Of a stretch of 48,445 bases of DNA, positions 1 through 48,445 are shown in pieces. The notes beneath the pieces are model-generated. The model did not search any database, was not told the DNA's origin, and saw nothing but the letters and a program-made list of their open reading frames with translations. Origin of the DNA: Chitinophagaceae bacterium (GTDB lineage: Bacteria; Bacteroidota; Bacteroidia; Chitinophagales; Chitinophagaceae); contig JAHEMO010000004.1 in NCBI GenBank assembly GCA_024643625.1, positions 1 through 48,445 of the forward strand. The letters are read 5' to 3'. The first letter of the stretch is position 1. Each line of letters begins with the position of its first letter. The position numbers and the translations under genes were made by a program.

Positions 1-34
1 ACAATTTCATAGGCCCCGAATAATTTGTATTGTA

Positions 35-3000
35 TTAAAACGTGTTGATTACCAGTTCAATAATATGCTTACCGCTACCTAGTCGTATACTGCCAAAAGC
101 CGTTTCCACCGGCTGTCCATTCAGTGTAATTTCACTGCCAGCCATTGCCGGCAAAAAGAACTCAGCCGCCATATTTGCAGGAACTTCTGCGGTATATATC
201 TGCCGCAAAGCACCGGCTTTCTGGTAGCTCGCCTTTACTTTTCCGCCTAAAAAGGGAACCGTAATGCTTGTACTTGTTAGTGACGCTAATTGCGGACGTA
301 TAGCCACAATAGCACCACCAGGCACCATAGGTTGTATGCCCCATAGCTGACGGGCGATAGTATTAGCAGGCACAGCACCCCATGCATGATTCCAATCGGC
401 ATTGGGCTTATACTTCATGTCCCATGCCTCCAATGAAATGGTGGCCCCAACACGAATCATATTGTACCAACTTCTGTCGTGCGTAGCGGTCATCAAGTCA
501 AGCGCATACTTTGCTTCACCTGCATTGTACAATCCATCAAGCAGGTATTGCGATCCATACACACTGCAGGCCATGCCGCGTGTTTTTATAAATGAGGCTA
601 CGGACGCTTTATACTTTTCCGGCACAATACCAAACGCTAACGGCAGCATATTGGCGTGCAAAGAAGCATGATCTGTATCCGCACCATCTTTGTACATACC
701 GCGATGTTCATCGAGTAACAATTTATTGATAGCCTGCTTTGTTTTAATGGCTTGCAATGCAAAGGATGCTGCATCCTCATCTTTTCCCAACCATTCTGCA
801 AAGCGTGCCAGTATTTCAAGGTTCTTGTAGAAAAATGCATTTACGACCGTATTGTAATTTGTAAATACAAATCCGTCCCGCTCTCCTTCCGGTGTGGCTA
901 GTTTCCATTCGGTATCCTTATCTGCCGGAGGCCAATCCACAATATCCCGGAGGGTTGCAGTGCTGCTGCTAAAACCCAGGGATTGCATAAATGCCGGTGT
1001 AACTTTTCCTGTGCGGGTACTGATAAGATTATTATCATCAAGCAAGCCAATAAGCGACTTATTTTTTACAGCATCATAGTACTGCCTGATGAGCGAGATA
1101 TCGCCTGTATACCAATAGTCCTGCTCCAGCATCAGCGCTACATGCAATTGCCACTCTGTAGGCCATGTAGGATGGTCGATAAAATATGCTATGGTGTTAC
1201 GGGCAATACTGTAATCTCTGTCAACAGCATAATGGCTTAGCTGATTGAGATAGGCATCAGCTTCGTAGGGTATACGCTCCCTGTCACCATCAATATACAA
1301 GCCGGTAAATGAAGTGGCTTTGATGGAATACTTACATAAATCGTATACCTGATTAAGGATCGTATCACTGCTTACAAAAGAACTTTCACCATCATCGAAG
1401 AAAGTATTGTATGCAATTTGTGCCACATCTCCCGATTGAATACGCTTAGTAGCATTACTGATAGTACAATAGCGAAAAGGCATAATGACTGGCATGGTAT
1501 CGGGCATTTGCGCAGCAACGGGTTTTGTGTTTCTTGCATCTGGTATCAGTTTCACCAAATAGCTGTGATCACCTTCCTGTACCTTGAGATGTATGTTTTG
1601 ATAGCGGATTGATCCACCCGGCATGGTATCTATTGTACCGTTGATTAGCTTCTCACCTAATGCAATTGTCAGTGTTTCAGCTTTATCCGTTTTGTATTGC
1701 AAAAGAATAGTGCCAAAAGCGTGTTTACCAAAATCAATAAAATAACCATCGGCTCTTTTTTCAAAACGCTTTGGCATATGTGTACTGCGCTGCCATTGTG
1801 TGGCTGCACGATAGTCGGCAGCGGCGGGCTTAACGGCAAACTGTACCGGTTCGCTATACGCTGATGTACGGTTGACATCATCCCATATGCGTACTTTCCA
1901 ATAATAGTTTTGCTGCGGAGCAAGTCCTTTACCGCCATACTTCACATTCATGTTATGTGCCGAGCGCACCTGACCACTGTTCCAATAATCCCCAATATTT
2001 TTATCAAGTGTCGCTTTGCTGGAAGCCACTAATATCTGATAGGCCAATTGTTTACCTGCGGCAGCTGGTAATTGCCAGGCAAAAACAGGTGTATCGCTGT
2101 TGGCAATTACAGGCATTTGATGCCGCAAAAAATTAGTAGATAGGTGCTCAGGCGTAATAGCATGTTCACCAGCATGCGCCTTAATTAAAGCATTGGTTTT
2201 TTCGCGAAGCGCCACAAGTATTGCTTTATGCAATGCAGATCCTGCCAGATTTTTTGTCTCTTGCCTATCTTCTTGTAAGTCATACAAATACTCCAGCGAT
2301 AAGTCATTTACATAGCGGAAGTATTTCCATCCTGCAGTTCTTACGCCTTCGCTTGGCGGAATATTTTTGAATTCCCACAGGTGTTCTATAAGTACCGTAT
2401 CATTTACCCTTCCATTTGGCTTACCATATACGGCGGGCATCAAGCTATGGCCCTGCCAGCTTTTGGGAGCAGGTACACCGGCGATATCAGCAAGCGTGGG
2501 TGCAATGTCAATATTCAAACCCATTTGGTCGATATCACGATGCTTATTGCTTCTTGGATCAAATACAATTAGCGGAACGCGAATGCTGTTATCATACATA
2601 AGCCACTTGCCTGCCAACTGTCGCTCACCCAGAAAATATCCATTATCACCCAATAGTATTATGATGGTATTATTATCAATACCCTTCTGCTGCAACAACT
2701 TTCTTATTTTACCTATTTCCAGATCAATGTCAGCAATCATCCTATAGTAACCTTTCACACTATGCTGATATTTCTCTGGTGTATCGAATCGCCAGGTCCA
2801 TCGCAGTCGATTAAAACCATTGCGTACGTCAACCGGCAATTCATTAAAATATTCGTCGGCAGACAATGCAGCCGGCGGCATGTTTACGTTCTTATACAGT
2901 TGATCAGTTTCATTTGTCCAGAAGTATTGATCAGGAGCACCATCATGTGCATGCGGAGCACTAAAGCTTAGCTGCAAGCAAAATGGTTTATCAGTTGGAG

Positions 3001-3577
3001 CACCAGCGATAAAATCGAGCCCTTGTTGCGCTGTGTAACGGGTTAGATGAACAGTATCTTTGCCAATAGTTTTATAATAATAGCCACGCTTATCTTTAAA
3101 GGCGTTGTTGCGATCGTAGTCGTCTGCTACATCAAACAGCTGTTCAATCTTGCTGTACTTTACCCCAAACTTGCCAAAGAAACCGGTGTAGTAGCCTGCA
3201 TTTTGCATGACAACAGGATAACTGGTATCCATAAACTGATTACGGATGGCACCTGTTTCAAAATTGTAGAGATGGGTACGTTCATGCAAACCCGAAAAAA
3301 TACTGGCTCTGCTTGCGGCGCATATTGGCGTAGTAACGATGCCATTACGAAAATAGGCTCCCTCGCTGGCAAGCCTATCCATTTCGGGTGTAATTATTTG
3401 TTTGTTGCCTGCATATCCCAGCGCATCCCAACGCTGGTCATCAGTTAAAATAAAAATGATATTGGGTCGTTGACTGGCATCAATACGCTGGTGTTGAGAT
3501 TTTGCTGTGTTTGCGCTGCCAATAAAAATTAGCAGGAAGCAAATATTAACCAACCAATTATGCTTTACAAAACCCAT
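35..3577 (-). CDS. Bimodular sulfatase / GH78 alpha-L-rhamnosidase, secreted
   Basis: A signal peptide (about residues 1-27) is followed by an S1-type sulfatase domain (about 38-475). The metal-binding DDQ lies at 46-48 and the formylglycine site CAASR at 86-90, which fits the Cys-type C-x-A/P-x-R rule, so activity needs a sulfatase-maturating enzyme. A later DNG plus GKW stretch completes the usual sulfatase site. Residues about 487-585 look like the Fn3-like domain that precedes GH78 enzymes (NYYWKVRIWDD). The remainder is a GH78 (alpha/alpha)6 domain, with DGDRERIPYEADAY matching the acid-residue region and ADWNHAWGAVP the C-terminal hallmark. Predicted role: remove sulfate from and release terminal rhamnose. 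As I recall, similar fusions occur in ulvan loci of marine Flavobacteriia. It lies on the same strand as the SusC/SusD pair, 340 bp downstream of the fasciclin-like gene. Complete in the window. Confidence 0.88.
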   Translation of the reverse strand: MGFVKHNWLVNICFLLIFIGSANTAKSQHQRIDASQRPNIIFILTDDQRWDALGYAGNKQIITPEMDRLASEGAYFRNGIVTTPICAASRASIFSGLHERTHLYNFETGAIRNQFMDTSYPVVMQNAGYYTGFFGKFGVKYSKIEQLFDVADDYDRNNAFKDKRGYYYKTIGKDTVHLTRYTAQQGLDFIAGAPTDKPFCLQLSFSAPHAHDGAPDQYFWTNETDQLYKNVNMPPAALSADEYFNELPVDVRNGFNRLRWTWRFDTPEKYQHSVKGYYRMIADIDLEIGKIRKLLQQKGIDNNTIIILLGDNGYFLGERQLAGKWLMYDNSIRVPLIVFDPRSNKHRDIDQMGLNIDIAPTLADIAGVPAPKSWQGHSLMPAVYGKPNGRVNDTVLIEHLWEFKNIPPSEGVRTAGWKYFRYVNDLSLEYLYDLQEDRQETKNLAGSALHKAILVALREKTNALIKAHAGEHAITPEHLSTNFLRHQMPVIANSDTPVFAWQLPAAAGKQLAYQILVASSKATLDKNIGDYWNSGQVRSAHNMNVKYGGKGLAPQQNYYWKVRIWDDVNRTSAYSEPVQFAVKPAAADYRAATQWQRSTHMPKRFEKRADGYFIDFGKHAFGTILLQYKTDKAETLTIALGEKLINGTIDTMPGGSIRYQNIHLKVQEGDHSYLVKLIPDARNTKPVAAQMPDTMPVIMPFRYCTISNATKRIQSGDVAQIAYNTFFDDGESSFVSSDTILNQVYDLCKYSIKATSFTGLYIDGDRERIPYEADAYLNQLSHYAVDRDYSIARNTIAYFIDHPTWPTEWQLHVALMLEQDYWYTGDISLIRQYYDAVKNKSLIGLLDDNNLISTRTGKVTPAFMQSLGFSSSTATLRDIVDWPPADKDTEWKLATPEGERDGFVFTNYNTVVNAFFYKNLEILARFAEWLGKDEDAASFALQAIKTKQAINKLLLDEHRGMYKDGADTDHASLHANMLPLAFGIVPEKYKASVASFIKTRGMACSVYGSQYLLDGLYNAGEAKYALDLMTATHDRSWYNMIRVGATISLEAWDMKYKPNADWNHAWGAVPANTIARQLWGIQPMVPGGAIVAIRPQLASLTSTSITVPFLGGKVKASYQKAGALRQIYTAEVPANMAAEFFLPAMAGSEITLNGQPVETAFGSIRLGSGKHIIELVINTF

Positions 3578-3917
3578 GTAGCCAATTCATTTATTGCATT
3601 ACCCAAATTCCTGATAGCAGTTAAAGATGGCTAATTTTCAGCCGGGAGCCATGAATAATCACCTGCAAACTATCAGCCGGGTTAGGTATTTAAACAACCC
3701 AATCTTAAAGCAACACTGTAGCTATTGCAGCGATAACTAACGAAGCCCACAGGCTATCTACCCCAAAATGCATTTTCACCGATGCTGACAAAAAAGTGAG
3801 CAACGCGCCCTGCCTGCAGGGCATTGCACTAGCTTACATCAGTTAACCCATTAACAACAAACTTTTACTGCAATCCTTTTTGCAATAGTTGTCCTGATGG
3901 CAGCATATTCTTTTATA
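3578..3917. other. Intergenic region, no gene seen
   Basis: This 340-bp gap separates the fasciclin-like lipoprotein from the sulfatase/GH78 gene, both on the minus strand. I see no ORF with family resemblance, no tRNA and no exact TANNTTTG element on the minus strand. The only structure is a GC-rich hairpin at 3807-3822. The gap is long enough for the fusion gene to have its own promoter. Confidence 0.6.
3791..3822 (-). terminator. Possible weak terminator after the SusCD/fasciclin operon
   Basis: GCCCTG-CCTG-CAGGGC forms a perfect 6-bp stem with a 4-nt loop at 3807-3822. Read on the minus strand, it lies about 95 nt after the fasciclin-like gene stop, and a run of six T follows about 11 nt later (3791-3796). 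The gap between stem and T run makes it a poor intrinsic terminator, so it may be a chance hairpin. Confidence 0.3.
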
Positions 3918-4562
3918 TTAAAATGCTGTTTTTCTGATATAGATAGGGCTCAAATGCCCCACTCCATTTTTGAATATATAATTGTGCAACATGGCGTTTG
4001 TGTTACGCCTTGTGGATGGCATAATAGGTGAAGAATTAAAATTCATCCGGAAACGCTCATCCCGCATAATGGTCATTTCTCCATTGGGGCCGGGCAACAT
4101 ACTTTGGAATAAATAATGCTGAAACAACACATAAAGGCTCTCGGGCCCCTGATCTACATACTGATCAATCAAATGATACAGCAGCAAGTTTTTTAGTCTC
4201 GCCTTTTGCGCCGCTGTTAGGTTGGCAAGACTTCCCGTTCTCGATCCTGTAATAACCTGCAACACGCCATTGGAAGCTGTAAACGCAATATCCTTCATCA
4301 ATAAGTAGGTACGCTTGGCGGTGGTATCGGTGTTATAATAGTCTATCATACCGGTAACTTCCACTGCCTGAATCATGTAGCTAAAATCCCCGCCGGGCTT
4401 TGTCTGTAGCCACTCCCATGCGGTTTGCGTTTTAAAGGTAGTCAATACCGGAATTTCAGGATTAAATTCAAAGTCCTCTTGCACTTTTAAGCAACCCTGC
4501 AGCATTACCACAATTGCCACAGCAGCAAATGAACTAATGCATGTTTTTATATTCAGTTTCAT
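3918..4562 (-). CDS. Fasciclin-like PUL lipoprotein
   Basis: 214 aa. The signal peptide ends in the lipobox LQGC (Cys24), so it should be lipid-anchored. The body resembles a degenerate fasciclin domain: a DFSYMIQAVEVTGM segment is followed by a strand where TVFAPTD would normally sit (here TYLLMKDIAF), then an LKNLLLYHLID helix like the conserved fasciclin YH motif. It follows susD by 18 bp, so it is almost certainly cotranscribed. Genes at this position in Bacteroidota PULs are often surface glycan-binding or adhesion-type lipoproteins; a binding role here is inference. The fasciclin call rests on pattern only. Confidence 0.6.
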   Translation of the reverse strand: MKLNIKTCISSFAAVAIVVMLQGCLKVQEDFEFNPEIPVLTTFKTQTAWEWLQTKPGGDFSYMIQAVEVTGMIDYYNTDTTAKRTYLLMKDIAFTASNGVLQVITGSRTGSLANLTAAQKARLKNLLLYHLIDQYVDQGPESLYVLFQHYLFQSMLPGPNGEMTIMRDERFRMNFNSSPIMPSTRRNTNAMLHNYIFKNGVGHLSPIYIRKTAF

Positions 4563-4580
4563 GAGAATTATTTTTTAGAA

Positions 4581-6056
4581 TTAATAGCCTGGGGTTTGAA
4601 CCAGTTTAGGATTATCAATTAAATGCCTGTCGTACACAGGAAACAATACACGCTGATCAGTTAGTCCATTTATAGGCCCCATTATTTTGACCGCCTTTCC
4701 TGAGTTCACCAAATCCCACCAACGTTTGCCTTCTCCCAGCAATTCGTAGGAACGTTCGTCCAATAAAGCATCTTCCAGCGCTTCTACTGTTGCAAAATCG
4801 GTAACCTTTGCCTGTGGAAGTTGCCTGGCTACTCTAATTTGATTAAGCATCGCCACAGCTTCTGTCTTATTGTTAAGCCTGTTTTCAATAATCCCTTTTA
4901 ATAATAATATGCCAGCGTATCTGTAGATATGAATATCGGTTTCATCGAAAGTTGGATTTTGATTGAGCTTTTGATATTTAGCTACCCGGGCACCACCTAT
5001 TGGCCTGCCCTCTTCCCTTGATTCGAAAAAACGCCAATCGCCGTATAGTTTTGTCCCATCAGGGTTAGTGGTCAATGGCGGGTTGGCGGGATATTTTGTT
5101 ACCCAACCTAAGGAATCGGTGGGGAATTGCGTAGTCCATTTTGTTTCTAATCGATTGGAAATAAAGAAGGAAGGAATACCAGCGAAAAACAGCGCGCTGT
5201 TACCCGCCTGCCCTTTGTCTTCCACCAAATCATATTTCAGATTCATGATTTGCTCCGGGCCTGTTTCAAAAACACCAAGCGTAAAAGCATCAGCCAAAAA
5301 TAGCTTTTGCCAATCCGCCCTTGTTTTCACAAGCGTATAAGCATTCAAGGCAATTATTTTATCGAGCGCCGCCTTAGCTTTTGCGTAGTCTTTTAAGTAC
5401 CAATAAATATCTGCCTGCAAGGCCCATACGCTCGCTTTGCTAAAACGAAAAAGATGCGTAGGAATGGTCATCAATTGCTCAGCCTTTAATATGTCCGGCA
5501 ATATTACATTCTGCATTATTTCAGCACCTTCTGTTTGGCTTTTATAAGCGTCATCAGTAAGGCCGGCGAGCGGCTCTGTAAATAAAGGAACTTTGCCCCA
5601 CACCCGAATCGCATCAAAATATGCGTATGCCCGCAAAGCATGTGCTTCCGCCAGCAGATTAGGATCATAAGCCGGTATGCCGGGGATTTTGGCAATGGCC
5701 ACATTTGCCCGATTAATCATGGTATAAAAGTCGTTCCAACGGAGAACTGATGCATTGGAGGGCTGTAAATCGTTTACTACTAATTGCAAATTTTCCTGAG
5801 AAGCCCTTGCAGGGTCAACATCGTAGCCGTCACCGCGAAATTCGCCCCACAAATAATATTTTGTACGGTAGGCATCCTGCATACCATCGTAAATCGATGC
5901 CACGCCCAATTTTGCATCGGTTGGTGTTTTCCAAAAACTGGCATCAGAAATCTGACTTTGTGGTGTAAGGTCCAGATTCTTTTCACAGGCACTTAGCGCT
6001 GCAGCTAAGCCTATAGTTATCAGCGAATATTGAGTTATTGATCGTTTCATTTTCAT
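4581..6056 (-). CDS. SusD/RagB-family glycan-binding lipoprotein (PUL 1)
   Basis: 491 aa with a lipobox LSAC near residue 24, so it is an outer-membrane surface lipoprotein. The N-terminal TPQSQISDASFWKTPTDA is typical of SusD proteins, TPR-like helices follow (AHALRAYAYFDAIRVWGKVPL), and the C-terminal RSYELLGEGKRWWDLVNSG is the family hallmark. It should cap the SusC barrel encoded 28 bp upstream and capture oligosaccharide for import. The ligand cannot be read from sequence; the downstream sulfatase/rhamnosidase suggests a sulfated rhamnose glycan. Confidence 0.93.
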   Translation of the reverse strand: MKMKRSITQYSLITIGLAAALSACEKNLDLTPQSQISDASFWKTPTDAKLGVASIYDGMQDAYRTKYYLWGEFRGDGYDVDPARASQENLQLVVNDLQPSNASVLRWNDFYTMINRANVAIAKIPGIPAYDPNLLAEAHALRAYAYFDAIRVWGKVPLFTEPLAGLTDDAYKSQTEGAEIMQNVILPDILKAEQLMTIPTHLFRFSKASVWALQADIYWYLKDYAKAKAALDKIIALNAYTLVKTRADWQKLFLADAFTLGVFETGPEQIMNLKYDLVEDKGQAGNSALFFAGIPSFFISNRLETKWTTQFPTDSLGWVTKYPANPPLTTNPDGTKLYGDWRFFESREEGRPIGGARVAKYQKLNQNPTFDETDIHIYRYAGILLLKGIIENRLNNKTEAVAMLNQIRVARQLPQAKVTDFATVEALEDALLDERSYELLGEGKRWWDLVNSGKAVKIMGPINGLTDQRVLFPVYDRHLIDNPKLVQTPGY

Positions 6057-6084
6057 CTATTTATTAATGGCAGGCAAATAAAAA

Positions 6085-9000
6085 TTAGAATTGAGCTTTA
6101 ATACCTATGACAAACTCTCTTCTGTTAGGATACCGCAGGTTATCGAGGCCGGGCTGCAGTGCATTTCCCCTGGTGCCAAGTTCAGGATTGTATCCCTCAT
6201 AGTTCGTCCAAACAAGGGCATTATTTACTGACACATAGGCGCCAAGTGCATCCACCCACTTCAAGCGTGACATGGTCTTACGCGGCACCGAATAACTTAA
6301 ACGAATATTTCTAAACTTGATCCAGTCGCCCTGACTTACATAGAAGGAGTTTACACCAATACGGTTCTGGCTTCTCGCTGTTTGTAATGAAGGGTATTCC
6401 ACTACATCACCTTGATTTTGCCATGATCCGTCAATGGCATCAGGATGCGGCGTAGCACCAAAGGCGGTAGACGTATTCCGAGCTATATCATAGTTTCGAT
6501 AAATATCACCGCCATAATTAAAGTCGAATAGCGCAGATAATGAAAAAGCTTTATACTTCAATTCATTAAAGAAACCGCCAAATATCCTTGCTAAACCATT
6601 ACCAATTATTTGCCTGTCGTTCGTGGCATCAATTAAGAAATCACCATTTAAATCTTCCCAGATAATATCACCTCCTCTAAGGGTGTTGGTACCTACTTTT
6701 AATTTGTTTATGGTACCCGTGTATGGTTTTCCATCAAGGGTATACCCGCTAAAGGTTCCGTTATTGAAAGTAGGTGTAAGTCTTGTTCCTTCAGGTGTAA
6801 ATGCATTGGACTCATCGTATTGAAATACACCCAGGTTTTTGAACCCAAACATATTACCGATGGACTGCCCTTCATCTACCCGGAAAATACCCGTTTCAAA
6901 ACCTGCCGGGTCGGCGAGTTTTAAAACCTTGTTGTCGTTGAACGCAATGTTGAAGTTAGTGTACCATTCAAAATTTTTCGTTTTAATAGGAGACGCTCCA
7001 ATGGCTATTTCCAGGCCACGATTTTCTACAGAACCAATGTTTCGACGAATAGAACCAAATCCGGTTTCCTGAGGGATTGGCACATTGTACAAAAGATCAT
7101 CAGTGGTTTTTACATAATATTCAACTGTCAAATTGGCCCGGCCTTTAAACAGGGTCATATCTACGCCAAAATTCAGGGATTCAGTGGTTTCCCAGGACAA
7201 CTGGGGATTAGCCAACTGTATGGGCGCAACGCCATTTACAGCATCGTACAAGTAACCTGGCGAATACAGAGGTTGTGAATCGTAATTACCAATTCTTTCA
7301 TTGCCCGTAATGGCCCAACCGGCACGAAGTTTTAAATCTGATACCACAGATTTTATTCCATCCATGAAGCCTTCGTCACTTACACGCCAACCTACGGAAA
7401 CTGATGGGAAATTACCAAATCGGTTACCAGATCCGAAACGAGAAGATCCATCCCGTCTAAACGTGCCGCTTATCAAGTATTTACCTTTATAATCGTATCC
7501 CAGTTTTCCAAAATAAGATAGTAAGGAATGTTCTTCCACCAATGTTCTGAAATTGCCCAAATCCAATAGCAACACGTTGTTGAAGGTCTGAATAAGATCG
7601 GACGAAAATGTACCATTGATATTCGAAAATTCACGTGTCCATTCCTGAATTTGAAAACCAGCCAACGCATTTACGTTGTGGTTACCAAAAGATTTTTTAT
7701 AGATAAAATAATCTTCATGCTGATAATCATATTGGGTAATCTGCTGCTCAGTACCGTTAGGATCGCGGCCGATAGTTTCCGTAATGGTGGGGCTAAAGCG
7801 ATTGATTTTATTGTGCGAGAAATTCGCCCCTAATGTTGACTTAAAGGATAATGAAGGCAGTATTTTTATTTCGCCGAAGGTGAATACAGACAAGCGCAAG
7901 TCCCTGTCGTTATTGGTATAGGCAATGGCCTCGGCCAAAGGATTTTGACGCCCAAATACTTCGGGGAAAAGATCACCATTATAATCGCGAACCGGCAGGT
8001 ATGCAGGACGTTGCACTAACTGCGTTAAAACGGCGCTTTCGTTCAGACCTTTGGCAAATTCGTACGAAGTGTTGATACGGATTCCGGCATTAAAAAACTT
8101 GTTTACATTGAAGTTTAGGTTTGTGCTGTTGTTGAAACGACGATAAGAACTATTCAGAATTACACCCTCTTCATTTAAATAACCAAAATTGGAGTAAAAC
8201 GAATTTTTATTATTAGCACCGCTAAAGGCAATGTTGAATTGGTCCCGCACAGCAGTTTGTGTAATAATATCCTGTAAATCAACTTCCAGCTGCGACTGCA
8301 AACTCAGCGAATCGTCGGAACCGCCACCGGCCGCATTACCCGATTTAAGTCTTTCACTCTGAAAGCGTTGACGGGAATTGGCAACAGGAATACGATTGTA
8401 GATATTACTATAGGTACGTACATAGTTGATATCCACTTTTGTTTTGGCAGTTACCCCTTTTTTGGTAGTAATAATTACAACACCATTAGCCGATTTGGAA
8501 CCATAGATGGCGGCCGAAGCACCATCCTTTAGCACTTCGATACTGGCGATATCATTGGGATTGAGGTTATTAATGTTATCTAATTGTTGTCCATCAACTA
8601 CATACAGCGGATCAACACCACCCGAAAATGTAGAAGTACCCCTGATCTTAATATCAGCGCCCTGCCCGGGGCCGTTATTCGAAAGAATCTGAACCCCTGC
8701 CATACGACCCTGCATGGCATCAAGGGTGCCGATAGGCGTGGTTTGCTCTACCTGACTGGATTTTATAGAAACAATAGCTCCCGTTACATCTCTCTTTCGC
8801 TCTGTTGTATAACCTACCACTACTACTTCGTCCAGGTCGGCCGTTGTAGATTCCAACATGATTTTCATGCCTCCGGTTGCAGGCACAGCCTCCTCAAAAC
8901 TGTTGAAACCCACGCTGGTAAATACAAGGGTTCCTGTTTTTTTAGTAAGAGTAATAGAAAATTTTCCATCATCGGCAGACAAAACCTGGTTGTTAGTTCC

Positions 9001-9150
9001 CTTCTCTAAAATAGTAACACCTGAAAGTGGTGCACCATCTACTCCGGTAACTGTACCATTTACTTTTTTCTGCGCTGAAACAGCAATTGTAGCTGCAAAG
9101 AAGAATACGAGAACGGAGAGTCCCCGCAGGAATCGTGGCAAGCAGTTCAT
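6085..9150 (-). CDS. SusC/RagA-family TonB-dependent transporter (PUL 1)
   Basis: 1021 aa. A signal peptide ending near VSAQ precedes a carboxypeptidase-D regulatory-like domain (about 30-105, KVNGTVTGVDGAPLSGV). A TonB plug follows, with DEVVVVGYTTERKRDVTGA and the YGSKSANGVVIITTKKG segment, then a beta-barrel ending in an aromatic residue (VIGIKAQF), as expected for BAM-inserted barrels. It transports oligosaccharide across the outer membrane with its SusD partner. It is the first gene of the SusC-SusD-fasciclin operon. No FecR-type signalling extension is seen at the N terminus. Confidence 0.95.
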   Translation of the reverse strand: MNCLPRFLRGLSVLVFFFAATIAVSAQKKVNGTVTGVDGAPLSGVTILEKGTNNQVLSADDGKFSITLTKKTGTLVFTSVGFNSFEEAVPATGGMKIMLESTTADLDEVVVVGYTTERKRDVTGAIVSIKSSQVEQTTPIGTLDAMQGRMAGVQILSNNGPGQGADIKIRGTSTFSGGVDPLYVVDGQQLDNINNLNPNDIASIEVLKDGASAAIYGSKSANGVVIITTKKGVTAKTKVDINYVRTYSNIYNRIPVANSRQRFQSERLKSGNAAGGGSDDSLSLQSQLEVDLQDIITQTAVRDQFNIAFSGANNKNSFYSNFGYLNEEGVILNSSYRRFNNSTNLNFNVNKFFNAGIRINTSYEFAKGLNESAVLTQLVQRPAYLPVRDYNGDLFPEVFGRQNPLAEAIAYTNNDRDLRLSVFTFGEIKILPSLSFKSTLGANFSHNKINRFSPTITETIGRDPNGTEQQITQYDYQHEDYFIYKKSFGNHNVNALAGFQIQEWTREFSNINGTFSSDLIQTFNNVLLLDLGNFRTLVEEHSLLSYFGKLGYDYKGKYLISGTFRRDGSSRFGSGNRFGNFPSVSVGWRVSDEGFMDGIKSVVSDLKLRAGWAITGNERIGNYDSQPLYSPGYLYDAVNGVAPIQLANPQLSWETTESLNFGVDMTLFKGRANLTVEYYVKTTDDLLYNVPIPQETGFGSIRRNIGSVENRGLEIAIGASPIKTKNFEWYTNFNIAFNDNKVLKLADPAGFETGIFRVDEGQSIGNMFGFKNLGVFQYDESNAFTPEGTRLTPTFNNGTFSGYTLDGKPYTGTINKLKVGTNTLRGGDIIWEDLNGDFLIDATNDRQIIGNGLARIFGGFFNELKYKAFSLSALFDFNYGGDIYRNYDIARNTSTAFGATPHPDAIDGSWQNQGDVVEYPSLQTARSQNRIGVNSFYVSQGDWIKFRNIRLSYSVPRKTMSRLKWVDALGAYVSVNNALVWTNYEGYNPELGTRGNALQPGLDNLRYPNRREFVIGIKAQF

Positions 9151-9441
9151 AGTTTATTTTTTGGCAATTCGAGAAATAGTGCCACTGCGGACACTTTGCA
9201 CCACAAATTAACTTTGGCTATTGCTGAAACCGTCCTGAACTATCCTGCGAATGTGGAATAAAATGCAATTAGAAAGACGTCAATCAACTACGAAATAAAA
9301 TGTGCAACGCATGCCCTGACTGTGCATCGAAATACTTGAATCATGGCCATACCCCGCACATCAGACACAGTAAATAAGCACGGGCATTACTAATCCGGTG
9401 GCATGCAGTTCTGCAACTTAGGTAGCAAAAATCGCTAGTCT
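9151..9441. other. Upstream region of PUL 1 susC
   Basis: This 291-bp gap between the argS stop and the susC start (both minus strand) must contain the PUL 1 promoter. The best minus-strand -7 candidate is TTAATTTG, complementary to CAAATTAA near 9203-9210, with one mismatch to TANNTTTG. No clear -33 partner, operator or coding sequence is visible. Confidence 0.35.
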
Positions 9442-11340
9442 CTACATCCGTTCAGGTGCAGTAATTCCTAGTATGTGCAAGGCATTTCGCAGCGTTATGG
9501 CACAAAGTGCACATATGTGCAGGCGAAATATTCTTTTCTCTTCTGACTCGGCATAGGCCACCGAATGCTCTGCATAGAACCCATTAAATAATTTAGCCAA
9601 TTGATAGGCATACATCCCAGCGAGCGACGGGTTCATTTCGCGCCGCGCATCTTCTATTATGCCCGGCCATTGTTCCAATTTTACCAATAATTGTTTTTCA
9701 AGATTGGCAATATCTGCAGGCTTCATTAATGCGGGCAAATGGGCTCCGTTTAGCGATTTGCGTAATACACTTTGGATACGTGCATAGGTATATTGAATAA
9801 AAGGTCCGGTTACGCCATGGAAATCAATTGACTCTTCAGGATTAAACACCATGCGCTTGCGTGCATCTACCCGAAGCAGGTAATATTTAAGCGCACCCAT
9901 GCTCAGCATTTGGTAGAGCGATGTAAGCTCATCTGCAGAAAAATCGTCAACCTTTCCCAGTTCCGCAGTTTTGGCTGCGGCTACCTTTTCCATTTCATCG
10001 CAAAGATCATCGGCATCTACCACCGTGCCCTCACGACTTTTCATTCTGCCGCCCGGCAATTCTACCATACCATAGCTTAGGTGATGAATACCTTTTGCAA
10101 ATGGCATACCCAATTTCATACAAATGGCCTTTAGCACCTGCATATGGTAGTTCTGTTCGTCGCCAATCACATAAATGCTTTCCTCCATCGGAAAATCTTC
10201 ATGTTTTTTTCGCGCCAAACCAATATCCTGCGTGATGTATACCGATGTGCCATCTTTACGCAGTACCAGCTTTTCATCAAGGCCTTCTGCCTCCAGATTT
10301 ATCCAAACGCTATTGTCTGCTTTGCGATAAAATACACCCTTTTGCAATCCTTCCTCTACATAGGATTTGCCAAGCAAATAAGTATTGCTTTCATAATACA
10401 CTTTATCAAAACTGTTGCCTATCCGATTATAAGTTTCATCAAAGCCGTCGTACACCCAATTATTCATCATTTCCCAAACGGCCAAAGTATCTTCATCACC
10501 ATTTTCCCAGCGCAGCAGCATGGAACGCACTTCCTGCATGAGCACGGTAGCATTGCGAGCCAGATCGTTCAGGTCCGCTTCTGCTTCCTTAAGGCTCTCT
10601 GCATCTAATGTTTCATCTGACAATTTTGCAATGATGGCCCTCGCTGTAATCTTATCAGCTTCAGTATGCAGTACATTGGTGTCTCCGGCAAGAAGTCTTT
10701 GCTGCAAGGGTTGTGCTTCTTCGCGGAGGGCATTTTCAAATTTCACATAGTAATCGCCAACAAAATGATCGCCCTTAATACCGGTTGTGGCGGGCGTTGC
10801 GCCATGGCCAAACTTTTGCCAGGCCAGCATGCTTTTGCAAATATGAATGCCCCTATCATTTACTATACAGGTCCGCATTACATCGTACCCACACCAGGCA
10901 TAGAGTTCGGCCATACTCCATCCCAGAAAAATATTGCGGAGGTGGCCAAGATGCAAGGGCTTATTGGTGTTGGGCGAGGCATATTCCACCATCACTTTCC
11001 TGCCATTGGCGGGCGCTTTGCCATATTTTGCATCTGTGCTGCTTTCCAGTACTTTCAACCAATAGCTATCCTGAAATGAAATATTAAGGAAGCCTTTAAT
11101 TACATTGAAGTCCTTTACGACGCCACTATAGTTTGCCAGAATCCATTCTCCTATTTCGCTGCCCAGTTGCTCAGGGCTTTTGCGCAGCGGTTTAGTCAGG
11201 GTAAAAGTTACCAAAGTATAATCACCGGTAAATTCAGCTTTGGTTTCATTTACGGTAAGCGTTTCGGCATCAGCAGTATGCTGATATAGGGCTTGCAAGG
11301 CTGCTGTTCCCATTTGTTTTACCAAACTAATGGCCTGCAT
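9442..11340 (-). CDS. argS: Arginyl-tRNA synthetase
   Basis: 632 aa class I synthetase that charges tRNA-Arg in the cytoplasm. The N-terminal Arg-specific domain (about 1-110) is followed by SPNTNKPLHLGHLRN, whose HLGH (130-133) is the HIGH signature. GGRMKSREGTVV is the KMSKS-loop equivalent. The C terminus carries the DALR anticodon-binding domain, ending in AITLRNALHILGITAPERM, a standard argS tail. Length is normal for the Bacteroidota form. It appears monocistronic and diverges from the gtrA-like gene. Confidence 0.97.
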   Translation of the reverse strand: MQAISLVKQMGTAALQALYQHTADAETLTVNETKAEFTGDYTLVTFTLTKPLRKSPEQLGSEIGEWILANYSGVVKDFNVIKGFLNISFQDSYWLKVLESSTDAKYGKAPANGRKVMVEYASPNTNKPLHLGHLRNIFLGWSMAELYAWCGYDVMRTCIVNDRGIHICKSMLAWQKFGHGATPATTGIKGDHFVGDYYVKFENALREEAQPLQQRLLAGDTNVLHTEADKITARAIIAKLSDETLDAESLKEAEADLNDLARNATVLMQEVRSMLLRWENGDEDTLAVWEMMNNWVYDGFDETYNRIGNSFDKVYYESNTYLLGKSYVEEGLQKGVFYRKADNSVWINLEAEGLDEKLVLRKDGTSVYITQDIGLARKKHEDFPMEESIYVIGDEQNYHMQVLKAICMKLGMPFAKGIHHLSYGMVELPGGRMKSREGTVVDADDLCDEMEKVAAAKTAELGKVDDFSADELTSLYQMLSMGALKYYLLRVDARKRMVFNPEESIDFHGVTGPFIQYTYARIQSVLRKSLNGAHLPALMKPADIANLEKQLLVKLEQWPGIIEDARREMNPSLAGMYAYQLAKLFNGFYAEHSVAYAESEEKRIFRLHICALCAITLRNALHILGITAPERM

Positions 11341-11419
11341 ATGTTAGTCTTTTTTAAAAATTAAAACGATTAGAAGCAGGCTTATACCGCCTGTGGCGGC
11401 AAATGTATTGCAATACGGA

Positions 11420-11427
11420 TACCTTTG
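11420..11427 (+). promoter_or_regulatory. Candidate -7 promoter element (TACCTTTG) for the gtrA-like gene
   Basis: TACCTTTG matches the Bacteroidota consensus TANNTTTG exactly and lies just upstream of the gtrA-like ATG at 11440. It overlaps the TTG at 11425 where the ORF track begins, which argues against that start. No good -33 TTG is visible at the usual spacing. Confidence 0.5.
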
Positions 11428-11439
11428 CGAGCCTTTATC

Positions 11440-11934
11440 ATGATTGCAAGATTTGTAATATCCGTCATTGATTTTTTTTACCGACCGTTCAGCAAATTGA
11501 TGTCTTTGCAAACCTTCCGGTATGCGGCCTGTGGTGGTGGCAATACGGCATTAGGACTGCTCGTTTTTTTTGTTGGCTACAATTTTTTGTTTCATAAGCA
11601 ACTGGTGCATCTGGGTTCGCTTACGCTTAGCCCGCATATTGCCGCCATGGTACTATCCTTTCTCGTAAGCTTTCCCATTGGGTTTTATCTGGCTCGTTAT
11701 GTAGTTTTTAGTGGCAGTGCGTTGCGGGGCCGGCATCAGCTCGTTCGCTACTTTACCACTACTATGGGTAGCTTACTGCTCAACTATGCCAATCTTAAAA
11801 TAATGGTTGATCTGCTCCACTTCTATCCCACTATAGCACAAAGTATTAATGTGGTTATTGTGGTAACCTTCAGCTACCTCATGCAAAAACATTTTGCATT
11901 TGCCCGCCGCTCGCATGCTGTGCAAAAAACATAA
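11440..11934 (+). CDS. GtrA-like membrane protein
   Basis: 164 aa from the preferred ATG. The ORF track starts at a TTG at 11425, which overlaps a promoter element. An ATG at 11500 (MSLQTFRYAACGG) is a further alternative, and either gives an intact domain. Four hydrophobic segments and the FRYAACGGGNTALGLLVFF opening match the GtrA/DPMS flippase-like family. Members are thought to help translocate lipid-linked sugars for surface polysaccharide or cell-wall glycosylation. No glycosyltransferase partner lies next to it. The next gene is convergent and begins 14 bp after its stop. Confidence 0.8.
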   Translation: MIARFVISVIDFFYRPFSKLMSLQTFRYAACGGGNTALGLLVFFVGYNFLFHKQLVHLGSLTLSPHIAAMVLSFLVSFPIGFYLARYVVFSGSALRGRHQLVRYFTTTMGSLLLNYANLKIMVDLLHFYPTIAQSINVVIVVTFSYLMQKHFAFARRSHAVQKT

Positions 11935-11948
11935 ACATTACTACCACT

Positions 11949-13352
11949 TTATTTCCCAAGCAAAGAAAGAAAGGGCTCAACACTAATTTGCAATCGCATA
12001 GTACCGTTGCAATAGCCGGATAAGAATATGCCGGAATCAAGCGCCACTAATCTGGTTAGCACTAGTGCTCGTATGGATCCCGACGATTTAACACCGCTGT
12101 ACAATTGACTATTAAGCATACTGTTCAGCGTGGTTTTCAGGCTATCGGTTTTTTCACTTATGTCAATAGTTGTCATATCCTGAAGTTTGCGCAAAATAGT
12201 TTTGTCAAAGAGGCTACTTATGTTTTGAAGAAACTTTTGCTCAAGGTTAATTTGATGATTAAGGCTGTCGAAATATAATTTACTGCCGGCGCTATCCCAT
12301 GCAGGTATGCCGGTAATCGAAAAAATACCCTGCACTCCTTTTGACGCATACATGCTTATGCGAACACCGCGACCTTCACGATTCAGATGCGCAGAATCAA
12401 TCACAATGGTTTTACTGAGAATGCCTTTGCCCAACTCAATTTCCTTTCCGGATATACTCTTGTTGAGCATGGCATCAAGCGAGTCGTAGGGCAAAATTTG
12501 AGAGACATTAATAGCAAAGCCTTCCCGAAATGCAAAATCGCTGAGCAAAGGCAAAGCAGTCTTTTCCGCCCGGGCTACGGGCGAAAGCTCGGGGCGTACA
12601 CTTAGACCTATGCTCATAAACAAACTATCGCGGCGTAGCTGTACGCGGGAAAAGCGCAACGCCTGCGGATGCATGAGCAGCCTGCCAAAACCCGGTACAG
12701 GAAACCCCGTTTGTAAGGTATCCCAAAGCTGCTGCACATAAGGCTTAACCGATGTTGTTTTTAGTATGGCAGCAGTTTCGGCCAGGCTGCCATCTATTTC
12801 CTGCTTCACTTGCGCCACAACGGTTGGCGTAATGTCCAAACCAAAAGCACATATCTCGCACTTATCTAACGGCCGTGGCTTGATGGACTGCAGTTTTACA
12901 TCAATGCTGTAATCCGGCAGTAATCCAAGTGCAGCCGCAAATCCTGCATCTACCCTGCGCTCACTTTCACTACCGGTACCGCAGCTACAAGGCGGCGTCC
13001 ATGGAGTTTTGCCCAATCCGGTGCAAATCCGCGTACTGCCACGTACCAGGTATCGCCCGGTAAATCTTGCCAATAGCACATCATTACCAGCCGAAAAGCT
13101 CATGGGGCCACGTACAAAACGATATTGATATCTTTTGTCGCAACCGTCTTCTACCCAATCGGTAGGATAGTTGGGGCTGGTATATAAAGTGTCAATAAAA
13201 CTATTGGCAAAACGATAAACCGGTTTGAGGTCAATAGCAATAGGAATATCTACATGACTAACGGCTGCTGCCTGTTGTGCCTTAGCATGCATGGCAAAAA
13301 ACTGCCCTAAAAAAATCAATAACAGATGGGGAACAAAAAACTTACGCATCAT
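11949..13352 (-). CDS. Exported DUF4403-like protein
   Basis: 467 aa from ATG 13352 (MMRKFFVPHLLLIFLGQFFA), which gives a clean signal peptide. The ORF track start at 13418 adds 22 residues with no signal-peptide character, and a near-consensus -7 element on the minus strand lies around 13403-13412. The body alternates beta strands with LDITPTVVAQVKQEIDGSLAE and a WDTLQTGFPV-type segment, resembling DUF4403 proteins, whose function is unknown. It contains several cysteines (PPCSCG, DKCEICAF) that may form disulfides after export. The family call is from pattern memory and needs a profile search. Confidence 0.6.
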   Translation of the reverse strand: MMRKFFVPHLLLIFLGQFFAMHAKAQQAAAVSHVDIPIAIDLKPVYRFANSFIDTLYTSPNYPTDWVEDGCDKRYQYRFVRGPMSFSAGNDVLLARFTGRYLVRGSTRICTGLGKTPWTPPCSCGTGSESERRVDAGFAAALGLLPDYSIDVKLQSIKPRPLDKCEICAFGLDITPTVVAQVKQEIDGSLAETAAILKTTSVKPYVQQLWDTLQTGFPVPGFGRLLMHPQALRFSRVQLRRDSLFMSIGLSVRPELSPVARAEKTALPLLSDFAFREGFAINVSQILPYDSLDAMLNKSISGKEIELGKGILSKTIVIDSAHLNREGRGVRISMYASKGVQGIFSITGIPAWDSAGSKLYFDSLNHQINLEQKFLQNISSLFDKTILRKLQDMTTIDISEKTDSLKTTLNSMLNSQLYSGVKSSGSIRALVLTRLVALDSGIFLSGYCNGTMRLQISVEPFLSLLGK

Positions 13353-13450
13353 AGTCCGATTGGCGCAATAAACGTAATGTTTACCATTAGCGTATCCGAT
13401 GCTCAAAAAATACAGCATACTGTTTACAAACGGAATAATGGAGCAATCCC

Positions 13451-14251
13451 TTATTGCGATAACACGCTATCAATTACATGATGATATTTACTGAAGGATG
13501 GCAAGTTATTGTGTTTGCCATCTGCAACCAGGTAAAGCGCATCGCCGGGCTTGGTAAATTTTAGTAACCGCGCCATATGATCTACCGGAATCAACTCATC
13601 TCTTGTGCCGTGCAAAATGGTAACCGGTTCGGTGCATCGGCGTAGTTGGGCGTAGGAAGCAATATCGTAGCGTGCAAGAAGGTTTACCGGCAAATAGTAT
13701 AAATAGTTTCCGGCGAGGGTGCTAAGGCTGTAGTAGGGTGTTTCCAATATTAATGCACGGCTATAGTGTTTGGCTGCAACGTAGGTAGCCACACCCGTGC
13801 CCAGGCTTTTGCCATATACCACTATATGATCAGGCGAATACATTGCTGCAGCCATTTTATATAATTGTGTACCGGTTTGTTCCAGCACATCAATACTTAT
13901 TTCGCCGGTGCTGCGTCCATAGCCCGGATAATCTACCATCCAACAGGCATAGCCATTTCTGGTAAAATAGGGAGCGTAAACACTGTAATGTTCTACATTA
14001 AATCTATTGCCGTGAAAGAAAAGCACCACGCCTTTTGTAGCGCCGGAGTCCGGTTCAAATTTCACTACATCCAAAACAGTATTTGCATCAAAAGGAATGG
14101 TAACAGTACTAATTTTTAGCCTGACCGGAAAAGATAGCACATGCCCTGTTGCCAAAGCCTTGGGCTGAAAGAAAAACAAATGCTGGTAGCCATACCACAG
14201 TGCCGCCAGTGACAAATAGCCAAGCAATAGGTATGTAAATTTTGTGCGCAA
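13451..14251 (-). CDS. Membrane-anchored alpha/beta hydrolase (paralogue B)
   Basis: 266 aa from a TTG start at 14251, 10 nt after the stop of paralogue A. The ORF track ATG at 14338 would overlap the upstream gene by 77 nt. The TTG start gives MRTKFTYLLLGYLSLAALWYG, which aligns with the N terminus of paralogue A and nearly equalises the lengths (266 and 265 aa). One N-terminal membrane segment precedes the hydrolase fold: FFHGN oxyanion region, GKSLG nucleophile elbow, HGTRDELIP acid and GKHNNLP histidine. It resembles the BEM46/ABHD13-type serine hydrolases. Substrate unknown. Confidence 0.85.
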   Translation of the reverse strand: MRTKFTYLLLGYLSLAALWYGYQHLFFFQPKALATGHVLSFPVRLKISTVTIPFDANTVLDVVKFEPDSGATKGVVLFFHGNRFNVEHYSVYAPYFTRNGYACWMVDYPGYGRSTGEISIDVLEQTGTQLYKMAAAMYSPDHIVVYGKSLGTGVATYVAAKHYSRALILETPYYSLSTLAGNYLYYLPVNLLARYDIASYAQLRRCTEPVTILHGTRDELIPVDHMARLLKFTKPGDALYLVADGKHNNLPSFSKYHHVIDSVLSQ

Positions 14252-14261
14252 ACTGTAGCCT

Positions 14262-15059
14262 TTAATCTTTAAGTATATCGCGGATGAAATTGTGATATTC
14301 CGGATAAGAAGGCAGGTTGTTATGACCACCGCCTTCAATGCGAATGAGGGTTATTTTATCAGGATTAATGCGCTGCAGTTTTTCGCTATGCTTAATGGGG
14401 ATGAGCCAATCGCGGGTGCCATGAATGATATAAGCATGACATCTTACATTACGAATCCAGATATCGGTACGCAATTGGTAGCGTAATAAAAGCCGGTGTG
14501 GCAAAAGGGGTAAAAATCGTTCGGCCACAGCCAGAAAACTATAATATGGCGCATCAAGAATAAGGTAGCGCGGGCTATTGTCACAGGCAATTTTGGTTGC
14601 AAAACCACTACCAATACTCCTGCCATACACAATCAGGTGTTGCTCATCATATTCCGCTTTAAGAGCATCATATACAAATTGCATATCCGTAAGCATTTCC
14701 GGCTCCGATCTTTTGCCGGTGCTCTTTCCAAATCCACGATAGTCTACCAGCACCACATCGTATTGATAGCGGTAAAAATCTTTGGCATACTTGGCCCAGC
14801 CCTTTATGCTGCGGGTATTGCCATGAAAATAAAGGATTAGTCCCTGGGGATTTGGGACATGAAAATGCAGCCCATTAATAACCACTCCCGGTTCCACATT
14901 AAAATTCAGCTCGCGAAATGGCGTATCATACTGATAAACAAAATCCTTAGGCAGTTTCTCCGGTTTGAAAATAAACCGATCCTGCACCAAATAAACAATG
15001 AGGGCAAGCGCTATGTAGCCAAAAATTATATACAACCAAAAGGGTAAAGCCAAAAGCAT
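14262..15059 (-). CDS. Membrane-anchored alpha/beta hydrolase (paralogue A)
   Basis: 265 aa. One N-terminal hydrophobic segment (about 5-25) is followed by FHGN (78-81), the nucleophile elbow GRSIG (Ser148), HGTRDWLIP (Asp) and GGGHNNLPSYPEYH (His), a complete Ser-Asp-His triad. It belongs to the BEM46/ABHD13-like group. It lies directly upstream of paralogue B with matching motifs throughout, indicating tandem duplication. Probably an inner-membrane-anchored esterase or acyl hydrolase; the substrate cannot be inferred. Confidence 0.88.
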   Translation of the reverse strand: MLLALPFWLYIIFGYIALALIVYLVQDRFIFKPEKLPKDFVYQYDTPFRELNFNVEPGVVINGLHFHVPNPQGLILYFHGNTRSIKGWAKYAKDFYRYQYDVVLVDYRGFGKSTGKRSEPEMLTDMQFVYDALKAEYDEQHLIVYGRSIGSGFATKIACDNSPRYLILDAPYYSFLAVAERFLPLLPHRLLLRYQLRTDIWIRNVRCHAYIIHGTRDWLIPIKHSEKLQRINPDKITLIRIEGGGHNNLPSYPEYHNFIRDILKD

Positions 15060-15130
15060 GGGTGGTTACAAATGTAGCCTTATGCAGCTACCAATATCCA
15101 ATGGCTGTGTATGGGGGTAACGGTGTTTGT

Positions 15131-15457
15131 TTAGGCAAACAGGTTAGCATTATTATGCCATCTGATCCATTCTTCCACACCACCTTCAAGGTTTTGCAGG
15201 TTATTGTAACCATGCCTTTCCTGCAATTTCTGAATGGCAATGGCGCTCCTAACGCCTTTTCTGCAGTAAATAATTACGACCCCTTCCTTGGGTATCTCCT
15301 GCAAATGATACATAATCTCGCTCAGCACAATAAGCTTTCCGCCAATATTAAAACTGTCGTGTTCGTACACTTCCCTTACATCTATCAGGGTTAAGGATAC
15401 ATCGTCCTGCATCATTTGGTGTAACTGCGCCGCACTCACTTGCTTTACGTCCTGCAT
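15131..15457 (-). CDS. Single-domain rhodanese-like protein
   Basis: 108 aa with one rhodanese domain: LTLIDVREVYEHD near the N terminus and the active loop YCRKGVRS with Cys65. It has no signal peptide, so it is cytoplasmic. The family carries sulfur as a persulfide, for example in thiosulfate:cyanide sulfurtransfer or sulfur trafficking. It lies 15 bp downstream of kup on the same strand and may be cotranscribed. No sulfur-metabolism partner is adjacent. Confidence 0.9.
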   Translation of the reverse strand: MQDVKQVSAAQLHQMMQDDVSLTLIDVREVYEHDSFNIGGKLIVLSEIMYHLQEIPKEGVVIIYCRKGVRSAIAIQKLQERHGYNNLQNLEGGVEEWIRWHNNANLFA

Positions 15458-15472
15458 AAAGTCCTTTTCTGT

Positions 15473-17455
15473 TTACTCTGCATTTATTCGTTCCAATTTC
15501 AAATCGGCCACCGGCGCTACAATCAATGGAAACTTTTCAATAGTTACATAACTCGGATCGAGCCCAAAACCACGCTCTTCGCTCAAACTTATGGATTTTA
15601 GCGCAAAGTAAATTTTCATCATTACATCTTCAAAGAAAGGCAAATCATTATCAGCGCTCATGTATTTTTCCATCACTACAAACTGAAAATCGCCGGTAAT
15701 ATTATTCTTCTCGAGACTCTCGTAACGGCTGGTAATATTTACCTCTTTATTGGCCACCAAGTCTTCAATCACCCTACGGAACATCAGGTTTATTTTGGGC
15801 TCCATCCGGAAGCCAAGTCTGAATTCTACCCGAATAATATCGTTGGGAATGATATGATCTACAGAGTATTCGCAGGTATAGGGGTCGTCAAGCGTATCTA
15901 CATGCACAAACCAGTAAATATCGGCTCGCTTAGGCTTGCGATTGAGTATGCTGTAAATGATTTTGTGCTCAATCTCTTTGGGGTTGTTGGCACTCGTCAT
16001 GTAGATAAGATGTGTGGCAAATTTGGGTACACTCTTATCATTACTGAGTTCCTGAATCTGTGGAATATAATTTTCCAGTCGCACAAATTCCACATAGCGG
16101 TTTTTGATTTTACGAGCCCTGTGCCAGGTGTACATTACCGTAAATATTACCAGGCCGATAATCATGGTGATATAACCGCCGTGCGGGAATTTCTCCATAA
16201 GCGCGGTTATGAAAGACACTTCTATAATGAGGTATACCGTCAGAAAAATCCAGATAATCCAGGGCTTTACCCTATGCATAACCATGTAGTTGGCAAACAA
16301 CAAGGTAGTAGCTATAAAGGTGGTAATAATGGCTAATCCGTATGCGGCTTCCATTTTGCTGGATTCCTGAAAAATGAACACTACCACTACACAGCCCAAA
16401 AACATCATGAGGTTTATGCCGGGAATAAATAATTGCCCTTTTGCCTCTGTAGGATACCTGATTTTCATTTTGGGCCAAAGATTCAGCCGCATGGCTTCGC
16501 TGATAAGTGTAAAAGAACCGGATATCATGGCCTGACTGGCGATAATAGCGGCGAGCGTGGCAACAACCACACCAATCAACACAAACCATTCCGGCATCAA
16601 ATCGTAAAAAGCATTGATGCGCATGGCCTCACGGTTTGCTTTATTTACCAACACACCATTATGGTGGGCAAGCAAACTGGCCCCCTGACCGAAATAGTTA
16701 ATAAGCAGGCAGGTTTTTACAAAAAACCATGAAGTACGAATATTACTTCGGCCACAATGGCCCAAATCGGAATATAAAGCTTCAGCACCGGTCGTGCAGA
16801 GAAAAACAGCACCTAACAACCAAAACCCGTCAGGATAGGTAGCCAGAAATTCAATGGCATAATAAGGGTTAATAGCTTTCAGGATTTTGATATCGTCCAT
16901 GATATGCATGCCCCCTAATATGGCCAGCATGCTAAACCAAACCATCATTATGGGTCCAAACATTTTGCCAATAGAGGCCGTACCAAACTGCTGCATAAAA
17001 AAGAAAGCCACCATTATGCCAAGCACAATCATCATGATGGTTTCCGTAGTAATGCCATGCAAGGCAGGAATCTTGGTCAGTCCTTCAATGGCTGAGGTAA
17101 TTGATATTGGCGGTGTAATGATACCATCTGCCAGAAGTGTGCTGCCACCAATCATAGCAGGAATTACTAACCACTTACGACGGCGCCTAACCAATGCAAA
17201 AAGAGAAAATATACCGCCCTCTCCCCGGTTATCGGCCCGTAGAATGAGCGTCACATATTTAATGGTGGTGAGTAAGGTAATAGTCCAAAGAATGCACGAT
17301 AATGAGCCAATGATGAGGGTATCCGTTACTACTCTTTCACTTATGATGGAATTGAATACATACAAAGGAGATGTACCAATATCACCGTAAATAATGCCTA
17401 ACGCTATTAAAAGCCCGGCGGAGGTTACCCGGCTTAAATCTACCTTATTACTCAC
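15473..17455 (-). CDS. kup: Kup-family potassium uptake transporter
   Basis: 660 aa starting at GTG. The N-terminal GIIYGDIGTSPLYVFNS motif is diagnostic of the KUP/HAK/KT family. About twelve membrane segments follow (LLADGIITPPISITSAIEGL is the second conserved block), then a cytoplasmic C-terminal domain from about residue 480. Predicted role is K+:H+ symport at the inner membrane. A perfect TANNTTTG-type element lies about 50 bp upstream on the minus strand. Confidence 0.96.
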   Translation of the reverse strand: MSNKVDLSRVTSAGLLIALGIIYGDIGTSPLYVFNSIISERVVTDTLIIGSLSCILWTITLLTTIKYVTLILRADNRGEGGIFSLFALVRRRRKWLVIPAMIGGSTLLADGIITPPISITSAIEGLTKIPALHGITTETIMMIVLGIMVAFFFMQQFGTASIGKMFGPIMMVWFSMLAILGGMHIMDDIKILKAINPYYAIEFLATYPDGFWLLGAVFLCTTGAEALYSDLGHCGRSNIRTSWFFVKTCLLINYFGQGASLLAHHNGVLVNKANREAMRINAFYDLMPEWFVLIGVVVATLAAIIASQAMISGSFTLISEAMRLNLWPKMKIRYPTEAKGQLFIPGINLMMFLGCVVVVFIFQESSKMEAAYGLAIITTFIATTLLFANYMVMHRVKPWIIWIFLTVYLIIEVSFITALMEKFPHGGYITMIIGLVIFTVMYTWHRARKIKNRYVEFVRLENYIPQIQELSNDKSVPKFATHLIYMTSANNPKEIEHKIIYSILNRKPKRADIYWFVHVDTLDDPYTCEYSVDHIIPNDIIRVEFRLGFRMEPKINLMFRRVIEDLVANKEVNITSRYESLEKNNITGDFQFVVMEKYMSADNDLPFFEDVMMKIYFALKSISLSEERGFGLDPSYVTIEKFPLIVAPVADLKLERINAE

Positions 17456-17504
17456 CTGGCTACTTTAAATGGGATCAAAATGGGGTGCATACAATGCTGA
17501 GGCT

Positions 17505-17512
17505 CAAAAATA
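17505..17512 (-). promoter_or_regulatory. Candidate -7 promoter element for kup
   Basis: CAAAAATA on the plus strand reads TATTTTTG on the minus strand, an exact TANNTTTG match. It is placed so that a transcript would begin roughly 40 nt before the kup GTG. A clear -33 TTG is not seen at the usual distance. Confidence 0.45.
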
Positions 17513-17611
17513 CAGGGAATTATAGAACTCACTGAATGAAGCACCATTAGTAAGTTACGCACGTTATGTTACTTAAAATGTCCGCAAAGCATTGCAGCGT
17601 GCAAAAAATAC

Positions 17612-17645
17612 CTATAGTGGAGGTATATGCCATGCTATAGTGGAG
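17612..17645 (+). repeat. Pair of 11-bp direct repeats, CTATAGTGGAG
   Basis: CTATAGTGGAG occurs at 17612-17622 and 17635-17645, a 23-bp period of about two helical turns. The pair lies between the divergent kup and M16 peptidase genes. The same-face spacing would suit a tandem regulator-binding site, but chance is possible. Confidence 0.45.
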
Positions 17646-17706
17646 CGATGCACAGATGCCATGGTTTTGAAACTGATTGCCTAAACTTGCCAAAAATTGC
17701 CACATC

Positions 17707-20526
17707 ATGCGCACTTCACTCCTCTTTATCGCCTTCTTGTTTAGCCTAACCTTTTCTTTTGGCCAACAAGATCTAAACAAAAAACTTCCCTTCGATAGTA
17801 AAGTAGTTACCGGAAAATTAGAAAATGGCCTTACTTATTACATACGGCCAAATGCCAAGCCTGAAAAAAAGGTGGAGCTACGCCTCGTAATTAATGCCGG
17901 TAGCATTTTGGAAGACGATGACCAGCAAGGCCTCGCTCATATGGCCGAGCATATGGCCTTTAATGGCACAAAGAACTTCGAGAAAAATGAAATTATCAGC
18001 TATCTCCAAAGCATTGGAGTAACCTTTGGCAACGACCTCAACGCCTATACCAGTTTTGACGAGACAGTTTATATTCTGCCGATACCCACGACCGACCCTA
18101 AAAATCTGGAAACAGGATTTCAGATTTTGGAAGATTGGGCGCATCAGGTAAGCTATCGCACCGAGGATATCAACAATGAGCGCAATGTAATACTCGAAGA
18201 AAGCCGTCTGGGCAAGGGTGCAGGCGAACGCATGAGCCGTCAGATATTGCCAAGTTTGCTGAGCGGAAGCCGCTATGCCAACAGGCTCCCTATTGGTAAA
18301 GACAGTCTGATTCAATCTTTCGACCCCAATGCTATCCGCCGCTTCTACAAGGATTGGTACAGGCCAAACCTGATGGCTGTGGTAGTGGTGGGCGATATAA
18401 CTGTGGCACAGGCCGAAAGCATGATCCGCAAGCATTTCAGCCAAATGAAGAACCCTGAAAATGTGCGTCCAAGAACGGTAACACGTATTCCGGCCTACCC
18501 TGCCCAAAAAAGTATTGTGGTTACCGATAAAGAGGCTACCTCTTATTCAGTAGAACTGCATTACAGCCCCTTTGATATGGAGGCCACCACCACCGTTAAT
18601 GCCTATCGTAACGACCTGATGCGCAATATTTTAGTAGGCTTACTCAACCAAAGGTTTGAAGAAGTTTCGCAACAGGCCAATGCACCATTTATATACGCGT
18701 TTGCGTATTTCCAAAACTATGGCCGCGAAAATGATCAGTTTAATGCCGGCGCCGGATGCGAAGCTGCCGGGGCAACCAAAGCCCTGGAAGCGCTTGCCAC
18801 TGAAATTGAACGAGCAAAAAGATTTGGGTTTCTGCCTTCCGAACTGGAGCGTGCCAAAAAAGGCATTTTGGCAGGCATTGAAAGAAGTTATAACGAACGG
18901 GATAAAACAGAAAGCAGCCGGTATGCCGATGAATATATCCGTCACTTTCTACAAAAAGAACCATCGCCTGGTATTGAGCAGGAGTATGCCTACTACAAGG
19001 AATTGGTGCCGGGTATTACTGTGCAAGAACTCAATGCTATGGCCAAAAAGCTGAGCGAAACGGATGATAATTTCCTTGTGACGCTAATGGGTCCCGAACC
19101 CGATGCCAATACCAAACTGCCAACGGAACCGGCCCTGTTGGCTGCAGCGAAGAAAGCCATGAGCAACAAGGATATAGCAGGTTATGAAGAAACAGCTGTA
19201 GCCGAAAACTTGCTGGCTGCCATGCCAAAACCCGGAAGCATAGTAGGCACCACCACCAATGCCGTAATGGGCACCACCACCTGGACCCTCAGCAATGGCG
19301 CAACCGTGGTGATTAAGAAAACAGATTTTAAAAACGATCAAATCCTGATGGGAGCCCGTCGCCCGGGTGGTACGGATAAGCTGCCAATTACCGATAAGTA
19401 CAGTGCCCAATATGCAACCGCGGTGGTGGGTGAAATGGGTTATGGCAGTTTTACCCCAACGGATCTGCAAAAAGCACTTACAGGAAAGGTAGCGAGCGTA
19501 TCGCCTCAAATTAGCGGTAGCTCAGAAGGATGGACAGGAAGCAGCAGCGTAAAAGATGTAGAAACCATGTTGCAACTCCTGCATTTGCAGGCAACGTCGC
19601 CGCGAATGGACAAAGATCTGTTTGCCTCCTACCTGCAAAAAAACAAGGCACAGCTTGCCTTTCTGGGGGCCAATCCGCAGATTGCTTTTATCGATAGCTT
19701 TTACACTGTATTGTACAATAACGATGACCGCAGACCCGCAGCAGTGCCCAAAGCTTCCCATTTTGATGCAGTGGATATGAATCGTGCCGTTGCCATTTAC
19801 ATGGAGAGGCTGGGTAATGTGAGCAATACGCAGTTTGTATTTGTGGGGAGTGTGGATGAAGCAAGTCTTCGGCCGTTGGTGGAGATTTATATCGCCTCCC
19901 TGCCGGGTAGTAATGCTAAGACTACCGCCGCATGGAGTGGTCTGAAACCCGTAACGGGGCAAAAGGAAATGACCTTTTACAAAGGCAAAGACCCCAAGAG
20001 TTTGGTATTGGCTATTTACAATGGCGAAACCGCCTATAGCGCCGACCTTGCCCTTGCAGCCTCCGCTGTTTCGGAAATCCTGAACATCAGGATTATTGAG
20101 GAATTAAGAGAAAAAATACAGGGCATTTATACCGGTGGAACAAACGCTGCTGTACAAAGTTTCCCATATGGTAGCTATACTTTCGTTTTTCAATTGCCCT
20201 GCGGGCCCGATAAGGTGGACACTTTATTGCTGGCCATGAACAAAGAAATTGCCGATATAAAAGCCAATGGTCCAAGAGAAGCCGATTTGCAAAAGGTAAA
20301 ACAGCAATGGCTGGAAAGACGTAAAGAATCCGTGAAAGAAAATGGCACCTGGCGCAACGAGTTGCTGGCTGAATATTTTCCCGGGACAAGCACACAACAA
20401 GACTTCCTGTCTTATGAAGCAAGAGTGCAGGCACTTACTGCTAAGCAAGTGCAGGATGCCGCCAATATTGTGCTGCAAGACAAAAACAAGCTGGTAGCTA
20501 TTCTGATGCCGGAAAAGAAGGAATGA
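17707..20526 (+). CDS. Secreted M16 family zinc metallopeptidase
   Basis: 939 aa from ATG 17707. The ORF track begins at a TTG 30 nt earlier, but MRTSLLFIAFLFSLTFSFGQ is a clean signal peptide. The inverted zinc motif HMAEH (78-82) and downstream NERNVILEESRL supply the M16 catalytic set. The protein contains two M16 repeats (four subdomains), as in pitrilysin- and PqqL-type peptidases, and the second repeat lacks HxxEH as expected. It probably acts in the periplasm on peptides. It is followed at once by a strong terminator, so it appears monocistronic. Confidence 0.94.
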   Translation: MRTSLLFIAFLFSLTFSFGQQDLNKKLPFDSKVVTGKLENGLTYYIRPNAKPEKKVELRLVINAGSILEDDDQQGLAHMAEHMAFNGTKNFEKNEIISYLQSIGVTFGNDLNAYTSFDETVYILPIPTTDPKNLETGFQILEDWAHQVSYRTEDINNERNVILEESRLGKGAGERMSRQILPSLLSGSRYANRLPIGKDSLIQSFDPNAIRRFYKDWYRPNLMAVVVVGDITVAQAESMIRKHFSQMKNPENVRPRTVTRIPAYPAQKSIVVTDKEATSYSVELHYSPFDMEATTTVNAYRNDLMRNILVGLLNQRFEEVSQQANAPFIYAFAYFQNYGRENDQFNAGAGCEAAGATKALEALATEIERAKRFGFLPSELERAKKGILAGIERSYNERDKTESSRYADEYIRHFLQKEPSPGIEQEYAYYKELVPGITVQELNAMAKKLSETDDNFLVTLMGPEPDANTKLPTEPALLAAAKKAMSNKDIAGYEETAVAENLLAAMPKPGSIVGTTTNAVMGTTTWTLSNGATVVIKKTDFKNDQILMGARRPGGTDKLPITDKYSAQYATAVVGEMGYGSFTPTDLQKALTGKVASVSPQISGSSEGWTGSSSVKDVETMLQLLHLQATSPRMDKDLFASYLQKNKAQLAFLGANPQIAFIDSFYTVLYNNDDRRPAAVPKASHFDAVDMNRAVAIYMERLGNVSNTQFVFVGSVDEASLRPLVEIYIASLPGSNAKTTAAWSGLKPVTGQKEMTFYKGKDPKSLVLAIYNGETAYSADLALAASAVSEILNIRIIEELREKIQGIYTGGTNAAVQSFPYGSYTFVFQLPCGPDKVDTLLLAMNKEIADIKANGPREADLQKVKQQWLERRKESVKENGTWRNELLAEYFPGTSTQQDFLSYEARVQALTAKQVQDAANIVLQDKNKLVAILMPEKKE

Positions 20527-20552
20527 CTATAAGTCAATCTGATTGCAACAGG

Positions 20553-20581
20553 CCCCGGCAAGTTTAGCCGGGGTTTGTTTT
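20553..20581 (+). terminator. Rho-independent terminator after the M16 peptidase gene
   Basis: A perfect 7-bp stem, CCCCGGC/GCCGGGG, with loop AAGTTTA is followed by TTTGTTTT. It begins 27 nt after the peptidase stop codon. It also means that the ORF track start at 20543 for the next gene lies inside the terminator. Confidence 0.85.
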
Positions 20582-20592
20582 GCGCAATCGTA

Positions 20593-20600
20593 TACATTTG
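20593..20600 (+). promoter_or_regulatory. Candidate -7 promoter element (TACATTTG) for the small lipoprotein/crcB/ppa operon
   Basis: TACATTTG is an exact TANNTTTG match immediately after the terminator and about 27 nt before the preferred TTG start of the lipoprotein gene. TTTG sequences at 20574-20582 lie upstream but closer than the usual -33 spacing. Confidence 0.5.
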
Positions 20601-20626
20601 AGCGTAACACTAACAATATTTTGGCG

Positions 20627-21025
20627 TTGAAAAAAAGAGGCATCGGGATAAGTCTATGTGGCACGGTCTTGCTCTTAGTTTTGGTCGGTTGCAGCGTGAC
20701 AGACGAACCCGATACCGCCCTGGATTGCGGAAGGCAGTTTATAATAGCCACTTATAATGGCAACTTTAAGAGAGCCGGTCAACTGGTGATACCCGACGAA
20801 AAAAACAGAACACTGCTCAACAGTCGTTTTGAAAAACCCTTTAGAGCAAAGGATGGTTTTGGCAAACAGGAACTGAGTGAAACACCGCTAATTGTAAAAA
20901 CCATCAGATCACTTGATGAAGAAAATACTACCATCATATTTGAAAATGCTCTGAATAAAAAAACGGATAGTATTCGGGTAATTTTTCAAGGCGAAGTGTG
21001 GCGCGTAAAGCTGGCTCAAGAATAA
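20627..21025 (+). CDS. Small lipoprotein of unknown function (DUF4878-like fold possible)
   Basis: 132 aa from a TTG start at 20627, giving MKKRGIGISLCGTVLLLVLVGCS, a good lipoprotein signal with lipobox LVGC. The ORF track start at 20543 falls within the terminator and upstream of the promoter element, so it is unlikely. The mature part (DCGRQFIIATYNGNFKRAGQL, then alternating strands ending VIFQGEVWRVKLAQE) resembles NTF2-like or DUF4878-type periplasmic lipoproteins; this is a weak fold guess. It lies 13 bp upstream of crcB on the same strand. Confidence 0.7.
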   Translation: MKKRGIGISLCGTVLLLVLVGCSVTDEPDTALDCGRQFIIATYNGNFKRAGQLVIPDEKNRTLLNSRFEKPFRAKDGFGKQELSETPLIVKTIRSLDEENTTIIFENALNKKTDSIRVIFQGEVWRVKLAQE

Positions 21026-21038
21026 ACCTAACAACTTT

Positions 21039-21425
21039 ATGTTTAACTGGCAGTACATACTATTTGTGGCAATAGGCGGCATGCTGGGTTCAGTATTGCG
21101 CTACATGACCTCAGTTGTTTTTCAGAAACTGGCATGGGAGCCCATTTGGCCCACGTTTGCGGTTAATATGGCAGGTTCATTATTGTTTGGTATTGTGCTT
21201 GCCTGGCTCAGCAAATCATCACAGTATGCGGAACAATTGCGGATGTTGCTATTAGTTGGCTTTTGCGGCGGCTTTACCACTTTTAGCGCATTAAGTTTCG
21301 AGGCATGGCAGCTGCTCAAAAATCATCAGTATGCAAAACTACTTTTTTATTATAGCGGCTCGGCTGTATTTGGCATTATTGCTATTGCAGCCGGTTTTCT
21401 AATCTATCAATCATCTTCCGAATAA
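21039..21425 (+). CDS. crcB: CrcB/Fluc fluoride channel
   Basis: 128 aa with four membrane segments. Conserved family motifs are present: [11 protein letters not shown] at the N terminus, the [12 protein letters not shown] pore Asn segment and [15 protein letters not shown]. Fluc channels work as dual-topology dimers that export fluoride and so protect pyrophosphatase and enolase. The next gene, 10 bp downstream, encodes inorganic pyrophosphatase, a classic fluoride target. No fluoride riboswitch is evident upstream. Confidence 0.95.
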
Positions 21426-21435
21426 AAACATTACC

Positions 21436-21996
21436 ATGAACATTGGCTCTACCATTTTGCATCCCTGGCACGGCGTTAACTATGGCGAAGGCGCTCCTCG
21501 TATTGTAAATGCCGTAATTGAAATACCGCAGGGATCAAGAGCAAAGTATGAAATAGACAAACCCAGCGGTTTATTGAAACTTGACAGGGTTATTTACTCC
21601 AGCTTCTACTACCCTACCAACTATGGCTTTATACCGCAAACCTATGGCGACGACAAAGACCCGCTGGATATATTGGTGCTCAGTAGCATTAGCGTGGTAC
21701 CCCTATGCCTGGTGGAAGCCAAAGTGATCGGCGTGATGCAAATGATTGATGGTGGTGATGCCGATGATAAAATAATAGCCGTAGCTGCCCATGATGTGAG
21801 TGTAAACCACATCAACAATATTGAAGAGATGCCGCAGCATTTTTTTAAGGAAATCCGGCAGTTTTTTGAAGACTATAAAAAGCTGGAAAACAAAGCGGTG
21901 AAAGTGGAAGAGTTTGGCGACAAGAGCATGGCACTTGGCATTATCCGCGATGCCATTGATCACTACAAACAAGTATTTGGCACAGGACAACAATAA
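21436..21996 (+). CDS. ppa: Inorganic pyrophosphatase (family I)
   Basis: 186 aa cytoplasmic enzyme hydrolysing PPi to two phosphates. [21 protein letters not shown] contains the DxDPxD metal-binding signature, and [17 protein letters not shown] is the conserved N-terminal active-site segment. Length is normal for family I. It sits 10 bp after crcB and 17 bp before a TSUP-like gene, on one strand, suggesting a four-gene operon with the lipoprotein gene. Confidence 0.96.
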
Positions 21997-22013
21997 GTTT
22001 TTGCATTAAAATA

Positions 22014-22457
22014 ATGACGCACAAACCCAAAAATATCATGGCTGCAGAATATATCATCATCATTATGCTGATAGGCCTTGCCGCAGGTGTATTAAGCGGC
22101 TTGGTAGGCATAGGAGGCGGCGTAATACTTGTGCCCGCTATGGTTTATTTTTTATCCTATTCGCAGCATCAGGCGCAAGGCACATCGCTTGGTGTGCTAT
22201 GCCTGCCGGTGGTAATCCTCGGTTTTCTCAAATATTATCAGGACGCCAAAGCAAGCGGTACACCCATTGACGTGCGTGTAGTATTACTGTTAGCAGCAGG
22301 CTTTATTGTAGGAGGCTACTTCGGCGGATCGCTCGCCATAAAGATTGATAAGGAAAGCCTGCGCAAAATTTTTGGCATTGTGCTCTTGTATATGGGTGCC
22401 AAAATGATTGGACTTGAAAAGTTGATTATACAGTGGGTGAAAGGACTATTTGCCTGA
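22014..22457 (+). CDS. Half-length TSUP (TauE/SafE-like) membrane permease
   Basis: 147 aa, or 139 aa if the ATG at 22038 (MAAEYIIIIM) is used. Membrane segments begin with GLAAGVLSGLVGIGGGVILVPAMVYFL, the hallmark of the sulfite-exporter TauE/SafE (TSUP) family, followed by QAQGTSLGVLCLP. Typical members are about 250 aa with two such repeats; this one carries a single repeat, so it probably dimerises or is one of the known short TSUP forms. The transported anion is unknown. Last gene of the small plus-strand operon. Confidence 0.85.
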   Translation: MTHKPKNIMAAEYIIIIMLIGLAAGVLSGLVGIGGGVILVPAMVYFLSYSQHQAQGTSLGVLCLPVVILGFLKYYQDAKASGTPIDVRVVLLLAAGFIVGGYFGGSLAIKIDKESLRKIFGIVLLYMGAKMIGLEKLIIQWVKGLFA

Positions 22458-22487
22458 CGGCATTATCATATCTCTTATACAGTCACG

Positions 22488-23246
22488 TTACAAATAACGC
22501 TTTATCAATTTTAGGTTATGCGTATGCTCCTGCAATTCGTTATGCACTATGCCGCGGCTATCTATGGCGTCGTGGCGTGCATTAGCTGAAGCATGCATGA
22601 TAGTGCGGGTTGATGACAGGATACCTACATGATTTACGCGACCTGCAGCATTGTCAAAAAATGCAAGGTCACCGGGTCTTGCCTCTTCCAAAGCATTTAC
22701 CAATATACCTTCCTCTGCCTGCTGCCAGGCATCGCGGGGCAGCCTAATACCGGCTATCTTAAACACTTGTTGGGTATAGCCGCTGCAGTCGAGCCCGAAA
22801 ATGCTTTTGCCTCCCCATAAATAAGAAGTTCCCAAATATTGCTGCGCTGTTTTCAGGATACCTTCGGCTGAAGTTTGCACGGTCAGGAAGGCATTATCGG
22901 CATGTGCACGATTGAAACTAAATTGATAGGGCCCCACCTGCCATTGCGTATCCTCAGAAGGCAACATACTGCCGGGCGATAAATGAAGTTGTACGCTATT
23001 GCACAAAATGGTTAACGGTACAGGGAGTACAATACTGTTGGCAGGGCCTGCCTGATGTAATGCCAACTGACGATCCTGCACCCATCCTTCATAACCGTCG
23101 TAGCTGCATTTAATTTTTACGAATTCGCCCTGCGTTTCCAGCATGTCAGCGGTTTCGCCAAAAAGTAGTTGGGATACAATTTCTGCCTTATGCGAATGCG
23201 ATGCCCGCACAGGTGCCGCAGGTACAATGGTGTATGCTAATGCCAT
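22488..23246 (-). CDS. SH3-NlpC/P60 (C40) cysteine peptidase
   Basis: 252 aa. Bacterial SH3-like regions occupy about 1-125 (EFVKIKCSYDGYEGWVQDRQ). The NlpC/P60 domain follows, with GLDCSGY (Cys154) and NHVGIL (His206) as catalytic residues. No signal peptide is visible, which fits the YkfC/DPP VI-type enzymes that cut gamma-D-Glu-diaminoacyl bonds in murein peptides during recycling. It lies 36 bp after the polyuronate-operon MFS gene, but a perfect -7 element in that gap suggests separate transcription. Confidence 0.92.
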   Translation of the reverse strand: MALAYTIVPAAPVRASHSHKAEIVSQLLFGETADMLETQGEFVKIKCSYDGYEGWVQDRQLALHQAGPANSIVLPVPLTILCNSVQLHLSPGSMLPSEDTQWQVGPYQFSFNRAHADNAFLTVQTSAEGILKTAQQYLGTSYLWGGKSIFGLDCSGYTQQVFKIAGIRLPRDAWQQAEEGILVNALEEARPGDLAFFDNAAGRVNHVGILSSTRTIMHASANARHDAIDSRGIVHNELQEHTHNLKLIKRYL

Positions 23247-23250
23247 GCTG

Positions 23251-23258
23251 CAAAAATA
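23251..23258 (-). promoter_or_regulatory. Candidate -7 promoter element for the NlpC/P60 gene
   Basis: CAAAAATA on the plus strand reads TATTTTTG on the minus strand, an exact TANNTTTG match, with TTTTTG about 16 nt upstream as a possible -33 element. The predicted transcript start falls almost at the ATG (23246), implying a leaderless or very short-leader mRNA. Confidence 0.45.
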
Positions 23259-23282
23259 GCAGGTATACCGAAAGCAAAAAGA

Positions 23283-24566
23283 TTAAGCCATTACTGCTTT
23301 ATTGGTAAGCATGCGCAACGAAAGCCAGGCCATGGGCACCAACAACGCCCCCATTATGAAAAATGAAAGATATCCCGTTTGCGTAAGTACTGGCACCATC
23401 CAGGTACTTATGAGTACACCTAACACTGCCGATGTACCACTCATACCTGCTACCACCCCTACATTCTTGCCATTAAAATAGTCCGATGGAAGCGTTTGAA
23501 TATTACCAATTAGAAATTGAAACCCAAATAGTGTAATCCCTATTAAACCGATTGCAATAGCCGGATCGTCTTTAAGCCTATCCAATAGCAGTACGATTGC
23601 CACCAGCGAAACCAGCATAATGGCACAACCAATAGTGATGGCATTATTTCTTGCCTTCACAGGCTTTACCCCTTTTCTTATTTGCCTCGAAGAATAATAC
23701 CCACCAACAATACCACCAATGGCGGCCATCAGGTAGGGGAACCAGGCGAAAGCGCCAATCTGTTTGATATCAAAAGCAAATTGTTCTTTTAAAAAAGTTG
23801 GTAACCAGGTAACAAATAACCACCATACCGGATCAATAAAAAATCGTGCTGCTATAATGCCCCATGTTGCTTTAAAACCCAGCAACTGCTTCCAACTGTA
23901 AACTGTTGCTGTGGCATTGGCAGTATCTTTTTGCAATGACTTATCGGTAATATACGCCTGCTCTTCGGGGGTAATCCATTTGTGTTTGTCGGGTGTATTT
24001 TTATTAACTATCAGCCAGGGTATAATCCATAACAAACCAAGTACGGCAATACCTGCAAATGTGCCCTGCCAACCAATAGCCAGATACAATGCAGCTATGA
24101 CAGGAGCACTTACTACCGAACCCAGCGAAGCGCCTGCACCAAATATACCCTGCGCTATGGCACGTTCCTTTGCAGGAAACCATTCTGCGTTGCTCTTGGT
24201 AGCACCGGGCCAGTTGCCTGCTTCAAACAAACCCAGAAAAAAACGAAATATACTGAATGACCCAATGGTGCGTGCTATGGCATGCAGGGCAATAGAAAAG
24301 CTCCAACCCACTATGGAAACAACCATACCGAGTCTTGTGCCAATGGCATCCATCATTTTACCGGTAACCGTTTGGCCAATAGCATAAGCAATCATGAAAA
24401 AAGTGGTGAGCAAAGCCAATGCCTGCTTATTGTTTTCGTCGGCTATGCCAAAATCTTTGTAGATATAAGGCCACATGATATTAATGGCACTTCTGTCAAT
24501 ATAATTAATGACGGTAGCCAGCCCGATAAGCGTGATAATCCACCAACGAAGTCCTTTAATTTTCAT
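23283..24566 (-). CDS. MFS transporter, hexuronate (ExuT/ACS family) type
   Basis: 427 aa with about twelve membrane segments. ATVINYIDRSAINIMWPYI at the N terminus and LFEAGNWPGATKSNAEWFPAKER are characteristic of the anion:cation symporter group that includes ExuT, KdgT-like and DEH/hexuronate carriers. As last gene of the polyuronate cluster it most likely imports unsaturated or saturated monouronates from the periplasm by H+ symport. Homologous MFS genes accompany PL17 and KdgF in alginate loci. 34 bp separate it from kduI. Confidence 0.9.
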   Translation of the reverse strand: MKIKGLRWWIITLIGLATVINYIDRSAINIMWPYIYKDFGIADENNKQALALLTTFFMIAYAIGQTVTGKMMDAIGTRLGMVVSIVGWSFSIALHAIARTIGSFSIFRFFLGLFEAGNWPGATKSNAEWFPAKERAIAQGIFGAGASLGSVVSAPVIAALYLAIGWQGTFAGIAVLGLLWIIPWLIVNKNTPDKHKWITPEEQAYITDKSLQKDTANATATVYSWKQLLGFKATWGIIAARFFIDPVWWLFVTWLPTFLKEQFAFDIKQIGAFAWFPYLMAAIGGIVGGYYSSRQIRKGVKPVKARNNAITIGCAIMLVSLVAIVLLLDRLKDDPAIAIGLIGITLFGFQFLIGNIQTLPSDYFNGKNVGVVAGMSGTSAVLGVLISTWMVPVLTQTGYLSFFIMGALLVPMAWLSLRMLTNKAVMA

Positions 24567-24600
24567 GCAAAATATTTACCCGGAAAAATCTGAATGAGCA

Positions 24601-25431
24601 TTATAAAATTGTAGCTATAGGTACCTGATCCATGTCGGTAAAAGTTTTGTTTTCACCGGCCATACCCCAAATAAATCCATAGTTGGAAGTACCTACACCA
24701 AAATGCATGCTCCAGGGTGGTGATACTACCGCCTGATTATTGGCAACGATAAGATGTCTTGTTTGCTGAGGCTCACCCATAAAATGCATGATGCGGTGAT
24801 CGGCATGCAAATCGAAATAAAAATAAGCTTCCATACGACGGGTATGCGTGTGAGGCGGTACAGAATTCCACACGCAACCATCAGCTAAGGTTGTTAGTCC
24901 CATTACCAACTGGCAACTTTGAATGCCGGCATCATGTATGTATTTGTAAATGGTTCTTTTGTTGGATGTCATCACATCACCAAGATGTACAGGCTGCGCT
25001 TCATCCTTTGTCATCAATACGTTGGGATATGCTTGATGCGCAGGTGCCGACAAGATGTAAAACATGGCAGGACTACTTGCATCTTGGCTGCTGAAGCTTA
25101 CTTCTTTTGTTCCCTTGCCCAGATAAACACATTCAAGTTTGCCTACTGCAAAACTTTCCCCGTCGGCCAGCACTGTACCGGCACCTCCTACATTGATGAT
25201 GCCCATTTCGCGCCGCTCCAAAAAATAATTAGCCTTCAATTCTTCAGGATTAGGCAAAGGCAAAGCTTCGCCTGCAGGCACGGCACCACCCACTATCATG
25301 CGGTCGTAATGCGTATAGGTTAAATGCAGTTTTCCGCTTACCATCAATTTATCCAGTAAAAAACCTGCACGCTGTGCCGCGGTATCCATCGCCCGCATTT
25401 CACCGGCACTGTGTTGAAATAAAATATCCAT
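24601..25431 (-). CDS. kduI: 5-dehydro-4-deoxy-D-glucuronate isomerase
   Basis: 276 aa from ATG 25431 (MDILFQHSAGEMRAMDT), the usual KduI length. The ORF track uses a TTG 21 nt upstream. Family motifs present: LTYTHYDRMIVGGAVP, WNSVPPHTHTRRMEAYFYFDL with the cupin metal-binding His/His/Glu set, and SPPWSMHFGVGTSNYGFIWGMAGEN. It converts 4-deoxy-L-threo-5-hexosulose uronate to 3-deoxy-D-glycero-2,5-hexodiulosonate in the cytoplasm, feeding KduD encoded 24 bp upstream. Usually found in pectin, ulvan or glycosaminoglycan pathways. Confidence 0.96.
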   Translation of the reverse strand: MDILFQHSAGEMRAMDTAAQRAGFLLDKLMVSGKLHLTYTHYDRMIVGGAVPAGEALPLPNPEELKANYFLERREMGIINVGGAGTVLADGESFAVGKLECVYLGKGTKEVSFSSQDASSPAMFYILSAPAHQAYPNVLMTKDEAQPVHLGDVMTSNKRTIYKYIHDAGIQSCQLVMGLTTLADGCVWNSVPPHTHTRRMEAYFYFDLHADHRIMHFMGEPQQTRHLIVANNQAVVSPPWSMHFGVGTSNYGFIWGMAGENKTFTDMDQVPIATIL

Positions 25432-25455
25432 GATTACAATTTTAGTTTTCAATAA

Positions 25456-26220
25456 TTATCTACCCATCCAGCCACCATCAACGGTTATGATTGTACCGCT
25501 CACATAATCTGCTGCAGGACTACATAAAAACACATAGGCACCCGCCATATCCTCCGGAGTGCCCCATCTGCTTGCCGGTATACGGGACAGTATGGATTCA
25601 TTGCGTTTTAAATCTTCTCTCAGTGCAGCTGTATTATCCGTAGCAATATAGCCCGGCGCCACTCCATTTACATTTACACCATGCGTTGCCCATTCGTTTG
25701 CAAAAGCTTTTAGCAAAGAGGAAACGGCACCTTTACTGGCTGCATAACCCGGCACATTAATACCTCCCTGAAAACTTAGCAACGAGCAGGTAAAAACGAT
25801 TTTCCCTGATTTGCGTGCTACCATATGCTTGCCGATTTCGCGGGTTAGTATAAACTGAGCGTTGAGGTTGATGTCAATAATCTGATCCCAGTATTCATCC
25901 GGGTGTTCGGCAGCTGGTGCTCTGAGAATATGGCCGGCGTTGTTGATTAAAATATCAATGTGCGAATGGTTGGCATGAAGTTCGTCAAGCATGGTGTAAA
26001 GCTGTTCACGCTTTGAAAAATCAGCCGCATAGGCACTAAATTTTCTACCAGCAGCGGCTACAGCTTTTGCCACTTCGCTATCGGGTTGCAACATACTGCT
26101 GTTTACACCAATAATATCGGCACCTGCCTGCGCCAATGCAATGGCAATAGCCTTGCCTATACCACGGCTGCATCCCGTAACGAGCGCCGTTTTTCCTTGT
26201 AGTCCAAAATCAATCATCAT
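25456..26220 (-). CDS. kduD: 2-dehydro-3-deoxy-D-gluconate 5-dehydrogenase
   Basis: 254 aa from ATG 26220 (the ORF track starts 6 nt earlier at TTG). Classical SDR fold: TGCSRGIGKA cofactor loop, NNAG, a Ser in TCSLLSFQGG, and YAASK as the catalytic Tyr/Lys. DFGLQGKTALVTG and the IITVDGGWMGR C terminus match KduD. It reduces 3-deoxy-D-glycero-2,5-hexodiulosonate to KDG with NAD(P)H. Adjacency to kduI makes the assignment firm. A second SDR (39985-40740) in the same operon could give a parallel route to KDG. Confidence 0.93.
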   Translation of the reverse strand: MMIDFGLQGKTALVTGCSRGIGKAIAIALAQAGADIIGVNSSMLQPDSEVAKAVAAAGRKFSAYAADFSKREQLYTMLDELHANHSHIDILINNAGHILRAPAAEHPDEYWDQIIDINLNAQFILTREIGKHMVARKSGKIVFTCSLLSFQGGINVPGYAASKGAVSSLLKAFANEWATHGVNVNGVAPGYIATDNTAALREDLKRNESILSRIPASRWGTPEDMAGAYVFLCSPAADYVSGTIITVDGGWMGR

Positions 26221-26258
26221 GCGCAAAAAGTTTTATATCCGGCAATGTAACAAATCAC

Positions 26259-28976
26259 TTATTGTTTTGCGATGCGAATTAGTTGCTGTTGACCGTCAGC
26301 GTTTACCACTTTTATCATATACACGCCGTTCGGCAGGCGAGATAGATTCAACTGGATGATAGCACTGCCTGCTACCTGCTGAGCCATAATACTACCCGCT
26401 GCATTCATCAGGCTGATATGATCACCGGCAGCCAGGCCACTAATTGTGGTGCTTGCCGATGCCGGATTAGGATACACGCTAATGGAAGCTCTGCTGCCCG
26501 GCGTAACGCGTAGTACTTTGCTATAGTTTTCAACAGCGTCCTTGGCTATATGCCTAATGCGATACAAGGCAACACCATTGAGCGCGGCTGGGTCAGTAAA
26601 GCTATAAGCACCGGATTGATTAGCGGAAACTGTACCCACAGTTACAAAATTATTAAGGTTGGTACCTCGCTCAATTGCATAATACAAACTGTTTTGTTCG
26701 TTTGCCACATCCCAACTCACGTCTACCCCCCTTCTACCTGCAATTGCATTTGCACTTTTGAAAATAACGGGTAGTAACACCCCCACTTCACCTACTGAAA
26801 AAGATGAAAAATTGCTGAAAGAGGAGGTTGCTATATTGGTACTGTTGTTACCGGTACCCGAAACAATACCCCAGTTACCACCATCATGCCTGGCTATGCC
26901 GATAGCATCATTGGCGAAGCCACTAAAGGCTGCACCTTCCAATGCTGCATCCCAACCTAGTTGCATACCACAGGTACCGCTTCCGCTACTGCGGTTTATA
27001 TGCCATACTGCATTTACTATCCTATCTTTTTGTGCCGCAGTAAATGCAGTACCGTTGGGCGTGCCTTCTGTTGTAACCCCTTCAAAGACACTAATGGCAA
27101 ATGACGACGTTTCGGCAGGTGTAAGAACGGCTGGCAAATATCTGGCTGCAGATCCAACCGGAATATTGTAGCTAGCTACAGGCATGCCGGTAATCCATAG
27201 TACGCCTGCCTTGGCACCGTCTACCTGCGTGGCAATATATTTTGATGCACTGAAAGGAGTACCCATAATCATATTAGCTCCGTTAATGGTAAGGGTGTCG
27301 GTTGCACGAATGGTTAACTTGCCAGTTCCCAATGTAAGGAGGCCATCTATCTGTTGATTTTGCTTATTGGTTGTAGCAGCCGCGTTAAAGGTTACGTTGC
27401 CCGCTGCATTATCGGCGCTGCTTGTAAATGGCGTAACCGTAGCTCCATTGAATATATAATTGCTGCCAGTGCTAAATGTTTTTGTGCCCGTCATCAGTAT
27501 GGTGCCATCAACGCCGCCGGCATGCGCAGTTTCTAAAGTTGCAGCATCATTTGTCAAAGTGATATTACCGGTGAAGCTTGCTTTATCAAGCAATGCGGGA
27601 TTAGATATATTAAATGAAAACGATCCACTGCTGGTGGAGATAACATAAGTATTAGGAGCGATGCCCTCACCGGTTACGCGGCAGCCGATAGACACGTTTG
27701 CAGCATTATAAGCGGTAGAGCCATTTAAGGTTATGGTAACGCTTCCTCTGGTAAGCGTAGCCATTGAAGCCGCTGTATTGGCGCCTCTCAACTGGAAACG
27801 TGCGGTGCCGGATAGTTCATTTGTTTTTGTATTTATTTTTCCGGTCACACTGGTTATGGAGGTTCCGCTTAATGCAATGTTTTTATCAACAGTTACTATC
27901 GCATCAGTTCCAATGCTCATAGAAGCAAGGTTTTCCCATGTTCCGTTTCCACTTAGGGATTGAGTACCATTGGCAATTAAAACAAGATTGGAAGAAGTAA
28001 ACGACGGTGCTGCACCAAATGTTCCTTCATTAATAATGCTACCTTTTACCGGCAAGGTACCTGTGGTACGATAACGGAACGAAGCCGTGTTAGAAATGAT
28101 AAGACTGTCAATGCCATAAGTGTTATCCGTCAATGTAATGTTTACACCCGGCATAACTTTTACATTGGCTAAAAACTTGCTGCCAAATAATCCGGAAGGT
28201 TGCGGGGCATGCATTTCAAGTGTGCTACCCGGCAGCCATAAAATGGGAAAGAAATTTGATGTGTTGGCCTGCACGCTATTGCCACCAAGAAATCTGCAAA
28301 CTGCTCCTGCTTTAAACACCACACCAAATACAGCAGCAGCCGGTGTATTAGATGCACTGCCAAAAGGGTATGAACTTGCCTGCGTTACATTGCTATTTAC
28401 AATAGCGCCGCTCTCCATAAATATACTGTTGGATTCGCGGGCTGTCATGCGCGCTGTGCCTGCACCATTGTCAAGGATATTTAACGTGCCGGAAATGGAG
28501 GCGGTTGCCGGGCCACCATTTTCTTCACCAACAACCATATTGCAACCAAAACCGGAATTGGTGGTAATGGTAAGCGTACAACCTGCAGCTACCATTACAT
28601 CATGTGCCGCTGTTCCATCGCCTGCAATGGTGATGGTTGAGGTACCGTCGGCGTTGCGCCGCAGCACAACATTGGCAGCATTTGATAACAATAATCTGCC
28701 CACCGTAAATGAGCCTGTGAAATCTGGCGTTACCGTCCCGGTAGCCGGCGTACTACCACCAATATTGCTGCCATTAAAAATGAGTACATCATTATTTGCC
28801 GGCATTGCCCTGTTGCTACCACTGCCATCAAGGTTAGTATTCCAACTGTTATCGCTGGTAATACTACCGGCCGCGCCACCTACCCAGTAATAAGTAGTCT
28901 GTGCCATGCCTGCTGCAGAAATACCCACAATGGCTGCAATTAGTAAAACAATTCTTTGTGTAAATTTTAGATTCAT
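26259..28976 (-). CDS. Large T9SS-exported repeat protein of the polyuronate locus
   Basis: 905 aa from ATG 28976. A signal peptide (to GMAQ) is followed by TYYWVGG...SWNTNLDG, then long Thr/Ser/Gly/Asn-rich beta-strand repeats (about 60-700) that look like a beta-helix or autotransporter-type passenger. An Fn3-like module (WDVANEQNSLYYAIERG) and a type A T9SS sorting domain (SVYPNPAS...LPNGVYMIKVV...IRIAKQ) complete it. No catalytic motif is recognised. Position inside the operon next to the PL28-like lyase, which has the same Fn3-sorting tail, suggests a surface-attached polysaccharide-binding or adhesion role; that is inference. Confidence 0.8.
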   Translation of the reverse strand: MNLKFTQRIVLLIAAIVGISAAGMAQTTYYWVGGAAGSITSDNSWNTNLDGSGSNRAMPANNDVLIFNGSNIGGSTPATGTVTPDFTGSFTVGRLLLSNAANVVLRRNADGTSTITIAGDGTAAHDVMVAAGCTLTITTNSGFGCNMVVGEENGGPATASISGTLNILDNGAGTARMTARESNSIFMESGAIVNSNVTQASSYPFGSASNTPAAAVFGVVFKAGAVCRFLGGNSVQANTSNFFPILWLPGSTLEMHAPQPSGLFGSKFLANVKVMPGVNITLTDNTYGIDSLIISNTASFRYRTTGTLPVKGSIINEGTFGAAPSFTSSNLVLIANGTQSLSGNGTWENLASMSIGTDAIVTVDKNIALSGTSITSVTGKINTKTNELSGTARFQLRGANTAASMATLTRGSVTITLNGSTAYNAANVSIGCRVTGEGIAPNTYVISTSSGSFSFNISNPALLDKASFTGNITLTNDAATLETAHAGGVDGTILMTGTKTFSTGSNYIFNGATVTPFTSSADNAAGNVTFNAAATTNKQNQQIDGLLTLGTGKLTIRATDTLTINGANMIMGTPFSASKYIATQVDGAKAGVLWITGMPVASYNIPVGSAARYLPAVLTPAETSSFAISVFEGVTTEGTPNGTAFTAAQKDRIVNAVWHINRSSGSGTCGMQLGWDAALEGAAFSGFANDAIGIARHDGGNWGIVSGTGNNSTNIATSSFSNFSSFSVGEVGVLLPVIFKSANAIAGRRGVDVSWDVANEQNSLYYAIERGTNLNNFVTVGTVSANQSGAYSFTDPAALNGVALYRIRHIAKDAVENYSKVLRVTPGSRASISVYPNPASASTTISGLAAGDHISLMNAAGSIMAQQVAGSAIIQLNLSRLPNGVYMIKVVNADGQQQLIRIAKQ

Positions 28977-29031
28977 TGTCAATGGATTTAATAGAAAATA
29001 ATATGGCTTCTTAATTTGATTATGGATGAAT

Positions 29032-30423
29032 TTATTGTTTCAAAATTTTTTGATAGAATACCTGATCTGTACTTCGGCAATGCAGCATATATACCCCGGC
29101 GGGTATCGACGGCAATGCCTTATTAAGCGCCTCATTAAGCATTGCTGATAGGCCATTGGCCACGCAAACAATACGACCGCCTGCATCAAGAAGCTGCATG
29201 TGAAATACTTTAGTAGCATCAGGCAATTGCAATTTTGCGATACCTGATATGGGATTGGGATAAACTAAACGGTATGCATCACTATTTGCGCCCAGGGCAA
29301 CAGCAATCACTTCGCTGCGGTGCATTTCGCCGGAAGATTCTGTGTATTGTACACGATAATAATTAATACCAGCTACTGGCTGCTTATGGGTGTAGGAAAA
29401 ATAAGCTTCCTCTCCGCGCAATTGGGTTGGTTGTATTTTATCCAAAACAGTGAACTGTTGTCCATCAATGGCATGCTCTATAGTGTAGCCCTGATGTGCC
29501 ATGTAACCAGCTACTGACCAATTAAGTGAAACTTGTTTGCCATTTGCTTCGCCAGCAAATGAAAGCCATCGGCTTGCGAGGCTTACCTCCAATTCCTCAA
29601 TACTAAAATTGTTGAACAGTATTGATTCATCGCGCAAATCCTGCTTGTTCAGCAGGCTGCGATAGATGCCCCATTTAGGTCGTACAAAATCGTTGTCGGG
29701 TCTGATAGTCATGAGTTTGCTGTTACTGTAATCCAACAGCACAGCATTATCGGCCACAGATACTATGCGCATGCTATACGACCCCTCAGCGCCAACCTTT
29801 ACCACCTCGGTAGCTTCTACCCATTTGCCTTCAAACAACGATAAGTTCAGGATGGCCACCTTCGTAAGATCATTGTGAATGAGTTCCAGTTTGTTGGGCG
29901 TACCTTTTCGCAAAGTGAGGGTGAACATCGGATCGCCATCATCACCATTTACCGGCTTAATCTGATGGATATGCGTAAAATTGGAAGAAGGCTTATAACC
30001 CACCGGAATTTTAAATCGCCATGTGTAGCGGATAATTTCTCCTCTTATACCAATAAGGTTGGCAGGCGATTTATCATAAGTCTTAATTTCTGTTCGCTGC
30101 CTGTCCAGGTTAATACACCTGTCGTTATCTTCTGCCACATGGCTAAAAAATGAAAATACATACTGATTCAGTTCTGTATCCCACACTTCAGTGATATGCC
30201 TGCCGAACGCACCATGAATACACTCTGGGGTTTCAATTACATCATAGCCCGGGGCTAGTTTACTATTGATTAGTTCATAAGTATTACCGGGCCCGTCTGC
30301 AGTTACAACCGTGGGCTGACCTGTAACATACAGGTTAGCACACGATAAAAACATCGCTGTAAAAACTTTTATATGGCCGATAATAACCTTCAATCTACTT
30401 GTTTTTAAATGCAGGCAGGGCAT
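29032..30423 (-). CDS. PL28-like (ulvan lyase-like) T9SS-secreted polysaccharide lyase
   Basis: 463 aa from ATG 30423, which overlaps the esterase gene by 29 nt. A TTG at 30393, 1 nt after the esterase stop, gives a tighter signal peptide (MKVIIGHIKVFTAMFLSCAN). Residues about 40-275 form a beta-jelly-roll lyase: DRQRTEIKTYDKSPANL, SNFTHIHQIKPVNGDDGDP, TLTLRKGTPNKLEL and FVRPKWGIYRSL. From memory this closely resembles the PL28 ulvan lyase of Nonlabens; a divergent PL7- or PL20-like glucuronan/alginate lyase is the alternative. An Fn3-like module and type A sorting domain (VYPNPISG...IPAGVYMLH...KILKQ) follow. Expected to cut polymer endolytically at the cell surface. Confidence 0.7.
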   Translation of the reverse strand: MPCLHLKTSRLKVIIGHIKVFTAMFLSCANLYVTGQPTVVTADGPGNTYELINSKLAPGYDVIETPECIHGAFGRHITEVWDTELNQYVFSFFSHVAEDNDRCINLDRQRTEIKTYDKSPANLIGIRGEIIRYTWRFKIPVGYKPSSNFTHIHQIKPVNGDDGDPMFTLTLRKGTPNKLELIHNDLTKVAILNLSLFEGKWVEATEVVKVGAEGSYSMRIVSVADNAVLLDYSNSKLMTIRPDNDFVRPKWGIYRSLLNKQDLRDESILFNNFSIEELEVSLASRWLSFAGEANGKQVSLNWSVAGYMAHQGYTIEHAIDGQQFTVLDKIQPTQLRGEEAYFSYTHKQPVAGINYYRVQYTESSGEMHRSEVIAVALGANSDAYRLVYPNPISGIAKLQLPDATKVFHMQLLDAGGRIVCVANGLSAMLNEALNKALPSIPAGVYMLHCRSTDQVFYQKILKQ

Positions 30424-31309
30424 TGATAAATGCGATGACTGAACGATTTATTTCGCTATTCTCTTCTCTGGAAAACTTGCCATGCAAGCCGCCCTTGATA
30501 GTTACAAATTTTGTTGTGACACCCGCTGCCTGCAGGCGCTCGTGTAATGAGACAGATTGAGCATATGGCACAGTTGGATCAGCATCGCCATGCACAATAA
30601 AAACCGGCGGGCTGCTGCTATTCACATAATGGATTGGCGAAACGGATGCCGCAAAAGCAGCATCATTAGCATACTTACCCATCCAGTTCACCGCTGATTT
30701 ACTTTTAATGGTTGTGCCATAACCCCAGTCCCACACATCGGTGATGCCATATTTATCAATAATAGCAGCCACCGTAAATGCGGGTGCATCTTTACAGTTC
30801 TTATCAAACAGTTTCTTATCACCCAGTAGTCCGCCCATCAGAGCGAGGTGACCACCGGCACTACCGCCCATCATCACTACCCTGTTCACGTCAATATTGT
30901 ATTGCTTCGCATGTGATAACACGTACATCATGGCACACCGCGTATCTTCAATAGCGGCTGGTGCTGTAGCTTGTACAGTAAGTCTGTATTCCAAATTGAC
31001 CACGGCAAAACCTGCCTTAAAAAAAGTACTGAATCCGGTTTGCGATTCTTTCACACCATGATTCCAGCCTCCGCCATGAATATTAAACACTACAGGTAAA
31101 GGGCGCTCTGCATTATCATCAAAATAAACATCCAACAAACCCACCCAATTGCCTACCTGCACGTAAGGTATGTTTAATGCAGCTTTGAAAGTAGCTGGAA
31201 AAATAACAGGAGCATAGGTTACGGTATCTGCCTGCTGGGCAAAACACATGACACATGCATTTTGCACCAGCATAAACAGACACCACCACCCACGCAAATA
31301 TTTCACCAT
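30395..31309 (-). CDS. Secreted carboxylesterase (BD-FAE/HGGG alpha/beta hydrolase)
   Basis: 304 aa. A signal peptide ends near CFAQQ. The oxyanion motif HGGG is at 78-81, the nucleophile elbow GGSAGGH has Ser150, HGDADPTVP supplies Asp, and GGLHGKF supplies His. The fold matches the BD-FAE-like group of PUL esterases, which remove acetyl or feruloyl esters from glycans. It lies 1 bp after susD and overlaps the lyase gene, so it belongs to the locus. It probably deacetylates the polyuronate before or during depolymerisation; acetylated bacterial alginate or glucuronan would fit. Confidence 0.87.
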   Translation of the reverse strand: MVKYLRGWWCLFMLVQNACVMCFAQQADTVTYAPVIFPATFKAALNIPYVQVGNWVGLLDVYFDDNAERPLPVVFNIHGGGWNHGVKESQTGFSTFFKAGFAVVNLEYRLTVQATAPAAIEDTRCAMMYVLSHAKQYNIDVNRVVMMGGSAGGHLALMGGLLGDKKLFDKNCKDAPAFTVAAIIDKYGITDVWDWGYGTTIKSKSAVNWMGKYANDAAFAASVSPIHYVNSSSPPVFIVHGDADPTVPYAQSVSLHERLQAAGVTTKFVTIKGGLHGKFSREENSEINRSVIAFINALPAFKNK

Positions 31310-31310
31310 A

Positions 31311-32861
31311 CTAGTACCCCGGATTTTGCGTAATAGTCAATTGCGTATTTGTATCAATTTCCCGCTGCGGAATGGGCAGCAACAATCTGTCTTTGGTAAC
31401 TCCATTCTGCAATTCTGCAATGGTAGGCGTAGGCGGCAGATACTCCACATAATGCGTAGAATATTCATACGCAAAATGCGCTTTCAATACATCCTCCGCA
31501 CGAATTGAAGTTGTGGTAGTATTAAACCGAATCAAATCAAACCATCGTTGATTTTCAAATGCAAATTCCCGCCGCCTTTCGTCTGCCAATTCCTTTTCAA
31601 ACGCTGCCACAGTACCTATGGCAGTAGGCAGTCCGAGCAAACCAGCCCTTAGACGAACCTGATTTATATAGCCCACGCTTGCCGCGGTGTTACCTTGTGC
31701 TTCGGCCAACATGAGTAATACATCGGCATATCGCAAAACAGGCCAATCCGCTTCCCCATCATCGGTAATGGTAACCGGATTCAGAAACTTCTTTACATAA
31801 ATTCTTTCCGCAGTGCCTGTTCCGTAGCGGGAAATGTTTACATCCTTGCGTTTATCAGTAGCGGTGTAGAAAGAATCGATGTCTGCACTCGGCGTGTTCC
31901 AACCTCTTCCTGAACCATTGATTACCGCAGAGCCACTATTAAGCGGACCAAAATCGTTGCCAAAACTAGAGCCCAAACCAAGTCCACCAGATTTGTAGCG
32001 CACAGTAAAAAGTATCTCACTATTTACCTCGTTTGAAATAGAAAACACATTAGCATAAGTTGATTGCAATCCAAAACCGCTATTGGTTATTATATCCTGC
32101 AATAGTGCACTTGCTTCCGTTTTCTTGTTGCGCGTCAGGTATGCTTTGGCCAACAAGGCTTTGGCTGCCCATGCATTGGCTTTTCCCTTATTGCCGGCAG
32201 CAATCTGGCTAAACTTAAGCGGGCTTAAATAAGTGGCAGCAGTTGTTAAGTCGGCTTCTATCAATTTGTAAATGTCATCCGAACTTGCCCTGTTCATGGT
32301 TTTTGCCACAGCAGGTGCAATAGGCGTATGTACTAAAAATACACCTCCAAACAGGCGTACCAGATTAAAATAATGGTAGGCACGAATAAACAAAGCTTCG
32401 CCTGCAAATTGCTTACGATCAGCATCGCTGAGCGGAATATCAATATCAACAAGACTTATGCTACCATTTCCGGCATTATAAGTAACGCCTAGCTTTTGAA
32501 TGATGATGTTAGCATTGCGAATATTGTTATAGGTACTTAGCCAATACTGGTAAATAGCGTCCTGGGTGGTGGCAGGAATAAACATATCCAAATCGCTCAA
32601 ATCACGATTGAAGGAGTTGGTACTTGCCGGTACACCCTGCAAACTATTGTCGCTACGCAATTCCGTCAATTGCCATTCGCGAAACATAGGTGCTTGCAAA
32701 CCATTGTACACGCCCGTAAGGCCTGCCTGTACTTCAGAAGCATCGCTGTAAAAGGTTCCGGTATTTAGGTTGGATTGTGGATAGAGGTCAATTACTTTAT
32801 TGCATGAACTCCCGATGGTCACCACAAGAACACTAAGTAAGATTATATATTTCATGATCAT
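31311..32861 (-). CDS. SusD/RagB-family glycan-binding lipoprotein (polyuronate locus)
   Basis: 516 aa. The lipoprotein signal ends IGSSC, then LYPQSNLNTGTFYSDASEVQAGLTGVYNGLQ is the typical SusD opening. TPR-like helices include EALFIRAYHYFNLVRLFGGV, and the C-terminal DERRREFAFENQRWFDLIRF plus ITQNPGY close the family pattern. It partners the SusC encoded 14 bp upstream to import oligouronates. It is unlike the PUL 1 SusD beyond family motifs, so the two loci likely differ in ligand. Confidence 0.94.
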   Translation of the reverse strand: MIMKYIILLSVLVVTIGSSCNKVIDLYPQSNLNTGTFYSDASEVQAGLTGVYNGLQAPMFREWQLTELRSDNSLQGVPASTNSFNRDLSDLDMFIPATTQDAIYQYWLSTYNNIRNANIIIQKLGVTYNAGNGSISLVDIDIPLSDADRKQFAGEALFIRAYHYFNLVRLFGGVFLVHTPIAPAVAKTMNRASSDDIYKLIEADLTTAATYLSPLKFSQIAAGNKGKANAWAAKALLAKAYLTRNKKTEASALLQDIITNSGFGLQSTYANVFSISNEVNSEILFTVRYKSGGLGLGSSFGNDFGPLNSGSAVINGSGRGWNTPSADIDSFYTATDKRKDVNISRYGTGTAERIYVKKFLNPVTITDDGEADWPVLRYADVLLMLAEAQGNTAASVGYINQVRLRAGLLGLPTAIGTVAAFEKELADERRREFAFENQRWFDLIRFNTTTTSIRAEDVLKAHFAYEYSTHYVEYLPPTPTIAELQNGVTKDRLLLPIPQREIDTNTQLTITQNPGY

Positions 32862-32875
32862 GTTATGTTAGGGGA

Positions 32876-35800
32876 TTAAAAATTGATATCAATACCAAAG
32901 AGCATGGTTTTAGGAATAGGGAAACTACCCCGCTGATAGCCATCTACCAATGGTGTCTGATAAGGTCCGCTACTAAATCTTGCTTCAGGATTGATACCAC
33001 GATAATTTGACCCTGTTATGAAGAACAGATTCTGCGCTGAGAAGTACACCCTTAGCGAACTCAGCCGCATCCACTGTGTAACTTTTGATGGTAGTGTATA
33101 CCCAACCAGCAATTCGCGCAGCGCTGCGTAGGAAGCATCTTCAACTACATAATCCGTAAGCATCCAATTGAATCCAAAAGTTGAATATGGCGTTTTGCCA
33201 TCACCCGGGAACATTGGGCTTATCCAGCGATTGGAGTTGTAGTTGCGGTTGTAGCGTTTGGTTTCATTATAGTTAGGATCGCCATTAATTAAAGTACCAC
33301 CCTGCACACCCTGCACCAAAAACATCAGGTCGAAATCAAATATTTTGAAATTGTTGGTGATGCCCCAGGTAAAATCCGGATAGGGATTACCAATAACTGT
33401 ACGGTCATTAGCATCTATTACATTATTGCCATCCAAATCAACAAGCTTAAGACCACCGGCCACAAATACATTGCTCAGGTTGCTGTTAAGTCCTTTTGCC
33501 TTTGCTGCATCAATTTCCGCTTGCGATAACCATACCCCATCTGTCTTATAGCCAAAGAATTGAATGAGCGGCTCACCCACGCGGTTCAGGTACAATTCTG
33601 TTCTTTCCCCTTGGTTCAGCAAGAATGCCTCATCGCTGAGCGACATAATTTTATTGCGGGTACGAGCGAAATTGGCTGCGGTACTCCACGTAAAGTTCTT
33701 CTTGCGCACGTTAAACGTAGTAAGTTCAAGTTCAACACCGTTATTCCTTAGCCTTCCAATATTGTTCCAGGCCAGCGGAGCACCCGTGAAACCAAGGGCA
33801 GCTTGCTGCAGCAACAACTGATCCGTTTCACTCTTATACACATCAACGGAAAGGTTGATTGTATTTTTCAATACGCTGATATCGATACCTGCGTTGTATT
33901 GAAATGTGCGCTCCCAGGTAATATCAGGGTTTGATAAGATGCTTCGCGAAGGCAATTGTCCGGTAGACACCGTGCCGTTGCTGGTACTGCCAAAAGGATA
34001 GTTGGCTGCGTACAGCAGATCCACAAATGCAAAATCAATAATGCGGTTATTACCGGTAACCCCATAACTGCCTCTTAGCTTAAGGTTATTAAGCCAGGAA
34101 ACATTTTCCATAAAACCTTCATTACTAACTATCCATCCTGCAGAAACAGAAGGGAAATAACCCCATTTATTGCCTGGACCGAAATATGAGCTGCCATCTG
34201 CACGAATGGTAGCATTGAATAAATACTTTTCCTTATAACTATAGGTTATCCTGCCCAGGTAAGAAAGTAAACCAATCTGATTTTTGGTATTAAAAGTGTT
34301 GTTCCGGTCCTGATCTACGGTCAGCGCAGTATTAAGTGTGGTAATATTATCGCTTGGATAATCGTAGGCTGTTATTTGTTCATCATCAATAGTTGTTTTT
34401 TGCGCTGTGAAGCCAGCCAATGCACTCACCGAATGATTTCCAAATCGGTTGCTGTATGTAAACGTATTCTCACTCAACAAGTCTACAAAAAGCCGCTTAT
34501 TATAGATACCCCGGTTTACATCACCAGCCCTGTTTGAATTGCGTTTTGCAAAATCAAGACCTTGCGTATAATTGACATAAGCACTGGCGAGTGTTTTAAA
34601 ATCAAATCCCGGCAGGATATTTACGGTCAGGTCGCCGGAGGTCAATACGCGATAATCATTTTGCGAGATGGTTCTTGTTTCCATCACCGATTTAGGCGAA
34701 TTGTTGGCTGTATTAAAAGGAGTTACAGCAGTTGTATTTGCCCAAATACTACCATCAGGCATGGTACCGTTGTACACTCTGCCGTTAAAATATCTGGCCT
34801 GCGCATAGTCCCCGGCTTTCACGTCGGCATAGGCCGGATTTTCACGAACAAAAGCCGCCAACTTCTCATCCAGATAAACGGGCAGGTAAGATTGAAAACG
34901 TACAAAGTCGATATAGTTTACAGAAGGCCGCTCACGCTTAATAAACGAAGGATTAAGATTTATAGAAAGCTTTACCCGCTTGCTAAGGTTAGCGTCAACT
35001 TTTGTTTTTATCGTAAATCTTTCATACTCGCTATGGTACATCATGCCCGGATCATCCTGATAACCGCCGGATACATAATACTTCAAGCCGCTGTTACCAC
35101 CACTAACATTCATTTGAATGTTTTTTGTAGAGGCGGTACGCAGGGCTTCGGACTGCCAATCGGTAGCTTCGCCACCGCGCAAATCATTTTCAATAATGTA
35201 GGCACCCCGCTCCGGTGTGGATGCAATTTGCGCAGTTGTTGGCGGCGGAATACTTGGATCCTGCAGTTTTAAAGCCGCTTCATCAAAAAGCATTTGAGTG
35301 TACTCGCTTGTTGTCATCATATCGTAGCGCTCATAAGCCTGCTTAGTACCTGTTGACATTTTAATACCAAATTTTGGTTTGTTAGCCTTGCCGCTTTTTG
35401 TTGTAATTAGAATAACACCACTTGCACCACGAGATCCATAAATAGCTGCCGATGCAGCATCCTTCAGCACATCTACAGATTGCACATCAGCCATATTTAC
35501 AAAAGCCAAACCATCGGGAACAGGATGGCCATCAACCACTACTAACGGACTTGCACCGGCATTAATGGAACTGATACCACGAATACGAACCTTCGGTTCA
35601 GCACCTGCCTCCGGGCTCACATTCTGGATTTGAACACCAGCAATTTTTCCCTGCAAAGCCTGGTCAAGTCTTGATTGCGGCACTTCATCCAAACGATCGT
35701 TTTGATATTTGGAAACCGAACCTGTAACGGTTGCCCTCTTTTGTGTACCATAACCCACTACCACCACATCATCGGTAGTAGCACTGGACACTTGCATAAC

Positions 35801-36085
35801 TACATCAATAACCTTGCGGCCTGCTATAGTAACTGCCTGTTCCTTATAGCCAACAAAAGAAAATAACAACACCGTAGTGCCTGGGTCAACGCTGATACTA
35901 TACGTACCGTCATCTTTTGAGGCAATGCCTTGCTTAGTCTTATCAGCGAACACACTTACACCCGCCATTGGGGTGCCTCCAATATCACTTGTTACCTTTC
36001 CGGTAATTACAATTTTTTGTGCAAATGCACTTGCAGTTAGCAACCATAGTGTCACTAGTGGAATAATAATCTTCATGTTTTTCAT
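32876..36085 (-). CDS. SusC/RagA-family TonB-dependent transporter (polyuronate locus)
   Basis: 1069 aa. A signal peptide ending near SAFAQ, a carboxypeptidase-D regulatory-like domain (about 25-100, VITGKVTSDIGGTPMAGVSV), a TonB plug (DDVVVVGYGTQKRATVTGSV; YGSRGASGVILITTKSG) and a 22-strand-type barrel ending in LFGIDINF. It takes up oligouronates across the outer membrane with its SusD partner. It sits in the middle of the operon, 28 bp after the PL38-like gene, and not at its head, so its expression depends on the long transcript unless there is an internal promoter. Confidence 0.95.
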   Translation of the reverse strand: MKNMKIIIPLVTLWLLTASAFAQKIVITGKVTSDIGGTPMAGVSVFADKTKQGIASKDDGTYSISVDPGTTVLLFSFVGYKEQAVTIAGRKVIDVVMQVSSATTDDVVVVGYGTQKRATVTGSVSKYQNDRLDEVPQSRLDQALQGKIAGVQIQNVSPEAGAEPKVRIRGISSINAGASPLVVVDGHPVPDGLAFVNMADVQSVDVLKDAASAAIYGSRGASGVILITTKSGKANKPKFGIKMSTGTKQAYERYDMMTTSEYTQMLFDEAALKLQDPSIPPPTTAQIASTPERGAYIIENDLRGGEATDWQSEALRTASTKNIQMNVSGGNSGLKYYVSGGYQDDPGMMYHSEYERFTIKTKVDANLSKRVKLSINLNPSFIKRERPSVNYIDFVRFQSYLPVYLDEKLAAFVRENPAYADVKAGDYAQARYFNGRVYNGTMPDGSIWANTTAVTPFNTANNSPKSVMETRTISQNDYRVLTSGDLTVNILPGFDFKTLASAYVNYTQGLDFAKRNSNRAGDVNRGIYNKRLFVDLLSENTFTYSNRFGNHSVSALAGFTAQKTTIDDEQITAYDYPSDNITTLNTALTVDQDRNNTFNTKNQIGLLSYLGRITYSYKEKYLFNATIRADGSSYFGPGNKWGYFPSVSAGWIVSNEGFMENVSWLNNLKLRGSYGVTGNNRIIDFAFVDLLYAANYPFGSTSNGTVSTGQLPSRSILSNPDITWERTFQYNAGIDISVLKNTINLSVDVYKSETDQLLLQQAALGFTGAPLAWNNIGRLRNNGVELELTTFNVRKKNFTWSTAANFARTRNKIMSLSDEAFLLNQGERTELYLNRVGEPLIQFFGYKTDGVWLSQAEIDAAKAKGLNSNLSNVFVAGGLKLVDLDGNNVIDANDRTVIGNPYPDFTWGITNNFKIFDFDLMFLVQGVQGGTLINGDPNYNETKRYNRNYNSNRWISPMFPGDGKTPYSTFGFNWMLTDYVVEDASYAALRELLVGYTLPSKVTQWMRLSSLRVYFSAQNLFFITGSNYRGINPEARFSSGPYQTPLVDGYQRGSFPIPKTMLFGIDINF

Positions 36086-36113
36086 TGCAGCAGTTTTATC
36101 TGAAATTATTAAA

Positions 36114-37376
36114 TCAATACAATAGCCATATTTTTAGTCCTTGTGCTTTGTCGCCGGCAAGTTGGGTTACCACCTGGCTACAATTTCTACACTTAAACTT
36201 TTTTGATCCAGCCAGCAGAATATTGTAACTATCTTCAAAGTCATAAGGTTTTATTTGCTCACCCATCCATTCTTTTTCATCGGCCAGGTATGGCTTGAGG
36301 TTATCAAAAGCCATTTTCAAAGATTTCCCTGATGGCGTGGTAAGTTGCCAGAAATTAATGCCAACATGTTCGCTCATATTGGCAACGGAAACAAAAGCAT
36401 CCATAACAAATGCTGAATAGTGAAGAGAGATCGTACGTTCCATTTCCGCAGGAAAAAATGCCTTCTCATCCAGCTGTGCATCAAGGCGGGAAGCAGACCT
36501 TTCAACAATTGTTTTGGCAGTTGCTTTATCATCAACAAACAAGGCCAAAGCCAATGACTGCGCATCGTACCAAACACCATGGTTATTTTTTGTAGCCATT
36601 TCATGTTTGCCTTCCTGCGAGGTTTGCATCCAGTTCAAAAACGCTCCGCACCATTGCTGCATATTTTCCTGGTAGGCCGGTTTCCAATATTTGGATGCTC
36701 CAATTAGGCCTATCGCATCCACAAGTTTTACAAAATGACGCGTATCTATAAGCCCGGCACCTCTTCCATCGTTCATTCCCTTAATGGCCTGCGCATACTT
36801 TAAATTTGGATTCATGCGAGTGGCGGTGTCCAAAAACCAAACCTGCAAAAGCTTTGAGGCATGCTCGGCATACACTTCGTTGTCAGAAAAATAATAAGCC
36901 AGCCCCAACACATACAAGTTTGCACATAATTTGGGCAGGTAGTCCTTGTCTTTATAATCCTTTACTTCCGGATTGGTTTGTCCATCCTTCCGGATATAAG
37001 GCAGGCCATCCGGCTTCGAAGAATCAGGCCAATGGTAGGGTGCCAGGCTCATATAATCATGCTTGTCACCGCTTGGCGGTGTGTGCTTCTTTTCCATCAC
37101 ACTCACCGGGCCCCATTTCAATGCTTTATCAGCATCTTTTATCAATTGCTTGTAAGCCAGCGTCAAACGCTCGTCACCATTTTTCATGGCGTTTTTATTG
37201 AGTAATAGCTGTTGTCCATCAATTTCAAATACACGCACGTTACCTCCCTTTGGTGGATAGCCGATGCTTATTCCTTTTATTGAAAATGCAAAAACAAATA
37301 CCAACGCAACTAAAACGCGTCGCTTAAAAAGACTACCGGCGACTGTGCCTTTTATGAATTTTCTAGTCATCATCAT
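36114..37376 (-). CDS. PL38-like alginate/glucuronan lyase
   Basis: 420 aa. An N-terminal hydrophobic signal (about 20-38) precedes an alginate-lyase-type (alpha/alpha) toroid (PF05426-like). SGDKHDYMSLAPYHWPDSSK and ATKNNHGVWYDAQSLALALF (Asn/His around 265-266) are the conserved active-site segments, matching the group now classed as PL38, with reported activity on glucuronan or mannuronan. Expected to be periplasmic. Its ATG overlaps the kdgF TAA by one base (TAATG), implying translational coupling. The C terminus carries an unusual CRNC pair (Cys396, Cys399). Confidence 0.8.
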   Translation of the reverse strand: MMMTRKFIKGTVAGSLFKRRVLVALVFVFAFSIKGISIGYPPKGGNVRVFEIDGQQLLLNKNAMKNGDERLTLAYKQLIKDADKALKWGPVSVMEKKHTPPSGDKHDYMSLAPYHWPDSSKPDGLPYIRKDGQTNPEVKDYKDKDYLPKLCANLYVLGLAYYFSDNEVYAEHASKLLQVWFLDTATRMNPNLKYAQAIKGMNDGRGAGLIDTRHFVKLVDAIGLIGASKYWKPAYQENMQQWCGAFLNWMQTSQEGKHEMATKNNHGVWYDAQSLALALFVDDKATAKTIVERSASRLDAQLDEKAFFPAEMERTISLHYSAFVMDAFVSVANMSEHVGINFWQLTTPSGKSLKMAFDNLKPYLADEKEWMGEQIKPYDFEDSYNILLAGSKKFKCRNCSQVVTQLAGDKAQGLKIWLLY

Positions 37377-37732
37377 TATGCTGCTTCTCCCACAAAATCT
37401 TCTCGCATTGGACTAAACACATCAATAAGTACACCTGCTTCGAGGCATACAGCGCCGTGCAATACATTAGAAGGAATAATAAAAACATCACCGGCCTTCA
37501 GTACGCGCTTATCGCCACCAATTTCTACTTCAAAAACGCCGCTCTCCACATGCGTTATTTGTGAGTGATGATGTTTGTGAAGGCTGCCAATACCATCTTT
37601 TTCAAAAGCCACACGAACCAGCATGAGCCGTTGGTCCCAGGCCATAATTTTACGCTTCACACCTACGGCAACTGATTCCCATGGGATATCCATATCCTGA
37701 ATAAATGTTGGGATTGATTTTGTACTATTCAT
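37376..37732 (-). CDS. kdgF: KdgF cupin, opens unsaturated monouronates
   Basis: 118 aa, single cupin domain, no signal peptide. HKHHHSQITHVESGVFEVEIG supplies the HxH...Q metal-binding motif, IPSNVLHGAV the second cupin motif, and DVFSPMREDF is a KdgF signature. The enzyme converts 4,5-unsaturated monouronates from pectin or alginate lyases into the linear ketone (DEH/DKI). It stands between PL17 and PL38 genes, matching its substrate source. Cytoplasmic. Confidence 0.93.
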   Translation of the reverse strand: MNSTKSIPTFIQDMDIPWESVAVGVKRKIMAWDQRLMLVRVAFEKDGIGSLHKHHHSQITHVESGVFEVEIGGDKRVLKAGDVFIIPSNVLHGAVCLEAGVLIDVFSPMREDFVGEAA

Positions 37733-37756
37733 CGGGGTAATTTTTAAGATGTACAG

Positions 37757-39949
37757 TTATATTTTTTTGCCATTTAACCACAAGCACCATGGGCCTGTCC
37801 ATGTCAGGCCATTGCTAGAATGCTGCTGTGCCGAAACAATATTGTTGTTGCATTGTGCTAGCTTAATTTCATCGCCGCTCTTAAGTTGAATAGTCGCAAT
37901 GCAATAAGCTGCATCATTTCGCAAGAGCGTAATGGTTTGTATATCTGAGTATGCATTTGTAGAAAATTCATTTTTGGGATCAAAGCGTCCGTGAATTTCC
38001 ATTACGTTAAGAAATAATGCATTAGCAGCCTTCTTTCTTACAATAAGAGCGGGTTCGTGCCGAAGGTTGAAATTGGGGTCATTGGCACCAAGCCGCGTTA
38101 AAAACAGCGTTGCACTATCCTGCACCAAAGTGGAGATGGTATAGTAAGTACTGTTATTGAGTAAGGTAAGTTGGGCTATTGTATCCCTTACCGTTGCGCT
38201 GGCTTCATTCCATAAATATTCGTATCCGTTCCTTTGGCCAAGCGGCTGCTGCCTCGTGGTATTGGCTTGATAATTAAAGCTGGCTTTTATGAGTTGGCCG
38301 CTGTAGTGAAATGGCAAGTCGTACTGATGTTGGGCAGATGCGTTTACTTTAAATAAATCAAGCAACATCGGCTTTCTGTTCTCTAATTGTAAAAGATAAA
38401 GCGTTCTCTGCATGGCTATACCCTTATATGCATTGGTATCTGCAGCGCTTACTACCTGCACTATTGGATTTCCCAGTTGACTATATTGCTTGTAGGCATG
38501 ATACTTTTCCGCTTCTGATTCTTTGCCGCCAAAATGGCTTTGCTCATCCACTACCAGCGTATTGTGCGCAATGGTTTGCGAAGCATAACTTTTATTCTCC
38601 GGCAGATATCTCCCTCCATACTTCTGCTCCACACCTATAAAACGTACGGAACCATAATTAGTCAAAATTTCATTCCCCTGATCATAAAGCATTATGCCCA
38701 ACTTATCGTAGTGACCGTGAGACAGGCCATGCGAAGTGTACTTAAACAGTAAACTTGTAGGTTTCTCCGGAGGTCCCGCCCTCAGGATTGATACACCACC
38801 TTGCTTTCCATTGGCACCGTCTGCACTCTCAATAGATTTATAGGCAAAATATTGGGGCACTTTTCCGCTTTGCAATGCAGCGGCTATGGCAATACCACCC
38901 TTATTAAGCATCACCCTATCCTGCTGTTTCGCCACATACAACCAATTGTTATTAGGGCCAAATGCCTTCCAGGAAATACTGATGGCAGTGACCAATTCAT
39001 TTGTAGTATAGTCCTTCTCCTTAAGGGCATCATTCAATGGAAAAAATCCACCGCCAACATTTGTTTGTTGCAAGCATGTATTCAGCGCTTGCTGCAGAAT
39101 ACTGTTGCGATGGGCAAAAACCTTCAGGTTAGGTTGGCTATTGTCAAGGGCATTTGCCAAAAGCATATAGGGTAATATGGCATAACGTGTATAGTAAGGC
39201 CCTTCAGTATAGTAACCATCCGGAGAAAAAAGGCTATCCATTAATGCAATAAAACCGCTATGCCCCTTTTTATCGGAGCCCTTTAGCGCCATATCAACAT
39301 AATGCTGATTATCAGTAGCAATACCAATTATGCCGACACCTGCGCAGGCCCAAACGGCATGATTGTGTATGAGATTAAACCAACTCTCCAGTTCCTGCGT
39401 TACAAAATCTACTTCAGGTTTAAAAGCACCTTCAGAAATATGCTTGCGTTGTTGGGGTGTAATAAAATTATGTACCAAATCGTAAGCCATGCCTGCGTAA
39501 ACCATCCAGTTGGCATCATTAAGCGCCTGCCAAAATATTCTGCCGGGCGATGAACTAGTAGCTTCCGGATGATTCTTGAGGGTAGGATTTAATGCAGCAT
39601 ATTTCAACAGCATGTTGCGAACCAAAACTGCGTAGCTACTATCTCCTGTAAGCTGATACAACACCCCGGCGTTGAACATAAGTGTATAATTGTACTTATG
39701 CTTATCGTGCGTGTAGCCACCCGCCGGATCTTTAGGCACAGGCACATCAATATCCTTATGCAACCAACTATCTACCTCTGCTTTTATGTCGTTATACGAC
39801 TGCCTGGATAGTGGGTACTTATTGTAGTTTTGGCTCACATGTCTTGCTTCCTCCGGTGTAAAAAAAGTACGCGGATGCTGTGCCAGCAGGCAAAACGAAA
39901 TTGCCATGGAGCAAACAACCAACGAATATTTCTTAAATTCTTTCCTCAT
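37757..39949 (-). CDS. PL17-family exolytic oligouronate (oligoalginate) lyase
   Basis: 730 aa. A signal peptide ends near LLAQ. An alpha/alpha toroid (about 30-360) is followed by heparinase II/III-like beta sheets (about 390-730). NLIHNHAVWACAGVGI holds Asn196-His197, and SPDGYYTEGPYYTRYA holds Tyr253; the 57-residue Asn-Tyr spacing equals that remembered for Saccharophagus Alg17C (Asn201, Tyr258). GLSHGHYDKLGI and SQTIAHNTLVVDE add the beta-domain residues. It releases unsaturated monouronate from oligomers, which KdgF (24 bp downstream) then opens. Probably periplasmic. Alginate is the usual substrate; other polyuronates are possible. Confidence 0.9.
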   Translation of the reverse strand: MRKEFKKYSLVVCSMAISFCLLAQHPRTFFTPEEARHVSQNYNKYPLSRQSYNDIKAEVDSWLHKDIDVPVPKDPAGGYTHDKHKYNYTLMFNAGVLYQLTGDSSYAVLVRNMLLKYAALNPTLKNHPEATSSSPGRIFWQALNDANWMVYAGMAYDLVHNFITPQQRKHISEGAFKPEVDFVTQELESWFNLIHNHAVWACAGVGIIGIATDNQHYVDMALKGSDKKGHSGFIALMDSLFSPDGYYTEGPYYTRYAILPYMLLANALDNSQPNLKVFAHRNSILQQALNTCLQQTNVGGGFFPLNDALKEKDYTTNELVTAISISWKAFGPNNNWLYVAKQQDRVMLNKGGIAIAAALQSGKVPQYFAYKSIESADGANGKQGGVSILRAGPPEKPTSLLFKYTSHGLSHGHYDKLGIMLYDQGNEILTNYGSVRFIGVEQKYGGRYLPENKSYASQTIAHNTLVVDEQSHFGGKESEAEKYHAYKQYSQLGNPIVQVVSAADTNAYKGIAMQRTLYLLQLENRKPMLLDLFKVNASAQHQYDLPFHYSGQLIKASFNYQANTTRQQPLGQRNGYEYLWNEASATVRDTIAQLTLLNNSTYYTISTLVQDSATLFLTRLGANDPNFNLRHEPALIVRKKAANALFLNVMEIHGRFDPKNEFSTNAYSDIQTITLLRNDAAYCIATIQLKSGDEIKLAQCNNNIVSAQQHSSNGLTWTGPWCLWLNGKKI

Positions 39950-39984
39950 ATCAGAAGCGTATCGAATGCGTTCAAAACATTTGA

Positions 39985-40740
39985 TTAAACAAAATAGGTT
40001 CCACCGTTTATCTCAATGCTTTCGCCATTAATAAAAGATGATGCATCCGTAGCCAGAAATAGGGCCAGTTCGCCCACTTCTTCGGCTCTTCCTTCCCGGC
40101 GAAGCGGTGTACCTGCGGCTACATTGGTGCGCACTTCGGGTTTGGTAAATGTGTTGTGGAAAGTGGTATTAATCATTCCCGGAGAAATACAATTTACACG
40201 AATCCCTTTAGGGCCAAGTTCCTTTGCCAAACTGCGGGTAAGTGTAAGCACTCCACCCTTTGCCGCGGAGTAGGCCATAGCACCAAAGCCACCACCATCG
40301 CGTGCCGCCTGTGATGAGAAGTTAACAATAGCACCGCCCTCCGTCATATGCGGCAAAGTAGCACGGCAAACCAGGTAAACAGATTTCAGGTTTACATTCA
40401 TTACTGCATCCCAAAATTCCTCATCAAGATCAGGCAACGTTTTACGGCCCATCAGTCCACCCGCTACATTTACCAATACGTGAATGGTATTGCCAAATGC
40501 ATTGGTACATGTAGTTATTAAATGGGCGACCTGCGCAGGGTCAGTAACATCGGCTCGGCAAGCTATAGCCACACCACCATTGGCTTTGATTATTTCAACA
40601 GTTTCTACTGCCTGTTCCTCATTACCCAAAAAGTTTACGCAAACTTTTGCACCTGCAGCTGCGAGCTTAATAGATACTTGTCTACCGATATCTCTTGCAC
40701 CACCAGTTACAATGGCTACTTTGTTTTCTAGATTTTTCAT
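39985..40740 (-). CDS. SDR oxidoreductase, probable DEH reductase
   Basis: 251 aa classical SDR: TGGARDIGR cofactor loop, NVAGG in place of NNAG, Ser in NFSSQAARDGGG, YSAAK catalytic Tyr/Lys, and SPGMINTTFHNTF. FabG-like SDRs beside PL17, KdgF and PL6 in alginolytic Bacteroidota reduce 4-deoxy-L-erythro-5-hexoseulose uronate (DEH) directly to KDG; that role is inferred from context. The alternative is a second KduD-type or uronate dehydrogenase. It begins 6 bp after the PL6 stop and is the second gene of the operon. Cytoplasmic. Confidence 0.82.
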   Translation of the reverse strand: MKNLENKVAIVTGGARDIGRQVSIKLAAAGAKVCVNFLGNEEQAVETVEIIKANGGVAIACRADVTDPAQVAHLITTCTNAFGNTIHVLVNVAGGLMGRKTLPDLDEEFWDAVMNVNLKSVYLVCRATLPHMTEGGAIVNFSSQAARDGGGFGAMAYSAAKGGVLTLTRSLAKELGPKGIRVNCISPGMINTTFHNTFTKPEVRTNVAAGTPLRREGRAEEVGELALFLATDASSFINGESIEINGGTYFV

Positions 40741-40746
40741 TCGCTG

Positions 40747-43050
40747 TTATTGTGGTTTATATCCCGGAAAAAAATTATTGCTGTACTTACTGATTAATGT
40801 TGTATTGGTTACCACCATGGAGGGAGATAACATCGGATTGAGTTGGTAATTATTCTTGCTTACAATACCATCATAAAAAGAAGTAACTCTTCCTGCTTCG
40901 TAAAAGTCAGATTGATCAATACGATGCTCGGTCCATCCAAAATCTTCGTACCAAACCGATCGGCCTGCACGGCCGCTGTTGTTAAACACGGAATTGGTGA
41001 TGGATGAATACTGAACACCGTACAACTTAAGGGCATATCCCAATTCGGTATTACTGCTCTCATTAAAAGTGCACTGGTTGATGGTTACGTATGGACCGGT
41101 TGTGCTTTCATCATTTCCACCACGGTACACATTAATGCACCCATATAAAATTTTATTGAACAGACAATTGTTGAACACGAGATTCTCAACATTGTAGCGT
41201 CCAACATCATCCTTCTCTGCTGCGAGATTAATAGCGTCACCAGTAATTTCATCAAATATGCAATTGGTGAATACAATGCTGTCCGCGTAGCTTCCTTTAC
41301 CACCATCCAATACCTGCTTGCGGCTACCTGTAAGGTTTGAAAAAACACAATCGCTTACCCATAAATTATAATGTTCTATCATGGGCTTTGTGCCCGCCAC
41401 AATAAAAGATCCTGCACTGCCATTTTCACTCATGCCCTTCATCGTAACACCCTGCAACCGAAGTGAACCACCATTCTCAATTTCAAAAAAATTGACCGAC
41501 CGCTCGCCTGCAAAGGCAAGCACTGCTCCATTACCTACTACGCTAACAGGCAGGCTTATAACTGCGGCCTGACTAACGTTGTAAGTAGCACCTGCTTGCA
41601 AAACCAATACATCATGCGCAGCAGCATTGGCAATGGCTTTGGACAAACTGTTTTCGCCGGGCAGTACTTTAATAGTATTAGGTGATGCTGATATGGCCGA
41701 TGACTTTTTATAGCCCCACTGCACACCCGTATTGGCAATAGTAGCTGCTATTGAAAACTTTCGTTCTTTTCCGTTTTGCCGCAGAACAAAGGCTTCCGTT
41801 ATACGCTTTACTTGTATATCAGCACGCCGAAAGGAGCCGGCAGGATAGGATACTTTGCTATTGGTATAGTTTGCTGAAAATGCAAATCCATCAAGCGAAT
41901 CATATACACCAATGGCGGTAATTGTGGTGTCGCTGTAAATAACATTGCTATTAAACTTTATGCGCTCTGGTCTTGCTGTGCGCTCTAAATCTTTGCCCGC
42001 GCACAGCGCGATATTATTACAATCCACAAACAGGTTGCCCTCTACCAATACATCCTTTACCTGATCATAACGGTTTAGCGGCGAATTAGGAACGCCGTTG
42101 AGCACAGTAAGTGCTGCCCTGAAGCGATCTCCAGCAGATGCATAAAAAAGATTATTGCGAATAATATGACCTGCGTTAATTATGCGCACTCCACCGGTAA
42201 GCATTTTGCCATTTCCTAAAAAGGCATTGTCCTCCACCAGATTTCGATCGCCGTGACGCAAAACGAGACTACCTTCACAATTAAGAAACGTGTTCTTCCG
42301 AAGGATGTTATCGCTACTTTTTACCGATACTATTTCCACTTCGCCATTACATCTGTCAAAAAGATTTTCCTCGACAACGGTTTGCGAACTGCTTTTTGAG
42401 AATGTTGAATTTCCAATACGAATCGTTTCACCTCCGTTGGAACCAAGTCGTTCCCGCTGTCCAAAATAGTTGTGGTCAATACGATGATGATTCTGCTGAT
42501 TATTTTTATCGTTAAGCTCTACAATAAGCGTAGTACCCAAATTCAATTTCCCAACTAATTCATTGTGATCAAATCGGTTTCGCTGTCCATATATCGTCAC
42601 CCAATGCGATTCCGAAAGTCTATCGGGCGGATTACAATTATCAAATACGCAATTGCTAACCCGGCTGTCAAAGGCAAGTTCGTTTTTTGAACTCCTATAT
42701 TCAATAATGGCCGTCTTGGTAGTGGTAACGCCACGAAAGACAAATCCCGTAATAATTATGTGAGATCCGCCAAAGCGTATGCTTGATTGTTCGGAGAAAA
42801 TAACTTCACCAGGCCTGGAGGGCATCAAAACAATTGGCGCCTGTACCGAACCGTTGGCTGTAAAAACGAGAGCAGCATTTTTCCAATTTCCCCCTGCAAA
42901 AACCAGGGTATCGCCTGGCTGTAAATTTGATTTTACTTTATCAAACCCTGCCTGACTCTCTATTACAATGGTCTTTCCAAAAGACCGAATATTGGCAAAT
43001 AAGGACCCGAATAAAATGAATGTAAAGGCGAATAATTTCACTGGCAGCAT
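40747..43050 (-). CDS. PL6-family alginate lyase, two-domain
   Basis: 767 aa. A signal peptide (to about 24) is followed by a right-handed beta-helix PL6 domain (about 28-420) and a second beta-helix domain (about 440-767). Asn205, Glu237, Glu239, Lys244 and Arg265 (VEIVSVKSS, LVLRHGDRN) show the same spacing as the calcium and catalytic residues recalled for AlyGC (Asn181, Glu213, Glu215, Lys220, Arg241). That two-domain form is typically exolytic on guluronate-rich or mixed alginate. First gene of the operon, facing the divergent lacI-type regulator, so it is closest to the regulated promoter. Confidence 0.92.
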   Translation of the reverse strand: MLPVKLFAFTFILFGSLFANIRSFGKTIVIESQAGFDKVKSNLQPGDTLVFAGGNWKNAALVFTANGSVQAPIVLMPSRPGEVIFSEQSSIRFGGSHIIITGFVFRGVTTTKTAIIEYRSSKNELAFDSRVSNCVFDNCNPPDRLSESHWVTIYGQRNRFDHNELVGKLNLGTTLIVELNDKNNQQNHHRIDHNYFGQRERLGSNGGETIRIGNSTFSKSSSQTVVEENLFDRCNGEVEIVSVKSSDNILRKNTFLNCEGSLVLRHGDRNLVEDNAFLGNGKMLTGGVRIINAGHIIRNNLFYASAGDRFRAALTVLNGVPNSPLNRYDQVKDVLVEGNLFVDCNNIALCAGKDLERTARPERIKFNSNVIYSDTTITAIGVYDSLDGFAFSANYTNSKVSYPAGSFRRADIQVKRITEAFVLRQNGKERKFSIAATIANTGVQWGYKKSSAISASPNTIKVLPGENSLSKAIANAAAHDVLVLQAGATYNVSQAAVISLPVSVVGNGAVLAFAGERSVNFFEIENGGSLRLQGVTMKGMSENGSAGSFIVAGTKPMIEHYNLWVSDCVFSNLTGSRKQVLDGGKGSYADSIVFTNCIFDEITGDAINLAAEKDDVGRYNVENLVFNNCLFNKILYGCINVYRGGNDESTTGPYVTINQCTFNESSNTELGYALKLYGVQYSSITNSVFNNSGRAGRSVWYEDFGWTEHRIDQSDFYEAGRVTSFYDGIVSKNNYQLNPMLSPSMVVTNTTLISKYSNNFFPGYKPQ

Positions 43051-43201
43051 CGTTTTGCAAGGGCAATATCCACGCTTTTGAACCGAAAGCCTAAAAATAA
43101 TTATGAAATTTTGTTCATTTTTTTACGCTATAATCCCAATATCATCTAAACTAAATAAATAATTATTTGAAACTATTCAATAATAGTGACCGCAAAGGTT
43201 T

Positions 43202-43217
43202 CCGGCAACGCTGCCGG
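43202..43217. promoter_or_regulatory. Candidate LacI-family operator (CCGGCA-ACGC-TGCCGG)
   Basis: CCGGCAACGCTGCCGG is a perfect inverted repeat (6-bp arms) with a central CG, a common property of LacI-family operators. It lies between the divergent regulator and the PL6 operon, 40-55 bp before the regulator ATG, so it could control both directions. No second copy was identified by eye. Confidence 0.5.
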
Positions 43218-43226
43218 CAAATTTGC
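43217..43226. promoter_or_regulatory. Palindromic near-consensus -7 element (GCAAATTTGC)
   Basis: CAAATTTG differs from TANNTTTG by one base and, being palindromic, reads the same on both strands. It abuts the candidate operator. On the plus strand it would start a transcript about 25 nt before the lacI-type ATG; a regulator bound to the adjacent palindrome would occlude it. Confidence 0.35.
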
Positions 43227-43256
43227 AATTTGCGTAAAAAATGATAGTTTTCCGCC

Positions 43257-44270
43257 ATGGAACGACAACCCACCATCAAAGACATTGCAGCTGAATTAGG
43301 CATATCCATTTCTACGGTTTCACGTGCCTTGCGCAACCAACCCGATGTGAATCCTGAAACACGAAAGATGGTGACCGACCTTGCATCTCAAATGGATTAC
43401 CAACCCAATAAGGTTGCGCTAAGCTTGCTTAACCGGCAAACCAATACTATAGGTGTTATAACGCCCAACCTTGACTATGTGCTCGCCACAATGGTAAAAG
43501 GTATAGACGAGGTTGCCCTTGAAGCAGGATATACGGTGATGGTTTGTCAGAGCGACGAAAGCTTTGGCCGGGAAATAGTAAATACCAAGCGTTTACTGGA
43601 AAGTTTGGTAGACGGTTTCATTGTTTCTGTATCAAGCGAAACAAAAGTTTTTGAGCATATTAAAAATATTCAGAAGAAAAAAATGCCGTTGGTTTTGTTC
43701 GACAGGTTTATTGAAGGCATGACAGTACCAAGTATCAGGCTCGATAATGCTTTGGGCGGAAGGCTAGCTACACAACACCTTATTGACGAGGGTTACCAGC
43801 GCATCGCCATTTTGGCCGGGCCTGAAAACCTTGTGATAAGCAATAACCGCATGGAGGGCTATCTGGAAACACTAAAGGCCAATGGCATAAGAGCCAACAA
43901 GCAAATGATAATTCACTGCGACTTCAACCAGCAATATGCTTATGAAGCCACAAAAGAATTGCTAAGTATGCGTACCCGCCCCGATGCCATTTTTACCATC
44001 AGCGACCGAATGGCCATTGGCGCTATGCTCGCCATCAAAGAAAAAGGTCTCAATATGCCGCATGATATTGGGCTGGTAGGCTTCAACAACGAGCCCGTTA
44101 CTAACCTGGTTACACCCCGCATCTCCAGCATTGAAATGTTTGCCTTTGATATGGGCAAAGCTGCTGCTAAAATGTTTATTGAAATGGCTCATGGTCATGA
44201 ACACACCAACGATCAGCAAAAGGTATTTAAACCCAAACTAGTGGTGAGAGAATCATCAAAGAGAACCTAG
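43257..44270 (+). CDS. LacI-family transcriptional regulator of the polyuronate locus
   Basis: 337 aa. An N-terminal LacI helix-turn-helix (TIKDIAAELGISISTVSRALRNQPDVNPETR) is followed by a hinge segment and a periplasmic-binding-protein-like sensor domain (about 60-335; NTIGVITPNLDYVLATMVKGIDE, DAIFTISDRMAIGAM, GLVGFNNEPVTNLVTPRISS). Divergent from the PL6 gene, it is the obvious candidate regulator, sensing perhaps KDG, DEH or an oligouronate; the effector is inference. The intergenic region holds a palindrome suited to such a dimer. Confidence 0.95.
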   Translation: MERQPTIKDIAAELGISISTVSRALRNQPDVNPETRKMVTDLASQMDYQPNKVALSLLNRQTNTIGVITPNLDYVLATMVKGIDEVALEAGYTVMVCQSDESFGREIVNTKRLLESLVDGFIVSVSSETKVFEHIKNIQKKKMPLVLFDRFIEGMTVPSIRLDNALGGRLATQHLIDEGYQRIAILAGPENLVISNNRMEGYLETLKANGIRANKQMIIHCDFNQQYAYEATKELLSMRTRPDAIFTISDRMAIGAMLAIKEKGLNMPHDIGLVGFNNEPVTNLVTPRISSIEMFAFDMGKAAAKMFIEMAHGHEHTNDQQKVFKPKLVVRESSKRT

Positions 44271-44279
44271 GCTGCGGGG

Positions 44280-45494
44280 CTATTGCAGCGAAAAAAAATC
44301 GTTCCGCGACCTGCTAAGCATATCTTCCAGTAGGGCTTGATTAGCTTCTGAAGCGTCAGCGTTTATCAGTTTGCCAACCACTTTTCGCCGCTTATACACG
44401 ATAATGGTGTTGGTAATATTTTCTCCAATACCTAAAAGATTTACTTCAGATGCGGCATCACTTAATGATGGTACATAAGTGAGTGCAATTTGCCGAAGGC
44501 CTAGATTCCTGCCTATGGCTGCAAGTTCCCGTTCCCGTTCAATTGCGTTGTAGTGCTGTCGGTTGCCGTACACCAGGTACACTTTCAGGTATTTGCCATC
44601 TGCAACTGATTTGGTTTCTAAAAACAGTAACCATTTTTTGATATCCGGCCAATTGGGCTGGTTGCCAACAAAAAGCAAAACACCATTATACCAGCCATAT
44701 TTACAAACGGGGCATGTTCTTGTACCGGCATCCGGACCCCATGCATGAAACGGCAAAAATGAAGATACTTCTTCGCCAATGGCGGGTCCCGATGCATCTG
44801 ACTGAATTACAGGATGCGGATAATCAGGAATATTGAGGCCGAGATAAATATCGCGCTCTCCTATGGCCAGGGCATCGCGTTTAATGAGGCGCAGGACGCC
44901 GCTGCCGCCACGGTTTTCCATTTTTTGCCGTTTCGCGGCATTGAGGAGTGAATCATCATCAAACACAAAATCATCGATATAGTATTCCTTTAGGTTCGCA
45001 GCTTCTTTAATACTCATATGAATATGGGCAGGCTCATCGCGGGTTGGGTACACGCCCGGCTGCACGGTATAAATGGTATAACGGCCGCTGCTATCTGTTC
45101 GCACCCATCCCCTAATGTAGCCGTGGGTTTGGCCCAATTTGTTTGGTGCCATACTGCGAGTATATGCTGGTTTGTGTTCGTAGCGTCCTTCGGTATTGGT
45201 ATGATAATAATACAACAGCACATTTGCCGCGGGGGTTTGTGTATCCGATTGGTATACTGTTCCGGTAATCATGAGTTTTTGCCCCGTCTGCCACCAACCC
45301 GCACTCGTATCTGTTGCATTGGGTGACTCTTCCATTTGTCTGTACATGTAATCAGCGTTTTCAAAAGCGCCACCCACTTGTTGAATACTATCCGTTGAAA
45401 CTCCTGATGGCGTTGGCTTTATTTGGGAATTGCAGGCTATAAGCCCGGGGCCCATACTAATAGCAACAACTAACACGATGTATTTCATGCGCAT
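44280..45494 (-). CDS. Lipoprotein fusing intradiol dioxygenase-like and thioredoxin-like domains
   Basis: 404 aa (an ATG 6 nt inside is an equally good start). Lipobox LIAC gives Cys21 as the anchor. Residues about 72-225 match the intradiol ring-cleavage dioxygenase fold: TNTEGRY (Tyr105), PGVYPTR (Tyr149) and PAHIH (His157, His159) correspond to the four iron ligands of protocatechuate 3,4-dioxygenase. The Arg just before PAHIH in that enzyme is Glu154 here and the loop is shorter, so catalysis is uncertain. Residues about 240-400 look thioredoxin/redoxin-like with TCPVCKYG (Cys261, Cys264). It is convergent with the lacI-type gene. Function unknown. Confidence 0.72.
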   Translation of the reverse strand: MRMKYIVLVVAISMGPGLIACNSQIKPTPSGVSTDSIQQVGGAFENADYMYRQMEESPNATDTSAGWWQTGQKLMITGTVYQSDTQTPAANVLLYYYHTNTEGRYEHKPAYTRSMAPNKLGQTHGYIRGWVRTDSSGRYTIYTVQPGVYPTRDEPAHIHMSIKEAANLKEYYIDDFVFDDDSLLNAAKRQKMENRGGSGVLRLIKRDALAIGERDIYLGLNIPDYPHPVIQSDASGPAIGEEVSSFLPFHAWGPDAGTRTCPVCKYGWYNGVLLFVGNQPNWPDIKKWLLFLETKSVADGKYLKVYLVYGNRQHYNAIERERELAAIGRNLGLRQIALTYVPSLSDAASEVNLLGIGENITNTIIVYKRRKVVGKLINADASEANQALLEDMLSRSRNDFFSLQ

Positions 45495-45532
45495 TCATTT
45501 TCACGCAAATTAGTATTGCCGCCTAACTGCGG

Positions 45533-46426
45533 TTATGGGAATACCGTAACAGGAGTGTCACTTTGCGCATCCTGTGTAAGCCGGGCCATAGCCTGTTTAA
45601 AATTTGCCGCATAATTTCTACTCAACCGCGTCATTTCCTGAGAATGCAGTACAATATCGTAATCGCCATTGCCACGAGATTGCCAGCTTTGGATTTCCTG
45701 AAGGTTAACAATGGTAGATTTATGGATGCGCAGAAACAGGGAAGGGTCCAATTTATCTGCCATCTTTTGTAAAGAACCAGTTTCGAGATATTTATCCTGG
45801 CCGCAGCAAATGGTAATATAGGGTGCGCTTGCTTTAATGAGCTGAACAGCGGATACGGGTATTAATTTTCTTTCGTTTGCCCTGCTTACCATAATATTTT
45901 GGGCAAAGCCGTTGGCAAGGGCTTGCGATGGTAATGGCCTATTGTTATCAGCCGCAGGCCTTAACAAGAGCAATAAGAAACCGACAATTTGATAAATTAC
46001 CACCAACCAAATAAAATAAGTAACGAATGCATATTGCAGGGTTTGCCCGTACCGGAAAGTATGGTAGTAGCCAATAGCCGAAAGTAGCCAAACGAGTGCC
46101 GGATATGCTACCAAATGCAATGCAGCCCAAAGCAAATTGAAGAACAACAATGAAATGACGGAAGTGAGCCTGCGTTGCTTTATACAAATCAACTGCAGCC
46201 AGATAAGAAACGGAAACAAAAGCCAAAAGCTATTAAACAACAGGGACTCTGAAAAATAAAAGGACCACCCATGCGCGGCAGATTCCAAATGGTCACGCCA
46301 AATGGCAAGCGGAAGGAGGATAGCAGCGGCCAACAAACCAATTGCAAAGGGAATATTGATTTTCCCCGATAATAATGGCTTTGTCAGGATTAGACGATTA
46401 TCACGAATTTGAACAGGCATTATCAT
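45533..46426 (-). CDS. Membrane-anchored LytTR-domain transcriptional regulator
   Basis: 297 aa from ATG 46426; the ORF track starts at an upstream TTG, and ATG 46420 is also possible. About four membrane segments lie within residues 20-165. A C-terminal LytTR DNA-binding domain follows (about 185-285; FLRIHKSTIVNLQEIQSW and MTRLSRNYAANFKQAM). This architecture replaces the receiver domain of LytR-type regulators with a membrane sensor. It is divergent from the ECF sigma gene and 38 bp upstream of the dioxygenase-thioredoxin lipoprotein gene on the same strand, so the two may be cotranscribed. Ligand unknown. Confidence 0.88.
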   Translation of the reverse strand: MIMPVQIRDNRLILTKPLLSGKINIPFAIGLLAAAILLPLAIWRDHLESAAHGWSFYFSESLLFNSFWLLFPFLIWLQLICIKQRRLTSVISLLFFNLLWAALHLVAYPALVWLLSAIGYYHTFRYGQTLQYAFVTYFIWLVVIYQIVGFLLLLLRPAADNNRPLPSQALANGFAQNIMVSRANERKLIPVSAVQLIKASAPYITICCGQDKYLETGSLQKMADKLDPSLFLRIHKSTIVNLQEIQSWQSRGNGDYDIVLHSQEMTRLSRNYAANFKQAMARLTQDAQSDTPVTVFP

Positions 46427-46528
46427 ATTGTAAATTAGGAAAATCAACCTTCACCTAAAAGTATTTTAACTTGTAAAAGCTATGTATTTCTTAGCTTTCT
46501 GCATCTTAGGCATGTAAAGCGAGCCTCT

Positions 46529-47074
46529 ATGACCGATAGCGAATTGCTGGATAATTACAGGAAGAGTAAAGATGAGCGCCTGTTGGGTACTTTGCTGGAC
46601 AGATACACCCTGCTATTGCTGGGGGTATGCATGAAATACCTGAAAGATGAAGAACAAGCGAAAGATGCGGTGCAGCAGGTGTTTGCCAAAGCTATTGTGG
46701 AGCTAAGAAAATACGATGTTACCTATGTAAAAAGCTGGCTTTTCATGATTGCAAAAAATCATTGCCTCATGCAATTGCGCAACAAAAATCATCAAACAAC
46801 AGCACTTGAATTTGATGTAGCCGACGAAAGCGACGATTTACAATCACGGATTCATTTGCAGCAAAAAGATCAGATGATAGACTTAATGCACGAAGGGCTG
46901 GCGCAACTCAACGATCAGCAAAGGCAATGTATAGCGGCCTTTTACCTCCATAAAAAAAGCTACCGTGAAATTGCTGAAGTCGAGGGCATATCGCTCATGC
47001 AAGTGAAAAGCGCTATACAAAATGGCAAAAGAAATATTCGCAAATGGGTGGAATCCATCCTTGTAAAATCATAA
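46529..47074 (+). CDS. ECF-type RNA polymerase sigma factor
   Basis: 181 aa with sigma region 2 (LLDRYTLLLLGVCMKYLKDEEQAKDAVQQVFAKA; SWLFMIAKNHCLMQLR) and region 4 (LNDQQRQCIAAFYLHKKSYREIAEVEGISLMQVKSAIQNGKRNIRKW). It lacks regions 1.1 and 3, as ECF factors do. The next gene, 4 bp on, encodes a small single-span protein likely to be its partner. No SusC with a signalling extension is in the window, so a nutrient-signalling role is not indicated. Confidence 0.93.
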   Translation: MTDSELLDNYRKSKDERLLGTLLDRYTLLLLGVCMKYLKDEEQAKDAVQQVFAKAIVELRKYDVTYVKSWLFMIAKNHCLMQLRNKNHQTTALEFDVADESDDLQSRIHLQQKDQMIDLMHEGLAQLNDQQRQCIAAFYLHKKSYREIAEVEGISLMQVKSAIQNGKRNIRKWVESILVKS

Positions 47075-47078
47075 TACC

Positions 47079-47432
47079 ATGCATCCTGATATATTAGACA
47101 TATTAGCCAATAAAGAAATACCTATTAGTAACGAACAACTTATTCGTTACCTCACAGGGGAACTGAGCGATGCAGAAAATCATGCTATTGAAAAGCAACT
47201 GCAATCATCTGCAATCGATAGCGATGCTTTGGAGGGTTTGATGATGTTGAAAAATGCCGGCCAACTATCAACCTACCGGCAGCAATTAAAAAGTCAGTTG
47301 TTTGATATGTTGGGGCAGGACCCACAAAGGCGCAAGCGTCGCAAGCATATTTTCCAGCAGTCCGTTTGGATCTGGTTGGCCATTGTGCTGCTCATTGCGC
47401 TCTTATCTTTTTTGCTCATTTATATGGTGTAG
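47079..47432 (+). CDS. Small single-span membrane protein, putative anti-sigma factor
   Basis: 117 aa. A soluble N-terminal part (LIRYLTGELSDAENHAIEKQL resembles the zinc-finger-less anti-sigma start seen in Bacteroidota) is followed by a basic stretch (RRKRRKH) and one membrane helix near the C terminus (VWIWLAIVLLIALLSFLLIYMV). Translationally close to the ECF sigma gene (4-bp gap), which is the main argument for an anti-sigma role. There is almost no periplasmic domain after the helix, so any signal must come through other proteins or the membrane. Confidence 0.65.
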   Translation: MHPDILDILANKEIPISNEQLIRYLTGELSDAENHAIEKQLQSSAIDSDALEGLMMLKNAGQLSTYRQQLKSQLFDMLGQDPQRRKRRKHIFQQSVWIWLAIVLLIALLSFLLIYMV

Positions 47433-47468
47433 AAAAAATAAACCCCCCGGAAAAATCCGAGAGGTTTA
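47433..47468 (-). terminator. Terminator hairpin between the putative anti-sigma gene and rpoD
   Basis: TAAACC...GGTTTA arms flank a CGG/CCG inner stem with loop AAAAAT (47439-47468), with two internal mismatches. On the minus strand the hairpin is followed by TTTTTT (complement of the A run at 47433-47438), so it should terminate rpoD; it also lies at the end of the plus-strand sigma operon. Confidence 0.65.
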
Positions 47469-47538
47469 ACGTAACGTGTTTCTTTTGTAGAAACCGTACA
47501 TACTATCCCAAGTATGCCGTGTAGCAAAAGAATTTAAA

Positions 47539-48396
47539 TCAACCCAGGTAAGTTTTAAGCGCAGCGCTGTAACGGGCTTTTTGCAGACGTTTGATGGCCC
47601 GCTCTTTAATTTGGCGGATACGCTCTTTAGTAAGATCGTACTTCTGACCAATCTGCTCAATGGTAACACCGTTTTCGCCGTCGAGACCAAAATAGGCGGC
47701 AACTATTTCCGCTTCTCTGGGACTCAGGCTCTTAAGCACACGCTTAATTTCTTCCCGCAGCGAGTCTTTCATCACCTCATCATCGGTGTCTTCGCTGCCT
47801 TCCAGCAAATCGCCCATGGCCACATCTTCTGCCTCATGCACGGGTGCATCGAGGCTACTGTGGCGGGTGTTGCTTTGGAAAATGTTGTTGATTTCAGTTT
47901 CGCTCATGTCCAGAATATCAGCGAGTTCTTCGGTTGAAGGTTCACGCTCATGTTCCTGTTCAAAAGCCATGTAAGCCTTATTGGCTTTGTTGTAGGTGCC
48001 AATTTTGTTTTGAGGCAAGCGGACTAATCTGCCCTGCTCTGCCAACGCTTGTAAAATGGACTGGCGAATCCACCAAACAGCGTAAGAAATGAATTTGAAA
48101 CCCTTGGTTTCATCAAAACGCTGGGCTGCTTTAATCAGTCCCAGATTACCTTCATTAATCAGATCACTCAGGCTAAGGCCCTGATGCTGATACTGCTTAG
48201 CCACCGATACCACAAAGCGAAGGTTAGCTGTGGTAAGGCGTTCAAGGGCTTTCTGATCACCCATCTTGATACGCTGTGCCAGTACTGTTTCTTCTTCGGG
48301 CGTAATCATCCCGATTTTGGAAATTTCCTGAAGATACTTTTCTACTGCCTGCGAATCACGATTGGTGATTTGGGTTGCAATTTTTAATTGCCTCAT
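47539..48396 (-). CDS. rpoD: Primary RNA polymerase sigma factor
   Basis: 285 aa, the short form usual in Bacteroidota, without the large region 1.1 and non-conserved insert of E. coli RpoD. Region 1.2 (DSQAVEKYLQEISKIGMITPEEE), region 2 (DLINEGNLGLIKAAQRFDETKGFKFISYAVWWIRQSI), region 3 and region 4 (LSPREAEIVAAYFGLDG; TKERIRQIKERAIKRLQ) are complete. Bacteroidota sigma-A recognises TTG/TANNTTTG promoters, matching the elements noted elsewhere in this window. A near-match -7 (TATTTTTC on the minus strand) lies about 30 bp upstream. Confidence 0.97.
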   Translation of the reverse strand: MRQLKIATQITNRDSQAVEKYLQEISKIGMITPEEETVLAQRIKMGDQKALERLTTANLRFVVSVAKQYQHQGLSLSDLINEGNLGLIKAAQRFDETKGFKFISYAVWWIRQSILQALAEQGRLVRLPQNKIGTYNKANKAYMAFEQEHEREPSTEELADILDMSETEINNIFQSNTRHSSLDAPVHEAEDVAMGDLLEGSEDTDDEVMKDSLREEIKRVLKSLSPREAEIVAAYFGLDGENGVTIEQIGQKYDLTKERIRQIKERAIKRLQKARYSAALKTYLG

Positions 48397-48445
48397 ACTG
48401 TTACTCCGTTTCTAGTCTCGAAAAATATAGTTCCTGTCTGTTCAA

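Follow-up and report, generated by a model that had tools for sequence, protein, structure and literature searches.

The gene at positions 29032–30423 (minus strand) of the window, the whole stretch of 48,445 nucleotides from Chitinophagaceae bacterium contig JAHEMO010000004.1 that was analysed, encodes a jelly-roll protein of 463 amino acids that we refer to as XPL. We consider it probable, at roughly two chances in three, that XPL is a polyuronate lyase with a beta jelly roll, secreted by the T9SS, probably endo-acting and belonging to a family other than PL28, and that it acts on alginate-type polymers, most likely mannuronate-rich and perhaps O-acetylated. The fold, the invariant residues, the secretion tail and the locus are documented below. 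The locus, genome co-occurrence, CBM96 fusions, a Bacteroides plasmid locus and an esterase fusion point to an alginate-type substrate, and acetylated mannuronan is a plausible one. XPL is a recurring, structurally unsolved part of alginate utilization loci, a plasmid locus of human-gut Bacteroides included, and its labelling as a PL28 ulvan lyase is likely a mis-filing that is corrected here.

The XPL gene and its conserved residues

The open reading frame proposed in a sequence-only reading of this DNA is real, running for 463 codons from an ATG start that overlaps the 3′ end of the upstream esterase gene (30395–31309) by 29 bases. A 78-sequence alignment, a structural model and Foldseek matches place the catalytic beta jelly-roll domain at approximately residues 33–285 (29569–30327, minus strand). 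The last 77 residues (aa 387–463; 29035–29265, minus strand) form a type A C-terminal sorting domain (TIGR04183, 32.1 bits against a cut-off of 23) that marks XPL as T9SS-secreted and that the sequence-only reading had not mentioned. Matches in a tblastn search against phage were confined to this C-terminal T9SS region.

The 78 aligned relatives are 36–66% identical to the window XPL, and their invariant positions include three motifs, all encoded on the minus strand: DRQRTEIK (aa 107–114; 30082–30105), in which D107, R108, R110, E112 and K114 are invariant; FTHIHQIK (aa 149–156; 29956–29979), with F149, H151, Q154 and K156; and RPKWGIYR (aa 248–255; 29659–29682), with R248, K250, G252, Y254 and R255. 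H95 and W201 are likewise invariant in 78 of 78. The three strings by which the protein had been likened to PL28 are present at aa 110–123, 149–158 and 250–257, and are not chance resemblances because residues there are invariant in the 78 relatives.

The published catalytic set of PL28 comprises Arg117, Gln160, Lys162 and Tyr281; on GlcA the Tyr is base as well as acid, and on IdoA the base is the Lys (PMC11395424). R110, Q154, K156 and Y254 of XPL match these residues in type and in order, in a comparison made along the chain rather than by spatial superposition. Since this PL28-type set is invariant in all 78 relatives, XPL plausibly works, by analogy, like PL28, PL13 and PL20. Arg110 and Gln154 (compare PL28 Gln160) would neutralise the +1 carboxylate, the C5 proton would be taken by Tyr254 (syn) or by the candidate base Lys156 (anti; compare Lys162), and Tyr254, the putative acid/base (compare Tyr281), would protonate the leaving oxygen.

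Fold and family membership

An AlphaFold2 model built from the 78-sequence alignment (pLDDT 96.2, pTM 0.92) is an all-beta sandwich of the beta jelly-roll type. Foldseek against the PDB ranked PL14 (5gmt) first and PL20 glucuronan lyase (TrGL, 2zzj) second, followed by PL13 heparin lyase I and PL28 ulvan lyase (NLR48, 6d2c), with PL7 and PL36 (6kcw) close behind; all of these lyase matches had TM scores of about 0.5–0.6 and 9–14% identity, and legume lectins and GH131 came next with similar E-values. The alginate lyases PL14, PL7 and PL36 share the jelly roll and similar fold scores with XPL, but are about 10–13% identical to it and lack a profile match. The alignment to PL28 6d2c (TM 0.54, rmsd 5.7, 9% identity) was no closer than those to PL14, PL20, PL13, PL7 and PL36. 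As modelled, the fold of XPL is of the jelly-roll lyase type, yet no solved family is close. The model of a PL20-like control protein reached a pLDDT of 58 and was left out of comparisons.

Neither of two profiles of the XPL family, built from 78 members (A1) and from 18 divergent ones (A4), matched a PDB chain of any polysaccharide lyase at E≤10, PL28 6d2c included; a control profile of ten PL20/PL13-like proteins (A3) retrieved 2zzj at 3.7e-17 as well as heparin lyase I. An A1 match to fibronectin-binding protein A (E 0.0036) disappeared with A4 and was dismissed as chance. PL28 membership, one of two options in the sequence-only reading, is unsupported because the family profiles match no PL28 chain in the PDB. 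XPL and PL28 have in common the jelly roll and an Arg, Gln-x-Lys, Tyr set in the same order, but sequence-profile matches are absent and the XPL locus is alginate-type, not ulvan-type; judged from the alignment and the model, the likeness of XPL to ulvan lyases is confined to fold and active-site residue layout. The second option, that XPL belongs to a sister family whose substrate is a non-sulfated polyuronate, gains support from the Arg/Gln-x-Lys/Tyr layout, the gene context, genome co-occurrence and CBM96 fusions.

A remote relation links XPL to PL20 and PL13. The PL20/PL13-like family aligned with the XPL family at 82–91% probability in hhalign, and the window XPL scored 22.5–24.6 bits against PF14099 (Polysacc_lyase, the Pfam family of PL13), below the gathering cut-off of 29.9. 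This model was matched at E≤1 by 73 of the 78 relatives (best 3.5e-10), those above the cut-off including L024 (32.1 bits), L147 (31.8), L048 (31.6) and L032 (30.7), and a Bacteroides relative is named "heparin lyase I family protein" by NCBI. Despite the shared fold and the weak PF14099 matches, XPL was not placed in PL20 or PL13: neither A1 nor A4 gave a PDB match to them, and all 78 relatives carry Gln-x-Lys in place of the Gln-x-His of the PL20/PL13-like family. Pfam scans of XPL and its relatives gave no match to PF08787 (Alginate_lyase2, PL7), and PL41 was set aside as what we take to be a brown-algal family.

Profile–profile comparison also joined the XPL family to a small Flavobacteriaceae Gln-x-Lys family (93% probability). 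This second Gln-x-Lys family, A2 (L101, L111 and L113), is jelly-roll-like and has T9SS tails and weak PF14099 matches. A PDB search with A2 gave no lyase match, and neither A2 nor L098, obtained through PF14099 matches in 301 Flavobacteriaceae genomes, matched a PL28 chain.

The alginate-type locus and its distribution

XPL lies in a run of minus-strand genes. Upstream of it are the BD-FAE-type esterase (30395–31309; PF20434, 1.5e-71), which neighbours XPL in 16 of 84 loci and is fused to it in one (L082); a SusD-like lipoprotein recognised from its sequence (31311–32861), with homologues adjoining the XPL gene in 22 loci; a SusC-like TonB-dependent transporter assigned from its open reading frame (32876–36085; homologues in 18 loci); a PL38-like lyase (36114–37376; PF05426, BoPL38 8bdq at 1.1e-81); a KdgF-like cupin (37376–37732; Cupin_2, 2.5e-12) in the position of KdgF in gut alginate PULs (PMC11381880); a PL17 exolytic alginate lyase (37757–39949; 7bjt, 1.1e-183); an SDR oxidoreductase (39985–40740), probably a DEH reductase by its synteny with the SDR of alginate PULs; and a PL6 alginate lyase with two beta-helix domains (40747–43050; BcAlyPL6 7dmk, 6.2e-164). 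On the other side lie an MFS uronate transporter (23283–24566; PF07690), KduI (24601–25452; NF002091, 412.9 bits against a cut-off of 250), a KduD-like SDR (25456–26226; TIGR01832, 327.5 bits, below the cut-off of 338.85) and a T9SS-tailed protein of 907 aa and unknown function (26259–28982; TIGR04183), which has relatives in 8 XPL loci and in which a Pfam scan shows no domain besides the tail.

The PDB and Pfam matches to PL6, PL17 and PL38 agree with the earlier description of the other lyases of the locus as alginate/glucuronan types. The accompanying statement that GH105 is absent holds for the window, where none of the genes scanned is a GH88/GH105, but not for the genome, whose other contigs hold four PF07470 (GH88/GH105) genes. 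A search of the same genome for PL7 gave no match, and its controls were silent too. Gut Bacteroides alginate PULs (B. ovatus CP926 and B. eggerthii) resemble the window in PL6, PL17, PL38 (B. ovatus CP926), KdgF, MFS, SDR and SusC/D (PMC11381880). The literature consulted contains no description of the jelly-roll lyase as an enzyme, and the sole annotation of the B. finegoldii plasmid copy is "heparin lyase I family protein".

At the other end of the window we noted a sulfatase–GH78 alpha-L-rhamnosidase fusion (35–3577), absent from the sequence-only reading, with its own SusD and SusC (4581–9150). The region 35–9150, which the contig end truncates, is a PUL of the ulvan type or for some other sulfated rhamnan, and housekeeping genes separate it from the alginate locus.

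Among 299 genomes of the window's taxonomic family, 28 carry a homologue of the catalytic domain. PL6 was found in 21 of these 28 and in 22 of the 271 lyase-negative genomes (p about 8e-15), and PL17 in 18 and 28, respectively (p 4e-10), both values being uncorrected for phylogeny within this single family. Scanning bacterial and archaeal genomes yielded 46 loci, and neighbourhoods were counted over 84 loci; many of the 39 "PL6" labels in these neighbourhoods are weak beta-helix matches. When 20 longer members were scanned with Pfam, eight had CBM96 after the lyase domain (L022, L023, L024, L027, L030, L032, L043 and L046), and L043 and L046 form the sister group of the window XPL in the tree. 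The module on which CBM96 was founded is specific for alginate (PMC9971899), and the Pfam model also takes in DNRLRE domains, whose ligand is unknown.

A Bacteroides finegoldii plasmid carries nearly the gene set of the window, in the order SusC-SusD-PL6-PL17-cupin-MFS-SDR-PL38-alpha/beta hydrolase (esterase)-lyase. In a Muribaculaceae locus (L082) the order is PL6-PL17-MFS-SDR-[BD-FAE::lyase]-lyase, esterase and lyase being one protein, and in marine Flavobacteria the homologue is embedded in PL7/PL17/PL6 alginate loci (L145, L155). Some clades adjoin GH88/GH105, GH2, sulfatases or alpha-fucosidases rather than PL17 (L042–L046, L070, L142–L144), and substrate specificity therefore probably differs among clades of the XPL family. 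In Flavobacteriaceae and other MAG loci (L049–L058), two to three tandem lyase copies are followed by a SASA-type esterase, DUF4861, KduD, KduI, SusD and SusC, and neither PL6 nor PL17 was found within 10 kb. On the B. finegoldii plasmid, the annotation divides the PL38 gene (L176, 13776–14978) into a hypothetical CDS of 267 bases and, after it, a shortened "alginate lyase family protein", so that at the level of annotation the gene looks broken.

Substrate, pathway and alternative readings

On an acetylated alginate-type polymer, ester groups would be stripped before cleavage by the BD-FAE esterase, whose gene overlaps that of XPL, and the chain would be cut by XPL through beta-elimination. 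PL6, PL38 and PL17 would complete the breakdown of the oligomers, and the resulting unsaturated monomer would be passed on by KdgF and a reductase. The repeated pairing and fusion with the esterase offers a direct route, open to test, to enzymes acting on acetylated bacterial alginate. A broader proposal, which we hold to be unlikely in its entirety, is that a new lyase family without a CAZy number and its coupled or fused BD-FAE esterase form a de-esterifying pair specialised for O-acetylated (bacterial) mannuronan, in bacteria ranging from environmental, Chitinophagaceae-like Bacteroidota to Bacteroides of the human gut.

One possibility, less likely than not but compatible with our preferred reading, is that the XPL family is CAZy PL44, a recent polyM-preferring alginate-lyase family lying outside the older ones (Zhou et al. 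2024), which we weighed by its description only. The title cited in PMC11921355 presents the first PL44 member as a polyM-preferring lyase of a new family, and we read this citation as that of the PL44 founding paper, Zhou et al. 2024. PL44 appears among alginate families in papers from 2025, and the XPL family is common in alginate loci and without a PDB relative. Most XPL-family members do match PF14099, if weakly, whereas the abstract of the founding paper reportedly describes a protein without similarity to any defined domain. Otherwise, XPL represents a family of polysaccharide lyases that is of a known kind but unassigned in CAZy. That XPL is instead a PL28 ulvan lyase is highly improbable: fold class and the types and order of catalytic residues are shared, the genome has GH88/GH105 genes and the window a separate sulfatase-GH78 PUL, but against these stand the two profiles without a PL28 match, the low similarity to 6d2c and the alginate-type locus. 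It is scarcely credible that XPL is a non-catalytic jelly-roll carbohydrate-binding protein, as the legume lectins among the Foldseek matches might suggest, given a lyase-type active-site set invariant over 78 relatives, lyases as the strongest fold matches and a separate CBM96 as fusion partner.

A further alternative, unlikely in our view, would place XPL among the lyases of beta-glucuronan (PL20-like) or of mixed GlcA polymers, feeding the KduI/KduD branch of the locus. The second-best fold match is PL20 2zzj, and PL38 includes a glucuronan lyase. KduI and KduD lie two genes from XPL and both act on DHU, the threo product from GlcA/GalA (PMC12838403), and the tandem XPL copies of Flavobacteriaceae loci L049–L056 are also flanked by a KduD-KduI pair. 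However, in 15 genomes of the window's family KduI and PL17 are no more than 20 kb apart, and 12 of these genomes lack XPL, so that KduI follows the alginate locus rather than XPL, and KduI/KduD was rejected as a sign of a GlcA substrate. In addition, two XPL loci with PL6, PL17 and SDR (L081 and L082) have no KduI in the stretch covered. By its stereochemistry KduI is an enzyme for GlcA/GalA products, and its regular occurrence no more than 20 kb from PL17 in this family is an observation in its own right: either GlcA polymers, too, are used by the PL17 loci with KduI, or KduI has a different function there.
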